In this document: in pieces, positions 1-64,000 of the stretch
Numbering within the stretch: position 1 is the stretch's first letter
Layout of the letters: each line of letters starts with the position of its first letter
Source: Kosakonia oryzae
GTDB lineage: Bacteria; Pseudomonadota; Gammaproteobacteria; Enterobacterales; Enterobacteriaceae
Direction of reading: 5' to 3'
DNA: 64,000 bases
NCBI RefSeq assembly: GCF_001658025.2
Contig: NZ_CP014007.2
Span: 3,596,001 to 3,660,000, forward strand
Position numbers and translations under genes: made by a program
Notes under the pieces: model-generated
What the model was told of the DNA's origin: nothing
What the model saw: only the letters and a program-made list of their open reading frames with translations
Databases searched by the model: none

Positions 1-2
1 AC

Positions 3-239
3 TCGAACGACATTACCGTTAATGTCTACGAAAAAAAGAGGCTTTCCGCTGCAGATTTACAACAAATAAAAGCAGAAGGCCTGCATAAAATGCCGTTTGA
101 AACCGACGCGGAAGATGAAGCGCAGGCGGTTGATAACATGCTGGCACATTTCAAAGAGAACAAAGCTGCGCTCGAAGAATTCATCAAAAATGACTGCATT
201 CCCTCCATCATTTTTGAACTTATTTACGCCGCAGACTGA
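3..239 (+). CDS. C-terminal part of an unrecognised protein
   Basis: An open frame enters from the left edge and runs 78 codons to a TGA stop at 237-239. The visible piece is hydrophilic and rich in Glu, Lys and Ala, with a helical look, and ends in a short hydrophobic stretch (IPSIIFELIYAAD). I do not recognise the family. It is on the opposite strand to pgaD and converges on it, ending about 73 bp from the pgaD stop. Codon choice looks ordinary. The start lies outside the window. Confidence 0.6.
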   Translation, partial: SNDITVNVYEKKRLSAADLQQIKAEGLHKMPFETDAEDEAQAVDNMLAHFKENKAALEEFIKNDCIPSIIFELIYAAD

Positions 240-312
240 CAACGCAGCGGTGTGCCATGGGTTCTTCCCTGGATCGTTTCGTTTTCCGTGCAGACGCAAC
301 AGTCTCTCTCCG

Positions 313-753
313 CTATGCTGGCGTCTGCGTATTAATGTGATGGATGACTACCGATTTAATGCTGCCGTTTTCGTTGTGATGCACCGTCAATACCCGCGCC
401 TTATTCAGCTCTGCCACCAATTCGGGGGTGATCGCAAAACTTTCGGCGAGCTCTTCGCTCTCCAGCCCAGAGCGTCTGGTTCGACGTTCATGACGAAAAC
501 GGTATTGGTTATACCTGGCCCAGATGATCAACGCGCCGCCATACAGCACCGCAATAAGCAGGTATAACGCCAGCGTATTTAGCGTAGACACTACCGGATG
601 CGGCCCCATATCCGGATGGGCGATAATCGGCTTAACCATGCCGTGATAAATCAACCACAGAAAACCCACCCAGGCGGCCAGGGTTAGCACAATATCAATG
701 AGGCGTGGCAATAAACGCCGCTCGGTGAAAATTAAAGGCTGTTGCATAATCAC
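313..753 (-). CDS. pgaD: PgaD, inner-membrane partner of the poly-GlcNAc synthase
   Basis: This 146-residue protein has two hydrophobic segments (about residues 20-40 and 60-80) followed by a charged cytoplasmic tail, the layout of PgaD. In E. coli, PgaD binds the synthase PgaC and is needed for polymerisation of beta-1,6-N-acetylglucosamine; the pair is activated by c-di-GMP. Identity to E. coli PgaD is modest, but the tail pattern ([14 protein letters not shown]) matches the family. The start overlaps the pgaC stop by 4 bp, so translation is probably coupled. It is the last gene of a pgaABCD operon. Confidence 0.9.
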
Positions 754-2078
754 ATCCTCCCGATACCGCGATCGGGGCTAACCCAGCGGGCGCGAGCGCG
801 CTGGCGTTTAAGCATCACTTTAGGGAAGGCAACCAGGGTAGTGAACAGACTCAGCATCCAGTAAATGACCGGAAACCAGATAATCCAGAACAGCGAACCG
901 GCAATACCTTTTTCATACCGGCGTTCGATCATCAGGCTGACAAAGAACTGAATCAGGCACATCACACCGAGCATCAGCCCGGTAAATTCTGGCGGCATAA
1001 GCTGTTGAATGGTCAGATTAGGCGGCAGCGGCACCACCATACCCAACAGGAACAGTACAATGCTCATGGCATAGGCGAATGCCCAGGTTGTGGAGCAGCA
1101 AAACTCGATAAAAAGCGGCCACATGCGGCGGTATTCCCACGACCACAGACGACGGATATTGACCAGAAACACCTCCGCGCCTCCCTGTGCCCAGCGCAAC
1201 CGTTGTTTCCACAGCCCCTTCATCGTTTCCGGCATCAGGATCCAGCACAACGCGCGCGGCTCGTAGAAGATAGCCCAATGTTTAAGCTGCAATTTCCAGC
1301 TAATATCGATATCTTCAGTGATCATATCCGGGCTCCAGTAACCCACCTCCGATAGCGCGCGGCGGCGAAATGCCGTAATGACGCCGGAGACCGTAAAGAT
1401 CTGCCCATATACACGCTGCGTTCGTTTGATTAAGCCGATAATCGACGAAAACTCGCCCACCTGTACCCGCCCCACCAGCGTTGAACGCGTCCGAATGCGC
1501 GGATTACCCGTTACCGCCCCCACTCGCGGATATCGCAACAGCGGTTCCACCAAATAAGCGGCAGTATCGCGTTCAAGCAGAGCATCGCCATCAATACAGA
1601 CAAGGAAATCACTACGCGCCGCGGCGGCACCGGTTTTCAGCGCCACGGCTTTGCCCTGATTTTCCGCGAGGTGGATAACCCGCAAGGTCGGATATTCACA
1701 GGCAAGTTGATCCAGAACTTCGGCGGTATTGTCGGAAGATCCATCATTGATGGCGATCACCTCAAAGTTTTCATAACGCTGAGCCAGCGCCGCTTCGATG
1801 GTTTCGCGGGCGTTGACGCCCTCGTTAAAACAGGGGATCAAAATCGAGATCATCGGGTTACCTTCCAGCTCTGGCGGCAAAACCTCCTCACCCCATTGCC
1901 AGTGGCGTTCCTGATGAAACCAAAAGTAGATGCCGCCGGTGATCCATAATGCGGACATAAACAGTGGCCAGAAGAAGACAAAGTTCAGAATCACCGTCCC
2001 GGTGAACAGCGTAGCCGCGCCAAACGGCAGGCCAAGCACCAGGCAAAGCATCAGAAAAGCCAGGATACGATCAATCAT
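750..2078 (-). CDS. pgaC: PgaC, poly-beta-1,6-GlcNAc synthase (GT2)
   Basis: The product is a 442-residue processive family-2 glycosyltransferase of the inner membrane that polymerises UDP-GlcNAc into the biofilm polysaccharide PNAG. Two N-terminal membrane segments precede the catalytic domain. GT2 signatures are visible: DGSSDNT, DGDA, the TED motif within ITEDIDI, and QRLRW. More membrane segments follow at the C terminus. The length is close to E. coli PgaC (441). It overlaps pgaB by 8 bp and pgaD by 4 bp. Confidence 0.95.
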
Positions 2079-4089
2079 TTTTGGGATACCAGTATGAGGA
2101 GAATGCCGGTCTTACCTGCGAGATATCCGGTTTTCCATTAATGAAATCATCGGGATAGTAACCAAAACTCGCCGCCCCACTTTTCTGGAGCTGATACATC
2201 CATTCCGCCATTTGTTGGCCGCTGATTTCGGCATGAGCGCTGTCGCTGCGCCAGTCGAGTCCCTGCAATTCAAAGACGGTTTTACTTAATGCGCCGGGAT
2301 GCTGCGCTACGGTGGTCACCAGTTTATCCAGCCAGGCGTTGCTTTCATGGAGCGGGATATTTTCCATCAGCGGCATCGCCATCGGCGCTGTCCAGTCGTA
2401 AGTACTCAGGAAATCATCCAGATTCTGCGCATACCAGGCCTCACTTTCCGGTTGCAGAATGGGCATGGCGTAAATATTGCGCGCCGTACGTACCTGCGGG
2501 CCGCGAATACTTCGTACGACCTGCGTAAGTTGTTTAGTAAAATCAATCAAATAACGACTTTTATAGCGAGTCCAACGCTGAAATTCCTCCGGATTATTGC
2601 GGATATCGCCGATGTCGCCGCTGAAGCCTGCGTCGTGATACGCCTGCATCGCCGCCGGGCTGGCATCCTCAAAATCTGACAACAGCGCATCGTCGTGGAA
2701 CAGGATGCCGGTGAACGGCGCGTGACGCGCCAGATCTTCATAGATTTCGATGATGCGCTTGCGCGCTTCCGGGCTCCAGGGGGAAAGGCGCTGGTACTGC
2801 TTGGGCTCAACGCGAGTTTTGCCGGTTTTCGGATCCCAGCTCTCAACGCGCGGCAAACTGCTCTCCAAATCGAAAGAGAGTACCGGCATCCAGGCATAAA
2901 CCTTGACGCCTGCGCGAGTCTGCAACTGCCAGGAAAGAAAATTGAACAAATCGGCACGCACCGGCAGCCAACGATTCTGGAAATAGAGCGCTTTCACTGT
3001 TCCGCTGCCATCCGGGTCGGCGAAAGCCTGTAAAAAGACATGCGTGATTTTCATGTCGGAAACGCGCTGGATTAACTTGTCGATGTTTTTGCTCAGTTGC
3101 TGCGGATCCGGATCGTAAACGTAATCCAGATCGATATGCATAACCCGCGCATAGCTGGCTTCCTGCACCCGGGTAATTTCAGTGGCGAACTCGCTGATAT
3201 CCGGATTAAGGGAGATCAGCACGCGTGGAATATTCATCAAATCGCGGACGTCGCCCAGGCCACTGTTGAGCGTAAAGGCCATCTGATAGCCATGCTTGCT
3301 GGCAATAGAGAGAGTGGTTCCATTCGCGGCACCGTAAGGCCAGACCCAGACACGAGGAGATTTCCCTGTAGCATCACGAAGCGAGGCAGAGATATGACTG
3401 ACGTCAGCATCTATACGGCGGGTGAATTGTTCTTCGGTTTCATACTGACCGGTGACTTTATTGTACAGGCGATTAGCAACAACCGGCTCTGCGCTCCCCT
3501 GTGGGTTAGCCTGGCTGCCATAGTGAGAATTCCAGGTATGGGCACCAATCTCTACCAATGGCGAGCGGCTCAATTCGCGCACCATATCCCAGGTTGCAAA
3601 CCGTTCCCGTTCGGTCATCAGGCCGCCAAAATCCACCTTCTTATCGGCTGGCGTATCAACCCAACTGCCCACCGGTGCCCACAGTGCTGGCCAATTATAG
3701 GCTTTGAGCAACGGCCACACGCGCGTGTAAAAACTGCTGTAGCCATCATCGAAGCTTATCAGCACGGCTTTCGGAGGGAGGGGCGTTCCTCCATTGTGCG
3801 CATCCAGAATCTGCTGAACACTAACGGGCTGATAGCCGTTATCACGCAGCCAGACCATTTGATCGTTCAGCGCGCTGGTTTGCACCGATAAGTAGCGCTG
3901 ATCGGCGACCTGATCCTCAACATCATGGTAGGCCAGCACCAGGAAATGGTTTTCCGGCCACGGCTTATTTTGCTCAAGCTGCGGACGTTCCGCAGGCGGT
4001 AGAAAACGCGGCGTTTCGGCACCGCTGTAGCCCGCTATCAGCAACCAGCCCGCAGCAAGTAAAATGATACGGAGTACATAATTCAGCAT
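2071..4089 (-). CDS. pgaB: PgaB, poly-GlcNAc deacetylase/hydrolase
   Basis: This 672-residue periplasmic protein has an N-terminal NodB-type deacetylase domain and a C-terminal GH153-type hydrolase domain. The deacetylase metal and catalytic residues are present: SFDDGY (adjacent Asp pair) and HTWNSHYG (two His). The C-terminal half keeps [10 protein letters not shown]-like and [11 protein letters not shown] stretches that match E. coli PgaB closely. In E. coli, partial de-N-acetylation by PgaB is needed for export through PgaA. Oddly, the signal peptide reads LLIAGYSGA: where E. coli has the lipobox Cys there is Tyr (TAC), so it may not be lipidated. The gene starts 9 bp after pgaA. Confidence 0.93.
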
Positions 4090-4098
4090 GACATATCC

Positions 4099-6510
4099 TT
4101 AAAACCGTAGGTTCATATCAAAGGAAACACCCAGGTTTCGTTCACGTTCACCATCGTAAGGGCGCTTATCCCATGTCACTAAAACGCCCGTATCCAGGAC
4201 ATTGTTCCATTGCACCCTCTGCCCATAACCCAGTTGCGTCACCAGCCCCGTACCGTGATCCTTTTGCCAGTACGCCCCAAGGCCGCCAACAAATTGCTGG
4301 CTCCATACCAGATCGTAATGTCGGTACATGATGTGTTGCGCAGAGAGTCCAGGCGTCACGGAAAAGTCGCGTTTGGGGTTGTAGTAAGGCACGTTTTCTC
4401 GCGTATTTGTGCTGGCGCTGATATCCGGAGTGAGATCGAGCATGAAATGGGGCGAAGTCCATAGACGCTCTTTGCCGCTTAGCCCATATTCCACGCGCTG
4501 GTTACCATCGGAAAACCAGGTTGGTGCGACGCTCAGACGATATTCCCGGCGTTCGTTTTGATACCAGCGCACATAAACTTGTCCGCCATTTGCGGTGATG
4601 CCATTGCGTAGTGCACGCAGCGGCGTACCGGCGGAGAGACGTTCTGCAGAACCGCCGATGCGCCAACTGTCGCTAAAGTCATGCCAGGCGGAAAGCCGCG
4701 CGCCAGGCTTGTTGCCGCGACCGAAATTCTGATTTGACAGCTCTGCTTCAACCCAGTAATCACGGGTCGTAAACTCGACGCCGCCGGGCACGTCCCGGTT
4801 GTAGCCCTTGCCTTCAGCAAACTCGCCGGTTGCAAAATTCATCCCGGCAAAAAGTCGCCAGTGATCGGCAATCGGCGGGCCATATAAAACAGAGTTCCAG
4901 GTAAAATCGCGCGTACCGCTAATGGGGCTGTCGGAAGAGATGCCTTTGCTGCCGCTAATGCGCAGTTCATACATATGGTGAATCGCTCTGGCCCGGGCAA
5001 GCTCTTTTGTCGCCGGTTCTTCCGGGCTGCGGGTTACCACATCCTGCGTTAGCTGCTCGAACTGCTGCCACTCCTGTAAGGATTGCGCCGTATAAGCCTG
5101 CTGACGCTCCAGATCCAGATTTGAGGGTTCCACTACCTCGGCAAGTTTAAGTTGTTGCTCGGCGGCATGCGTCCGGCCACGTGCCGCCAGTACCGAAGCA
5201 TAGTTGATGCGCAACGACTGATTACCCGGCGCGGTGCTTGCCATGTTGGCGGTCAGTTTTTCCGCTGCGGGCAGATCGTTCGCCGAGGAATAATAGCGGG
5301 AAAGCAGGATCCGGCTGGTGAGCCACCGATCGTTGGGCGACGGCACCGGCGAACCATATTCATAGACCAGGTAGGGGGTATTGGCGACCATTTGATCGAC
5401 AATGCGCTTTGCCGCTGGAAAATTTTCGCTCTCAATCGCGGCGTAAAACATCTCCGGTTCGATATGCGCCGGATGTCGCCCAAATAACCGGTACGCATCT
5501 TCCGGTTCACGCTGCGAAAGCAGTGCAGAAGCCACCCAGCCGTCAACATAATCGGGAACCGGTTTGCCCTCCGCCTGCAGCGCGTGATACTCACGCACGA
5601 CATCGGCAAAATCATTTCGCGCCAGCAGTGCACCCAGGCGATCAATGCGCGCCTGGCGATAATCATCTTGCGCTTCAGGAAGCCCCTTCCACTGCGCCAG
5701 AAGTGTGTCATAACGCGCCAGCGCTTTGTCAGCCACGAGAAATCGTTCTGCCTCTCCGCGTGAGGTCTGCTGCGCGACTCGCACCAGTTCCGCTGCCGCA
5801 TTCAGCTCCAGGCTGCGCTTTTGTCCGGCGGGCAGATCCATGGTCCGTGACAGAACCAGAGCCGGATCCGCAATGCGGTTGGCCGTCCATGCATCAAGGA
5901 GATCGGCTTTGACCGACCTATTTTCCCCTTCTTTTTGCCAGGCCTGAGTGATAGCAAACAGTGCATCCCAGCTCTTACCCTGCGCTCGCCAGACATAAGC
6001 CAGCGTCTGATATTGCTGCACGCCCGGATTATCGTGCACGAGCCGCTGCGCCTCGCTAAGCGCAAGGGTATTGCGCTGCGCATCAGCCAGCGTCAGGATC
6101 CAGGCCATACGTAAATCGTCGTTAGCCGGTTCCATTTGACGCGCTTTTTCCCATAGCGCCAGGGAGGAATCCCACTGTTTCAGGTTGCGATAAGCCTGAG
6201 CAACGGCCGCGACTCCCCGAGCAGGGATCGTCATTTGTGAACGGTATCGTTGCCAGACGCGTATCACTTCCTCATCACGTTCGGCCCAGCCCGCCACCTG
6301 CAACCAGTCCGCCACCTGATTAACATTCAGCGCACCCTGTTTTTCCTGGTTTTGCAGCCAGTTAAGTAATCCCCCGGTCTGACCGTCACGCGCCTGCAAA
6401 ACCAGTTGATCGTAGGTCGAATCGACGGCATTTGCCGAGGCAGACAGTAGCAATAAACTCAATGCCCAACAAAGTCTGGCGCGGGTGCGAACATGTAATT
6501 GTCTATCCAT
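4099..6510 (-). CDS. pgaA: PgaA, outer-membrane PNAG export porin
   Basis: The product is 803 residues from the chosen start (E. coli PgaA has 807). A signal peptide (CWALSLLLLSASANA) leads into a long TPR-like helical region (to about residue 500) and then a C-terminal beta-barrel rich in alternating aromatic strands, ending in Phe. It exports partly deacetylated PNAG across the outer membrane. The frame stays open up to 6603, but starting at 6510 puts the signal peptide at the N terminus as expected; the longer version would bury it behind about 31 residues. It is the first gene of the leftward pga operon. Confidence 0.92.
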   Translation of the reverse strand: MDRQLHVRTRARLCWALSLLLLSASANAVDSTYDQLVLQARDGQTGGLLNWLQNQEKQGALNVNQVADWLQVAGWAERDEEVIRVWQRYRSQMTIPARGVAAVAQAYRNLKQWDSSLALWEKARQMEPANDDLRMAWILTLADAQRNTLALSEAQRLVHDNPGVQQYQTLAYVWRAQGKSWDALFAITQAWQKEGENRSVKADLLDAWTANRIADPALVLSRTMDLPAGQKRSLELNAAAELVRVAQQTSRGEAERFLVADKALARYDTLLAQWKGLPEAQDDYRQARIDRLGALLARNDFADVVREYHALQAEGKPVPDYVDGWVASALLSQREPEDAYRLFGRHPAHIEPEMFYAAIESENFPAAKRIVDQMVANTPYLVYEYGSPVPSPNDRWLTSRILLSRYYSSANDLPAAEKLTANMASTAPGNQSLRINYASVLAARGRTHAAEQQLKLAEVVEPSNLDLERQQAYTAQSLQEWQQFEQLTQDVVTRSPEEPATKELARARAIHHMYELRISGSKGISSDSPISGTRDFTWNSVLYGPPIADHWRLFAGMNFATGEFAEGKGYNRDVPGGVEFTTRDYWVEAELSNQNFGRGNKPGARLSAWHDFSDSWRIGGSAERLSAGTPLRALRNGITANGGQVYVRWYQNERREYRLSVAPTWFSDGNQRVEYGLSGKERLWTSPHFMLDLTPDISASTNTRENVPYYNPKRDFSVTPGLSAQHIMYRHYDLVWSQQFVGGLGAYWQKDHGTGLVTQLGYGQRVQWNNVLDTGVLVTWDKRPYDGERERNLGVSFDMNLRF

Positions 6511-6765
6511 ATTGGCTCTTTCACTCTCTGCTACGGGTATCGTTCTATGCGAAATAGAACCTGGACTCAGGTTCAGCAATAGAAATACACGCAATATAAT
6601 CAATGAGTTATTTCGTTATCGTCATGGCAGTAAACCTGCCGCAGCCAGTTAAGGTAAACAAGGTCAAAAAGGGAGGCGCGTCACGAGCACCGCAACGACG
6701 AGTACCGTCAGGCGAAGCTCGGTGAACGTAAAGTTATCGGCCAGGTCACACCCGGTCGATCGCCA
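6511..6765. other. Gap between the ligase/CapA gene and pgaA
   Basis: These 255 bp separate two leftward genes. I see no clear terminator. In frame with the ligase/CapA stop, the minus strand stays open for a further 31 codons after the TGA and would encode a hydrophobic stretch (ELRLTVLVVAVLVTRLPF). Without a start codon or Shine-Dalgarno I do not call this a gene. The pgaA promoter should lie here or pga is read through from upstream. Confidence 0.3.
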
Positions 6766-9700
6766 TCAATGACCTGTGAATCTGGCATCCAGTGGTAATA
6801 CGATTACCGGGCGAGCATTTTTTTGGCGCCGAATCCAGGCGCCCTCCTTCTGTGGATGATCGACCACGGTAGTTCCCTGCTCGCGCAAAACCATAATGAG
6901 GTGTTCGAACTCGGTTTCGCTCACTGGCCGGGGCTGCCAGAATGTTTGCTGGTTATCGGTAAAAATGGGCTGTAATTCCAGCGCAGGCTGCGTTCCCCCT
7001 AAGGACAAACGCACGATAAAACCGTACGGCGGCATTCCGCGCGACTGATACTCTCCGTTGCTGTTGAACACGCCATTACCAATGCTGTAGAGCACCCAGC
7101 CTTGCTCTGTGCGCACGATATCGCCGGGAATATGCGGGCCAGAGCCAATAATCAGATCGGCGCCGGCATCCATCAGCCGCTGTGCAAGCAGGCGCTGCTG
7201 TGGGCGTGTCCATTGATAATCTTGCCCCCAGTGAGCCAGCACAATCAGCGTTGCCGGATCGTCGCTACGTTTTTCCTCGCGCAGCTTTTCCGTTAATCCT
7301 CCACTGATACAGGCAACGCCCGCACGGCGCGGTTGCGCATAGAAAGCGCAATCCTGTTCCATGTATTGCCGAAACCAGTAAGCGCTGAAAAATTTAAAAC
7401 GCCTGCCGTTAATCGCCAGCGTTAATGGTGCATGCGCTTGTGCGGCATTCATTCCCGCGCCAAACGTGGATATTCCCTGCTGCGAAAAAGCATCCAGTGT
7501 GCGACGTAACCCGGCGATCCCCGCATCCATCGCATGATTGTTTGCCAGCGACACGGCATCAATGCCGTGATTTTTTAAGGTCGCCGTTGTCGCGAGCGGA
7601 TCGCCGGTCAGACAAAAGGGTTTACGCCCCGCCAGCGTGCCCTGTGCGCTCTCGGTTAGCGCCGCTTCAAAGTTCGCGATCGTCAGGTCGCTCCCCGCCA
7701 GTAACGGCGCGATGCCGAGAAACGCGTGATCGTAACCGTAACGTTGCAGCCCATCATCGATGCCGCGGCGCTGACGCTGGCGCGTGTACCACTCGCCACA
7801 ATAGGTGTCGCCCAGCAGCGCCACGGTAATGTCGTTTTTATCGAAGGTGATGACCTGCTGATCATTAACCGCCGTTGTCGCGCCTTCCGCCTGCGCTAAC
7901 AATTCATCCAACAAATAGTCGAGATGAAAAGCATCATCAGCACCGGCGGCACAGGCCAGCCATAGCTCACCGCCGTGGCGATGAATGGCAAATCCCCAGC
8001 GCGGCGTGTCGCCGGAGCTATAGCTGTAGCTGGCGCGGCCAGCGGCCTGAATATTGCTGCTCTTACGGTACAGGCGCTCGCCAGAGACCATTTCGCTTTC
8101 GGCAAACCAGTGCAGAAAGTGCGGGAAATGTTGGAAAAAATGGCGGACCAGCCGCGCGATATCCTGCAGCGTTGTTTGCTGTTGCCGCCACAATCGCCCC
8201 GACACATTACTGATTTGCGTCTGCGCCATCCCCAGCGCTTTGACCTGCGCCTGCACGCGTGAAAGCGCCGCCGCCGTATCGCCAGCCAGATGGTGCGCAA
8301 GATTAACGGCAGCATCTCTGGCGTTGTGAATGATCAGCGCCTGCAGCAGGTCTTTCACGCTGTACTCTTGCCCCGCTTCCAGCCCCAATGCCGGGCCTTT
8401 TTGCAAAATAGCGGCAGGCACCGTTTTCGCGGTGATGGGGGTGGTCAGCGCGCCGTTGTTTTTGTTCTGCCGGGCGGCAAGTTGCGTAATTAATAACAGA
8501 TGACTTAAATGCAAGGGTTCGAAAACCGCATCAGCATGACACGACACCACCTGCTCACCGCGGGAAAGATTGATCAACACACCCGCCGTCTGACCTGCCT
8601 TTAACGCGGGTGCCGCACGACGACTGATATTTTTCATCCGGCTGACGATCTGATGAAAGTCGGAATCGCTGACGCTGCCTTTAACCAGAACGACGTCCCC
8701 CGCTTTCAGCCCGGCCATCACGCTTTCAGCCATCTCGTCAACCTGGGTAAAATGACCGCTGACCCGTTCGGCAGGCAACGCCGCCATCAAATCCCGCATC
8801 TCTTCACCATGCAGCCAGACCCGATCAAAACCGGCCCGCAGCAGAGGTTCCGCCAGGGCAATATGGCTCTCTTTAGCCAGTTCGCCGAGGGTTGCCAGCC
8901 GCCCGAGAACCGCAACACGCCGTTGCCCAGGCTGCATTCGATACAGGGAGGCGACCTCAAACGCATTGCACATCGAGGTCAGCGTAGCGTTATAGTTGTC
9001 ATCAATGAGCGTTACCGAACCGCCGCCAGGCAGCGTCATTGTCCCGGTTTGTAATTTATTTTTATGATTACGGTAATCTGCAATACGCCCGGCCGCTTTA
9101 TTGATATCGCAGCCTGACAAATGAATGGCAATCAGCGCAGCAATAGAATTTCTCGCCATGCCTTTTCCCGGCACATTCAGTTGATATTTAATTGCCGTGC
9201 CGTTGAATAAAATTTCTATTATTGAGTGGTCCGTTTCCGCTGCATAATTCGTGACAGGAACATCAGCCTGCGGATGAAAACCATAACTGATTACGCGGGC
9301 ACCGTAGCGAATAGCCTCCTGAGATACAAAATCATATTCATCCATATCACGATTTAATATCGCATAGCCGCCAGGTAAAATCGCATTGCATAACCGTGTC
9401 TTAAAACGTGCGGTATCACGCAATGTTTTCACATTACGCCCCACCTGCGTCATGCCTATTTCCGTGATGATAACAAGATGGGGTTTAATTCGCGTCCCCG
9501 CGCCGCCAGACTGCATCCATAATGCGGAAATAGCCACTTCCAGCACCACATATTGCGGATCGGTAATACAGCGAGCAAGGCTTACCATCGTTCCGGTTCG
9601 GGTATTATGGTTCCCTTGTGTCGCAATCGTGGACCCCTCTTCCGCCAGCAACATATGTAATAAATCTTTCGTCGATGATTTCCCTACCGTACCGGTGATA

Positions 9701-10095
9701 GCGATAATTTTGCCATTCATCCGACGGCGTGCTTCATCGGCGAGAACCGGTAATACATCATAGGTATTTTCCACAACCATTTGCGGAAACCAGTCAGGGA
9801 GTTCCGCAAGATAATGCTGAACAATTGCGCCACAGAAGTGATGATAATTATTTTTTAATACCTGGTGAGTATCTTTCCAGCCCGCATAAATACCCGTATT
9901 CCCGGAACCGGCATGCCAGGTTTTTTCATCCATCGCGATAAATAAACATTTACCGTTATTTTTTTTGGTATCAACCATGGTCAGCGCAATATTATCTGCC
10001 CGCCACTCTGTGCCAGGTTGTACGTGCCATTTACTGCCCAGCAAACGCTCAAGCTCAGCGCTTTGCCATCCGCGCTGATGTGCATTGTTTGACAT
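6766..10095 (-). CDS. Three-domain protein: MurF-like ligase, degenerate S11 PBP-like domain, CapA-like domain
   Basis: This is a 1,109-residue cytosolic-looking protein with no signal peptide. Residues 1-480 resemble MurF-type ATP-dependent amide ligases: P-loop GTVGKSST at 135-142, a NHNT element, and DDNYNATLTSM, close to the MurF DxYNANPxSM signature. Residues about 500-730 resemble D-Ala-D-Ala carboxypeptidases of the PBP5 type, but the active-site motifs look lost (HLSH for SxxK, NAR for SxN, no KTG). Residues 756-1109 are a CapA/PgsA-like metallophosphatase-fold domain with GD, NFEA, LANNHAMD, LAHWG and GSGPHIPG motifs. CapA and Mur-like ligases occur in poly-gamma-glutamate systems, so a role in making or attaching a peptide polymer is an inference. 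It begins inside the 3' end of the hydrolase gene (41-bp overlap), so it is probably co-translated. Confidence 0.75.
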   Translation of the reverse strand: MSNNAHQRGWQSAELERLLGSKWHVQPGTEWRADNIALTMVDTKKNNGKCLFIAMDEKTWHAGSGNTGIYAGWKDTHQVLKNNYHHFCGAIVQHYLAELPDWFPQMVVENTYDVLPVLADEARRRMNGKIIAITGTVGKSSTKDLLHMLLAEEGSTIATQGNHNTRTGTMVSLARCITDPQYVVLEVAISALWMQSGGAGTRIKPHLVIITEIGMTQVGRNVKTLRDTARFKTRLCNAILPGGYAILNRDMDEYDFVSQEAIRYGARVISYGFHPQADVPVTNYAAETDHSIIEILFNGTAIKYQLNVPGKGMARNSIAALIAIHLSGCDINKAAGRIADYRNHKNKLQTGTMTLPGGGSVTLIDDNYNATLTSMCNAFEVASLYRMQPGQRRVAVLGRLATLGELAKESHIALAEPLLRAGFDRVWLHGEEMRDLMAALPAERVSGHFTQVDEMAESVMAGLKAGDVVLVKGSVSDSDFHQIVSRMKNISRRAAPALKAGQTAGVLINLSRGEQVVSCHADAVFEPLHLSHLLLITQLAARQNKNNGALTTPITAKTVPAAILQKGPALGLEAGQEYSVKDLLQALIIHNARDAAVNLAHHLAGDTAAALSRVQAQVKALGMAQTQISNVSGRLWRQQQTTLQDIARLVRHFFQHFPHFLHWFAESEMVSGERLYRKSSNIQAAGRASYSYSSGDTPRWGFAIHRHGGELWLACAAGADDAFHLDYLLDELLAQAEGATTAVNDQQVITFDKNDITVALLGDTYCGEWYTRQRQRRGIDDGLQRYGYDHAFLGIAPLLAGSDLTIANFEAALTESAQGTLAGRKPFCLTGDPLATTATLKNHGIDAVSLANNHAMDAGIAGLRRTLDAFSQQGISTFGAGMNAAQAHAPLTLAINGRRFKFFSAYWFRQYMEQDCAFYAQPRRAGVACISGGLTEKLREEKRSDDPATLIVLAHWGQDYQWTRPQQRLLAQRLMDAGADLIIGSGPHIPGDIVRTEQGWVLYSIGNGVFNSNGEYQSRGMPPYGFIVRLSLGGTQPALELQPIFTDNQQTFWQPRPVSETEFEHLIMVLREQGTTVVDHPQKEGAWIRRQKNARPVIVLPLDARFTGH

Positions 10096-10951
10096 ACTTT
10101 AGCTCTTGATTGCCTTTAAGATTATGATATTCAGGGGGATATGCAGGCGATTCAATTAAAGCGACGCGATGATGTTTATCACGCAAGGCGCGAGCAAATT
10201 TAACCTGAAGTTCAAAGGGGGTGATTTGATCCTGGAGATTACCAATGACCAGAATCTGACGCTGCGGGTCAGGAGGAATATTATCAACGTGATAGAGCGG
10301 ATCATAAGGATTAGCCAGGCCGGTAATATCTTTCCCCGCATCGCTGCGCTCACCACGCTCTTTACGCAGCACTTCTGCCCGATTAAGAAGATCCCAGGCT
10401 CCTGAAGTTAAAATCGCGCAGCGAATATCAGTACGCCCGAGCGTTAATAATGCTGAGGCCGCAGTTGCGCCGCCGCTATGGCCTGCCAAAATAAACTGCC
10501 CGATATTGTATTGTTGGCGCAGCCGGTCCAGCGTGGCGTTTAACGCCAGAAATTCAGCGCGTTGCCGACGGTTATAGTGATTACCGCTGGAGCCGTAAGT
10601 GCCAGGTCTGGCAACAATAACGACCGGTAAGCCGGTTCGCATACTGAATTTTTTGGCGATTTTTCGTTGTGCCGTTGCGGTATTTGCCGGAATAGTTTCA
10701 GGATCGCGCTTGATAAAAGGGACGCGATCGCCCAGAAATACCACCACAACCAGCGGTGCATTTTGCATATTTCCACCTGCAAAATAGCGGATGCAGTCAA
10801 CTCCGCCATCATATTTAACCCAGACTTCATCAGCCGTAATGGGACAATTACTGCTAATAGCTTTTTGATTCCATAACAAGGGTATATCTGCATAAACAGA
10901 AATGGATAAAAAAAATAATGTGATTATTCCGATACGCAGTTGAAATGGCAT
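10055..10951 (-). CDS. Secreted alpha/beta hydrolase
   Basis: This 298-residue protein has an N-terminal signal peptide (LRIGIITLFFLSISVYA) and an alpha/beta-hydrolase core. The nucleophile elbow is GHSGG (around residue 160); the likely acid is Asp in GNLQDQITPFE and the likely base His is in PEYHNL. It should be periplasmic and act on an ester, amide or peptide; the substrate is unknown. A good Shine-Dalgarno (AGGGG) sits upstream on the minus strand. The 3' end overlaps the ligase/CapA gene by 41 bp, which suggests one operon and a substrate made by that pathway. Confidence 0.8.
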   Translation of the reverse strand: MPFQLRIGIITLFFLSISVYADIPLLWNQKAISSNCPITADEVWVKYDGGVDCIRYFAGGNMQNAPLVVVVFLGDRVPFIKRDPETIPANTATAQRKIAKKFSMRTGLPVVIVARPGTYGSSGNHYNRRQRAEFLALNATLDRLRQQYNIGQFILAGHSGGATAASALLTLGRTDIRCAILTSGAWDLLNRAEVLRKERGERSDAGKDITGLANPYDPLYHVDNIPPDPQRQILVIGNLQDQITPFELQVKFARALRDKHHRVALIESPAYPPEYHNLKGNQELKYVKQCTSARMAKR

Positions 10952-11055
10952 ATTTGTCCCCTGAACCAGAACAATAGGCTGCTACAATTGCAGGGTATAA
11001 ACCTGAAATTATTAAGAATAGATGTTGCTGGCGCTAAAAATTAACGGGGAGCCAA
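10952..11055. promoter_or_regulatory. Divergent promoter region between hydrolase/ligase and toroid/lap genes
   Basis: Only 104 bp separate the leftward hydrolase start from the rightward toroid-protein start. Both genes have clear Shine-Dalgarno sequences (AGGGG leftward; GGGGAG at 11044-11050 rightward). The spacer is AT-rich and holds a TATAAA hexamer near 11015. The promoters must be back to back, so both arms are probably co-regulated. Confidence 0.45.
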
Positions 11056-12735
11056 ATGTCGCTTCATCAATTACTTACACATATACAGCCCGCCGCAGAA
11101 CAACTGGATATTAGCACGCTTTCCTCCCCCTCACCTGGCTGGGTTATTTTTTTCAGCGCCAGCGATGGTAAAAGCCGTGCACAAGTTGCGTGCGGGCGCG
11201 GCCAGCGTTTCGATGAAGCATGGCAGAACGGAGCCGCTGCATTGCAACAGTTATGTGGTCTCCGGGAGGCAGAGATAATCTGGCTGCGCGTTGATATCGT
11301 TGAACAGGTTGAAAAGCTGCGTTGGGAGAAATTGCAGCAGAAGCTGGCGGCGACCAAACGTAACTATTTTCGTTGGGGATTAAGTTTCGATCCTGCGTTT
11401 AACTATGCCTTTCTGGAACAGGAAATTGCTGCCAATGCGCTGCTGTATGACGGAAAACAGGGCGTCGCGACGCCCAATAGTGCAAATCTGGCGCACTTTA
11501 CCCGGCGGCGTTTTGGCGCGCGATTCGACTGGCCGCAGGAGGCGGATCGGCCGATCTGGCGCTTCAAGACCAGAGCGCTTTTTTCCGACGGTAAAACGCT
11601 ACTGCCCATTGAATCTCAGGGACGAAACTCAGGGTATCGTCAGCTAACACAGTGGCAGGATGAGCTGGAGATGATGATCCTGTCGGCCACCGATTATCTG
11701 GCGCACCAGATAAAACCTGACGGCCAGTATGAATATGGCTGGTTTCCCTGTTTTGACCGCCGGATCCCCACCTACAACACATTACGCCACGCCAGTTCGA
11801 CCTATGCCTTGCTTGAAGGCTGGGAAGTCAGTCGCAACGATGATCAGCGAAGGGCTATCGAACGCGCCCTGAAATACCTGAGCGATGAACTGATTCAAAA
11901 TTATCAACTGCCCGATGGCAGCAGCGCGGATTTTCTTATCGATAGCGGTAATGAAATCAAGCTGGGCGGTAACGCGGTCTGTATCCTGGCGATGGCAAAA
12001 TATACTGAACTTACCGCCGATGATCGTTATCTTGCGCAGATGAACCGGCTGGCGAATGGCATTTGTTATATGCAGGATTCGCACACCGGCGCTTTTGTGC
12101 ATGTCTTGCATGCGTCTGATTTATCACTAAAAGCTGAGCACCGTATTATCTATTACGATGGCGAAGCCGCTTTTGCGCTGATGCGCCTGTACGGAATTAC
12201 CCGCGAGCCGCGCTGGCTGTCCTGCGTTGAACGGGCGATGGACTATTTTATCGCTCAGCGGCACTGGCAGGCGCACGATCACTGGTTAAGCTACTGTGTG
12301 AATGAGTTGACGCTCTATCGTCCGCTTGAACGTTATTACCAGTTTGGCCTTGACAACGTCCATGGCCATCTTGATTTTGTACTGAACCGGATCACAACCT
12401 ATCCAACACTGCTGGAACTGATGATGGCGGCGGCAAAAATGATTGCCCGCCTGGCGGAATCTGAGCACCGGCATTTGTTAAAAGAACACGATCCTGAAAA
12501 ATTTTCTCTGGCGCTGGAAACTCGCGCCCGTTATCTGGCTAATGGTTTTTTTTGGCCGGAACTGGCGATGTTTTTTAAAAATCCATCGCGTATCGTTGGC
12601 AGTTTTTTTATTCGCCACCACAGCTATCGGGTCAGGATTGATGATGTCGAACACTATCTTTCAGGTTACATCGCCTATCGAAAATACTGGCAGCAACAAG
12701 CCGCTCATCATACTGAACAAAATTCTGCCCCTTAG
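11056..12735 (+). CDS. Alpha/alpha-toroid-like protein of unknown function
   Basis: This is a 559-residue soluble protein with no signal peptide. From about residue 200 on it shows repeated helix pairs with Trp, Tyr and His in the turns ([62 protein letters not shown]), typical of alpha/alpha-barrel glycosidases, epimerases and lyases. The N-terminal 130 residues are a separate region I do not recognise. I cannot assign a reaction. It is divergent from the hydrolase and ligase/CapA genes and lies 9 bp before lapG, so it bridges the two modules. Confidence 0.7.
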
Positions 12736-12744
12736 TAGTGGCTT

Positions 12745-13449
12745 ATGAACGAGCGCTCCTACTCAACCAGAGCAGGCCACGGCAGGCAGCGATATGTGTG
12801 CTTCTGGTTGTTGCTTGTGTTTCTGTTTTCTCCAGGTGGATTGGCCGCCGGATGGGATTTCAATGCGATTAATTCCCGCACGCGCCAGTTATATGGCGCA
12901 GCGACGCCCGCAGCTCAGCAACGAATTGATCAATGGGCAATATTGGTGAATAACCCGCCGCAGGAATCGATTAAAGGAAAGTTAAATCGTGTGAACCAGT
13001 TTTTTAATCAACGCATGCTTTTTCGCGATGACAAACTGGTCTGGGGAAAGGAAGACTACTGGGCAACACCGATTGAATTTTTACGTAAAGGTGAAGGCGA
13101 CTGCGAGGATTATGCGTTAGCCAAATATTTCACATTGCGGGAAATTGGCGTACCCGCCAGTCAGTTACGCATCACCTATGTCAAAGCAATAAAACTGAAC
13201 CAGGCGCATATGGTGGTGACGTGGTATGCCACGCCGGACGCCATACCACTGGTGCTGGATAATTTGAATACCGCGATTTTACCGGCCACACAGCGTCCGG
13301 ATCTTCTGCCGGTTTATGCATTTAACGGCGAGGGGTTATGGCTGCCAGGAGCCGGGGGAAATAAACGTGTCGGCGACAGTAAGCGGTTATCCCGCTGGCA
13401 GGATCTTCTCACAAGAATGCGTGCGGAAGGATTTGTCATTCAAGAATAG
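12745..13449 (+). CDS. lapG: LapG-type periplasmic cysteine protease
   Basis: This 234-residue protein belongs to the bacterial transglutaminase-like cysteine protease family. A signal peptide (CFWLLLVFLFSPGGLAAG) precedes the catalytic triad Cys120 (GEGDCEDYA), His155 (NQAHMVV) and Asp172 (LVLDNLN). The acidic residues flanking the Cys (Asp119, Glu121) correspond to the calcium site known in LapG. In Pseudomonas, LapG cuts the N-terminal part of the adhesin LapA and releases it from the cell surface. The gene sits between the toroid gene and lapD; the lapD Shine-Dalgarno overlaps its stop. Confidence 0.92.
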   Translation: MNERSYSTRAGHGRQRYVCFWLLLVFLFSPGGLAAGWDFNAINSRTRQLYGAATPAAQQRIDQWAILVNNPPQESIKGKLNRVNQFFNQRMLFRDDKLVWGKEDYWATPIEFLRKGEGDCEDYALAKYFTLREIGVPASQLRITYVKAIKLNQAHMVVTWYATPDAIPLVLDNLNTAILPATQRPDLLPVYAFNGEGLWLPGAGGNKRVGDSKRLSRWQDLLTRMRAEGFVIQE

Positions 13450-13458
13450 GAGATTGCC

Positions 13459-15375
13459 ATGTCATTGTATAAGCAGCTGCTGATCGGCATCTGTCTGTTT
13501 ACATTGGTTCTTTTATGCGGAAATTACGTTATCACGCTTGAAAGCTCACGTGAGCAGTACAGCAATCAGTTGAATTCGCACGCCCAGGATGCCGCGACCG
13601 CGCTGGGCGTTGCGCTGACCGGCCATATTGACGACCCGGCAGTGATTGAGCTGATGGTCGATTCCATTTTTGACAGCGGTTATTTCTACAGTATTCGCCT
13701 GGTTGATGTGAAGAGTGGGAAGACGTTAATTGAGCGAAAAGGCACGCCGCAAAGCGCCAATGTTCCACGCTGGTTCGCCCATCTGGTAAGACTGCGGCCA
13801 GGCGTGGGCGATGCCATCGTGATGGATGGCTGGATTCAGGCAGCACGTGTTGAAGTGGTCAGCCATCAGATGTTTTCGGTGGCCCGATTATGGAACAACA
13901 TGGTTGCCAGTTTCCTGTGGTTAAGCCTGTGCAGTTTGCTGTGCATTTTGTGTGCGATGTTCATGTTGCGCCGCAGCCTGCGTCCTTTGAATAACGTTGT
14001 TGAGCAGGCTCGCTCCATCTGCCACCGTGAGTTTCGTAAAGTCACCGATGTGCCTAAAACACCGGAGCTAATGCGCGTTGTCGAAGCCAGCAACATGATG
14101 GTTTCGCAACTGAAAGCCCTGTTTCATGAACAAGCAGAACGCACCGAATCCCTGCGCGCAGCCGCCTATCACGATAGCCTGACGGAACTCAATAACCGGC
14201 GCGCATTTGATATCAAACTGCAATCACTGCTGAGCGATGAAGAGAGCAAAGAGGGAAACCTTATTTTGCTGCGGGTGCAGGATCTTACCGGGTTAAATCA
14301 GCGCGTCGGCGCAGAAAAAGCCGATGAGCTACTGAAATCCATTGCCACGATTTTGCGCGAACTGCTGAAACGCTTTCTGCACAACGAGGGGTTTCTCGCC
14401 CGCATCCGCGGCAGTGAATTTGCGCTCCTGACCGGCGAGTTTCTACCGGCAGAACTGGAAAACTTGTTGTCCCAGCGGCTGAAAGCGCTTAACGATACGG
14501 GAATGAGCGATATCTCGCCCGTGGCCTATTTCACGCATGTCACCTTTCGGGCAGGTGACACGCCACAGGCGGTGCTGGCGCAGGCCGAAACGGAGAAACA
14601 TTTCGCAGCAGATCCGTGGATAACCACAACGGGTTACGGTGAGGAAAACCATCATCAGTGGCTTAGCAAACTCGAAAAAGTATTGAATGCAGAAAAGTTT
14701 ATCCTTTTCGCGCAGCCGGTATTTTCCTGTCACGATCAACAGCGCATTTTGCACTATAAAGTGCTGGCGCGAATAAAAGAGGATAATGGCGAATTAACGC
14801 CTGCCGGACATTTCATGCCCTGGATTCATCGATTTTCGCTTAGCTTTCGCATGGATTTAGTCATGCTTAAACAAGTACTGCGTGAAATGACAAATATCCC
14901 CTACCCTTTAGCGCTGAGCATTAGTGGTGAAAGCGTAGCGAATGACGAAAAACTGGATGCGATATTACAGCTGTTAAAAAATGCGCCGAATCAGGCCAGT
15001 CACTTAACTCTCGAACTGGATGAAAATGAATTGCCCCATGCCGAACGCGTCAATGAAGTGGTTAATAAACTTAAAGCCGTGGGTTGCCATCTGGGTATTC
15101 AGCATTTTGGCGGTAGATTCAATTTGATAGGTAATTTACCGCAATGGGGGCTGGCCTGGATAAAAGTGGACGGTGCCTATATTCATCTTATTGATAAAGA
15201 AGAAGACAAAAGAATTTTTATTGAAGCGATGTACTGGGCGACCCGGCAAATCGATCTTCCGCTTATTGCTGAGCGAGTGGAAACATCCGGAGAATTGGCG
15301 ATACTCAATAAAATAGGTCTCTATGGAGCAATGGGCCGTTACTTCGGCGAGCCCGGTTTATTGTCGAAACAATAA
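13459..15375 (+). CDS. lapD: LapD-type c-di-GMP receptor (degenerate GGDEF-EAL)
   Basis: This 638-residue inner-membrane protein has a first membrane segment (residues about 7-25), a periplasmic output domain, a second membrane segment (about 148-170), a HAMP linker, then GGDEF and EAL domains. Both enzymatic signatures are lost: RGSEF replaces GGDEF and KVLAR replaces the EAL motif, as in Pseudomonas LapD, which binds c-di-GMP without making or cutting it. The output domain has Trp125 in DGWIQA, at the position of the Trp that contacts LapG in Pseudomonas. When loaded with c-di-GMP such receptors hold LapG and keep the adhesin on the surface. Shine-Dalgarno AGGAG overlaps the lapG stop. Confidence 0.92.
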   Translation: MSLYKQLLIGICLFTLVLLCGNYVITLESSREQYSNQLNSHAQDAATALGVALTGHIDDPAVIELMVDSIFDSGYFYSIRLVDVKSGKTLIERKGTPQSANVPRWFAHLVRLRPGVGDAIVMDGWIQAARVEVVSHQMFSVARLWNNMVASFLWLSLCSLLCILCAMFMLRRSLRPLNNVVEQARSICHREFRKVTDVPKTPELMRVVEASNMMVSQLKALFHEQAERTESLRAAAYHDSLTELNNRRAFDIKLQSLLSDEESKEGNLILLRVQDLTGLNQRVGAEKADELLKSIATILRELLKRFLHNEGFLARIRGSEFALLTGEFLPAELENLLSQRLKALNDTGMSDISPVAYFTHVTFRAGDTPQAVLAQAETEKHFAADPWITTTGYGEENHHQWLSKLEKVLNAEKFILFAQPVFSCHDQQRILHYKVLARIKEDNGELTPAGHFMPWIHRFSLSFRMDLVMLKQVLREMTNIPYPLALSISGESVANDEKLDAILQLLKNAPNQASHLTLELDENELPHAERVNEVVNKLKAVGCHLGIQHFGGRFNLIGNLPQWGLAWIKVDGAYIHLIDKEEDKRIFIEAMYWATRQIDLPLIAERVETSGELAILNKIGLYGAMGRYFGEPGLLSKQ

Positions 15376-15412
15376 GTTACTAGCCACACCATAACTACAA
15401 CAGGAGTTAAGC

Positions 15413-15754
15413 ATGCATTACATTGAACGCGATGCGGAAGGACGAATTACCCGAGTGGAATCCACGCCATTTGCAGGAATGGTGGAACAGCACGAAGAAG
15501 ATACGCAAGAAATCACCGAGTGGATTCGTATACATACCATGCATCAGGAGACGCTTAAACGGCTCCAGCAAAGCGATCTTGAAATGGTTCGTGTGCTGGA
15601 GGATCTTATTGAAGTATTGATGAGTAAAGGAATTATTAGTATTACCGACCTGCCGCAAGCCGCGCAAACCAAATTGATTAATCGTACGCAAGCGCGACTG
15701 ACACTTAGCGGGCTGGAACGTTTAATCGATGATGAAGATGAGGGGATCTTCTGA
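15413..15754 (+). CDS. Small acidic protein of the lap operon, function unknown
   Basis: This is a 113-residue soluble protein with a good Shine-Dalgarno (CAGGAG) 37 bp after lapD. It starts MHYIERDAEGRITRVES and is helical, with many Glu, Asp and Leu residues; it ends in DDEDEGIF. No signal peptide or membrane segment is visible. I do not recognise a function. Its place between the LapD receptor and the giant adhesin suggests it serves the same system. Confidence 0.75.
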   Translation: MHYIERDAEGRITRVESTPFAGMVEQHEEDTQEITEWIRIHTMHQETLKRLQQSDLEMVRVLEDLIEVLMSKGIISITDLPQAAQTKLINRTQARLTLSGLERLIDDEDEGIF

Positions 15755-15767
15755 ATTACTTTTCACT

Positions 15768-15943
15768 TTCAGAATAATCATCAACTTATAATAAACACTC
15801 TTTTTTAGGACAAATCACATAACTTTTAAATAACATTTCTCTTTTATCTTAGGAATAATCTCCAGCCTTAAAATAAGATGACCCTTAGGAAAAATCACAT
15901 TTCCTCAGGAATCATATTGATTTTATTTTAAGAAAAATCACCA
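15768..15943 (+). promoter_or_regulatory. Array of five Rcs-like direct repeats
   Basis: Five copies of a 16-bp motif, all in one orientation, begin at 15768 (TTCAGAATAATCATCA), 15805 (TTAGGACAAATCACAT), 15849 (TTAGGAATAATCTCCA), 15885 (TTAGGAAAAATCACAT) and 15928 (TTAAGAAAAATCACCA). Spacings are 37, 44, 36 and 43 bp. The third copy fits 13 of 14 positions of the RcsB box as I recall it (KMRGAWTMWYCTGS); the others fit 9 to 12. A role for the Rcs phosphorelay, or another repeated-site regulator, is an inference. Confidence 0.55.
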
Positions 15944-15974
15944 TCTTTAAAAGAACGCTTTAGAAATAATGGCT

Positions 15975-16005
15975 TCGATACCGAATATAATTATTCGGGC
16001 ATCGA
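15975..16005. promoter_or_regulatory. Palindrome enclosing a TATAAT box
   Basis: The sequence CCGAATA-TAAT-TATTCGG (15981-15998) is a perfect inverted repeat, extended by outer arms TCGAT and ATCGA. It contains TATAAT at 15986-15991, with no good -35 hexamer 17 bp upstream, as expected of an activator-dependent promoter. If transcription starts further upstream it would instead form a hairpin in the adhesin mRNA leader. Confidence 0.45.
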
Positions 16006-16077
16006 CCATTTAATTTAACAAATGCATTTCTGATTATTCAGCGGCAAAGATCTGACGTATTTAAGAGGTTAATTTAT

Positions 16078-19000
16078 ATGAGTGTCGGGGTCGTAAAAAC
16101 AGTTATAGGACAAGTCTTTGCGACCTCCCCTGACGGTAGCAGACATCTACTGGTTGAAGGCGACACGATCCTGGAAGGAGAGCAAATTGATACGGGTGCC
16201 GAAGGTGCCATTTCGATTACCTTATCCGATGGAAAAACCCTCGATTTGGGCCGTGATACCCATTGGGATAGCAACGACGCGACTTTAAGCACGGGATCCG
16301 ACAGCCCATCCACGGACGTTGAAGCCATCCAGCAGGCGATTGCCGCCGGGCAGGACCCGACACAAACCCTTGAAGCACCTGCCGCAGGCCCGAATGCCAA
16401 CGCCACACCCGCCACGCCGGGTGGTGTCGAGGAAGGCGGTAGCCACACTCACGTCATCCTCGATCTTACCGGTGAGATCCTCGATCCCACCGCCGGATAC
16501 CCCACAGCCGGAATTGATAATCCCGATGGCGACCTGCGTGAAGAATTAGGCCTTCCTGCATCCGAACAAGGCTCCGAAATCGCTGCCGCGAATGCGGATG
16601 CTGATTCTGACGCTGATGCGGATGCGGATGCCGATGCGGATGCAGATGCCGATGCGGATGCCGATGCAGACGCGGATGCCGATGCGGACGCGGATTCCGA
16701 TGCGGATGCAGACGCCGATGCAGATTCTGATGCCGACTCTGACGCCGATTCCGACGCTGATTCAGACGCCGACTCCGATGCTGATTCAGACGCCGACTCC
16801 GATGCGGATTCCGATGCTGACTCGGACGCTGACTCCGACGCTGATGCGGACGCAGATTCTGATGCAGACGCCGATGCGGATGCTGATTCTGACGCGGATG
16901 CAGATGCCGATGCGGACGCGGATGCAGATGCGGATTCCGACGCAGACGCGGATGCAGATTCTGATGCCGATGCTGACGCCGATGCCGACGCGGATGCGGA
17001 TGCGGATGCCGACTCCGACGCAGATTCTGATGCAGACGCAGATTCGGACGCTGACTCCGATGCAGACGCGGACGCGGATGCCGACTCTGACGCAGATTCT
17101 GACGCCGATTCCGATGCGGACGCCGATTCTGATGCCGATGCAGATGCTGACGCCGATGCCGATGCCGACGCGGATGCTGATGCGGATGCGGATGCGGATT
17201 CCGACGCAGATGCCGATGCGGATTCTGACGCTGATTCCGATGCTGACTCGGACGCGGATGCTGATGCGGACTCCGATGCCGACGCAGACTCCGATGCCGA
17301 CTCCGATGCGGATGCGGATTCTGATGCCGATTCCGACGCGGATGCCGATGCCGATGCCGATGCCGATGCCGACGCGGATGCCGATGCCGACTCTGACGCC
17401 GATGCCGATGCCGATTCTGACGCAGATGCCGATGCAGACACGGACGCAGATTCCGACGCGGATGCAGATTCTGATGCGGATGCAGACGCCGACTCGGATA
17501 CTGACGCGGATGCAGATTCTGATGCAGATGCTGATTCTGACGCTGATTCCGATGCGGACTCGGACGCCGATGCAGATTCGGACGCTGACTCCGACGCTGA
17601 TGCCGATGCTGACTCCGACGCGGATGCCGATGCGGATTCTGACGCCGATGCAGATGCCGACTCTGATGCGGATGCAGATGCCGATGCGGATGCGGATGCG
17701 GATGCGGATGCGGATGCGGATGCGGATGCGGATGCGGATGCGGATGCGGATGCGGATGCGGATGCTGACTCCGACGCAGACGCGGATTCTGACGCAGATG
17801 CCGATGCTGACTCCGATGCAGACGCGGATTCTGACGCAGATGCCGATGCTGACTCCGATGCCGATTCTGATGCTGATGCAGACGCAGATGCGGACACCGA
17901 CTCGGATGCCGACGCAGACGCAGATGCGGATTCTGACGCAGATGCAGACGCCGATGCGGACGCTGATGCCGATGCGGATGCTGATGCAGATTCCGATGCG
18001 GACGCAGACGCTGATGCAGATGCAGATGCAGAGGCTGACTCGGACGCTGATTCCGACGCAGATGCCGATTCTGACGCGGACGCCGATGCAGATGCCGACG
18101 CGGACGCTGATGCGGATGCGGATGCGGATGCGGATGCGGATTCCGACGCAGATGCCGATGCGGATTCCGATGCTGATGCCGATTCTGATGCAGACTCCGA
18201 TGCCGATTCTGACGCGGACGCCGATGCCGATGCAGATTCCGACGCAGACGCAGATTCGGACGCTGACGCGGATTCCGATTCCGATTCCGACGCCGATGCC
18301 GATGCGGATGCCGACGCGGACGCTGATGCGGATTCTGATGCTGATTCGGATGCAGACGCAGATTCGGACGCTGACTCCGATGCAGATGCGGATGCCGATG
18401 CCGACGCCGATTCCGACGCTGATGCAGACTCCGATGCCGACGCGGATGCCGATTCTGATGCCGATTCTGATGCGGATGCAGATGCAGATTCTGACGCTGA
18501 TGCGGATGCAGATGCAGATTCTGACGCTGATGCGGATGCAGATGCCGATGCCGATGCTGACTCTGACGCGGATGCGGATGCCGACGCGGATTCCGACGCA
18601 GACGCAGATTCGGACGCTGACGCGGATTCCGATTCCGATTCCGACGCCGATGCCGATGCGGATGCCGACGCGGACGCTGATGCGGATTCTGATGCTGATT
18701 CGGATGCAGACGCAGATTCGGACGCTGACTCCGATGCAGATGCGGATGCCGATGCCGACGCCGATTCCGACGCTGATGCAGACTCCGATGCCGACGCGGA
18801 TGCCGATTCTGATGCCGATTCTGATGCGGATGCAGATGCAGATTCTGACGCTGATGCGGATGCAGATGCAGATTCTGACGCTGACGCGGATGCGGATGCC
18901 GACGCGGATTCCGACGCAGATGCCGATTCTGACGCGGACTCTGACGCAGATTCCGACGCTGATGCAGATGCAGACGCCGATTCCGACGCGGATGCCGATG

Positions 19001-22000
19001 CAGACGCGGATGCCGATTCTGATGCCGATTCCGATGCAGATGCTGACTCGGACGCGGATGCTGATGCGGACGCAGATTCCGATGCAGACGCAGATTCCGA
19101 CGCGGATGCAGATGCCGATTCTGACTCCGATGCTGATGCTGATGCCGATTCTGATGCGGATGCGGACGCTGATTCCGACGCGGACGCTGACTCCGACGCA
19201 GACGCAGATGCGGATGCTGATGCTGATGCCGACGCAGATTCCGACGCGGATGCAGATGCCGATGCCGATGCGGATTCTGATGCCGATTCCGACGCCGATG
19301 CAGATGCAGATGCAGATGCAGATGCAGATGCAGATGCCGACGCAGATTCGGACGCTGATGCTGACGCAGATGCGGATGCGGATGCAGATTCCGATGCAGA
19401 TGCGGACGCCGATGCCGATTCTGACGCTGATGCGGATTCCGATGCTGACTCGGACGCTGACTCCGACTCGGATGCCGATGCGGATGCCGATGCGGACGCT
19501 GACGCCGACGCCGATGCTGATTCCGACGCGGATGCAGATGCAGATACGGATGCCGACGCTGATTCTGACGCCGATGCTGATGCAGATTCCGATGCCGACT
19601 CTGACGCTGATTCCGACGCCGACTCCGATGCCGATGCGGATGCCGATGCGGACGCCGATGCAGACGCTGATTCGGATGCGGATTCTGACGCTGACTCCGA
19701 TGCAGACGCTGATTCGGATGCGGATGCCGACGCCGACGCGGACACCGACGCCGATGCGGATGCTGATGCGGACGCGGATGCAGATGCGGACTCTGATGCT
19801 GATACGGACGCCGACGCGGATGCTGACGCCGATCCCGATTCCGACGCTGATGCCGATGCAGACGCTGATTCGGATGCGGATTCTGACGCTGACTCCGATG
19901 CAGACGCTGATTCGGATGCGGATGCCGACGCCGACGCGGACACCGACGCCGATGCGGATGCTGATGCGGACGCGGATGCAGATGCGGACTCTGATGCAGA
20001 CTCTGATGCTGATACGGACGCCGACGCGGATGCTGACGCCGATTCCGATTCCGACGCTGATGCCGACGCGGATGCCGACGCGGATGCCGATTCTGATGCA
20101 GATGCTGATTCTGACGCGGATGCCGACGCAGACGCAGATGCCGATGCAGACTCCGACGCGGATGCGGATGCGGACTCGGACGCAGATGCGGATGCCGATT
20201 CTGACGCCGATGCGGATGCCGATGCCGACGCTGACTCCGATGCTGATGCCGATTCTGACTCCGATGCCGATGCCGATGCTGATGCGGATGCCGATTCTGA
20301 TGCGGACTCTGACGCCGATGCTGATGCCGATGCAGACTCTGACGCTGACGCTGACGCTGACGCTGACGCCGATGCAGATTCTGATGCGGATGCAGACGCT
20401 GATGCTGATGCTGACTCTGATGCAGATGCCGATGCGGACGCTGACTCCGATGTAGACGCCGATGCCGATTCCGATGCAGACGCTGACGCTGATGCGGATG
20501 CGGATGCGGACGCTGATGCGGATGCTGATGCGGATGCTGACGCTGATGCTGACTCTGATGCAGATACCGATTCTGACGCTGATGCAGATGCAGACGCCGA
20601 TTCCGACGCGGATGCCGATGCAGACGCGGATGCCGATTCCGATGCAGATGCTGACTCGGACGCGGATGCTGATGCGGACGCAGATTCCGATGCAGACGCT
20701 GACTCGGATGCAGATGCAGACTCTGATGCGGATTCTGACGCAGATTCGGACGCTGACTCCGACGCCGATGCGGATGCTGATTCCGACTCCGACGCAGACG
20801 CGGACGCCGATGCCGACTCTGATGCAGATGCGGACGCCGATGCGGACTCCGACGCAGATTCGGACGCAGACTCCGATGCCGACTCTGACGCAGATGCGGA
20901 TGCGGATGCGGATGCAGATTCTGACGCAGACTCGGATGCAGATTCCGACTCCGACTCCGACTCCGACGCAGATGCGGATGCGGATGCCGATGCTGATGCT
21001 GATGCCGATGCAGATTCCGATGCTGATGCCGATGCAGATGCGGACGCCGATGCAGACTCCGACGCGGACGCTGATGCGGACGCCGATGCCGACTCTGACG
21101 CCGATGCCGATTCTGACGCGGACGCCGATGCAGATGCCGACGCGGACGCGGATGCGGATGCGGATGCGGATGCGGATTCCGACACGGATGCCGATTCTGA
21201 TGCAGACGCTGATGCCGATTCGGATGCAGATGCAGATGCGGACGCCGATTCTGACGCCGATGCGGATGCAGACGCTGATGCAGACTCCGATGCCGATTCT
21301 GATGCCGACTCGGACGCAGATGCAGATTCTGATGCGGATGCAGACGCCGATGCCGATGCCGATTCTGACGCGGACGCTGATGCAGATGCAGATGCGGACT
21401 CGGACGCTGATTCTGATTCTGATGCAGACGCGGATGCAGATGCAGACTCTGATGCGGACGCCGATTCTGATGCGGATGCTGACGCTGACGCTGATTCTGA
21501 TGCAGACGCGGATGCAGATTCTGATGCCGACGCCGATGCTGACTCGGACGCAGACGCGGATTCTGATGCGGATGCAGACGCCGATGCGGATGCCGATGCC
21601 GACGCTGATGCCGACTCGGATGCAGACTCCGATGCCGATTCTGATGCTGATGCTGATGCTGATGCTGATGCTGATGCTGATGCGGATGCCGATGCAGATG
21701 CCGATGCCGATGCGGATGCCGATGCAGATGCCGATGCGGATGCCGACGCAGACGCTGATTCGGATGCGGACTCTGATGCAGATGCGGACTCTGACGCCGA
21801 TGCAGATGCGGACGCCGATTCCGATGCGGACGCCGATTCTGATGCCGATGCGGACGCCGATGCCGATGCGGACTCTGACGCAGATTCCGATGCCGACGCC
21901 GATGCCGATTCCGATGCGGATGCTGATTCTGATGCAGACTCTGATGCTGATGCGGACGCCGATGCAGATGCAGATGCAGACGCCGATTCCGACGCGGATG

Positions 22001-25000
22001 CCGATTCTGATGCCGATTCCGATGCAGATGCTGACTCGGACGCGGATGCTGATGCGGACGCAGATTCCGATGCAGACGCAGATTCCGACGCGGATACAGA
22101 TGCCGATTCTGACTCCGATGCTGACGCCGATTCCGATGCGGACGCCGATTCTGATGCCGATGCGGACGCCGATGCCGATACGGACTCTGACGCAGATTCC
22201 GATGCCGACGCCGATGCCGATTCCGATGCGGATGCTGATTCTGATGCAGACTCTGATGCTGATGCGGACGCCGATGCAGATGCAGATGCAGACGCCGATT
22301 CCGACGCGGATGCCGATTCTGATGCCGATTCCGATGCAGATGCTGACTCGGACGCGGATGCTGATGCGGACGCAGATTCCGATGCAGACGCAGATTCCGA
22401 CGCGGATACAGATGCCGATTCTGACTCCGATGCTGACGCCGACGCCGATGCTGATGCTGACTCGGACGCAGACGCGGATTCTGATGCGGATGCAGACGCC
22501 GATGCGGATGCCGATGCCGACTCGGATGCAGACTCCGATGCCGATTCTGATGCTGATGCGGATGCCGATGCAGATGCTGATGCCGATGCGGATGCCGACG
22601 CAGACGCTGATTCGGATGCGGACTCTGATGCAGATGCGGACTCTGACGCCGATGCAGATGCGGACGCAGATTCTGATGCGGACGCCGATTCCGATGCGGA
22701 CGCCGATGCCGATGCGGACTCTGACGCAGATTCCGATGCCGACGCCGATGCCGATTCCGATGCGGATGCTGATTCTGATGCAGACTCTGATGCTGATGCG
22801 GACGCCGATGCAGATTCGGATGCAGATTCCGATGCTGATGCCGACTCCGATGCCGATTCTGACGCGGACGCCGATGCCGATGCAGATTCCGACGCAGACG
22901 CAGATTCGGACGCTGACGCGGATGCTGATTCGGATGCAGACTCCGACGCAGATGCTGATGCCGACTCTGACGCAGATGCGGATGCGGACTCGGATGCTGA
23001 CGCAGACGCCGATGCAGATGCCGACGCCGACGCCGACGCCGACTCCGACTCCGATGCAGATTCTGACGCCGATGCCGATGCCGATGCCGATGCCGACGCC
23101 GACGCCGACTCCGACTCCGATGCAGATTCTGACGCGGATGCTGATGCGGATGCCGATGCGGATGCTGATGCCGACTCCGATGCCGATTCTGATGCTGATG
23201 CTGATGCAGATGCAGATGCGGACACCGACGCCGATTCTGACGCGGATGCAGATGCCGACGCCGATGCGGACACCGACTCGGATGCCGACGCAGACGCAGA
23301 TTCTGACGCAGATGCCGATGCTGACTCCGACGCCGATTCTGACGCTGATGCAGACGCGGATGCCGACTCTGACGCCGACGCTGATGCAGACTCCGATGCT
23401 GATGCCGACGCGGATTCCGATGCCGATGCGGACGCCGATTCCGATGCGGATGCGGATGCCGATTCCGATGCGGATGCGGATGCCGATGCGGATGCGGATG
23501 CCGATGCTGATGCGGATTCCGACGCTGATGCAGATGCTGATTCGGATGCAGATTCTGACGCTGATGCAGATTCCGACGCCGATGCAGATTCTGATGCAGA
23601 TTCCGATGCGGACGCAGATGCGGATGCAGATGCGGACTCGGACGCAGATGCGGATTCCGACGCAGACTCTGATGCAGATGCAGACGCTGACTCGGATGCA
23701 GACTCTGACGCTGATGCGGACGCGGACTCAGATTCAGATCAACATTCCGATTCTGATGCGGATGCGGACTCTGACGCAGATTCTGACGCCGACTCAGATG
23801 CGGATTCTGACGCCGATGCTGATGCAGATTCCGATGCCGACTCTGACGCTGATTCCGACGCCGACTCCGATGCAGATTCTGACGCTGATGCGGATGCAGA
23901 CGCTGATGCCGATGCTGACTCCGACGCCGATTCCGACGCAGACGCTGATTCCGATGCTGACTCGGACGCGGATGCCGATTCTGACGCTGACGCGGATGCT
24001 GATGCGGATTCCGACGCCGATGCCGACGCCGATGCCGATGCCGATGCCGATGCCGACTCGGATGCCGATGCGGATGCAGATGCAGATGCAGATGCCGATG
24101 CGGACGCTGATGCTGACGCAGATGCCGATGCAGATTCCGATGCCGATGCCGATGCTGACTCGGATGCCGATGCGGATGCAGATGCAGATGCGGATTCTGA
24201 TGCCGACGCCGATGCCGATGCCGATGCCGATGCCGACGCCGATGCCGATGCCGACGCCGATGCCGATGCCGATGCCGACTCGGATGCCGATGCGGACGCC
24301 GATTCCGATGCGGATTCCGACGCCGATGCTGACTCGGACGCTGACTCCGATGCAGACGCTGATTCGGATGCGGATTCCGACGCCGACGCGGACGCCGATG
24401 CAGATTCTGATGCAGATTCCGATGCGGACTCGGATGCCGATTCTGACGCCGATTCTGACGCCGACGCTGATGCTGATGCAGATGCGGATGCCGACGCGGA
24501 TGCCGACGCCGATGCCGACGCCGATGCGGATGCAGATTCCGATGCGGATGCCGACGCGGATGCCGACGCCGATGCCGACGCGGATGCGGATGCAGATTCC
24601 GATGCGGACGCCGATGCGGATGCCGATGCCGACGCGGATGCGGATGCGGACTCCGACGCTGACGCGGATGCCGACGCGGATTCCGATGCGGACGCGGACG
24701 CCGATGCGGATGCAGATTCCGATGCGGATGCCGACGCGGATGCCGACGCCGATGCCGACGCGGATGCGGATGCAGATTCCGATGCGGACGCCGATGCGGA
24801 TGCCGATGCCGACGCGGATGCGGATGCGGATTCCGACGCCGACGCGGACGCCGATGCAGATTCTGATGCAGATTCCGATGCGGACGCAGATGCGGATGCC
24901 GATTCTGACGCCGACGCGGATGCAGATTCTGACGCCGATTCCGATGCGGATGCCGATGCGGATGCGGATGCCGATGCGGACTCCGACGCCGATCGCCCTT

Positions 25001-26799
25001 CTGATTCAGGCAGCGATTCGGATGTGCATCTGACTGTAACGGTGACACCGGGCGACAGTACGGATAATTCGTCTGACAATGGCGTCATTCATATCAATGG
25101 CGGCAGCGGTAATCCAAATGGTTATGACATACAGAATGGCGTGATTGTTGCTATTGGCGACAACGTGCAGATCTGGCTGACGCCGGACAGCCCGGACGGC
25201 GCGATTAAAGGCGATCACGTGCCTGAATGCAGCGATCCGAGTCAGATTCACTATTACGACAGCAACGGTAACGTGAACGGCAGCTCAGGCGATCACACCG
25301 ATATCTTTGTGGTGGGCGATCACACTGGCGGCTACTACCAGCAGGGTGACTGGTCGAACGATCACTATGATTTCCGTCCAGTCAATAATATTACCGGCAA
25401 CCAGGGTGTACCTGAGGGCGAAGCGGGCAAAGACTATATCTTTGTTAACGGTGACAGTTCCAATTACAACGTAACTGGCGTCGATCACCCGGATAACCAT
25501 CAGAACAACTCCGTTGATAACGTACAGATCACCAATACGGAAAATGGCTCGCACCCGATCGGTAATGCGAACGGTGTCGAAGGCATTATCTTTGGCGATG
25601 GTCCCTCTTCCAGTCTGGGCGGCTCTACGGATGTGACGCACTCCGTAACGCTGAACGTCGATGTGGATCTGCAAAGTTCCGACAGCGGCGATCATCTGAA
25701 CTCGATCACGATCAATGGCCTTCCGGAAGGGGCGCAATTTGGCGGCGAATATACCAGCGTCACCTACGACCCTGAGCATGGCAGCTACACGCTGACGTTT
25801 GATGACAGCACTACCCATTACGACGGGCAGGTGACGGTTACCCTGCCGGAAGGTGAAAGCAATCTCGGCGAGATCACCATAGATGTCGACTCAACGGCGT
25901 CCGATCAGATCGAACACGACTTCACCTTCGATGGCGAAGAAGGCGGGCAATTGACCAGCGGCACGGAGAGCGCGTCGGCTGATACCCTGCATCCAGTCTC
26001 AGAAAGCGTGGCCACAGATGATGTCACGCATGATGAAGCACACGCTGTCACAACGGATGATTCCGGCACGACAGCGACGGATGACGCCGCGGATAGCGCG
26101 CACGCTCAAGCCACCAGCGCCGCAGTGGATGACCTCTCGCATGCCGATGCCGGAGATACCCACGCAGATACCGATGATACCCACACCGACGCCGGAGATA
26201 CCCATGCCGACGCCGGAGATACGCATGCCGATGCGGGTGATACGCATGCCGACGCCGAGGCTACCGCTGATACCGACACAACGGCTGCTGACGATAACGC
26301 CAGTGCGCCATTACTGATCGATAGCAGTGAGATCAGCCTGGACTTTGGCAGTAGCGAAGAGGCCGAAACGCACGACGCGCAGAGTGTATCGACGACGGAT
26401 GCAGGATCGCTGAATAACCTGCTGGGCGACGATGGTGAGCAGGCTGAGAACGACACGGACGGGACAGCGGCTCACGCAACGCAGCCTGACAACAGCAGTG
26501 CTTCGGGTGATGGCAGCGATAGCGACTCACATGATAGCAGCGCCTCGCCAGGCCTTGACCAGGATCAGCCGCTCAATTTCAGCGACATCATCCTTGATGG
26601 TGACGAACACCAGGATCTGGCAAGCCTTATCCAGGGTGACAGCGCGCCAGCCACGCCAGTGGATCCCACGGAGGATACCGATCATCCCGCGCCTGTCGCA
26701 CCTCCCGGTGAAGGCGGCGATGACGCAGGCAGTGGTGATGGAGGCAGTCACGATGACATGGATAACTTGATCGCTAAACCCGACAGCGATGGAGGCTGA
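16078..26799 (+). CDS. Giant LapA-type surface adhesin with a 2,800-residue Asp-X repeat
   Basis: The product has 3,573 residues. Residues 1-130 match the LapA-family retention module: an [14 protein letters not shown] start, an acidic segment, then [12 protein letters not shown], where the Ala pair (102-103) is the expected LapG cut site, and a [20 protein letters not shown] closing strand. Residues 172-2971 are Asp at every second position alternating with Ala, Ser or rarely Thr. Residues 2972-3573 are acidic and Gly/Asn/His-rich, with six GDTHADA-like heptads and a [16 protein letters not shown] segment typical of type I secretion C termini. I see no Ig-like, VWA or RTX nonapeptide repeats. 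Only one Cys is evident (VPECSD). It should be exported by the TolC/ABC/HlyD genes that follow, held in the outer membrane, and released by LapG. Repeat polymorphism is likely. Confidence 0.88.
16591..24990 (+). repeat. 8.4-kb hexanucleotide-period repeat (GAY XCN)n
   Basis: The DNA is about 1,400 hexamers of the form GAY-GCN or GAY-TCN. Larger blocks are duplicated inside it: 18235-18530 recurs at 18589-18884 (offset 354 bp), 21828-22135 at 22140-22447 (312 bp), 24541-24648 at 24721-24828 (180 bp), and about 19654-19850 at 19852-20060 (198 bp, with a 12-bp insertion in the second copy). All offsets are multiples of six. This shows growth by unequal exchange or slippage. The composition leaves long open frames on both strands, which are not genes. 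Confidence 0.95.
26146..26265 (+). repeat. 21-bp repeats encoding GDTHADA heptads
   Basis: Near the adhesin C terminus, six heptads of the type GDTHADA (variants DDTHTDA and DDTHADT) occur in tandem. The His-Asp-rich composition could bind metal ions, but that is only an inference. They lie between a beta-rich domain and the terminal secretion region. Confidence 0.8.
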
Positions 26800-26852
26800 T
26801 GATTCAGCTCCCTTTTGCCCGGAATAAACCTCAACGCAGTACAAGGTGACAT

Positions 26853-28205
26853 ATGTTATATCGCAATACGCTGTTATTCGGAGTTGGGCTTTCGCTGCTT
26901 TTACTGAAAAGCGCGAACGCCACGACGATTGAACAAGCAGTGAAAGATGCCATCCTCTGGCATCCGGATGTGAGCGCGTCCAGTAATCGTCGCTATTCGG
27001 CGGAACAGGATCTGCGCGCAGCACGCGGGGGATATTATCCCAGCGTGGAACTCTCTGCGGGAACAGGCTGGGAGCGTTCGGATAACTCAACCACGCGCGC
27101 AGAGGGATACCATCAGCTCGATCTGCAACGTAACGAATCCAGCATTTCGGTGACGCAGAACCTGTTTAGTGGTTTTGCCACCCGTAGCGAAGTGGCCAGA
27201 CAGACCGCCACGGTCAACTCCCGCGCCTGGACGGTGCTGGACACCAGCGAAACAACGGCGCTGACAGCGATTCAGGCTTATCTGGATGTGCTGAGAGGTC
27301 GTCAGATGGTGCTGCTGGCAGAAGATAACCTGAAAAACCACGAGCGTATTTTCGATCAGATTACTTTACGTACCGAGCAGGGCGTTGGCCGTCAGGCCGA
27401 TTACGAACAAGCCGAAGCCCGACTGGCGCAGGCTCGTAATAACCTGCTGACGGAACAGACCAACCTGGATGATTCGCTGGCGAATTATCAAAGCGTGGTC
27501 GGTAAAGAAGCCGATGATCTCGTCCTTCCCGCCAAGGTTGCGATCCCTGATTCGCTGGAAGCGGCGCGGAAAGTGATGTTGCAAAACAGCCCATTACTGA
27601 AACAAGCCGATGCAGATGTGGAAGCCACGCGGCAGCAATATGAAGCGGCGAAGTCACGTTTTTACCCCAGCGTAAATCTGGAAGTGGCGCGCACAATGAA
27701 TGACAACATTGACGGCACCCGCGGCCATAACCAGGAATGGCAGGCGATGGTGCGCATGAGCTACAACCTCTACAACGGCGGCAGTGATAAAGCGGCCTTA
27801 ACGTCCGACGCTTACAAAATGAAGGAAGCGCAGGATGTCAAAAACAACGCCCTGCGCCAGCTTAACGAAGAGTTACGCCTCTCCTGGAACGCGTTACAAA
27901 ACGCCGAGAAACAGGTTCCTATCGCCAAAGATTACGCAGATCGAAGCAAGACGGTTCGCATCGCTTATCAGGAGCAGTTCAGCTTAGGCGATCGGTCACT
28001 GCTGGATATGCTCGACAGTGAAAACGAAGTCTTCACCGCCCAAAGCCGTTACATCGAGCTGCAATTTATCGAGATGTTTACCACGTACCGTATCAACGCA
28101 CGTACCGGAACATTACTCAAGGCAATGAATATCCAGCCGCCCTCTTCGGCTCAGCCCGTTGACGAGTTGCAAACTTCAAAAGTCGAATTGCCGGAACTGA
28201 AATAA
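26853..28205 (+). CDS. lapE: TolC-family outer-membrane channel of the Lap type I secretion system (LapE-type)
   Basis: This 450-residue protein has a signal peptide (LFGVGLSLLLLKSANA) and the duplicated TolC fold: repeated long helices with FYPSVNLE- and YYPSVELS-type strand starts. It has the TolC-family ending rich in Gln and Ser. It would form the outer-membrane duct of the secretion system and, by analogy with Pseudomonas LapE, also anchor the adhesin through its retention module. It starts 53 bp after the adhesin stop behind an AAGGTG ribosome site. Confidence 0.9.
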   Translation: MLYRNTLLFGVGLSLLLLKSANATTIEQAVKDAILWHPDVSASSNRRYSAEQDLRAARGGYYPSVELSAGTGWERSDNSTTRAEGYHQLDLQRNESSISVTQNLFSGFATRSEVARQTATVNSRAWTVLDTSETTALTAIQAYLDVLRGRQMVLLAEDNLKNHERIFDQITLRTEQGVGRQADYEQAEARLAQARNNLLTEQTNLDDSLANYQSVVGKEADDLVLPAKVAIPDSLEAARKVMLQNSPLLKQADADVEATRQQYEAAKSRFYPSVNLEVARTMNDNIDGTRGHNQEWQAMVRMSYNLYNGGSDKAALTSDAYKMKEAQDVKNNALRQLNEELRLSWNALQNAEKQVPIAKDYADRSKTVRIAYQEQFSLGDRSLLDMLDSENEVFTAQSRYIELQFIEMFTTYRINARTGTLLKAMNIQPPSSAQPVDELQTSKVELPELK

Positions 28206-28306
28206 CAGTTCGGCTTCAGGTTGGGGTATGTCAGGTGTTCCTGATGGGATATTCCCTTATTGGTTCTTTGCATAGCGGATTTCCCGCTGGTTTGAGAGGT
28301 CAGAAT

Positions 28307-30487
28307 ATGACGCAACATGATGATTCTCAAGATAACACTGATTCATCTAATGAGGTTCTCAGGAGCGATCCACGACAGACTCATGACGATCCTTTACTGG
28401 ATTGTCTGATGATTGTCTGCACGCTGCACAACATTACTACGTCGCGTCACGCCTTAACGTCCGGGCTGCCGCTAAAAAACAACACCCTGATCCTCAGCGT
28501 TTTTCCGCGTGCGGCGGCGCGGGCCGATTTGAAAGCGAGAACGCTTCAGCGCCCGCTCCAGACTATCTCTTCCCACTCATTACCGGCGATCCTGCTACTG
28601 AAAAACAACCAGGCCGCCGTGCTGGTTGCCTGGGACGGAGAAAAGGCGCGGCTGCTACCGAGTGAAACGGAAGGTGGAGAAATTACCCTGACGCGGGAAG
28701 AACTGGAAGAGACTTACAGCGGTGTCGCGATCTTTCTCCAGCCGCAGCATGAATACGATACGCAAGCGACGGCGAAGATTCCGCGTACCAAAAACTGGTT
28801 CCAGGATACGCTGAAGCTCTCGAAGTTCCTCTATATCGATGCGGTTGTTGCCAGTCTGCTGGTGAATATCATCGCGCTGGCCGCGCCCCTGTTCGTTATG
28901 AACGTCTATGATCGCGTCGTACCCAATCAGGCGACAGTGACGTTATGGGTGCTGGCCATTGGCATTACCATTGCCTACTTTTTTGATTTCATTCTGAAAA
29001 TATTGCGCGGAATGTGTCTGGATTTGGCGGGTAAAAAAACGGATCTGATCGTTTCTGCGGCGCTATTTGAGCGCATGTTGGGTATGAAGATGAAGCTTCG
29101 CCCGCCGCGCGTCGGCAGCTTCGCGCAAAACTTCCAGGAGTATCAGTCCGTACGCGATTTTCTCTCCTCGCTGACGCTGACCGGGATGATCGACTTCCCT
29201 TTCACCCTGCTAATTGTACTGGTCATCGGCATCATCGGCGGCCCGCTGGTTTTTATTCCGCTGGTCGCCTACCCGGTTGCGTTGGTGGGTAACTGGTTGC
29301 TCCAGCGCCCGTTGATGTCCAGAGTGCAAAAAACGTTCCGCTTGTCCAGCGAGCGTCAGGCCATGCTGGTCGAAACCCTGACCGGGCTTGATGCCATCAA
29401 AGTGAATAACGCGCAAAGCGAACGCCAGTATCAGTGGGAACAGATTATTGGTCAGCTCAGTAAAATGGAATTAAAGGTGAAATCGCTCTCGTTCGTCGCG
29501 GTTAACTTTACCTCCTGGATACAGCAGGCCAGCGGAGTGGCGATTATCGTCGCCGGGGTTTATGTCATTATCAGCGGCAATCTCACCCAGGGCGGTCTGG
29601 TTGCCTGCTACTTATTGCATCGCCGCGCCATGATGCCTGTCGGGCAGCTTTGCGGGCTGATTACCCGCTATCAACGGGCAAAAACCACCAAAGAAACGGT
29701 GGATCGCATGATGGATCTGGAGCAGGAAGTCCACGACGATGAGGTTCCGTTAAAACGCGAGAAAATCTCTGGTGCGATTGAGTTCCGCGATGTCACGTTT
29801 CACTATCCATCCAATCAATACACATCGCTGAATAATATCTCCCTGACCATCAAGCCGGGCGAAAAAATCGGCATTATCGGCCGCAGCGGTTCCGGCAAAA
29901 GCTCTCTGGCAAAATTGCTGGTCGGCTTCTACCAGCCGGATGCAGGCAGCATATTGATTGATGATATCGACGCCCGGCAGTTGGATGTGCATGAAGTGCG
30001 CCACAACATTGGCTATGCGCCGCAGGATATTCATTTGTTCAGCGGTACGCTGCGCGACAACTTGCTGTATGGCGCCAGCTATATGGATGAAGAAGCGATG
30101 CTGCGGGTGGCCACGATCACGGGCGTGCATGAGTTCGCGCGTCGCCATCCCTCCGGCTATAACATGCGCGTGGGCGAGCGTGGAATGAACCTTTCCGGCG
30201 GTCAGCGCCAGGCGGTAGCGCTGGCCCGTGCGCTGTTGCTTAATCCACCTATTTTATTGATGGATGAACCGACCAGCTCAATGGATAACACGAGCGAAGA
30301 ACAGATCAAAAAAGCCTTGATCCCGGTGGTAGCCGATAAGACGTTGTTATTGGTGACGCACCGCGCTTCATTACTGTCACTGGTTGAACGACTCATCATT
30401 CTCGATAACGGCAAAATCATTGCCGATGGTCCGAAAGAGAGTGTGATGAGTGCTCTGAAAAAGGGGCAAATCCATGCGAATCGTTGA
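28307..30487 (+). CDS. lapB: Type I secretion ABC transporter (LapB-type)
   Basis: The product is 726 residues from the ATG at 28307, chosen because a GAGAGG ribosome site precedes it; the frame is open upstream to 28235. An N-terminal C39-like domain seems to lack the peptidase Cys and His pattern, as in transporters that do not cleave their cargo. Then come a membrane domain with several hydrophobic helices and an ATPase domain with Walker A GRSGSGKSS, signature LSGGQRQ and Walker B ILLMDEPT. It would power export of the giant adhesin. Its end overlaps lapC by 14 bp. Confidence 0.92.
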   Translation: MTQHDDSQDNTDSSNEVLRSDPRQTHDDPLLDCLMIVCTLHNITTSRHALTSGLPLKNNTLILSVFPRAAARADLKARTLQRPLQTISSHSLPAILLLKNNQAAVLVAWDGEKARLLPSETEGGEITLTREELEETYSGVAIFLQPQHEYDTQATAKIPRTKNWFQDTLKLSKFLYIDAVVASLLVNIIALAAPLFVMNVYDRVVPNQATVTLWVLAIGITIAYFFDFILKILRGMCLDLAGKKTDLIVSAALFERMLGMKMKLRPPRVGSFAQNFQEYQSVRDFLSSLTLTGMIDFPFTLLIVLVIGIIGGPLVFIPLVAYPVALVGNWLLQRPLMSRVQKTFRLSSERQAMLVETLTGLDAIKVNNAQSERQYQWEQIIGQLSKMELKVKSLSFVAVNFTSWIQQASGVAIIVAGVYVIISGNLTQGGLVACYLLHRRAMMPVGQLCGLITRYQRAKTTKETVDRMMDLEQEVHDDEVPLKREKISGAIEFRDVTFHYPSNQYTSLNNISLTIKPGEKIGIIGRSGSGKSSLAKLLVGFYQPDAGSILIDDIDARQLDVHEVRHNIGYAPQDIHLFSGTLRDNLLYGASYMDEEAMLRVATITGVHEFARRHPSGYNMRVGERGMNLSGGQRQAVALARALLLNPPILLMDEPTSSMDNTSEEQIKKALIPVVADKTLLLVTHRASLLSLVERLIILDNGKIIADGPKESVMSALKKGQIHANR

Positions 30488-31838
30488 CATGCTTAGCCGC
30501 CTGATGGGCTGGATTTTCGGCGACAGAAAATCCACGCCAATCGCCATTAATGAAGTCAATCAGGCGGTAATCGATGACTCACCGCGCGTTATGCGTATTA
30601 CGCTGTGGGCAATATTTGCCTTTTTTATCTGCATGTTTTTCTGGTCGGCACTCGCTGATATTGATGAAGTGACGCGCGGAGAAGGCCGGGCTATTCCCTC
30701 TGCTCGTCTGCAAAAAATTCAAAACCTCGAGGGCGGGATTGTCGCGCAAGTCTACGTGCGCGATGGCGATATTGTGAATGCCGGCGCGCCGCTTATTCGG
30801 CTTGATGACACCCGTTTTCGCTCGAATGCTGAGGAAACAGGAGCCGATCGTCTGGCATTACAGGCACGCGTAGAGCGCCTGACAGCCCAGACGAATGGCG
30901 AGACAACGCTGACACTGTCACCCGATATTGTTAAAGGCGCACCGGATATCGCCAAAGGCGAAATGGAACTGTTCACCACCATTAACAACCGCGTCAACAG
31001 CACTATCGCGGGGCTGAATGAACAACTGGTGCAAAAAAAGCAGGAACTGCTCGATATGCAGACCAAAGCCGCTCAGTACCGGAAAAGCCTGCAATTGTTG
31101 CAACAGGAGATCAGCCTTTCTGTCCCGTTAATCAGCAAAGGCGCCATCTCCCGCGTGGAAGTGTTGCGACTCCAGCGAACAGAAGTGGACACGCGTGGGC
31201 AGTTGGACACCACGACAGTGGCGATACCGGGTGCGGCCGCCGCGGTAAAAGAGATAGAGAGTAAAATCAAAGAGACGCTGGACAATACGCGCAGCGACGC
31301 GCTCACCCAACTGAATCAGGCCCGCACCGATCTCAGTAAAGCCGAAGCAACCAGCAAAGCGATTGAAGACCGGGTTAATCGCACCATGGTGGTCTCACCG
31401 GTGCGGGGGATTGTGCAGCAGGTCATGGTCAACACCATTGGCGGTGTCATTCAGCCAGGGAATGATATGGTTGAAATTGTACCGCTGGATGACACGTTAC
31501 TGATTGAGGCCAAAATTCGCCCACAGGATATTGCCTTTATTCATCCGGGCCAGGAAGCGATGGTGAAATTCTCCGCTTACGATTACACCATTTACGGTGG
31601 TCTGGCTGCCAAACTGGTGCAGATAAGCCCGGATACGGTGACAGATAAGGACGGGAATAGTTTCTATGTTATTCGTCTGCGCACCGATAAAAACCATCTT
31701 GGCACTGACGATAAACCGTTATTAATCATTCCGGGCATGGTGGCTTCAGTCGATATTATTACGGGTAAGCGCACCATTCTTCAGTACCTGTTAAAACCTA
31801 TTCTGCGCGCCAGAGCAGATGCGTTACATGAAAGGTAA
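30474..31838 (+). CDS. lapC: HlyD-family periplasmic adaptor (LapC-type)
   Basis: This 454-residue membrane-fusion protein has one N-terminal membrane helix (ITLWAIFAFFICMFFWSALA) followed by DEVTRGEGRAIPSARLQKIQNLEGGIV, characteristic of HlyD adaptors. A long coiled-coil hairpin (residues about 100-280) and a C-terminal beta domain follow. It joins the ABC transporter to the outer-membrane channel. It overlaps the 3' end of lapB, so translation is coupled. It is the last gene of the secretion operon. Confidence 0.93.
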   Translation: MRIVDMLSRLMGWIFGDRKSTPIAINEVNQAVIDDSPRVMRITLWAIFAFFICMFFWSALADIDEVTRGEGRAIPSARLQKIQNLEGGIVAQVYVRDGDIVNAGAPLIRLDDTRFRSNAEETGADRLALQARVERLTAQTNGETTLTLSPDIVKGAPDIAKGEMELFTTINNRVNSTIAGLNEQLVQKKQELLDMQTKAAQYRKSLQLLQQEISLSVPLISKGAISRVEVLRLQRTEVDTRGQLDTTTVAIPGAAAAVKEIESKIKETLDNTRSDALTQLNQARTDLSKAEATSKAIEDRVNRTMVVSPVRGIVQQVMVNTIGGVIQPGNDMVEIVPLDDTLLIEAKIRPQDIAFIHPGQEAMVKFSAYDYTIYGGLAAKLVQISPDTVTDKDGNSFYVIRLRTDKNHLGTDDKPLLIIPGMVASVDIITGKRTILQYLLKPILRARADALHER

Positions 31839-31844
31839 TATCAC

Positions 31845-31872
31845 AACGGGTGTCGCTGCGGCGCCACCCGTT
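31845..31872. terminator. Hairpin just after lapC
   Basis: Perfect 8-bp arms AACGGGTG and CACCCGTT enclose a 12-base loop. There is no T-run after it, so it may be a weak or Rho-assisted end, or an mRNA-stabilising hairpin. Confidence 0.4.
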
Positions 31873-32086
31873 CACCATCGCCCGGCCCCATCAGCGGATC
31901 TTTTATTATGTTCTTTGAGCGAACAGCGCTCGCCGGGGATCTTCAATTTCAATAAGTTCCATTCGGCGCGTAAAACAAACGCCAGGTTAACCCTTTTATG
32001 CGGCCTTTTCGATAACCAGCAAATATGGCTGTACCGTTAAGGCCTATGTATAATCCCCCGATTCCGAGCAATGTACAGTATAAAAA
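31873..32086. promoter_or_regulatory. Intergenic region with rimO promoter
   Basis: No gene is evident. A perfect TATAAT lies at 32049-32054, about 33 bp before the rimO ATG, with only a poor -35 (TGGCTG at 32026). This is a plausible rimO promoter and marks the end of the accessory region. Confidence 0.5.
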
Positions 32087-33394
32087 ATGTCTAAGATTGG
32101 TTTTATATCGTTAGGGTGTCCGAAAAACCTGGTCGATTCCGAGCGCATTCTTACCGAGCTGCGCACCGAAGGTTACGACGTTGTCCAGAGCTATGACGAC
32201 GCCGATATGGTTATCGTCAATACCTGCGGCTTTATCGACAGCGCGGTGCAAGAGTCGCTGGAAGTCATCGGCGAAGCGCTGAACGAAAACGGCAAAGTTA
32301 TCGTCACCGGTTGCCTGGGCGCGAAAGAAGATCAAATTCGCGAAGTGCATCCGAAGGTGCTGGAAATCACCGGGCCGCACAGCTATGAGCAGGTGCTGTC
32401 CCATGTTCATCACTATGTGCCGAAACCGAAGCACAACCCGTTTATCAGCCTGGTGCCGGAACAGGGCGTAAAACTGACGCCGCGTCACTACGCGTATCTG
32501 AAGATTTCCGAAGGCTGTAACCACCGTTGCACCTTCTGCATTATTCCGTCGATGCGTGGCGATCTGGTGAGCCGTCCGATTGGTGATGTGCTGGCCGAAG
32601 CCAAACGTCTGGTCGATGCGGGTGTGAAAGAGCTGCTGGTGATCTCGCAGGATACCTCCGCTTACGGCGTGGATGTGAAGCACCGCATGGGCTTCCATAA
32701 CGGCGAGCCGGTGAAAACCAGTATGGTCGGCCTGTGCGAGCAACTGGCGAAGCTCGGCATCTGGACGCGCCTGCATTACGTTTATCCGTATCCGCACGTT
32801 GATGATGTCATTCCGCTGATGGCGGAAGGCAAAATCCTGCCGTATCTGGATATCCCGCTGCAACACGCCAGCCCGCGCATTCTCAAGCTGATGAAGCGTC
32901 CGGGTTCGGTCGATCGTCAGTTAGCGCGCATCAAACAGTGGCGTGAGATTTGCCCGGAGCTGACCCTGCGCTCCACCTTTATCGTCGGCTTCCCTGGCGA
33001 AACCGAAGAGGATTTCCAGATGCTGCTGGATTTCCTGAAAGAGGCGCGTCTGGATCGCGTCGGCTGTTTCAAATACAGCCCGGTGGAAGGTGCAACGGCC
33101 AACGAGCTGGCGGATCAGGTGCCGGAAGAGATCAAAGAGGAGCGCTGGAACCGCTTTATGCAGTTGCAGCAGCAGATCTCGGCGGAACGTTTGCAGGAAA
33201 AAATCGGCCGCGAAATTCTCGTCATCATTGATGAAGTGGATGAAGAAGGCGCGATTGGCCGCAGCATGGCGGATGCGCCAGAGATCGACGGCGCGGTGTA
33301 CCTGAACGGTGAAACCCGTGTCAAACCGGGCGATGTGATCCGCGTGAAAGTGGAAAACGCCGACGAGTACGACCTGTGGGGCTCCCGCGTTTAA
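32087..33394 (+). CDS. rimO: RimO, ribosomal protein S12 methylthiotransferase
   Basis: This 435-residue radical-SAM enzyme adds a methylthio group to an Asp of ribosomal protein S12. The order is an N-terminal MTTase domain ([15 protein letters not shown] with cluster Cys residues, NTCGFI, GCLGAK), the radical-SAM CxxxCxxC motif CNHRCTFC, and a C-terminal TRAM domain. It is nearly identical to E. coli RimO but about six residues shorter at the N terminus. A strong terminator follows. Confidence 0.97.
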
Positions 33395-33402
33395 GTCCAT
33401 CA

Positions 33403-33431
33403 AAACCCGGCGACTATGCCGGGTTTTTTGT
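33403..33431 (+). terminator. Rho-independent terminator after rimO
   Basis: The stem AACCCGGC/GCCGGGTT with a six-base loop is followed by TTTTTT, just after the rimO stop. Confidence 0.9.
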
Positions 33432-33463
33432 GTCTGCTGTACCCCATTTCCCTTTAGCCAGAT

Positions 33464-33484
33464 AAGCCGACGCCGCCATCCGGC
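33464..33484. repeat. REP-type element
   Basis: The sequence GCCGACGCCGCCATCCGGC matches one arm of enteric REP elements, between the convergent rimO and gsiD genes. Confidence 0.5.
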
Positions 33485-33494
33485 ACTTTTTTGT

Positions 33495-34406
33495 TCAGCC
33501 TTTAATCTTCGGATCCAGCGCGTCGCGCAGGCCGTCGCCGAACAGGTTAAACGCCAGCACCGTCAGAAAGATCGCCAGCGATGGAAACAGCGCCACATGC
33601 GGGGCAATCACCATATCCGCACGGGCTTCGTTGAGCATCGCGCCCCACTCCGGCGTCGGCGGCTGCGCCCCCATGCCGAGGAACGACAGGCTGGCAGCAG
33701 AGATAATCGAGGTGCCGATACGCATAGTGAAATAGACCACAATCGACGACACCGTTCCCGGCAGAATATGGTGGAACAAAATCACCGTATCGCTGGCGCC
33801 GATGCTGCGCGCCGACTCGATAAACGTCTGCTGCTTCAGCACCAGCGTATTGCCGCGCACCAGACGGGCAAAAGCGGGCACCGAGAAGACGGCCACGGCG
33901 ATGATCACGTTCGCCATCCCGCTGCCCATCACCGCCACCACCGCAATCGCCAGCAGAATACCGGGAAATGCGAACAGCACGTCGCAGATGCGCATGATAA
34001 GGCGATCCCACCAGCCTTCGTAATAACCCGCCAGCAGCCCAAGCACCGTACCAATGGCTGCGCCAATCAGTACGGCAAAAAGACCGGCCGCCAGCGAGAT
34101 CTGCGCGCCAACCAGTACGCGGCTGAAGATATCGCGGCCCAGCGAATCGACGCCGAACCAGTGCACCAGCGACGGCCCTTCATTCAGCCGGTCATAGTCG
34201 AAGTAGGTTTCCGCATCGTAGGGGGCAATCCACGGCGCAATCACCGCCAGCAGGATCAACAGCAGCACAAACAGCCCGGCGGCCATAGCCAGCGGCTGGC
34301 GGCAAAACCGTCGCCAGAATTCATGCCACGGCGTGCGGACATGTCCCGGTTTTACCACCGGCATGGCGTTCAAAATCGCCTGTCGGCGCCAGTTAAACAA
34401 TCGCAT
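33495..34406 (-). CDS. gsiD: GsiD, glutathione ABC importer permease
   Basis: This 303-residue inner-membrane permease has about six hydrophobic segments and the EAA-type loop around [20 protein letters not shown]. It matches E. coli GsiD closely (start [16 protein letters not shown]). With GsiC it forms the channel for glutathione uptake. It is the last gene of the iaaA-gsiABCD operon, 2 bp after gsiC. Confidence 0.96.
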
Positions 34407-34408
34407 CC

Positions 34409-35329
34409 TTACTTGTACCTGATAGCAGGGTTGAGCGCGGCGTAGAGCACATCAACCACCAAGTTGATAAGAATAAATTCCAGCGAGAAGAGCAGCACTT
34501 CCGCCTGGATCACCGGGTAGTCGCGCATTTCCACCGAGTCCACCAGCAAACGCCCCAGCCCCGGCCAGTTAAAGACTTTTTCCACCACAATCGAGCCGCC
34601 CAGCAGAAAGCCAAATTGCAGCCCCATCATCGTGACAACCGGGATCATCGCATTACGCAGACCGTGCTTAAGGATCACCCAGCGCTCGCTGACGCCTTTG
34701 GCGCGCGCGGTGCGCATATAATCTTCATTCAGCACATCAACAAACGAAGCGCGGGTGAAGCGCGCCATCACGGCGGCCACGGCCGCGCCCAATGTCAGAG
34801 AAGGCAATATATAGTGCTGCCAGCTATCGGCGCCCACGGTCGGCAACCAGCCCAGCTCAACGGAGAAGATTTGCATCAGCAGCATCCCCAGCGCAAAAGC
34901 GGGGAACGAGATCCCGGTGACCGCCAGCGCCATGCCCAGATGATCCGGCCAGCGGTTGCGCCACACGGCGGCGGCAATGCCGGCGCCCAGCCCGAACAGC
35001 ATCGCCCAGAACATGCTGGTGAGGGTTAGCAGTAGCGTTGGCATAAAGCGGCTGGCGATCTCATCGACTACCGGGCGGCGGGAGGCCATCGAAATGCCGA
35101 AATCCCCCTGCAACACGTTGGTGATGTAGTGCCAGAACTGTAACCACAGCGGCTGATCCAGCCCAAGCTGGCGGCGCACCAGCTCAATCACTTGCGCGTC
35201 AGCCTCCGGCCCGGCAATCAGCCGCGCCGGATCCCCTGGCAGTAAATGCACAAACAGAAACACCAGCACGGCCACAATCAGTAGCGTCGGGATCAGGCCC
35301 AGCAGGCGTTTAATAATATAATTAAGCAT
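34409..35329 (-). CDS. gsiC: GsiC, glutathione ABC importer permease
   Basis: The product is 306 residues from the start [16 protein letters not shown], the same as E. coli GsiC; a second in-frame ATG lies five codons upstream. It is a DppB/OppB-type permease with several membrane helices and the conserved [21 protein letters not shown] loop that contacts the ATPase. Confidence 0.96.
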
Positions 35330-35378
35330 CGCTTGTTCCCTCATGCCCCCTTCCGTCCTGCAAGGTGGAATGAGTCAG

Positions 35379-36920
35379 TTATTTCACCAAATCAGCATTG
35401 TCAAAACTGAACCCGGTATCGGGCATGATATAGAAACCGGTCAGCTTCTTGTTATGCGCGGAGACCAGCTTTTCCACCACCAGCGGCACCCATGGCGCCT
35501 CCTGCCAGATGATGTCCTGCGCCTGTTTGTACAAGCGCTCTTTCTCTTGCGGGCTGAGGGTTCTTAGCGCATCGGCAAAGTCTTTATCCACCTGGGGATT
35601 ACTGTAAAACGCGGTATTGAACTGCGTCGGCGGCCAGTTCCATGAAGCAAACAGCGGCGACAGCCCCCAGTCCGCTTCGCCGGTTGACGCCGACCAGCCG
35701 GTATAAAACATGCGGACGCCACTCTCTTTCTGCCCTTTGGCTTCCACTTGCGCCGCGCGCTGCCCGGCATCCATCGCGGTCACTTGCACTTTAATCCCCA
35801 CCTGCGCCAGTTGTTGCTGGGTAAACTGCAACACCTTCTGCGCCGTACTGTGGTTGTGCGACGACCACAGCGTTGTACTGAAGCCCTGCGGATAACCTGC
35901 CTCTTTCAGCAGCTCGCGGGCTTTTGCCGGATCGTAAGGCCAGGGCTGATACGCCTGCGAATAGGGAATCGATGGTGGTAACACGCCGGTAGCAGGCGTA
36001 GCGAAACCGGCAAAAGCCACTTTCACCAACGCCGGGCGGTTGATAGCGTAGTTAATTGCTTCGCGCACTTTCGGGTTATCAAACGGCTTTTGCGTGACGT
36101 TCATGCTGATGTAACGCTGCATAATCGACGGGCTGGCGACCAGTTCAAGCTTGCTGTTTCTCTTCAGCACTTCCGCCTGCTCATAAGGGATCGGAAACGC
36201 GAACTGTGCCTCGCCGGTTTGCAGCATCGCCGCACGGGTATTGTTATCCACCACCGGACGCCAGGTGATGGAATCGAGTTTCGGCAGCCCTTTCTGCCAG
36301 TAACCGTCGAACTTCTTCACCTTCACAAAGTCGGTCTGATTCCAGGCTTCCAGTTCATACGGGCCGGTGCCCACCGGATGAAAACCGATATCTTTGCCGT
36401 ACTTTTTTAGCGCCGCCGGAGAGATCATCGCCGTTGCCGGATGCGCCAGAATATTGATAAACGCTGAGAAAGGCTGCTTAAGAATGATTTTTACCGTGTA
36501 GCGATCCACCACTTCGGTTAAATCGATATTTTTATACAGGTTGTAGCGCTTCAGGCTGTTATCCGGATCGCTGGCGCGATCGAGGTTGACCTTAACCGCC
36601 GCAGCGTCAAAATCGGTTCCATCCTGAAACTTCACGCCCTGGCGCAGGAAAATCGTGTAGATCAGCCCGTCGGCAGAAACCGTGTAGCTTTGCGCCAGCA
36701 CGTTTTCCAGTTGCATATCTTTATCCAGGCCAAACAGCCCCTGATAAAAGGATTTCGCTACCGCCTGCGACAGCGTGTCATTGGCATCATAAGGATCGAG
36801 CGTGGTGAAATTGGAGCCGACCGCGACCACCACGTCTTTCGCGGCAAAGGCCTGCGCGGCGGTCAGCGCGAACAACACGCCTGCAACAAGCCGCCAGTGC
36901 CGGTAAACGAATTGTGTCAT
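35379..36920 (-). CDS. gsiB: GsiB, periplasmic glutathione-binding protein
   Basis: This is a 513-residue family-5 solute-binding protein with a signal peptide ([16 protein letters not shown]) and a mature start [22 protein letters not shown] as in E. coli GsiB. The start at 36920 is chosen because AGGAG lies 6 bp before it; the frame is open 18 bp further upstream. It delivers glutathione to GsiC/GsiD. Confidence 0.96.
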
Positions 36921-36953
36921 GTTGCTCTCCTGAATCACTCTGCCACTGCTCAG

Positions 36954-38843
36954 TTAAAAACGGGACTGCGTACTGCCCGGCGTGGAGCGGGCGACATAGT
37001 GCCCCGGCCCCACGTTCTGCAACTGTACGCGTTGCATCGACTCGCCGCGCTTGCGGATATTGCTGGGCATGTCATCAGATAACAGCACTCGTTGCGCGTG
37101 GGTATGCGCAGGATCGGCCACCGGAACCGCCGACATTAATTTTCGCGTATAAGGGTGTTGCGGATTTTCGAATACCGCGCGGCGCGGGCCAATCTCAACA
37201 ATCTGCCCGAGGTACATTACCGCCACCCGGTGGCTGATGCGCTCCACCACTGCCATATCGTGGGAAATAAACAGGAACGCGATGCCCATTTCACGCTGCA
37301 GATCGAGCAATAAATTGATGATCTGCGCGCGGATGGAGACATCCAGCGCCGAGACCGATTCATCCGCTACCACTACGCGCGGATTCAGCGCCAGCGCGCG
37401 GGCAATGCAGATGCGCTGCCGCTGGCCGCCGGAAAATTCATGGGGATAACGCCAGGCGTGCTCCGGTTTCAGGCCGACGCGTTCCAGCAACCACTCAATC
37501 CGCTGATGCCCCTCTTTTTCCGCCAATAAATTGTGCACCCGCAGCGGCTCGATAATCGAATCGCCCACCGTCTGGCGGGGATCCAGCGAAGCATAAGGAT
37601 CCTGGAAAATAAACTGAATATCGCGACGCACCTGTTTCAATTTGCTGTCCGGCAGCGTATCGATCCGCTGGCCGTTAAAGATAATCGAACCGCCCTGACT
37701 CTCCACCAGCCGCAGCAGCGCCCGCCCGGTGGTTGACTTTCCGCAGCCGGATTCACCGACCAGCGACAGCGTTTCGCCCGGCCAGAGATCAAAGCTGACG
37801 CCTTCCACCGCATGCACCTCTTTGGTCACGCGGTTAAGAATGCCGCTGCGCAGCGGGAAGCGCGCTTCCAGATCGCGCACCTGCAAAATCGGCTCGCCCG
37901 GCACCACGGTATCCTGCTCGATTTCCGCTTCCTGATGCTGAGGGTTTTTCATGGAAATCAGCGGAAAACGTCGCGGCAGATTGCTGCCGTTCATCGCGCC
38001 GAGTTTGGGCACTGCGGCCAGCAGCGCTTTGGTATAAGGATGCGACGGCGCATTGAAAATCTGATCGACCGTCCCCGTCTCCACCGCTTCGCCATTGTTC
38101 ATCACCAGAACCCGATCGGCGACATCCGCCACCACCCCCATATCGTGGGTGATAAAAATCACCCCCATCGACATCTCTTTTTGCAGCACCGCGATCAGTT
38201 GCAGGATCTGCGCCTGGATCGTGACATCCAGCGCGGTGGTCGGCTCATCGGCGATCAGCACCGCCGGGCGACACGACAGCGCCATGGCAATCATCACCCG
38301 CTGGCGCATGCCGCCGGAAAGCTGATGCGGGAAACTGGATAAAATGGCCTGCGACTCCGGAATGCGTACCAGGTCGAGCATGCGCCGCGCTTCGATCATG
38401 GCATCTTCACGCCCCAGCCGCTGGTGCAGGCGAATCGACTCGGCAATCTGCTCGCCAACCGGAAAAACCGGGTTGAGCGAGGTCATCGGCTCCTGAAAAA
38501 TCATCGCAATGTCGGCGCCGCGCACGCTGCGCATCTGCGACAAAGAGAGGCGGGTCAGATCCACTTTCTGGCGATTGCGCCGCGTCAGCAGCATATGATC
38601 GCAGCTCACCTCACCGCCCGCCTGTTCAATCAGGTGCAGCAGCGACAGCGCCGTCACCGATTTACCGGAGCCAGACTCGCCGACAATCGCCAGCGTTTCG
38701 CCACGCTTCAGGGAGAATGAGAGGTGACGTACCGCCGGGGTTAGCTCTTTTTCATCGCGAAACCCGATATTCAGATTGCGGACATCCAGCACCACATCGG
38801 CATCTGTCTCAACCCCGTGCGACACCCCACTCTCCTTATTCAC
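36954..38843 (-). CDS. gsiA: GsiA, double ATPase of the glutathione importer
   Basis: This 629-residue protein carries two fused ABC ATPase domains. Each has Walker A (GESGSGKS and GESGCGKS), a signature (LSGGMRQR and FSGGQRQR) and a Walker B (VLIADEP and VVVADES). It powers GsiBCD. It overlaps the end of iaaA by 8 bp, so the two are co-translated. Confidence 0.97.
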
Positions 38844-39777
38844 GATAAATGCCTACGCTCGGCGCATCGCCGGCATAGCCCCAGGCGCGGTACATCCCTT
38901 CGCTGTTAAACGGCAATGCCACATTGCCTTCACGATCGATAGCGATCAGCCCGCCGCTGCCGCCAAGCGCCGGGAGTTTATCCATCACCACCGCTTCGCA
39001 GGCCTCGTGCAGGCTTAATCCGCCGTAATCCATTAGTGCTGCAATATCGTACGCCGCCAGCGTACGGATAAAGACTTCGCCGGTGCCGGTACAGGAGACC
39101 GCCACGCTGGCGTTATTGGCATAACACCCGGCGCCCGGCAACGGGCTGTCGCCAACGCGCCCCGGCAATTTGTTGGTCATACCGCCGGTAGAGGTTGCAG
39201 CCGCCAGGTTCCCCTGCTTATCGAGCGCCACCGCACCAACCGTACCGAATTTTTTGCTTTCATCGAGCGGCGCAGAGCCATGATCGAGCACCGTTTGCCC
39301 GTTTTCCCGCGCCTGTAACAGTTGCTGGAAACGCGTCGGCGTGGAGAAGATGGTCGGCGAAACCTCGACCATACCATGCGAAAAGGCGAAATTCTCCGCC
39401 CCTTCGCCAATCATTAATACATGCGGGCTTTGCTCCATCACCAGCCGCGCCGCCAGCACCGGGTTACGCAGGCGGCTGACGCCCGCAACGGCCCCGGCGT
39501 GCAGCGTGTTGCCATCCATCACGCAGGCATCAAGTTCGTGGGTTTCATCTCGGGTAAATACCGCGCCGATCCCGGCGTTGAACAGCGGGCACTCTTCCAG
39601 CAGGCGCACCGCTTCGGTGACCACGTCCAGCGCGCTTTCGCCCGCCTCCAGCATCCGCTGACCGGTTTCGACAATCGAAGAGAGCGCCTCGACGTATCGC
39701 AGCTCCTGTTGCTGGCTCATCTGCGCACGGGCGATCGCTCCCGCCCCGCCATGTATTGCGATTACCGCTTTCACCAT
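38836..39777 (-). CDS. iaaA: IaaA, isoaspartyl peptidase / plant-type L-asparaginase
   Basis: This 313-residue Ntn-hydrolase is made as a precursor and cuts itself before Thr179 (GTVGAVALD), which becomes the catalytic nucleophile; the position matches E. coli. It degrades beta-aspartyl dipeptides. The start at 39777 ([14 protein letters not shown]) matches the family; the much longer frame upstream runs into moeA on the other strand and is not real. It is the first gene of the leftward gsi operon. Confidence 0.97.
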
Positions 39778-39940
39778 TTGTGCTGCCTGCGTTCTCTTCG
39801 TTTCTGACGATTTCTGAATATAGAAATTCGTTACAACGAAGTAAAGCAATGTGATTACAACGAGGTAGCCGCGAGGCGTGTTGGCGACACGCCTTTTCTG
39901 CCATAATGTGCCCCTCAACGCATTGTGCAGGACAGTAAAT

Positions 39941-41173
39941 ATGGAATCATCAAATGGCCTGATCTCACTGGAGACGGCCCTGTCACAGATGTTGTCACGC
40001 CTTTCGCCGCTGACGGAAAGCGAAACACTGCCGCTCATCGCCTGCTTTGGCCGCGTGGTGGCAGAAGATATTATCTCGCCGCTAAATGTCCCCGGTTTTG
40101 ATAACTCGGCGATGGACGGTTATGCCGTGCGGCTCGCTGATGTCAATAAAGGCAACGCCTTACCGGTGGCGGGCAAAGCCTTTGCCGGTCAGCCTTTCGC
40201 AGGCGAGTGGCCAGCGGGCACCTGCGTGCGCATTATGACCGGTGCGCCGATTCCTGCCGGTTGCGATGCCGTCGTGATGCAGGAACAAACCGAGCAAACG
40301 GACGCCGGTATCCGCTTTACCTCTGAGGTACGCCAAAATCAGAACATCCGCAGGGCCGGTGAAGATATCAGCAAAGACGCCGTGGTATTTCGCGCCGGTA
40401 CCAAACTGACCGCCGCCGAGCTGCCGGTGCTGGCGTCGCTGGGCATTGCGGATGTTTCCGTGCTGCGCAAAGTGCGCGTGGCGCTGTTCTCTACCGGTGA
40501 CGAGCTGCAACTGCCGGGGCAACCGCTGGCGGACGGGCAGATTTACGACACCAACCGTCTGGCTATCCATTTGATGCTGGCGCAACTGGGTTACGAGGTG
40601 ATTAACCTCGGCATTATTCCGGACGATCCGGAAAAACTGCGCGCGACCTTTATTGCCGCCGATCAGCAGGCCGATGTGGTCATCAGCTCCGGCGGCGTGT
40701 CGGTAGGCGAAGCCGATTACACCAAAACCATCCTCGACGAGCTGGGCGAAATCGCTTTCTGGAAACTGGCAATTAAGCCCGGCAAGCCGTTCGCCTTCGG
40801 CAAGCTGAGCCATAGCTGGTTCTGCGGTCTGCCCGGCAATCCGGTTTCCGCTGTCCTCACCTTCTACCAACTGGTGCAGCCGCTGCTGGCGAAACTGAGC
40901 GGCGATACGGCTGCTTTCGAGCCGCTGCGTTTTCGCGCCCGCGCCGTGGAACGGTTGAAAAAGACACCCGGTCGTCTCGATTTCCAGCGCGGCATAGTAA
41001 GCCGCGGCGAAGATGGCTTGCTGGAAGTGCGCAGCACCGGTCATCAGGGTTCGCACATATTCAGTTCCTTCAGCCAGGGCAACTGTTTCGTAGTGCTGGA
41101 GCGCGAGCGCGGCAATGTCGAAGCGGGTGAATGGGTGGACGTTGAGATGTTTACCCCGCTCTTTGGAGGCTAA
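39941..41173 (+). CDS. moeA: MoeA, molybdopterin molybdenumtransferase
   Basis: This 410-residue protein inserts molybdate into adenylated molybdopterin. Family landmarks include [28 protein letters not shown], the RAGEDI loop, FSTGDEL and [13 protein letters not shown]. The start at 39941 matches E. coli and follows a CAGGA ribosome site. It is divergent from iaaA, with 163 bp between the two starts, and 2 bp ahead of moeB. Confidence 0.97.
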
Positions 41174-41175
41174 AG

Positions 41176-41925
41176 ATGGTCGAACTCAGCGACGCGGAGA
41201 TGATGCGCTACAACCGGCAGATCATTCTGCGCGGTTTTGATTTTGACGGTCAGGAGCGGTTAAAAGCCGCCCGCGTGCTGGTGGTTGGCCTGGGCGGTCT
41301 GGGTTGCGCTGCCGCGCAGTATCTGGCGGCGGCGGGCGTGGGGCAGATGACGCTGCTCGACTTTGATACCGTGGCGCTCTCCAATCTGCAACGCCAGACC
41401 CTGCACGGCGATGCGGATATCGGTGCGGCGAAAGTGGATTCCGCCCGCGAATCGCTGCTGCGCATTAACCCGCACGTGCAGTACACCGCCATCAATGGGC
41501 TGCTGGATGAAGCGGCGCTGTTCGCGCAGATTGCCGCCCATGACCTGGTGCTGGACTGCACCGATAATGTCGCCATTCGCAATCAACTCAACGCGGGCTG
41601 TTTTCAGCATAAAGTGCCGTTGGTTTCCGGCGCGGCCATTCGGATGGAGGGGCAGATCAGCGTTTTTACCTGGCAAGAGAATACCCCCTGCTACCGCTGC
41701 CTGAGCCGCCTGTTTGGCGAAAACGCGCTGACCTGCGTGGAAGCCGGGGTGATGGCGCCATTAGTGGGCGTGATTGGTTCGTTGCAGGCGATGGAAGCGA
41801 TAAAAGTGCTGGCGCACTATGGCACGCCAGCGGCGGGGAAAATCGTGATGTATGATGCGATGACCTGCCAGTTCCGCGAAATGAAACTGCCGCGAAATCC
41901 TGCCTGCGAGGTATGCGGCGGCTGA
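41176..41925 (+). CDS. moeB: MoeB, molybdopterin-synthase adenylyltransferase
   Basis: This 249-residue E1-like enzyme adenylates the C terminus of MoaD. It has the nucleotide loop GLGGLGCAAAQYL, the DLVLDCTDN motif and two zinc-binding CxxC pairs (CYRC and CEVC). It forms an operon with moeA. Confidence 0.97.
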   Translation: MVELSDAEMMRYNRQIILRGFDFDGQERLKAARVLVVGLGGLGCAAAQYLAAAGVGQMTLLDFDTVALSNLQRQTLHGDADIGAAKVDSARESLLRINPHVQYTAINGLLDEAALFAQIAAHDLVLDCTDNVAIRNQLNAGCFQHKVPLVSGAAIRMEGQISVFTWQENTPCYRCLSRLFGENALTCVEAGVMAPLVGVIGSLQAMEAIKVLAHYGTPAAGKIVMYDAMTCQFREMKLPRNPACEVCGG

Positions 41926-41932
41926 AGCCATG

Positions 41933-41957
41933 GCCGGATGGCGCTGCGCCACCCGGC
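41933..41957. repeat. REP-type palindrome
   Basis: The arms GCCGGATGG and CACCCGGC lie between the convergent moeB and fsaA genes, a usual place for REP elements. Confidence 0.65.
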
Positions 41958-41964
41958 TTATCAC

Positions 41965-42627
41965 TCACAGCGTGGCACGCCCAAAGGCCGCCAGCCAATC
42001 CTGTTCAAATTTCTCGACTGCCGCACTCACCGCCGGAGCAGCAATCATCTGCTGCGCCACATCCAGCGGCAAGGTAATCGATTCGCAGCCCGCCAGCAGG
42101 CAATCCAGCGCCTGGCGCGGTGTTTTAAAGCTCGCCGCCAGCACTTTCGACTGCGGCGCATGCAGCGTGAGCAGGCGCTGCAACTCCGTCACAGTCTGAA
42201 TTCCATCGCCGCCCTGCGCGTCCACACGGTTAACATACGGCGCGATATACTCCGCGCCCGCCAGCGCCGCCAGCAATCCCTGCGCTGCGCCGTAAACAGC
42301 AGTGCCGAGCGTCGGAATACCTTCCGCTTTTAAACACTTAATCGCCGCCAGCCCTTCAGCCGTCACCGGCACTTTCACCACCAGATCGGCCACCATTTGC
42401 CGCAGCTTACGCGCTTCGGCCACCATACCGGCAGCATCATTCGCCAGTACCTGGGCAAACAGCCGCCCGCGACCGTCCAGCGCCTCATGCAAGGCGGGCA
42501 GCAGTTTCTCAATCGGCATTGCGCCGCTGGCAACAATGCTGGGGTTTGTGGTTACGCCCGCCAGCGGGAAGATACGCGCCAGTTTCTTCACTGCCGCGAC
42601 ATCCGAGGTATCAAGATAGAGTTCCAT
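41965..42627 (-). CDS. fsaA: Fructose-6-phosphate aldolase
   Basis: This 220-residue TIM-barrel aldolase of the transaldolase family has the Schiff-base lysine Lys85 in [10 protein letters not shown]. It starts [10 protein letters not shown] as in E. coli. FSA-type enzymes cleave fructose-6-phosphate and 1-deoxy-fructose-6-phosphate. As I recall, recent work places it with the YbiW glycyl radical enzyme in a route from 1,5-anhydroglucitol-6-phosphate. It is divergent from ybiYW and shares their operator. Confidence 0.95.
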
Positions 42628-42711
42628 CGTTTTCACCTGAAAGTGTGAGTTTTCGCATGCTTTAACGCTATCACGCAACAACCTGCCGAAGAGTTGACTT
42701 TTATCAAAATA

Positions 42712-42727
42712 ACTTTCATTCGAAAGT
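42712..42727. promoter_or_regulatory. Shared operator, copy 1 (fsaA / ybiYW)
   Basis: The sequence ACTTTCATTCGAAAGT is a 16-bp palindrome with perfect 6-bp arms. Its reverse complement ACTTTCGAATGAAAGT recurs with one or two changes before ybiV and ybiU. It lies between the divergent fsaA and ybiY starts, 36 bp from the ybiY ATG, so a repressor there could control both. Confidence 0.75.
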
Positions 42728-42762
42728 AATTTACTATTCATATGAAACAACGGAGGCAGGTT

Positions 42763-43662
42763 ATGATTTTCAATATTCAGCGCTATTCCACCCATGATGG
42801 CCCCGGCATTCGTACGGTGGTCTTTCTGAAGGGCTGTTCGCTGAGCTGCCGCTGGTGCCAGAACCCGGAAAGCCGCGCCCGTACGCGCGACCTGCTGTTT
42901 GATGAGCGTCTGTGCCTTGCCGGTTGCGATTTGTGTCAGCAGGCCGCGCCGCAGGTGATTGAGCGTGCGCTGAACGGTTTGCTGATCCACCGGGAAAAGT
43001 TAAACGATGCGCAGCTTAACGCCCTGGCCGATTGCTGCCCGACTCAGGCGCTGAGCGTCTGCGGTGAAACGCAAAGCGTTGATGAAATCATGGCCACAGT
43101 GCTGCGCGATAAACCCTTTTACCTGCGCAGCGGTGGCGGTATCACCCTTTCCGGCGGCGAACCGTTTATGAATCCGCAACTGGCGCAGGCGCTGCTGCAA
43201 AGCAGCCACCAGCAGGGTATTCATACAGCGGTGGAAACCTGCCTGCATGTGCCGTGGCGCTATATCGAACCTTCCCTGCCTTATGTGGATCTGTTTCTGG
43301 CGGATTTGAAGCACGTTGATGAGGCTGCGTTTCGCCAGTGGACCGGAGGATCAGCCAGGCGCGTGATCGACAATTTGAAACGGCTGGCGCAGGCGGGAAA
43401 AAAGATGACTATCCGCGTGCCGCTGATCCCCGGTTTTAACGCTGACGAAGCGTCAATCAAAGCCATTACCACCTTTGCCGCCGACGAGCTGAACGTCAGC
43501 GACATCCATTTTTTGCCTTATCACACGCTGGGCATGAACAAGTATCACCTGCTTGGCGAACCCTACACCGCCCCTGAAAAGCCGCTCGACGCCCCAGAAC
43601 TGCTGGCGTTTGCCGAGGATTTTGCCAGCCAGAAAGGGCTGACGGCGACATTACGAGGATAA
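42763..43662 (+). CDS. pflE: Glycyl-radical-enzyme activating protein YbiY (PflE)
   Basis: This is a 299-residue radical-SAM activase, starting at the ATG that follows GGAGG by 6 bp; E. coli YbiY has the same start ([15 protein letters not shown]). The CxxxCxxC motif is CSLSCRWC, and [11 protein letters not shown] is the GGE region. The Cys-rich insert after residue 50 ([15 protein letters not shown]) suggests extra iron-sulphur clusters. It installs the glycyl radical on YbiW, encoded 4 bp downstream. Confidence 0.94.
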
Positions 43663-43666
43663 CACC

Positions 43667-46099
43667 ATGACCACACTGCAACTGAACACGCTGACTGACC
43701 GCATCAAAGCGCATAAAACGGCGCTGGTCCACATCGTTAAACCGCCGGTCTGCACCGAGCGTGCCCGCCATTACACTCAGATTTATCGGCAGAATATGGA
43801 TAAACCGCTGCCGGTACGTCGCGCGCTGGCGCTGGCGCACCATCTGGCGCAGCGCACAATCTGGATCAAGCATGACGAGTTGATTATCGGCAACCAGGCC
43901 AGCGAAGTTCGCGCCGCACCGATCTTCCCGGAATACACCGTTTCGTGGATTGAAAAAGAGATCGACGAACTGGCGGATCGCCCCGGTGCCGGTTTTGCCG
44001 TCAGCGAACAGAACAAGCGCATACTGCATGAGATCTGCCCGTGGTGGCGCGGCCAGACGGTGCAGGATCGTTGCTACGGCATGTTTACCGACGAACAAAA
44101 AGCGCTGCTCGACACTGGCATTATTAAAGCCGAAGGCAATATGACCTCCGGTGATGCGCACCTCGCCGTCAACTTCCCGCTGCTGCTGGAGAAAGGGCTG
44201 GATGGTCTGCGGCACAAAGTGGATGAACGCCGCACGCGCATCAACCTGACGGTGCTTGACGATCTGCACGGTGACCAGTTCCTGAAAGCGATCGATATCG
44301 TGCTTGAGGCTGTGAGCCTGCATATTGAGCGCTTTGCCGATCTGGCGCGGAAAATGGCCGGTGCAGAAACGCGCCAAAGCCGCCGCGACGAACTGCTGGC
44401 GATGGCGGAAAACTGCCTGATTATTGCCCATGAACCGCCGAAAACTTTCTGGCAGGCGTTGCAGCTTTGCTACTTTATCCAGTTGATTTTGCAGATTGAA
44501 TCCAACGGCCACTCGGTCTCGTTCGGCCGCATGGATCAGTATCTTTATCCCTATTACCGCCGCGATGTTGAACTGCAGCAGTCGCTGCAACGGGAAGATG
44601 CCATCGAGCTGCTGCACAGTTGCTGGTTGAAGCTGCTGGAAGTGAACAAGATCCGTTCCGGCTCGCACTCGAAAGCGTCGGCGGGTAGCCCGCTGTACCA
44701 GAACGTCACTATCGGCGGGCAGCAATGGATTAACGGCGCAGCGCAGGATGCGGTAAACCCGCTGTCGTATGCGATCCTCGAATCCTGCGGTCGTCTGCGC
44801 TCCACGCAGCCGAACCTGAGCGTGCGTTACCACGCCGGGATGAGCAATGACTTCCTCGACGCCTGCGTGCAGGTGATCCGCTGCGGCTTCGGCATGCCAG
44901 CGTTCAATAACGACGAAATTGTGATCCCGGAATTTATCAAACTGGGCGTCGAAACGGCCGATGCCTACGACTATGCCGCGATTGGCTGCATCGAAACCGC
45001 GGTCGGCGGCAAATGGGGCTACCGCTGCACCGGCATGAGCTTTATCAACTTCGCCCGCGTGATGCTGGCCGCGCTGGAAGGCGGTCGCGATGCCACCAGC
45101 GGCAAGATCTTCCTGCCGCAGAGCAAAGCGCTTTCCGCCGGTAACTTTGCGGTATTTGATGAAGTGATGCAGGCGTGGGATCGGCAAATCCGCTATTACA
45201 CCCGTAAATCCATCGAGATCGAGTATGTCGTCGATACCATGCTGGAAGAGAACGTGCCGGATATTCTCTGCTCGGCGCTGGTTGACGACTGCATCGAACG
45301 GGCGAAAAGCATCAAACAGGGCGGCGCGAAATATGACTGGGTCTCCGGTTTACAGGTCGGGATCGCCAACCTCGGCAACAGCCTGGCGGCGGTGAAAAAA
45401 CTGGTCTTTGATCAGGGCGTAATCGGCCAGCAGCAACTGGCAGAAGCGCTGGCGGCGGATTTTGACGGCCTGACGCACGAACAACTGCGCCAGCGGCTGG
45501 TGAACAGCGCGCCGAAATACGGTAACGACGATGACAGCGTGGATAACCTGCTGGTGCGCGCCTATCAGACCTATATCGACGAGCTGAAACAGTACCATAA
45601 TCCGCGCTACGGTCGCGGCCCGATTGGCGGCAATTACTACGCCGGGACGTCGTCGATTTCCGCCAACGTGCCGTTTGGTGCCGCCACCATGGCAACGCCG
45701 GATGGCCGCAAAGCGCACACCCCGCTGGCGGAAGGCGCAAGTCCCGCTTCCGGTACCGATCATCTCGGCCCGACGGCGGTCATCAGTTCGGTGGGTAAAC
45801 TGCCGGTCGAAGCGATCCTCGGCGGCGTGCTGTTGAACCAGAAACTGAACCCGGCAACGCTGCAAAACGAGAGCGATAAGCAGAAACTGATGGTGCTGCT
45901 GCGCACCTTCTTTGAAGTGCATAAGGGCTGGCATATTCAGTACAACATTGTCTCGCGCGAGACGCTGCTGGAAGCGAAAAAGCATCCGGATCAGTACCGC
46001 GATTTAGTGGTGCGCGTAGCGGGTTACTCGGCGTTCTTCACCGCCCTGTCGCCGGATGCGCAGGACGATATTATCGCCCGTACCGAACACACCCTGTAA
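43667..46099 (+). CDS. pflF: Glycyl radical enzyme YbiW (PflF)
   Basis: This 810-residue enzyme has the same length as E. coli YbiW. It has the active-site Cys followed by Glu (IGCIETA, around residue 444) and the C-terminal glycyl radical loop RVAGYSAFF. The Cys-x-Glu arrangement is that of dehydratases rather than pyruvate formate-lyase, so the old formate-lyase name is misleading. My recollection is that YbiW acts on 1,5-anhydroglucitol-6-phosphate, giving 1-deoxy-fructose-6-phosphate for FSA; this should be checked. It is active only without oxygen. Confidence 0.93.
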   Translation: MTTLQLNTLTDRIKAHKTALVHIVKPPVCTERARHYTQIYRQNMDKPLPVRRALALAHHLAQRTIWIKHDELIIGNQASEVRAAPIFPEYTVSWIEKEIDELADRPGAGFAVSEQNKRILHEICPWWRGQTVQDRCYGMFTDEQKALLDTGIIKAEGNMTSGDAHLAVNFPLLLEKGLDGLRHKVDERRTRINLTVLDDLHGDQFLKAIDIVLEAVSLHIERFADLARKMAGAETRQSRRDELLAMAENCLIIAHEPPKTFWQALQLCYFIQLILQIESNGHSVSFGRMDQYLYPYYRRDVELQQSLQREDAIELLHSCWLKLLEVNKIRSGSHSKASAGSPLYQNVTIGGQQWINGAAQDAVNPLSYAILESCGRLRSTQPNLSVRYHAGMSNDFLDACVQVIRCGFGMPAFNNDEIVIPEFIKLGVETADAYDYAAIGCIETAVGGKWGYRCTGMSFINFARVMLAALEGGRDATSGKIFLPQSKALSAGNFAVFDEVMQAWDRQIRYYTRKSIEIEYVVDTMLEENVPDILCSALVDDCIERAKSIKQGGAKYDWVSGLQVGIANLGNSLAAVKKLVFDQGVIGQQQLAEALAADFDGLTHEQLRQRLVNSAPKYGNDDDSVDNLLVRAYQTYIDELKQYHNPRYGRGPIGGNYYAGTSSISANVPFGAATMATPDGRKAHTPLAEGASPASGTDHLGPTAVISSVGKLPVEAILGGVLLNQKLNPATLQNESDKQKLMVLLRTFFEVHKGWHIQYNIVSRETLLEAKKHPDQYRDLVVRVAGYSAFFTALSPDAQDDIIARTEHTL

Positions 46100-46103
46100 G
46101 GTG

Positions 46104-46135
46104 ATTGCCGGACGGCGCTACGCTTGTCCGGCAAT
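46104..46135. repeat. REP-type palindrome after ybiW
   Basis: The arms ATTGCCGGACGGCG and CGCTTGTCCGGCAAT form a strong hairpin right after the ybiW stop. It may stabilise the 3' end of the ybiYW message. Confidence 0.75.
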
Positions 46136-46207
46136 ATACATAACGCCGCTACCGGTACTCCCTTCCCCTTTAACCTATGGATTGTGAATGGCAGGATGGC
46201 GCGCCGC

Positions 46208-46242
46208 CGCAGCCAACGCACCTGCGGTTCGAAAGACGACGG
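46208..46242. repeat. Fragment of the 133-bp intergenic repeat
   Basis: This sequence starts CCGCAGCCAACGCACCTGCGG and continues to GAAAGACGACGG. The same core occurs in each of the five tandem copies at 53985-54615. It abuts the second copy of the shared operator. Confidence 0.65.
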
Positions 46243-46245
46243 TTT

Positions 46246-46261
46246 ACTTTCGAATGAAATA
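46246..46261. promoter_or_regulatory. Shared operator, copy 2 (ybiV)
   Basis: ACTTTCGAATGAAATA is near-identical to copy 1 in reverse complement, and 70 bp before the ybiV ATG. Confidence 0.7.
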
Positions 46262-46330
46262 AAATTTGTGCATCAGCTCACATTGTCTCTAGAATATTGT
46301 TCGTTACAAAAATATTCAGGAGCGCAGTAT

Positions 46331-47146
46331 ATGACCGTCAAAGTTATCGTCACTGATATGGACGGAACTTTCCTTGATGACGCCAAGCAGTACGATCGCA
46401 CGCGGTTTATGGCGCAATTCCAGCAACTTCAGCAGCGCGGTATTGAGTTTGTGGTCGCCAGCGGCAACCAGTATTACCAGCTAATCTCCTTCTTCCCGGA
46501 GCTGAAAGAGACGATTTGTTTCGTCGCCGAAAGCGGCGCGCTGGTGTATGAACATGGCCAGCAACTGTTCCACGGTGAGTTGACCCGTCACGAAGCGCAG
46601 GTCGTCATTGGCGAACTGTTAAAAGACAGCAGCCTGAACTTTGTCGCCTGCGGGCTGGAAAGCGCCTACGTAAGCGAGAACGCCCCGGCCGAATTTGTCG
46701 ATCTGATGTCAAAGCACTACTACCGTTTAAAACCGGTGCGCGATTTCCAGAAGATTGACGACACGCTGTTTAAGTTCTCGCTGAACTTACCTGACAGCGA
46801 GATTCCGCAGTTGATCGATAAACTGCATGTCTCGCTTGATGGCATTATGAAGCCGGTCACCAGCGGTTTTGGCTTCGTTGATTTGATTATCCCCGGCCTG
46901 CATAAAGCCAACGGCATTACCCGCCTGCTTAAACGCTGGGGAGTGTCACCGCAGCAGTGCGTCACCATTGGCGACAGCGGTAATGACGCTGAAATGCTGC
47001 GGATGACGGAGTTCTCCTTCGCCATGGGCAACGCCGGTGATGCCATTAAAGCCATCGCCCGCCATCAGACCGATGACAACAATCATCAGGGCGCGCTGAA
47101 TGTGATTCAGGCCGTGCTCGATAATACCGCACCGTTCGACCGCTAA
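46331..47146 (+). CDS. ybiV: Sugar phosphatase YbiV (HAD family, Cof-type)
   Basis: This 271-residue HAD phosphatase has motif [12 protein letters not shown], motif II in VVASGNQ, and the late [10 protein letters not shown] motif. The start [12 protein letters not shown] fits E. coli YbiV and follows AGGAG. Known YbiV hydrolyses sugar phosphates. Here it shares an operator with fsaA-ybiYW and ybiU, so it may remove dead-end phosphates in that pathway (inference). Confidence 0.95.
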
Positions 47147-47281
47147 TCTCCCGCTGGAGCGCCCGCTCCAGCTTTTCCCCTGCCCCTGCTCTTCTCTCTT
47201 TTTTCCCTTTGTGCTGCTCATCAAATTTTTAAACTTGCATTAACTTATTTTTAACTTAGATTATCACTTGTAAGTTTAATT

Positions 47282-47297
47282 TCTTTCGAATGAAAGT
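47282..47297. promoter_or_regulatory. Shared operator, copy 3 (ybiU)
   Basis: TCTTTCGAATGAAAGT differs from the reverse complement of copy 1 at one base. It ends 12 bp before the ybiU ATG and overlaps its ribosome-site region, so a bound protein would block both transcription and, if on RNA, nothing; DNA repression is the simplest reading. Confidence 0.72.
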
Positions 47298-47309
47298 TGA
47301 GAGGTTCAC

Positions 47310-48569
47310 ATGACGTTTACCAGCGAGACCTTGCCTGCCGATCACAAAGCGTCGATTCGTCAGATGAAACAGGCACTGCGCGCGCAGATCGGCGACGTGC
47401 AAAGCGTCTTTAACCGCCTGAGCGAGCAGATTGCCACCCGTGTCGCAGAGATCAAAGCGCTGCAAGCGCGCGGCGAATCGGTCTGGCCACAAATCCCTTA
47501 CGCCGATATTGCGCAGGGCCGCGTTAGCGACGCGCAGCGGGCGCTGATTAAACAGCGCGGTTGCGCGGTGATCAAAGGCCACTTCCCGCGCGATCGGGCG
47601 CTGGGCTGGGATCGAGCAATGCTGGATTATCTCGACGCCAACCATTTTGACGATGTGTATAAAGGCCCGGGCGACAGCTTCTTCGGCACGCTGGAAGCGT
47701 CGCGCCCGGAAATCTACCCGATTTACTGGTCGCAGGCGCAGATGCAGGCGCGGCAGAGCAATGAAATGGCGGCGGTGCAATCGTTCCTCAATCGCCTGTG
47801 GCGTTTCGAAAGCGAAGGCCGCCAGTGGTTCGACCCGGATGTCAGCGTCATCTACCCGGATCGCATCCGCCGCCGCCCGCCGGGTACCACCTCAAAAGGG
47901 CTTGGCGCGCATACCGATTCCGGCGCGCTGGAGCGCTGGTTACTGCCCGCTTACCAGCGCGTGTTCGCCAACGTGTTTAACGGCAAACTGGAAGAGTACG
48001 ATCCATGGGATGCCGCGCATCGCACCGAGGTGGAAGAGTACACGGTGGATAACACCACCAAATGCTCGGTGTTCCGCACCTTCCAGGGCTGGACGGCGCT
48101 GTCGGACATGATCCCCGGCCAGGGATTGCTGCACGTGGTGCCGATCCCGGAGGCGATGGCGTATATCCTGCTGCGTCCGCTGCTTGACGATGTGCCGGAG
48201 GATGAGCTGTGCGGCGTCGCGCCGGGCCGCGTTCTGCCGGTTTCAGAGAAGTGGCACCCGCTGCTGATTGAGGCGCTGAGCAGCATTCCGGCGCTGGAAG
48301 CCGGTGATTCCGTGTGGTGGCACTGCGATGTTATCCACTCGGTCGCGCCGGTGGAAAACCAGCAGGGCTGGGGGAACGTGATGTATATCCCCGCCGCGCC
48401 GCTGTGCGAGAAGAACCTCGCCTATGCCCGCAAGGTGAAAGTGGCGCTGGAGCACGGCGCATCGCCGGGGGATTTCCCGCGCGAGAACTACGAAAGCGAC
48501 TGGACAGGCCGCTTTACGCTTGCTGATCTGAATGCGCATGGTAAACGCGCGCTGGGTATCGACGTTTAA
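47310..48569 (+). CDS. ybiU: YbiU, DUF1479 protein (2-oxoglutarate/iron dioxygenase-like)
   Basis: This 419-residue protein matches E. coli YbiU throughout. The family is thought to be a non-haem iron dioxygenase-like jelly-roll; candidate metal ligands are the His and Asp in LGAHTDSGALE and the late His in WWHCDVIHSVAP. The substrate is not known. A shared operator links it to fsaA-ybiYW and ybiV. Its 3' end overlaps the convergent lacI-type gene by 4 bp. Confidence 0.92.
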   Translation: MTFTSETLPADHKASIRQMKQALRAQIGDVQSVFNRLSEQIATRVAEIKALQARGESVWPQIPYADIAQGRVSDAQRALIKQRGCAVIKGHFPRDRALGWDRAMLDYLDANHFDDVYKGPGDSFFGTLEASRPEIYPIYWSQAQMQARQSNEMAAVQSFLNRLWRFESEGRQWFDPDVSVIYPDRIRRRPPGTTSKGLGAHTDSGALERWLLPAYQRVFANVFNGKLEEYDPWDAAHRTEVEEYTVDNTTKCSVFRTFQGWTALSDMIPGQGLLHVVPIPEAMAYILLRPLLDDVPEDELCGVAPGRVLPVSEKWHPLLIEALSSIPALEAGDSVWWHCDVIHSVAPVENQQGWGNVMYIPAAPLCEKNLAYARKVKVALEHGASPGDFPRENYESDWTGRFTLADLNAHGKRALGIDV

Positions 48570-49639
48570 GCGTCGTATAGCCCCTGCCATTCAACGGCGG
48601 TGCGTTGCTGTCCCGAACGTATCCGCCGTACCGATTCCCGCACCACCAGCGTGCCGTTCAACAGCAGCGAACCGATCGCCGCCTGTGGACGAATCAACCG
48701 CTGCTGCAACAGATGCACCGCTTCAACGCCCAGTTCATCGCGCGGAACATGCACCGCCGTCAGTGGAACATCCTGAATGGCCGCCAGGTTAAAGGCATCG
48801 ATACTCATCACCGAGATATCCTGCGGCACGCGCAAACCGCGCTGCTGCAACGCGCGCACCGTGCCTTCCGCCATAAAATCCCCGCTGACGAGAAAAGCCG
48901 TGGGCGGCACATTATGCGCCGGGTCATCCAGCCATTCGCCCACTCGCTGCTGCGCTTCGCGAGCGCTGAAACTGGGAACCGTGATCAAATTGCGCTTGCT
49001 GTTAAAGCGCAAATTCTCTTGCAGCCAGGCATCTTTGATCCCCGCCAGCCGCAGATCCATGGTGTAGCGGCGCAGGCACATCACCGTCACCACGTCGCGG
49101 TGGCCCATATCAAACAGATATCGTGCGGCAAATTCGCCAATCGTGCGGTGATCCGGCGCGATCGACGGTAGACGCATCCGCCTGTCGCGGCAGTTGATCA
49201 ATACGCAGGGTTTACCGCTCTCTGCTGCCAGATCGTGAATGTGCGGATCGTCAATGCCGAGCAGGATTGCGGCCTGCGTTTCTGCAGCCTGCATCCTGCC
49301 AAGAAACGTGCCGGCGTCGCTGTCCAGCTCCTCCAGCGCACAATAGCGCAGCCGTACTTCGTGAGAATCGAGCGCTTTGTTGATGCTCTGGATCACGCGG
49401 TAATAAAAGATGTCGGACCGCTCATCAAAAGCGCGCTGCGGCGCAAAAACCACCAGGTTATTCAGCAACAGACGCCCGGCAGCAATGCCCTCCATTACGC
49501 CCAGCTCACGGGCGCAGGCGAGCACCGCGCTTCGTGCCTGCTCGCTGGTGTTTGCTTTACCGGCCAGCACGCGTGAAACGGTACTGGTAGACAGGTTGGT
49601 GCGGCGGGCAATTTCACTGATTTTTAGCTTTTTATCCAT
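48566..49639 (-). CDS. LacI-family transcriptional regulator
   Basis: This 357-residue repressor (start MDKKLKISEIARRTNLSTST) has the LacI HTH and hinge at residues 3-50 (STSTVSRVLAGKANTSEQAR), followed by a periplasmic-binding-protein-like sensor domain with GHRDVVTVM and SVMSIDAFNLA. The frame is open six codons further upstream. It is divergent from the MFS/GH31 operon and most likely controls it. The ligand is unknown; a sugar or sugar acid is expected from the neighbours. Confidence 0.93.
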   Translation of the reverse strand: MDKKLKISEIARRTNLSTSTVSRVLAGKANTSEQARSAVLACARELGVMEGIAAGRLLLNNLVVFAPQRAFDERSDIFYYRVIQSINKALDSHEVRLRYCALEELDSDAGTFLGRMQAAETQAAILLGIDDPHIHDLAAESGKPCVLINCRDRRMRLPSIAPDHRTIGEFAARYLFDMGHRDVVTVMCLRRYTMDLRLAGIKDAWLQENLRFNSKRNLITVPSFSAREAQQRVGEWLDDPAHNVPPTAFLVSGDFMAEGTVRALQQRGLRVPQDISVMSIDAFNLAAIQDVPLTAVHVPRDELGVEAVHLLQQRLIRPQAAIGSLLLNGTLVVRESVRRIRSGQQRTAVEWQGLYDA

Positions 49640-49937
49640 TCTGTGATCTCGCTCCATTTGCTGAATGGGAAAATTTTCATGAGCCCTAAACCTTGTTATT
49701 CATGGCATGAATGAGAGTTTGCCGCATATCTGCCGTCACTGATGAGAATCCTTGCACAAAATCCGCTTTAGCGGCGCATTTTTCTCACCTAACGTAAACC
49801 TGTCGTACAACTTCCATACTAGTTGTATGCATTTTGATGGCAAAAAACGAAAAAAATCTTCTGGCGAACCATTTCGGTATAACAAATCCGCAAGGCTCGC
49901 CCCCGACTTCCCTACAAAACGATGTGCGGAGAAAAGA
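49640..49937. promoter_or_regulatory. Divergent lacI / MFS-GH31 control region with palindromes
   Basis: This 298-bp gap has no gene. It contains several inverted repeats: GAAAATTTTC (49669-49678), ATTCATG-G-CATGAAT (49698-49712), and TACAACT/AGTTGTA with an 8-bp spacer (49806-49827). These are candidate operators for the LacI regulator and possibly a second regulator. The MFS gene has GGAG 6 bp before its ATG. Confidence 0.5.
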
Positions 49938-51239
49938 ATGAGCCAGGGAATCAACAATGAAATGGCGGCCAGTAAGAGCCGCCGGATAGTGAAAAAATTA
50001 CGCTGGTGGATGCTGGTGCTGTTTTTATTCGGCGTGACGGTGAACTACATCACCCGTAACTCGCTGGGCATTCTGGCGCCGGAACTGAAAAGCAGCCTCG
50101 GCATCACCACCGAACAGTACTCGTGGATTGTCGGCGCCTTTCAGCTCGCTTACACCATTTTCCAGCCATTGTGTGGCTGGCTGATTGATGTCATCGGCCT
50201 GAAAGTCGGCTTTATGATGTGCGCCATTATCTGGGCGCTGGCCTGTATTTTCCACGCTGGCGCGGCCAACTGGGTACATCTGGCGCTCCTGCGCTTCACC
50301 ATGGGCGCATCGGAAGCGGCTGCCACGCCGGCCAACGCCAAAACCATCGGCGAGTGGTTCCCGAAAGCGGAGCGCCCGGTCGCTGCGGGCTGGGCGGGCG
50401 TCGGTTTCTCGATTGGCGCGATGCTGGCACCGCCGATTATCTACTTCGCGCATGCTTCGTTTGGCTGGCAGGGCGCGTTTATGTTTACCGGCATGCTGGC
50501 GCTGGTGTGGGTCATTTTGTGGTGGGCGTTTTACCATAATCCGGATAAACACCCGAACCTGAGCAAGGACGAGCTGACCTTTATTCAGCAGGATAACGAA
50601 CCGCCAGCGGTGAAACTCCCCTTCTTCACTGCGCTGAAAACCGTATCGAAAAACAAGCGCTTTTACGGTATTGCCATTCCCGCTTTTATGGCGGAACCGG
50701 CATGGGCGGTGCTGAGTTTCTGGGTGCCGCTCTATCTGGCGAAAGAGCATGGCATGGATCTGAAGCAGATTGCGATGTTCGCATGGTTGCCGTTCCTCGC
50801 CGCTGACCTCGGCAGCGTGGCGAGCGGTTATCTGACCAAACTCTATACCCGCTGGTTTGGCTGCACCCGCGTGAACTCGGTGGTGGCCAGCTCCGTGACC
50901 GGTGCATTCCTGATGATTTCGCTGGCCGTGGTTGCCATCACGCGCGATCCCTACATCACCATTGTGTTGATCTCGATTGGCGGTTTTGGTCATCAGATCA
51001 TCTCCTGCATGTTGAGCGCGCTGGTGGTCGAGTCCTTCGATAAAGGACAGATGGCGACGGTAAACGGCATGCGCGGCTCGGCGGCGTGGATCGCCAGCTT
51101 CCTCTTTTCACTGCTGATCGGCGTAACCGCCGACAAGATTGGCTTCAATCCGCTGTTTATTGCCATGGGTTTCTTTGACCTGATTGGTGCTCTGTTCCTG
51201 GTGGCATTTATTGCTGAACGTCGCGCTAAACGCGCCTGA
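49938..51239 (+). CDS. MFS transporter of the anion:cation symporter (ExuT-like) family
   Basis: This 433-residue permease has 12 predicted membrane helices. The first helix (WWMLVLFLFGVTVNYITRNSLGILAPEL) resembles the hexuronate and aldonate transporters ExuT and GudP, with the family's early Tyr/Arg pattern. It likely takes up a sugar acid or glycoside. The start is chosen by its ribosome site; the upstream open frame has none. GH31 follows 15 bp later. Confidence 0.9.
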   Translation: MSQGINNEMAASKSRRIVKKLRWWMLVLFLFGVTVNYITRNSLGILAPELKSSLGITTEQYSWIVGAFQLAYTIFQPLCGWLIDVIGLKVGFMMCAIIWALACIFHAGAANWVHLALLRFTMGASEAAATPANAKTIGEWFPKAERPVAAGWAGVGFSIGAMLAPPIIYFAHASFGWQGAFMFTGMLALVWVILWWAFYHNPDKHPNLSKDELTFIQQDNEPPAVKLPFFTALKTVSKNKRFYGIAIPAFMAEPAWAVLSFWVPLYLAKEHGMDLKQIAMFAWLPFLAADLGSVASGYLTKLYTRWFGCTRVNSVVASSVTGAFLMISLAVVAITRDPYITIVLISIGGFGHQIISCMLSALVVESFDKGQMATVNGMRGSAAWIASFLFSLLIGVTADKIGFNPLFIAMGFFDLIGALFLVAFIAERRAKRA

Positions 51240-51254
51240 TTGTGGATCGTTGAA

Positions 51255-53621
51255 ATGAAAACGCTGAAGAACTGGACGTTACAAAAACAGGCGGCTCACC
51301 ACATTGAGCTGCTGGTGGACGGGCAACACACCTTGTGCCTGTATGTGCTGGAAGAGCATCTGTTCCGCGTGCTGCTAAAACGCAAAGGCGAGCTGGCGCT
51401 GGACAGAACCTGGAGCATTGCGCCGCATGAAGATGTGCCGTGGGAAGGCCGCTCGCGCGAAGATGTGTCGGGCTTCACCCTACCCGACTGGACGCTGACG
51501 CAGCAGGCCGACACGCTGGTGGTGGAAAGTGCACAGCTACGCGTGACGGTTCATCAGCCGCTGTGGCTGGAGTGGCACTACCGCAATGCGGCGGGCGAGT
51601 GGCAGTGGCTGGCGAGCGATCGTCCTACCAGCGCCTATCTGGTGAACGCGCATGGCGATGGCGTGGCGCACTATCTCAGCCGTAAAAAAGAGGAGCGCTT
51701 TTACGGTCTTGGTGAAAAAGCGGGCAACCTGCAACGTAACGGCCAGCGCTATGAAATGCGCAACCTTGATGCGATGGGGTATAACGCCGCCAGCACCGAT
51801 CCGCTGTACAAGCACATTCCCTTTACCCTGACGCGCCGGGACGATATCAGCTACGGCCTGTTTTATGACAACCTCAGCAGTTGCTGGCTGGATCTGGGCA
51901 ATGAAATCGATAACTACCACACCGCTTACCGCCGCTGGCAGGCCGAAGCCGGTGATATCGATTACTACATTTTTACCGGCGCGCGCGCACTGGATGTGAC
52001 TAAAGCGTTTGTCCGCCTGACCGGGAAAACGCTGTTCGGGCCGAAATGGAGCCTCGGTTACAGCGGCTCGACCATGCATTACACCGATGCGCCGGATGCA
52101 CAAAATCAGCTGATGAACTTTATTCGCCTGTGCGACGAACATGCCATTCCGTGCGATTCGTTCCAGCTCTCGTCCGGCTATACCTCGATTAACGGTAAGC
52201 GCTACGTCTTTAACTGGAACTACGACAAAGTGCCGCAGCCGAAAGTGATGAGCCAGGCGTTTCACGCGGCCGGGCTGAAGCTGGCAGCGAATATCAAACC
52301 CTGCCTGTTGCAGGATCACCCGCGCTATAACGAAGTGGCGGAGAAAGGCCTGTTTATTCGCGATTCGGAAAACGACGCGCCAGAACGTTCCAGCTTCTGG
52401 GACGATGAAGGTTCTCATCTCGATTTTACTAACCCGCAGACCGTTGCCTGGTGGCAGGAAGGCGTCACCACGCAACTGCTGGAGATGGGGATTGATTCCA
52501 CCTGGAACGATAATAATGAATTCGAAGTGTGGGACGGCGAAGCGCGCTGCCAGGGTTTTGGCCGCGAAATCGCCATCAAACATATTCGCCCGGTGATGCC
52601 GCTGCTGATGATGCGCGCCTCGATGGAAGCGCAGCAGCGTTTTGCGCCGCAGAAACGCCCGTATCTGATCTCCCGTTCCGGCTGCGCCGGGATGCAGCGC
52701 TATGTGCAGACCTGGAGCGGTGATAACCGCACCAACTGGGATACGCTGCGTTATAACACGCGTATGGGCGTCGGCATGAGCCTTTCCGGGTTGTATAACG
52801 TCGGTCACGATGTTGGCGGCTTCTCCGGCGATAAACCGGATGCGGAGCTGTTCGTTCGTTGGGTGCAGAACGGCGTGATGCATCCGCGCTTTACCATCCA
52901 CTCCTGGAACGACGATCGTACGGTCAACGAACCGTGGATGTACCCGGCAATTACGCCAGCGATCCGTAACGCCATTGAGTTGCGCTACCGCCTGTTGCCC
53001 TATCTCTACACATTGCTGTGGCAGGCGCACGCCGACGATGAACCGATGCTGCGCCCGACGTTCCTCGATCACGAGCATGACCAACAGACGTTTGAGGAGT
53101 GCGACGACTTCCTGCTCGGCCGCGATATTCTGGTCGCCAGCGTGGTTGAACCCGGCCAGCGCGAACGCCGCGTGTGGTTACCGGCCAATGATAGCGGCTG
53201 GTATGACTTTTACAGCGGCGCCTGGTATGCGCCGGGTCAGTGGGTAACGCTGGATGCACCGCTGGAAACGCTGCCGCTGCTGGTTCGCGCCGGTGCCGGA
53301 TTGCCAATGAGCGAGCGCATTAGCCATGTGGATGCCAAAGCGGATAATACCCGTGAGTTGAAACTCTTCCCGCTAAAAGGCACGGGACGTTCCCACGGTC
53401 TGTTGTTTGAAGATGACGGCGAGTCCTGGGGATATAAAGATGGCAATGCACTGTGGCTGGAGTGGGAAATGGTTTGCAGCGGCAGCAGCGTGAATTTACA
53501 GGTACGCACTCGCGGTGATTATCGCCCGGCCTGGCAGGCGCTGAAAGTGACGCTGCCTGCGGGGGATAAACGCCAGTTATTGATCAATGGCGTGGCGGCG
53601 ACGGAGTGGATGTTTGCATAA
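51255..53621 (+). CDS. GH31 family alpha-glycosidase
   Basis: This 788-residue cytosolic enzyme has an N-terminal beta-sandwich (residues about 1-240), then a (beta/alpha)8 catalytic barrel. The GH31 nucleophile Asp lies in STWNDNNEFEVWD and the acid/base Asp in TWSGDNRTNWD. A C-terminal beta domain follows. GH31 members act on alpha-glucosides, alpha-xylosides and related substrates; the specificity is not readable here. The ATG at 51255 is preferred; an in-frame TTG lies at 51240. With the transporter and LacI regulator it forms a catabolic unit that interrupts the E. coli-like ybiU-ybiT order. Confidence 0.92.
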   Translation: MKTLKNWTLQKQAAHHIELLVDGQHTLCLYVLEEHLFRVLLKRKGELALDRTWSIAPHEDVPWEGRSREDVSGFTLPDWTLTQQADTLVVESAQLRVTVHQPLWLEWHYRNAAGEWQWLASDRPTSAYLVNAHGDGVAHYLSRKKEERFYGLGEKAGNLQRNGQRYEMRNLDAMGYNAASTDPLYKHIPFTLTRRDDISYGLFYDNLSSCWLDLGNEIDNYHTAYRRWQAEAGDIDYYIFTGARALDVTKAFVRLTGKTLFGPKWSLGYSGSTMHYTDAPDAQNQLMNFIRLCDEHAIPCDSFQLSSGYTSINGKRYVFNWNYDKVPQPKVMSQAFHAAGLKLAANIKPCLLQDHPRYNEVAEKGLFIRDSENDAPERSSFWDDEGSHLDFTNPQTVAWWQEGVTTQLLEMGIDSTWNDNNEFEVWDGEARCQGFGREIAIKHIRPVMPLLMMRASMEAQQRFAPQKRPYLISRSGCAGMQRYVQTWSGDNRTNWDTLRYNTRMGVGMSLSGLYNVGHDVGGFSGDKPDAELFVRWVQNGVMHPRFTIHSWNDDRTVNEPWMYPAITPAIRNAIELRYRLLPYLYTLLWQAHADDEPMLRPTFLDHEHDQQTFEECDDFLLGRDILVASVVEPGQRERRVWLPANDSGWYDFYSGAWYAPGQWVTLDAPLETLPLLVRAGAGLPMSERISHVDAKADNTRELKLFPLKGTGRSHGLLFEDDGESWGYKDGNALWLEWEMVCSGSSVNLQVRTRGDYRPAWQALKVTLPAGDKRQLLINGVAATEWMFA

Positions 53622-53625
53622 CGCC

Positions 53626-53658
53626 GATGCCGGATGGCGCTGGCGCTTACCCGGCATC
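53626..53658. repeat. REP-type palindrome after the GH31 gene
   Basis: The arms GATGCCGG and CCGGCATC enclose ATGGCGCTGGCGCTTAC, just after the stop codon. Confidence 0.75.
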
Positions 53659-53984
53659 AGCGCCCTTTCAGCAATGAGACAGTTTTTGCTAACACCTGTC
53701 TTGCAGCGATGGGGTTAGGTTCCCCGCTCGAAATCGGCGAACCGAAGCGCAGATGACAAGGTCTGGACGCCATGGATGGCGGCCAGAGGCGCGTCGAGCC
53801 GACCGCAGGCAAATGTGCGGAAGGTGAGCGCAGTGCGAAGCACCGATTTCCCGCGGGGCCGCGGGGGATTGAAAAGGGGAAGCGCGGTGGCATCCCCTTT
53901 TCCCGTTCACGTGATACCGCGTTTATGCGACCACCGTTCATCTGGTGAACGGAACAATTCCACCTACGTCAAACCAACGGTTTT
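53659..53984. other. Non-coding block before the tandem repeats
   Basis: About 326 bp with no convincing gene; the short open frames lack ribosome sites and protein-like composition. It contains GC-rich inverted pieces (CCCGCGGGGCCGCGGGGG near 53850; GAAAAGGGG...CCCCTTTTC at 53873-53908; GTTCACGTGAT near 53915). It looks like a mosaic of structured intergenic sequence, possibly a multi-copy enteric element. Confidence 0.45.
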
Positions 53985-54615
53985 GCAGGAAGGCGGCAAA
54001 CCTGAGTATCCCCGGGAGCTTACATGAGTAAGTGACCGGGGTACGAAAGTGCAGCCAACGCACCTGCGGCGTGAAAGACGACGGAATACGCCGCAATTTA
54101 CCTAAGTATTTCGCGTTGCAGGAAGGCGGCAAACCTGAGTATCCCCGGGAGCTTACATGAGTAAGTGACCGGGGTACGAAGGTGCAGCCAACGCACCTGC
54201 GGCGTGAAAGACGACGGAATACGCCGCAATTTACCTAAGTATTTCGCGTTGCAGGAAGGCGGCAAACCTGAGTATCCCCGCGAGCTTACATGAGTAAGTG
54301 ACCGGGGTACGAAGGTGCAGCCAACGCACCTGCGGCGTGAAAGACGATGGAATACGCCGCAATTTACCTAAGTATTTCGCGTTGCAGGAAGGCGGCAAAC
54401 CTGAGTATCCCCGGGAGCTTACATGAGTAAGTGACCGGGGTATGAAGGTGCAGCCAACGCACCTGCGGCGTGAAAGACGACGGAATACGCCGCAATTTAC
54501 CCAAGTATTTCGCGTTGCAGGAAGGCGGCAAACCTGAATATCCCCGGGAGCTTACATGAGTAAGTGACTGGGGTACGAAGGTGCAGCCAACGCACCTGCG
54601 GCGTGAAAGACGACG
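53985..54615. repeat. Five tandem copies of a 133-bp intergenic repeat
   Basis: Copies begin (GCAGGAAGGCGGCAAACCTG) at 53985, 54118, 54251, 54384 and 54517, exactly 133 bp apart; the last is cut at about 54615, 6 bp before the ybiT stop. Copies differ at only a few bases. Each full copy has two potential hairpins: CCCCGG-GAG-CTTAC / GTAAG-TGA-CCGGGG and TGCGGCGT / ACGCCGCA. There is no open frame. Similar units occur between genes in other enteric genomes as far as I recall. Confidence 0.93.
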
Positions 54616-54621
54616 GTAAAT

Positions 54622-56214
54622 TTATTCGATGCCCTGACTGCGCAAATAATCCTCGTAATTCCCGGTGAAATCCACCACGCGCTGCGGCGTAATCTCAATC
54701 ACGCGGGTTGCCAGCGAGCTTACGAATTCACGGTCGTGAGAAACGAAGATCAGCGTGCCTTGATACATCTCCAGCGCCATGTTCAGTGACTCGATGGATT
54801 CCATATCGAGGTGGTTGGTTGGTTCGTCCATCACCAGGATATTCGGTTTTTCCATCATCAGTTTACCGAACAGCATGCGGCCCTTCTCACCACCGGAAAG
54901 CACCTTCGCCGGTTTCTTGATATCGTCCTGGCTGAACAGCAAACGACCGAGAATACTGCGCACCGCCTGCTCGTCATCGCCTTCCTGTTTCCACTGGCTC
55001 ATCCAGTCGAACACGGTCAGATCGTTATCAAAGTCTGCGGCATGATCCTGCGCGTAATAACCGATGCTGGCATTTTCCGACCATTTCACCGTTCCGTTAT
55101 CCGGCTGTAAATCGCCGACCAGCGTTTTCAGCAGGGTGGATTTACCCACGCCGTTAGTACCGAGCACCGCCACTTTCTCGCCCACTTCCAGCAGCAGGTT
55201 GAAGTTTTTAAACAGTGGGCCGTTATCAAAACCTTTCGCCAGTTGCTCCACTTCCAGCGCATTACGGAACAATTTCTTGTCCTGTTCGAAGCGGATAAAC
55301 GGGTTCTGACGGCTGGAGGCTTTCACTTCATCCAGTTTGATCTTATCAATCTGACGGGCGCGGGAAGTTGCCTGGCGAGATTTCGAGGCGTTGGCGCTAA
55401 AGCGGCTGACAAAGGATTGCAGCTCGGCGATTTGCGCTTTCTTCTTGGCGTTATCCGCCAGCAGGCGTTCGCGCGCCTGCGTTGCCGCCGTCATGTACTC
55501 ATCATAGTTACCCGGGTAAACGCGCAGCTCGCCGTAGTCGAGATCCGCCATGTGGGTACAGACCATGTTGAGGAAGTGACGGTCGTGCGAAATGATGATC
55601 ATGGTGCTGTCACGCTCGTTCAGCACCTGCTCCAGCCAGCGAATGGTATCGATGTCCAGGTTGTTGGTCGGTTCATCGAGCAGCAGAATGTCCGGGTTAG
55701 CGAACAGCGCCTGCGCCAGCAGCACGCGGAGCTTCCAGCCTGGCGCCACTTCGCTCATCGGGCCGTAGTGTTGTTCTACCGGAATGCCAACACCGAGCAG
55801 CAGCTCGCCCGCGCGCGCTTCGGCGGAGTAACCGTCCATTTCGCCGTACTGCACTTCAAGATCGGCCACTTTATAGCCATCTTCTTCGCTCATCTCAGCC
55901 AGGCCGTAGATGCGATCGCGTTCCTGTTTCACTTCCCACAGTTCGGCGTGGCCCATGATCACCGTGTCGAGCACGCTGAACGCTTCAAAGGCAAACTGAT
56001 CCTGGCGCAGCTTACCGATACGCTCGTTCGGATCGAGGGAGACGTTCCCCAGCGTCGGTTCTAAATCACCGCCGAGGATCTTCATAAAGGTGGATTTTCC
56101 GCTCCCGTTAGCGCCGATCAGGCCATAACGGTTGCCGCCGCCGAATTTGACGGAAATGTTTTCGAACAGCGGCTTGCTGCCGAACTGCATGGTGACGTTG
56201 CTGGTGACTAACAC
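54622..56214 (-). CDS. ybiT: YbiT, ABC-F family ATPase
   Basis: This 530-residue soluble protein has two ABC domains and no membrane part. The first has Walker A GANGSGKS and Walker [13 protein letters not shown]; the second has GTNGVGKS, signature LSGGEKGR and [12 protein letters not shown]. The linker between (residues about 240-320) is charged and helical, the P-site interaction motif of ABC-F proteins that act on ribosomes. It matches E. coli YbiT. It is read toward the 133-bp repeats. Confidence 0.96.
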
Positions 56215-56421
56215 AGAGGTATCCTGAAATATGTGACAAACACCCTATTATGCCACAATTCCGAATTAGATTCCTGTCCACTGTCAGACCGCTAAACTGC
56301 AAGCAAAAGGAAAAAAGTGTGATTTCGTACACATCTGAATTCCCTGAGCGCCGGAATGCACATATAATGCGCTTCCTGCATTCCTAACCCAACGGCCTGT
56401 GTGGCAAAAATCTCGCACAAA

Positions 56422-57342
56422 ATGAACATGAAAATAAAAACCCTTTTCGCGGCGGCTTTGGCTGTCGTGGGATTTTGCAATAATGCGTCTGCTGTTACTT
56501 ATCCGCTGCCGACAGACGGTAGCCGTTTGATTGGTCAGAACCAGGTTGTCACTATCCCGGAAGGCAATACGCAGCCTCTGGAATATTACGCCGCTGAATA
56601 TCAGATGGGCCTGTCCAACATGCTGGAAGCCAACCCGGGCATTGATGCCTACCTGCCGAAAGGCGGCACGGTAATGAACGTTCCGCAGCAGTTGATCCTG
56701 CCGGATACCGTGCACGAAGGCATTGTCATCAACAGCGCAGAAATGCGTCTCTACTACTACCCGAAAGGCACCAACACGGTGATCGTGCTGCCTATCGGTA
56801 TCGGCCAGCTCGGGAAAGATACCCCGATCGCCTGGACCACCAAAGTTGAACGTAAGAAAGCCGGCCCGACATGGACGCCGACCGCGAAAATGCATGCGGA
56901 ATACATTGCAGCAGGTCAACCGCTGCCGGCAGTGGTTCCGGCAGGCCCGGACAACCCGATGGGCCTGTATGCGCTCTATATCGGCCGTCTGTATGCGATC
57001 CACGGCACCAACGCCAACTTCGGTATCGGCCTGCGCGTAAGCCACGGCTGCGTGCGTCTGCGTAACGACGACATCAAATTCCTGTTCGAAAACGTGCCGG
57101 TCGGCACCCGCGTACAGTTCATTGATGAGCCAGTAAAAGCGACCACCGAGCCGGATGGCAGCCGCTATATCGAAGTTCACAACCCGCTGTCCACCACCGA
57201 AGCGCAGTTCAACGGCGGCGAAATTGTGCCGATCGCGCTGACCAAAGCGGTACAGGCCGTCACCAGCCAGCCTGATGTGGATTCAAACATTGTCGATCAG
57301 GCAGTGCAGAACCGTTCCGGTATGCCGGTACGTCTGAACTAA
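56422..57342 (+). CDS. ldtB: LdtB (YbiS), L,D-transpeptidase attaching Braun lipoprotein
   Basis: This 306-residue periplasmic enzyme has the start [19 protein letters not shown], as in E. coli; a GTG seven codons upstream is in frame but unlikely. After the signal peptide come a LysM-like domain ([19 protein letters not shown]) and the YkuD domain with [22 protein letters not shown]; the Cys is the nucleophile. It links Lpp to peptidoglycan. It is divergent from ybiT. Confidence 0.96.
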
Positions 57343-57354
57343 TCAGCGGTTTAA

Positions 57355-57423
57355 TGCCCGGTGGCGCTACGCTTACCGGGCTTATAAGCCACAGGCCGGA
57401 TAAGGCATCACCGCCATCCGGCC
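57355..57423. repeat. BIME-type pair of REP palindromes
   Basis: Two palindromes, GCCCGGTGGCG...CGCTTACCGGGC and GGCCGGATAAGG...CCGCCATCCGGCC, lie between the convergent ldtB and gntR-type genes. Confidence 0.8.
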
Positions 57424-57429
57424 AAAAAA

Positions 57430-58146
57430 TCACCCGTTATTGACCACAATTATCCCGCCGTGATCGTAGCGATAATGGCAATGGGCATACTCCAACGGCG
57501 TGCCGTCTTCCAGATAAATCACCTGTTCCACTTCCAGCACCGGATCGGTCTCTTCACAGTTCAAATACTGTTTATCCTCCGCCCAGGGTTTCAGCGCGCG
57601 CACAATGCGATACGAACCCATGATCTTCAGCGCCAGCTCTTCCTGCACATAACGAAAAACGGAGCTTTCCAGATGCCCGCGATTCAGCCCCGGCACCAGA
57701 TTGACCGGCATCAGCGTGAACTCCAGCGACACTGGTTCGCCTTCCAGCATGCGCAAACGGATAAAGTCATATACCGGATCGTCCGGCCCCACCAGCAGCG
57801 ATGCCTGCTCTTTCTCACTGGGAAAACGCAGTTCGAAGCGAATGATTTTACTCGTCACTTCGCCAACGTTCTCCCAGGTTTTGGTGGCACCAAAATAGTC
57901 GCTGCCGGGCAGATCCCAGCGCGACAACTGAAGAAAGTTTTTGCGGATGAACGTGCCCTGCCCTTGCCGGGTATAGACCAGCCCCTCCACAATCAGCTGG
58001 CGCATCGCCTGCTGGATCGTCATCCGGCTGGTATTAAACTCTGCCGCCAGCGCAAATTGATCCGGTAACGGTGCGCTGGCCGCGTAGTGCTGGCTGAGAA
58101 TGCGGCGCTTAATCTCGCGCGCAATCGTGATGTATTTTGCCGCCAT
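57430..58146 (-). CDS. GntR/HutC-family regulator with UTRA domain
   Basis: This 238-residue regulator has an N-terminal winged helix (residues about 5-70, FALAAEFNTSRMTIQQAMRQL) and a C-terminal UTRA sensor domain. It is the last gene of the bgl-EIIC-gntR operon, 15 bp after EIIC. Such regulators bind phosphorylated sugars, so it probably senses a phospho-beta-glucoside and represses its own operon through the twin palindromes upstream of the GH1 gene. Confidence 0.92.
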   Translation of the reverse strand: MAAKYITIAREIKRRILSQHYAASAPLPDQFALAAEFNTSRMTIQQAMRQLIVEGLVYTRQGQGTFIRKNFLQLSRWDLPGSDYFGATKTWENVGEVTSKIIRFELRFPSEKEQASLLVGPDDPVYDFIRLRMLEGEPVSLEFTLMPVNLVPGLNRGHLESSVFRYVQEELALKIMGSYRIVRALKPWAEDKQYLNCEETDPVLEVEQVIYLEDGTPLEYAHCHYRYDHGGIIVVNNG

Positions 58147-58161
58147 ATCCCTTCTCAGTAA

Positions 58162-59481
58162 TTATTGTATCCCATTGTTTTTCAAGGCCACTCGCTCGGC
58201 AATTTTGAGGAAAGGCAGGTAAAAGAATACACCAAAGACAATGATGATCAACTGCACCACCACCGCCCGCCAGTCGCCCGCCGTTGCCAGCCAGGCGCTG
58301 AGAATCGGCGGTGTCGTCCATGGGATCATCACCACGCAACGCGACATCCAGCCCAGCGTTGTACAGAGCCAGGCAAACCAGATGCCAAGCGCAGGCAGTA
58401 GCACAAACGGGATCATCAGCGGCAGGTTGAACACGATCGGCAAGCCGAAAATCACCGGCTCGTTAATATTAAACAGCCCCGGCGAAATGGCGAGGCGCGC
58501 CACCTGTTTCGCCGATTGCTGTTTCGCAAAGAGAAAGATGGCGATCAGCAGGGAAATGGTACTGCCGGTGCCGCCAATCATGCCAAAGGTCGGAACGAAG
58601 ATATTGTTGATGATATGCGGGATCGGCTGCCCGTTGGCGAACGCCAGCATATTTTCGTTGGTGTTGATCAGCAAAAGCGGCTCCAGGATCACGCCGTTGA
58701 CCACCGTCTGGTGGATGCCCAGCGTAAACAGGAAGTTGCCGAAGCTATAGATAAACAGTGTGCCCGGCAGGCTGGTGTTGATCTGCCGTAGCGGTTGCTG
58801 GATAAGCGTGGTGATCAGGTGGATCAAATCGGTGTGCAGCAGGTTCGCCAGCAGCGCGGCAACGATGGCAAACAGCGACAGGGTAATAATGGCCGGGATC
58901 AGCGAGGAGAAAGATTGCCCTACCGCCGCAGGCACATTCTCGCCCAGCGAAATTGAAAACCGTTTCACGCCGGCGACACGAATAAACAGCTCGGTGGAGA
59001 GCAGCCCGATAATCACCCCGGCAAAAATCCCGGTCGAGCCGATGTTAGTAAAAGCCAGCATCTGCGTCACGCTGACCGTGGCTTTCGCGCCCACCGGCAC
59101 CACCTCAAGTTGCATCGGCATCATGATAATAAAACTGGACAGCGCAATGACCACCGCCGACACCGGATTAGCGAAGTTTTTATTCCGCGCCAGTGACCAG
59201 GCCGTCATCGGCGCGATCAGCAGCGCGGCAATATTCAGCGTTCCGTTGATCACCGCTTCGCCCCACACTTTAAAACGCGCCAGCGTTTCCCCTTCCAGCA
59301 CCCAGGGAAAAATGACGTTGTTGATCAGCACCGCCAACCCGGCAAGGATAAAAATCGGCATCACTGCCGCAAAGGCGTCGCGCAGGGAACGCAGATGCAC
59401 CTGGTTTGCCAGGCGGGCGGAAAAATCGACGAACTTATCGACGAATGACTGCATATTCGGCGTGATTTTAGTTTCAGACAT
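58162..59481 (-). CDS. PTS EIIC subunit, lactose/cellobiose family
   Basis: This 439-residue membrane permease has about ten hydrophobic segments (start MSETKITPNMQSFVDKFVDFSARLANQ). It resembles ChbC/CelB. The conserved NINEPVIFGLPIVFN loop of this family is present. No EIIA or EIIB is encoded nearby, so it must borrow them from another system in the genome. It takes up and phosphorylates a beta-glucoside for the GH1 enzyme. Confidence 0.94.
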   Translation of the reverse strand: MSETKITPNMQSFVDKFVDFSARLANQVHLRSLRDAFAAVMPIFILAGLAVLINNVIFPWVLEGETLARFKVWGEAVINGTLNIAALLIAPMTAWSLARNKNFANPVSAVVIALSSFIIMMPMQLEVVPVGAKATVSVTQMLAFTNIGSTGIFAGVIIGLLSTELFIRVAGVKRFSISLGENVPAAVGQSFSSLIPAIITLSLFAIVAALLANLLHTDLIHLITTLIQQPLRQINTSLPGTLFIYSFGNFLFTLGIHQTVVNGVILEPLLLINTNENMLAFANGQPIPHIINNIFVPTFGMIGGTGSTISLLIAIFLFAKQQSAKQVARLAISPGLFNINEPVIFGLPIVFNLPLMIPFVLLPALGIWFAWLCTTLGWMSRCVVMIPWTTPPILSAWLATAGDWRAVVVQLIIIVFGVFFYLPFLKIAERVALKNNGIQ

Positions 59482-59505
59482 AGCGCTGTCCTCTCAATCA
59501 ATGCG

Positions 59506-60882
59506 TTACATGTCGCGCCCGTTACTGCGGATCACCTGTTGCAGCCAGCGATAACTCTTCTTCGGTACGCGTTTCATATCTTTCAGATCGTGGTTTTCCC
59601 GGTTCACATACACCACGCCGTAGCGCTTACGCATATCGCCCTGTGAACTGAGAATGTCGATTAAGCCCCAGCCGAGATAGCCAATCACCTGTGCGCCATC
59701 AATGAAAATGGCATCCTGCATCGCCTGGATATGGTCGCGGTGGTAGGCAATGCGGTAGTCGTCATCGATGGGGTTTACGCCGTCCCACTCCTCAATCACA
59801 CCAATACCGTTTTCAATCGGGAACACCGGCAAACGCCAGTCGTTGTAGTAACGGGTGATAATGGCGCGAAAACCGAGAGGATCTATCTGCCAACCCCATT
59901 CGGTGGCTTCAAGGTACGGGTTGGCTTTATCGCCCTGTTGCAGGTAGTAGTTGACCGGGGTTTCTGGCGAGATGGCGTCGCTATCGAGGGTTTTACTGGC
60001 GTAATAGCTGAACGCCATAAAGTCGTTTTTCACGCGGGCGATTTGCGCCAGATCCTCATCGCGATAGATATCGCGGAAACCTTCGCGATCGACGACCGCC
60101 AGCACTTCCGGGCTGTAGCCCTGCCCGGCAAACACCCGCAGCAAATTCTGGTTGAGAAACTCGTCATACTGGGTCGCGCAAAAAACATCGCGCGGCTTGC
60201 AGGTCGCCGGATAAATCAGTTGATGCGCCAGCATGCCGCCCATCAGGCGTCCGGGTTGCGTCTCGTGCAGATAGTGGGTGAGCAGCACATGCGACATCAT
60301 CACGTGATGCTGGATCTGGTACAGCTCGCGCAGGGTTTTCTCGCCCTTGAGATAGCCGCCCACCTGGAACGCGCCCGGCATGTGGTAAATGTTCTGCTCA
60401 TTGAAGGTCAGCCAGAACTTCACCCGGCTGCCGAAGCAATCGATCATTTTTTTGCCGTAGCGCACAAAGGCGTCCTGCACATGTCGATCGGCAAAACCGT
60501 TGTACTGCTGCGCCAGTGCCAGCGGCATATCAAAGTGGTAGAGACACACCATCGGTTCAATGCCGCGCGCCAGCAGATCGTCAATAAAGCGGTCGTAAAA
60601 GGCGATCCCCTCTTCGTTGAACTCGCCGTCGCCCTGCGGACAAACGCGGCTCCAGGCTATCTGGAAGCGGTAGCAATTCATGCCCAGATCCTGCATTAGA
60701 TCGAAATCTTCGCGGTAGCGATGGTAAGAATCGGTGGCGACTTTCCAGTCTGAGGCAAATTCGCTGGCTTCACGGATGTCATACACCGACATCCCTTTCC
60801 CGCCCTCATTCCATGCTCCTTCAGTCTGCATGCTGGAAACGGAATTCCCCCACAGGAAGCCGGCCGGTAACGTTTTGCTCAT
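59506..60882 (-). CDS. 6-phospho-beta-glucosidase, GH1 family
   Basis: This 458-residue GH1 enzyme has the acid/base Glu in LTFNEQN and the nucleophile Glu in FPIENG. The Lys/Tyr phosphate-binding pattern near the end (KRYGVVYVN) fits the 6-phospho-glycosidases. The start at 60882 follows GGAG. It cleaves the sugar phosphate delivered by EIIC. It is the first gene of the operon. Confidence 0.94.
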   Translation of the reverse strand: MSKTLPAGFLWGNSVSSMQTEGAWNEGGKGMSVYDIREASEFASDWKVATDSYHRYREDFDLMQDLGMNCYRFQIAWSRVCPQGDGEFNEEGIAFYDRFIDDLLARGIEPMVCLYHFDMPLALAQQYNGFADRHVQDAFVRYGKKMIDCFGSRVKFWLTFNEQNIYHMPGAFQVGGYLKGEKTLRELYQIQHHVMMSHVLLTHYLHETQPGRLMGGMLAHQLIYPATCKPRDVFCATQYDEFLNQNLLRVFAGQGYSPEVLAVVDREGFRDIYRDEDLAQIARVKNDFMAFSYYASKTLDSDAISPETPVNYYLQQGDKANPYLEATEWGWQIDPLGFRAIITRYYNDWRLPVFPIENGIGVIEEWDGVNPIDDDYRIAYHRDHIQAMQDAIFIDGAQVIGYLGWGLIDILSSQGDMRKRYGVVYVNRENHDLKDMKRVPKKSYRWLQQVIRSNGRDM

Positions 60883-60894
60883 CGCGCTTTCTCC

Positions 60895-60927
60895 ATGACT
60901 AGTCATTTAATGAATATGACTAGTCAT
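60895..60927. promoter_or_regulatory. Twin GntR operators before the GH1 gene
   Basis: Two identical perfect palindromes, ATGACTAGTCAT, occupy 60895-60906 and 60916-60927. Their centres are 21 bp apart, two helical turns, so two dimers could bind side by side on one face. The nearer site is 12 bp from the GH1 start codon. Confidence 0.85.
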
Positions 60928-61009
60928 ATAGATAATGACGAAAAAATGGGCAACGAGAGAGGTGCAGATTTGTGATGGTTTTCGAAAGATTTACCGGATA
61001 ACAGCTTAA

Positions 61010-61100
61010 GTAGGCCGAATAAGGTGCAGCCGCCAACCGGCGTTTTTTTGGCCAGTGGCGCCACGATCGCCGGATGGCGCTAATGCTTATCCGGCCTACG
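61010..61100. repeat. BIME-type element
   Basis: REP palindromes (GTAGGCCGAATAAGG and GCCGGATGGCGCTAATGCTTATCCGGC) lie downstream of the aldo/keto reductase gene and upstream of the GH1 promoter. A short run of T at 61043-61049 follows a weak stem. Confidence 0.7.
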
Positions 61101-61122
61101 GGGTAGGGTGAATGGATTTAAA

Positions 61123-62163
61123 TTACTGCTGTTTTAACTGATTACGACGATATTCGCCCTGACGTTCCAGCATCCAGCCGGGATATTCGCGCGGCAGCGC
61201 GCTTACGGCGTCAAGCTGTTGCAGCTCATCGGCACTTAAACGAATCGCGGTGGCGGCAAGGTTGTCATCCAGTTGTTCCTGCCGTTTAGCGCCAATGATC
61301 ACGCTACTGACGACCGGCTGATGCAACAGCCAGGCCAGCGCGATTTGCGCTACCGAAACGCCTTTACTGTCGGCAATGGTGCGCATCACATCCACACAGT
61401 CAAAGGCGCGATCTTTATTCACCGGCGGGAAATCAAACTCCAGCCGACGACCGCCCGCTTCCCCATTGCCATCGCGATCGTATTTACCGCTCAGCAAGCC
61501 TCCGGCCAGTGGGCTCCAGACCATCAACCCGACGCCTTCGCTCTGCATCATCGGCACCAGCTCGCGTTCCAGATCGCGACCGGCAATGGTGTAGTAGGCC
61601 TGCAACGAGGCAAAACGCGCCAGCCCAAGCCGTTCAGAGATCCCCAGCGCCTTGGTAATCTGCCACGCCGCCCAGTTAGAGACGCCGATATAGCGCACAT
61701 GCCCATGCTGCACCAGATTATCCAGTGCGTAGAGCGTCTCTTCGATCGGCGTCGCCGGATCAAAACCGTGCAGTTGATAAAGATCAATATGATCGAGCTG
61801 CAAGCGGCGCAGGCTCTCTTTCACGCTGTTGATAATGTGATAGCGCGAACTGCCGCGCGAGTTCACCCCGGCGGTACCGGTTTCACCAAACACTTTGGTG
61901 GCGACAACCACGTTTTCACGCGGGACTTTCAGGTTCTTCAGCGCCTGGCCGGTGATCTCTTCCGAGCGCCCTTCTGAGTAAACATTGGCGGTATCGATAA
62001 AGTTAATGCCCGCATCAAGCGCGCGGCCAATCAACTGCTCCGCCTGCGCCTGCTGTAGCTGGCCAATTTTGCCCCACATTCCGCCTTCGCCGCCGAAGGT
62101 CATGGTGCCGAGGCATAACTCAGAAACAAACAGTCCGGTATTACCCAATTTTTGATAGCGCAT
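61123..62163 (-). CDS. Aldo/keto reductase
   Basis: This 346-residue NAD(P)H-dependent oxidoreductase has the AKR tetrad: Asp in FIDTAN, Tyr in VYSEGRSEE, Lys in VVVATKVFG, and His in YQLHGFDP. The C-terminal cofactor loop VIIGAKRQEQLDDNL is present. The substrate is unknown. No neighbour suggests a pathway. Confidence 0.92.
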   Translation of the reverse strand: MRYQKLGNTGLFVSELCLGTMTFGGEGGMWGKIGQLQQAQAEQLIGRALDAGINFIDTANVYSEGRSEEITGQALKNLKVPRENVVVATKVFGETGTAGVNSRGSSRYHIINSVKESLRRLQLDHIDLYQLHGFDPATPIEETLYALDNLVQHGHVRYIGVSNWAAWQITKALGISERLGLARFASLQAYYTIAGRDLERELVPMMQSEGVGLMVWSPLAGGLLSGKYDRDGNGEAGGRRLEFDFPPVNKDRAFDCVDVMRTIADSKGVSVAQIALAWLLHQPVVSSVIIGAKRQEQLDDNLAATAIRLSADELQQLDAVSALPREYPGWMLERQGEYRRNQLKQQ

Positions 62164-62263
62164 GATGGCGTCTCCTCATCGGTTTAGTTGACGCAACAGT
62201 TATACGAAATCTTTTGGCAGGAGGAATGTGAGGATCCTGCCTGTTTCTTGCCCAATTCTCTGA

Positions 62264-63787
62264 TTATCCGCGCGGCGCATCACCAAAGACTTTGTAATCA
62301 GGCAGTTGCACATTTTGATACGGTTCCCAACCGCCGCCGAGCGCCTTGTAGAGTGCCACGAGGTCAAGGCTACTCTGCACGCGCGCCTCCTCACGCTGCT
62401 GGCTAGCCTGCGCCAGCTGACGTTGCGCATCCAGCACGTCAATAAAGCTGGCGATCCCTTTGCGGTAGCTGTCGCTGGCAAGGTCAAAAGCGCTTTGCAG
62501 AGCGTTGATTGTTTTATCCAGCCCCGCTTCCCGCTGCTGATCGGCGCGATAGCTGACCAGCGCATTTTCCACATCGCCTAATGCGCTTAGTACCGTCTGG
62601 CGATAATTGAGCACCGCCGCGCCCTGCTGCGCGCGTGCCAGCTTAACGCTCGACACCAGCCGTCCGCCCTGGAAGATCGGAATCGAAATCTGCGGGCCAA
62701 AGCTGTAGAAGTGGCTGCTCCAGTCGGTCAGCCAGTTGGTTTCACTGTTGCGCAGGCCAAACTGGCCGCTCAGCGACAAACTCGGGAATAGCTCGGCAAC
62801 CGAAACGCCAATCTGTGCCGTAGCGGCATGCAGGCTGGCCTCGGCTTCGCGCACGTCCGGGCGACGACGCGCCAGCGTCGAAGGAATACCGGTCGGCACA
62901 ATTTCCGGCAATGCCGGAAGCGGCTGCGCGTTACGCAGTTCGCTATCCAGTGCGCCCGGCGGTTTACCCAGCAGGATTGCCAGCGCATTCATCGCCTGGC
63001 GCTCCTGCGCCTGGTACTGCGGCAGTTGCGCCTCAAGATTACCGACCTGCGCACGGGCATTTTCTACATCCATCTGCGGCGATAACCCGCCTTTCTGGCG
63101 ATTCTCCGTCAGAGTAAAAGTCTGTTGCGCACTGTCGATTTGCGTATTCAGCGTGGCGATAATGCCCTGCGCGCCGCGCAGTTGCAGCCAGGCGCGCGCC
63201 ACTTCCGCTTCCAGCGACACCAAAGCATCATTACGTTGTTCTATTGTCTGCTGTTGCTGCGCGGAGGCGGCTTCTACCTGACGGCGCACTTTACCCCACA
63301 AGTCCAATTCCCACTGCGCATCAAAGCTGCCCTGGTAGAGATTCACCGGCTGGGTTAACGCGCCCAGCGCACCGCTGATGGCCGGATCGGCATTATCCAG
63401 TTGCCCATAAACATCATGAGATTTCAGCTCACCTTCAAGGCCAAGCTGCTGACGCGTGGCTTTCAGCGAACCGTTGACCGACGGCAGAAACGCGCCGCCA
63501 GCCTGATTGATTTGCTCGCGCGCGCCAGCAATTCGCAGCACGGTTTGTTGCAGCGACAGGTTACCGGCAATCGCCCGTTCAATCAGGCTGTTGAGCTGCG
63601 GCGACTGAAACGTGGTCCACCAGCGCGGGTTAAGCGCCTGCATGGAAACCTGCGACTTCACCGCACGGTCTCCCGGATCGTTCCAGCGCGCAGGCGTTTG
63701 CGGTTGCGGCGGCCGGTAATCCGGCCCCACGGCACAGCCTGCCAGCCACAGCGATAACAGGGTTACGGGAAAACGACGCCACCTCAT
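62264..63787 (-). CDS. NodT-family outer-membrane efflux lipoprotein
   Basis: This 507-residue protein has a lipoprotein signal (LLSLWLAGCAVGPDYRPP), then two OEP repeats with long helices and PDVREAEASLHAATAQIGV, typical of NodT/OprM channels. It would pair with the DHA2-type pump directly upstream to form a tripartite drug exporter; an adaptor should lie beyond the window edge. Confidence 0.94.
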   Translation of the reverse strand: MRWRRFPVTLLSLWLAGCAVGPDYRPPQPQTPARWNDPGDRAVKSQVSMQALNPRWWTTFQSPQLNSLIERAIAGNLSLQQTVLRIAGAREQINQAGGAFLPSVNGSLKATRQQLGLEGELKSHDVYGQLDNADPAISGALGALTQPVNLYQGSFDAQWELDLWGKVRRQVEAASAQQQQTIEQRNDALVSLEAEVARAWLQLRGAQGIIATLNTQIDSAQQTFTLTENRQKGGLSPQMDVENARAQVGNLEAQLPQYQAQERQAMNALAILLGKPPGALDSELRNAQPLPALPEIVPTGIPSTLARRRPDVREAEASLHAATAQIGVSVAELFPSLSLSGQFGLRNSETNWLTDWSSHFYSFGPQISIPIFQGGRLVSSVKLARAQQGAAVLNYRQTVLSALGDVENALVSYRADQQREAGLDKTINALQSAFDLASDSYRKGIASFIDVLDAQRQLAQASQQREEARVQSSLDLVALYKALGGGWEPYQNVQLPDYKVFGDAPRG

Positions 63788-63788
63788 A

Positions 63789-64000
63789 TTAATGTGCTCC
63801 TGCGCTGCCTTCGCTTTTGATCGGCGAAAGCAATAGACAAAATGGAATCAGTAACAGCGCGACCACGCTCAAAATTGTAAAAACATCGATGTACGCCAGG
63901 AAACGCGACTGGGCGACCATCGCTTTGTACATCTGTCCGCTGGCGCTGGAAAGCGGATCGCCCAACAGACTGGTGAAATTGCGAATCGCCTCGGCAGTCT
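63789..64000 (-). CDS. DHA2-type MFS efflux pump, C-terminal part
   Basis: The frame enters from the right edge and ends at TAA at 63789-63791, one base before the NodT gene start. The 70 visible residues include MVAQSRFLAYIDVFTILSVV and LLLIPFCLLLSPI, the last membrane helix of an EmrB/FarB-type pump. Confidence 0.8.
   Translation of the reverse strand, partial: TAEAIRNFTSLLGDPLSSASGQMYKAMVAQSRFLAYIDVFTILSVVALLLIPFCLLLSPIKSEGSAGAH

Follow-up and report, generated by a model that had tools for sequence, protein, structure and literature searches.

A reading frame in which aspartate occupies every second position over 1400 units raises the question of whether such a chain serves the cell by its charge alone or as a scaffold for dedicated enzymes. 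The window, the stretch of 64,000 nucleotides of DNA from the plant-associated bacterium Kosakonia oryzae analysed here, carries this frame together with its neighbouring genes (Table 1). With confidence slightly above the halfway mark, we favour a LapA-type, c-di-GMP-controlled adhesin whose (Asp-X)n stalk replaces the Ig-like repeats and would be processed in the cytoplasm by dedicated enzymes before export. The stalk is polyanionic and probably enzymatically decorated.

Table 1. Features of the adhesin locus in the window, with the basis of each assignment.
Feature	Position	Strand	Basis
MurPGA, 1109 aa: Mur ligase, S11-like and PGA_cap (CapA-like) domains	6766..10095	-	Pfam
ABH, alpha/beta-hydrolase-like, 298 aa	10055..10951	-	Pfam matches just under cut-off
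U559, 559 aa, upstream of lapG	11056..12735	+	no described family; partner gene of Asp-X tracts
LapG periplasmic cysteine protease (equivalog)	12745..13449	+	NF045674, 361.8 bits against cut-off 320
LapD-like c-di-GMP receptor	13459..15375	+	Pfam LapD_MoxY_N, GGDEF and EAL
Adhesin retention module, aa 1-173	16078..16596	+	NF033682, 119.6 bits against cut-off 50
Predicted LapG-type dialanine site PAAG, aa 101-104	16378-16389	+	comparison with the LapA site, as far as given in PMC3032545
Stalk, (Asp-X)1400 tract	16597..24996	+	residue count
310-aa C-terminal domain of the adhesin	25018..25947	+	conserved in three other Kosakonia (75-96%)
Asp/His-rich tail of the adhesin	25948..26799	+	position only
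TolC-like outer-membrane channel	26853..28205	+	TIGR01844, 288.4 bits against cut-off 225.15
LssB-type exporter ATPase (LapB type)	28235..30487	+	TIGR03375, 948 bits against cut-off 693.1
HlyD-type adaptor (LapC type)	30474..31838	+	TIGR01843, 425.5 bits against cut-off 208.65

The adhesin is one unbroken ORF (16078..26799, plus strand) of 3573 residues and 345.5 kDa. Asp was found in 1398 of the 1400 alternate positions between residues 174 and 2972, exactly the count estimated in an earlier note on this DNA, and the two other residues are Glu652 and His2556. The order described there, a retention module followed by the tract and a 600-residue C-terminal part, is also correct, with 173 residues in the N-part and 600 in the C-part. 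The X positions are filled by Ala (1042, 74%), Ser (339, 24%) and Thr (15), with Pro, Val, Gln and Arg occurring once each. The strongly negative charge predicted in that note holds but its figure of about -1,400 does not, as the formal net charge of the whole adhesin is -1542; the predicted stretched length of about 1 micrometre agrees with a tract contour of 980 nm (0.35 nm per residue), a calculated maximum and no measurement of its reach.

The Asp codons of the tract are mixed (GAT 907, GAC 491) and all four third bases are used in the X codons (A/C/G/T = 0.18/0.34/0.25/0.22), yet only a single Glu codon is found in the Asp positions; hence, the tract is not a trivial fresh expansion. Some segments of the tract are recent, as exact DNA duplications of 49 and 43 units are present in comparison to 5-7 units in 20 hexamer-order shuffles. 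Counting of synonymous and nonsynonymous changes between near-repeats gave one change in 346 units compared, which is too few, and the codon-usage argument was used instead. An assembly artefact, the possibility of which had been raised before, is unlikely because the source genome is a single contig of 5,416,158 bp and three further Kosakonia loci have their own intact Asp-X tracts. Two minus-strand ORFs of 2274 and 2860 aa overlie the tract as a mechanical consequence of its codon pattern.

Judged by its sequence, the adhesin is an intact LapA-type protein with retention module, LapG site, LapG, LapD and type I exporter, and it is surrounded by its secretion and release genes as the earlier note had proposed. 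The LapD-like receptor scores below the equivalog cut-off (NF045673, 930.8 bits against 1020), with all LapD domains present. In the LapA of P. fluorescens, LapG was found to cut between Ala108 and Ala109, according to the available part of the report (PMC3032545). No Pfam or NCBIfam domain was obtained for the C-part in the profile search, and hence no Ig-like extender repeats; RTX nonapeptide repeats were likewise not found in the adhesin (no HemolysinCabind match and no GGxGxD motif), so that, in line with the earlier view, a chain of folded repeats is not seen. Both kinds of repeat are common among LapA-type adhesins and lie outside the NF033682 definition. The 310-aa domain, found twice in G008, is from its position likely to form the tip or ligand-binding part. 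Its AlphaFold model is poor (pLDDT 43.6) and gave no Foldseek match at E <=0.001; no sequence match was found in the PDB and none in plasmids. The C-terminal type I secretion signal is presumed, again from position, to lie within the Asp/His-rich tail.

The high negative charge and the lack of RTX and Ig matches would suit a plain calcium-responsive polyanionic brush, as favoured in the earlier note, with a never-modified tract that remains in solution without folding while in the cell and that calcium on the outside neutralises or stiffens; a preference for Asp over Glu would likewise suit metal binding. We consider this explanation unlikely. The tract is no universal substitute for the RTX calcium repeats, for the tract protein of one genome (G762, locus L167) has both, and the partner genes described below are left unexplained by it.

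The proposed search for retention-module proteins with Asp-Ala/Ser regions was productive: Asp-X tracts are present in four further Kosakonia genomes and in many other Enterobacterales, and the window adhesin, far from being unique, belongs to a widespread set. The K. sacchari SP1 tract contains N gaps and a broken frame. Of the first 20 loci retrieved around tract matches, 14 (L044-L056 and L060) have the complete set of retention module, tract, C-domain, lapG, lapD and exporter, three of them (L047, L049 and L054) with the adhesin in two ORFs; U559 lies within the locus in 13 of these 14, L056 being without it. Moreover, tracts occur in two different type I systems, both accompanied by U559. 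Across 16 full-length adhesins, with tracts of 143-1400 units, 6940 of the 6943 alternate positions in the tract interiors are Asp, and E, H and N each occur once as exceptions. The 16 are those that have a retention module and form a single ORF; split ones, those of the second type I system and the short tracts of L086 and L087 were left out. Tract ends were set by score (+1 for Asp, -4 for any other residue) with trimming at non-Asp, and a single-residue phase slip ends a tract, K. quasisacchari being counted at 345 units of about 480. Among the 16, the identity of X follows lineage (Ala, Ser or Thr), with L055 and L056 of the Ser type.

Close species differ 2.8-fold in the number of tract units (1400 and 503). 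Together with the recent exact duplications, this could suggest that the tract arose through repeat slippage, as a low-complexity expansion that does little in itself. Such an origin is highly improbable: the codon pattern already contradicts it, Asp is conserved throughout these adhesins despite mixed synonymous codons, the reading frame is kept and the same architecture is found over many genera.

U559 gave no match in Pfam, NCBIfam or PHROGs, and a 20-sequence profile found nothing meaningful in the PDB (best E 0.41). It was compared with AGE/cellobiose 2-epimerase and GH88/GH127/GH76 for toroid fold and family-level sequence match. Its core resembles an (alpha/alpha)6 toroid in a poor model (pLDDT 49) whose best structural matches are mostly sugar-active toroids; the Pfam GH88/GH127 matches are weak.

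This gene co-occurs with the tracts. Of 295 family genomes, 26 carry it, and 25 of those belong to the 35 genomes with an Asp-X match (Fisher p 3.7e-27 by genome and 1e-12 by genus, statistics that ignore relatedness), and in the remaining one (G122) the contig ends where the adhesin is expected. Ten of the 35 are without U559. On reading, the matches of G201, G031, G205, G197 and G104 are not Asp-small-residue tracts, that of G197 being 65 units of Asp-Arg within a frame of 147 aa. G132 has a Ser-Asp protein split by stops, with a separate glycosyltransferase (GT) gene nearby (546 aa, SdgA-like; best NCBIfam model SdgA or SdgB), and the matches of G018, G045, G135 and G167 are unread ones at E 1e-11 to 1e-12. 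Outside the order, the class sample (369 searched) contains two other genomes with true tracts, G670 and G554, and in each of them a U559-like gene lies within the 20-kb tract locus, with only 24% identity in G554; three of the six matches of the class search (G547, G606, G577) have no Asp-X run. In the phylum search, 5 of 11 further U559 genomes gave no Asp-X run, namely G791, G807 and G832 (76-77% complete; the G832 match itself contains none) and G735 and G777 (rated 100% complete, in 230-260 contigs). Tracts were also looked for and not found in G439 and G428, which have distant U559-like genes.

An unmodified brush does not account for this association, 25 of 26 genomes. Charge alone is insufficient to account for the tract because Glu, with equal charge, fills 1 of the 6943 Asp positions and because a partner gene and GT or amide-ligase genes accompany it.

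The partner enzymes were found to sort with X, which an unmodified brush again leaves unexplained. In Ser/Thr-tract lineages, U559 is usually fused to or near a GT (SdgA/B-like GT4, GT2 or GT41). The U559-GT4 fusion occurs in 10 loci, with SdgA or SdgB as the best NCBIfam model in all six scanned, and the U559-GT2 fusion in both Thr-tract loci of the family. For G554, a Thr-tract genome, a GT2 had been predicted on the U559-like protein itself and was not found there; the GT41 gene near its tract is support only after the fact. In a hand-entered table of 30 loci, in which relatedness is ignored, a GT is fused to U559 in 10 Ser/Thr-tract loci and missing from 1, and for Ala tracts it is fused in 1 and missing from 18 (p 3.8e-6); L056 and L095, which lack U559, L091, which lacks a tract, and the later L124, L165, L167, L173 and L176 are excluded. 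U559 stands alone in 17 Ala-tract loci, and that of the window carries no fused GT.

In Ala-tract genomes an extra Mur ligase is usually present nearby, elsewhere in the genome or fused to U559. It was found in 17 of 18 such genomes (G155 being the exception) against none of the 5 Ser/Thr-tract genomes searched genome-wide, a count that excludes G016 and the phylum genomes; the single match of about 30% in each Ser/Thr-tract genome is, in our reading of its size and identity, MurF. U559-Mur fusions are found in L120, L164-L167, L169, L173 and L175 (Pfam was run on L120, L164, L169 and L175; a simple Mur P-loop pattern was searched for and not found in L165 and L175). U559-ATP-grasp fusions occur in L168, L170 and L172, loci without a tract, and one of these three genomes (G699) has a tract elsewhere. 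Further exceptions to the sorting are an Ala-rich tract fragment with U559-GT4 (G016, L084), a Ser tract with U559 alone (G207, L089), a Ser tract beside a U559-Mur fusion (G1016, L165) and G041, in which the Ser-tract lap locus lacks U559 (L056) and U559-GT4 is placed in another tract locus (L094).

The MurPGA gene of the window is transcribed divergently from the lap operon and lies outside it. The protein has a P-loop (GTVGKSS at aa 135), it occupies the same place in nine other cassettes, and in L164 and L169 U559, PGA_cap and Mur parts are joined in a single protein. These features make it a candidate amide ligase working with U559. ABH, with a hydrophobic N-terminus as judged by eye, travels with MurPGA across the cassettes, and a homologue is found near the U559-PGA_cap-Mur proteins of L164, L166 and L169. 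The pgaABC genes just upstream in the window had suggested PNAG as a polycation partner for the polyanion; they are present in 0 of 13 other loci with an upstream flank (flanks of unequal length, 8-16 kb) and were treated as incidental.

U559 might instead be a cytoplasmic chaperone or export adaptor that keeps the polyanionic chain unfolded for the exporter, with the fused enzymes acting elsewhere, for example on capsule or wall precursors. Its presence with both type I systems and its standing alone in so many Ala-tract loci are consistent with this, and Mur and PGA_cap domains belong to wall and poly-glutamate synthesis. We nevertheless judge this role rather improbable in view of the sugar-active toroids among the matches of the poor model and of a U559 homologue beside the Asp-Gly tract of an autotransporter, which uses no type I exporter. 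Further, SdgA and SdgB glycosylate the Ser-Asp repeats of staphylococci, as stated in the accessible part of the source (PMC5230774).

For the enzymatically processed stalk that we favour, the following course can be suggested. By analogy with LapA, the outer-membrane pore would retain the adhesin until a fall in c-di-GMP leads to its release. The tract may be an extended, highly charged chain carrying the 310-aa domain up to about 1 micrometre from the cell, and its length varies among species, as that of a stalk may. Co-occurrence and fusions suggest that U559 and a nucleotide-dependent enzyme specific to the lineage work together on the Asp-X chain or in its handling. For Ser or Thr tracts, this partner would be a glycosyltransferase, as with staphylococcal SdgA/SdgB; for Ala tracts, such as that of the window, it would most likely be the neighbouring Mur-ligase/CapA-like protein. 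Amidation of the Asp side chains by the Mur ligase is the most speculative step. A wider proposal is offered tentatively, as possible and no stronger: (Asp-X)n tracts may be gene-encoded polyaspartate scaffolds that U559 reads in all cases, and an enzyme fused to it or encoded close by would act on them. This would be a Mur or ATP-grasp ligase that joins amino acids or another amine to the Asp side chains, mostly in Ala or Gly tracts, or a GT4, GT2 or GT41 that decorates X in Ser or Thr tracts. In this Kosakonia, a c-di-GMP-gated adhesin would then display a micrometre-long stalk with amidated side chains, as a ribosomally made equivalent of cyanophycin or poly-glutamylated tails.

If these suggestions are true, a large class of Gram-negative adhesins would have stalks made by template plus enzyme and not from folded domains, with a decorating enzyme that is exchangeable and follows the residue between the aspartates. 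A function would be provided for the uncharacterised U559 family of several proteobacterial groups, glycosylation of Ser-Asp repeats would reach beyond staphylococci to adhesins exported by type I secretion, and amidated aspartate side chains would be a new protein modification. No report of the partnership of U559 and GT or Mur enzymes with Asp-X tracts was found in print.

Cyanophycin synthetase, poly-gamma-glutamate synthase (CapB/CapA) and tubulin polyglutamylases are Mur or ATP-grasp ligases that add amino acids to carboxylates. MurPGA resembles them in joining Mur ligase and PGA_cap domains and scores far below the cyanophycin synthetase cut-off (TIGR02068, 15.6 bits against 850). With P. 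fluorescens LapA and the NF033682 adhesins, the window adhesin shares the retention module, dialanine LapG site, LapG, LapD and LssB-type exporter, as far as described in PMC3032545; it differs in having no Ig-like repeats or RTX match, an Asp-X tract instead, and U559 with a ligase or GT partner in addition. Ser-Asp and Ala-Asp tracts of Acinetobacter BAPs are already in print: the available part of that account (PMC4647330) describes beta-BAPs with 501 or 701 Ser-Asp pairs in place of Ig-like repeats, 148 Ala-Asp pairs in the BAP of one A. haemolyticus strain, lapEBC exporter genes flanking the beta-BAP region and adhesins rich in SD next to lap genes of Klebsiella and Enterobacter. The Asp-dipeptide tract and lap exporter genes are thus common to both systems, whereas LapG/LapD control, a U559-like gene and a Mur or GT partner are not mentioned in that part of the account. 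The staphylococcal Sdr proteins, Pls and ClfA are Gram-positive and anchored differently; the window adhesin has no LPXTG wall anchor at its C-terminus, as read, and a type I exporter instead, its mostly Ala tract falls outside the Ser-Asp repeat definition of the Sdr/MSCRAMM proteins, and its U559 is without a GT. As far as the sources consulted describe them, these proteins share with the window adhesin an Asp-alternating stalk, and its Ser-tract relatives, in which the U559-fused GT4 has SdgA/SdgB as best model, recall the staphylococcal Sdr system.

The window adhesin is an unbroken reading frame of 3573 aa, and a recount of its tract (aa 174-2972) has given Asp at 1398 of 1400 alternate positions, so that the residue counts of the earlier note are borne out almost exactly. 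The residue alternating with Asp (X) is Ala in 1042 cases, Ser in 339 and Thr in 15, with four other residues once each. This tract is the longest of the 16 compared (143-1400 units), and the genome, a single contig of 5,416,158 bp, contains one retention-module match. In the 16 adhesins together, Asp is found at 6940 of 6943 alternate positions, the exceptions being Glu, His and Asn, once each. Third codon positions of the tracts are mixed; therefore, frequent Glu codons would be expected if Glu were tolerated. Judged from these sequences, the constraint acts on Asp, beyond charge alone. Of these adhesins, 12 have Ala-rich X positions, L055 and L056 have Ser, and both adhesins of L060 have Thr. 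The Asp rule also holds outside the order in an autotransporter (G949), which contains a run of 89 Asp-Gly units. Two further genomes from outside the order have Asp at 210/210 positions with X mostly Ala (G670) and, with N bases in part of the tract, at 566/566 positions of the longest stretch with X mostly Thr (G554).

Features of the window and of two compared loci
Feature	Location	Strand	Remark
pgaC, pgaB, pgaA (PNAG polysaccharide)	750-6603	-	directly adjoin the cassette
MurPGA	6766-10095	-	1109 aa; Mur ligase, S11-like, PGA_cap
Window adhesin	16078-26799	+	retention module, Asp-X tract, C-part
Tandem array	53983-54616		133-bp unit, 4.8 copies, 98% matches
Classical retention-module adhesin of G023	L112:2577-9443		exporter genes included; directly upstream of Asp-X cassette
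Autotransporter of G949 with Asp-Gly tract	L176:5784-8954		standalone U559 homologue adjacent

The class of X and the partner enzyme were found to sort together, with exceptions that include L089, L084 and L165. In 30 loci, a glycosyltransferase (GT) fused to U559, a protein of no described family encoded upstream of lapG, accompanies Ser/Thr tracts in 10 cases and is absent in one (L089); for Ala tracts it is present in one (L084) and absent in 18. L165, which combines a Ser tract with a U559-Mur ligase fusion, was found after this count. Moreover, 17 of the 18 Ala-tract genomes carry an extra Mur ligase beyond MurF: 10 of the MurPGA type and three Mur-only beside the cassette, three elsewhere at 59-60% identity and one fused. 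None was found in G155 (Ala tract) or in the five S/T-tract genomes searched.

The GT4 fusion of U559 occurs at ten loci (L055, L063, L084, L087, L088, L090-L094), and SdgA or SdgB, the staphylococcal Ser-Asp repeat glycosyltransferases, gave the best NCBIfam model in all six scanned (L055, L084, L087, L090, L093, L094), with scores far under the curated 800-bit cut-off yet above the other models listed. The match alone is weak because the GT4 family search matched all 14 control genomes and other GT4 genes of the window's own genome reach up to 84 bits against SdgB; the weight of this evidence lies in the best-model status and the location in a tract locus. Both Thr-tract loci of the bacterial family have a U559-GT2 fusion, and a GT41 gene lies near the Thr tract of G554. 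U559-Mur ligase fusions were found in G670 and G762 (Ala tracts), G948 (Ala, tract on another contig) and G1016 (the Ser tract of L165). In G755 and G1016, U559 is followed by PGA_cap and Mur ligase domains in a single protein, with a homologue of ABH, an alpha/beta-hydrolase-like protein, nearby, the same set which the window carries separately as U559, MurPGA and ABH; each of the two genomes also has a short tract of the Ala type on a different contig, of 26 and 29 units. The domain order of MurPGA is unusual, and its S11 part looks degenerate, with no clear SxxK by eye. U559-ATP-grasp fusions were found in G699, with a tract in which X is mostly Ala and Gly on a separate contig, and in G832 and G735, in which no tract was found. 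Among 11 further U559 genomes of the phylum sample, six have Asp-X runs and five have none. The tract-partner pair is also found beyond type I secretion, in G949.

Tract matches (E 1e-10) were obtained in 35 of 295 genomes of the bacterial family. In 14 of the 20 first-fetched loci (L044-L056, L060), retention module and tract were found together, along with the C-domain, lapG, lapD and exporter. U559 is absent from L056, L060 has two adhesins, and the adhesin of L047, L049 and L054 is read as two ORFs. A second type I system, which lacks lapG/lapD and whose tracts are Ser-Asp or mixed, is represented by L057-L059 and L063; L062 has a Ser-tract ORF, its exporter and U559 genes lying in the adjoining stretch L090, and in L061 nothing was found. 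The giant Ser-Asp protein of G132 (L058) is broken by stops into several ORFs; the tract is real, the genome lacks U559, and a GT gene resembling SdgA lies close by. Tracts are short, at 57 and 34 units, in two other adhesins of the lap type (L086 and L087, respectively). Five of 15 Kosakonia genomes, the window's own counted, have the adhesin, and the same five have LapG; relatives include Kosakonia sacchari, K. pseudosacchari and K. quasisacchari. In the close relative G008 (L012) the C-terminal globular module is doubled, with a tract of 503 units against 1400 in the window. No pga genes were seen beside the cassette at 13 other loci. The tandem array of the window is mostly intergenic, and an Rfam scan of the entire window, array included, gave no family at gathering score.

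The N-part of the window adhesin matches the LapA retention module NF033682, and the flanking secretion and release genes claimed earlier are confirmed as those of LapG, LapD and a TolC/LssB/HlyD-type exporter. The 600-aa C-part has no Pfam or NCBIfam domains, and no RTX motif was found in the adhesin. RTX and an Asp-X tract can coexist, as in the distant genome G762, whose tract protein (L167) carries RTX repeats. The cassette of G023 is adjoined by another adhesin with a retention module, which has Big_13, VWA and RTX domains and no Asp-X tract. The exporter would draw the adhesin straight from the cytoplasm. The GT4, GT2, GT41, Mur and ATP-grasp partners belong to known nucleotide-using classes and are presumably cytoplasmic as well; thus, the tract could be decorated before export. 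By analogy with LapA, the retention module would hold the exported chain and LapD/LapG would gate its release, the C-terminal domain probably lying at the tip of a stalk with a contour of up to 980 nm. The tract may plausibly bind calcium.

Within the partial, mostly abstract-level literature covered, no account of U559, the ligase partners or LapG/LapD-controlled Asp-Ala adhesins was recognised. The portions covered describe Acinetobacter BAPs with 501 and 701 Ser-Asp pairs, or with Ala-Asp pairs, together with SD-rich adhesins adjoining lap genes in Klebsiella and Enterobacter (PMC4647330), glycosylation of Ser of SD repeats by SdgA/SdgB (PMC5230774) and further repeat-containing adhesins secreted by type I systems (PMC7730722). 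They also describe cleavage of P. fluorescens LapA by LapG at Ala108/Ala109, giving the new end AGPSAAG... (PMC3032545); the window adhesin has its dialanine site PAAG at aa 101-104, and the predicted cut would yield AGPNANA... instead.
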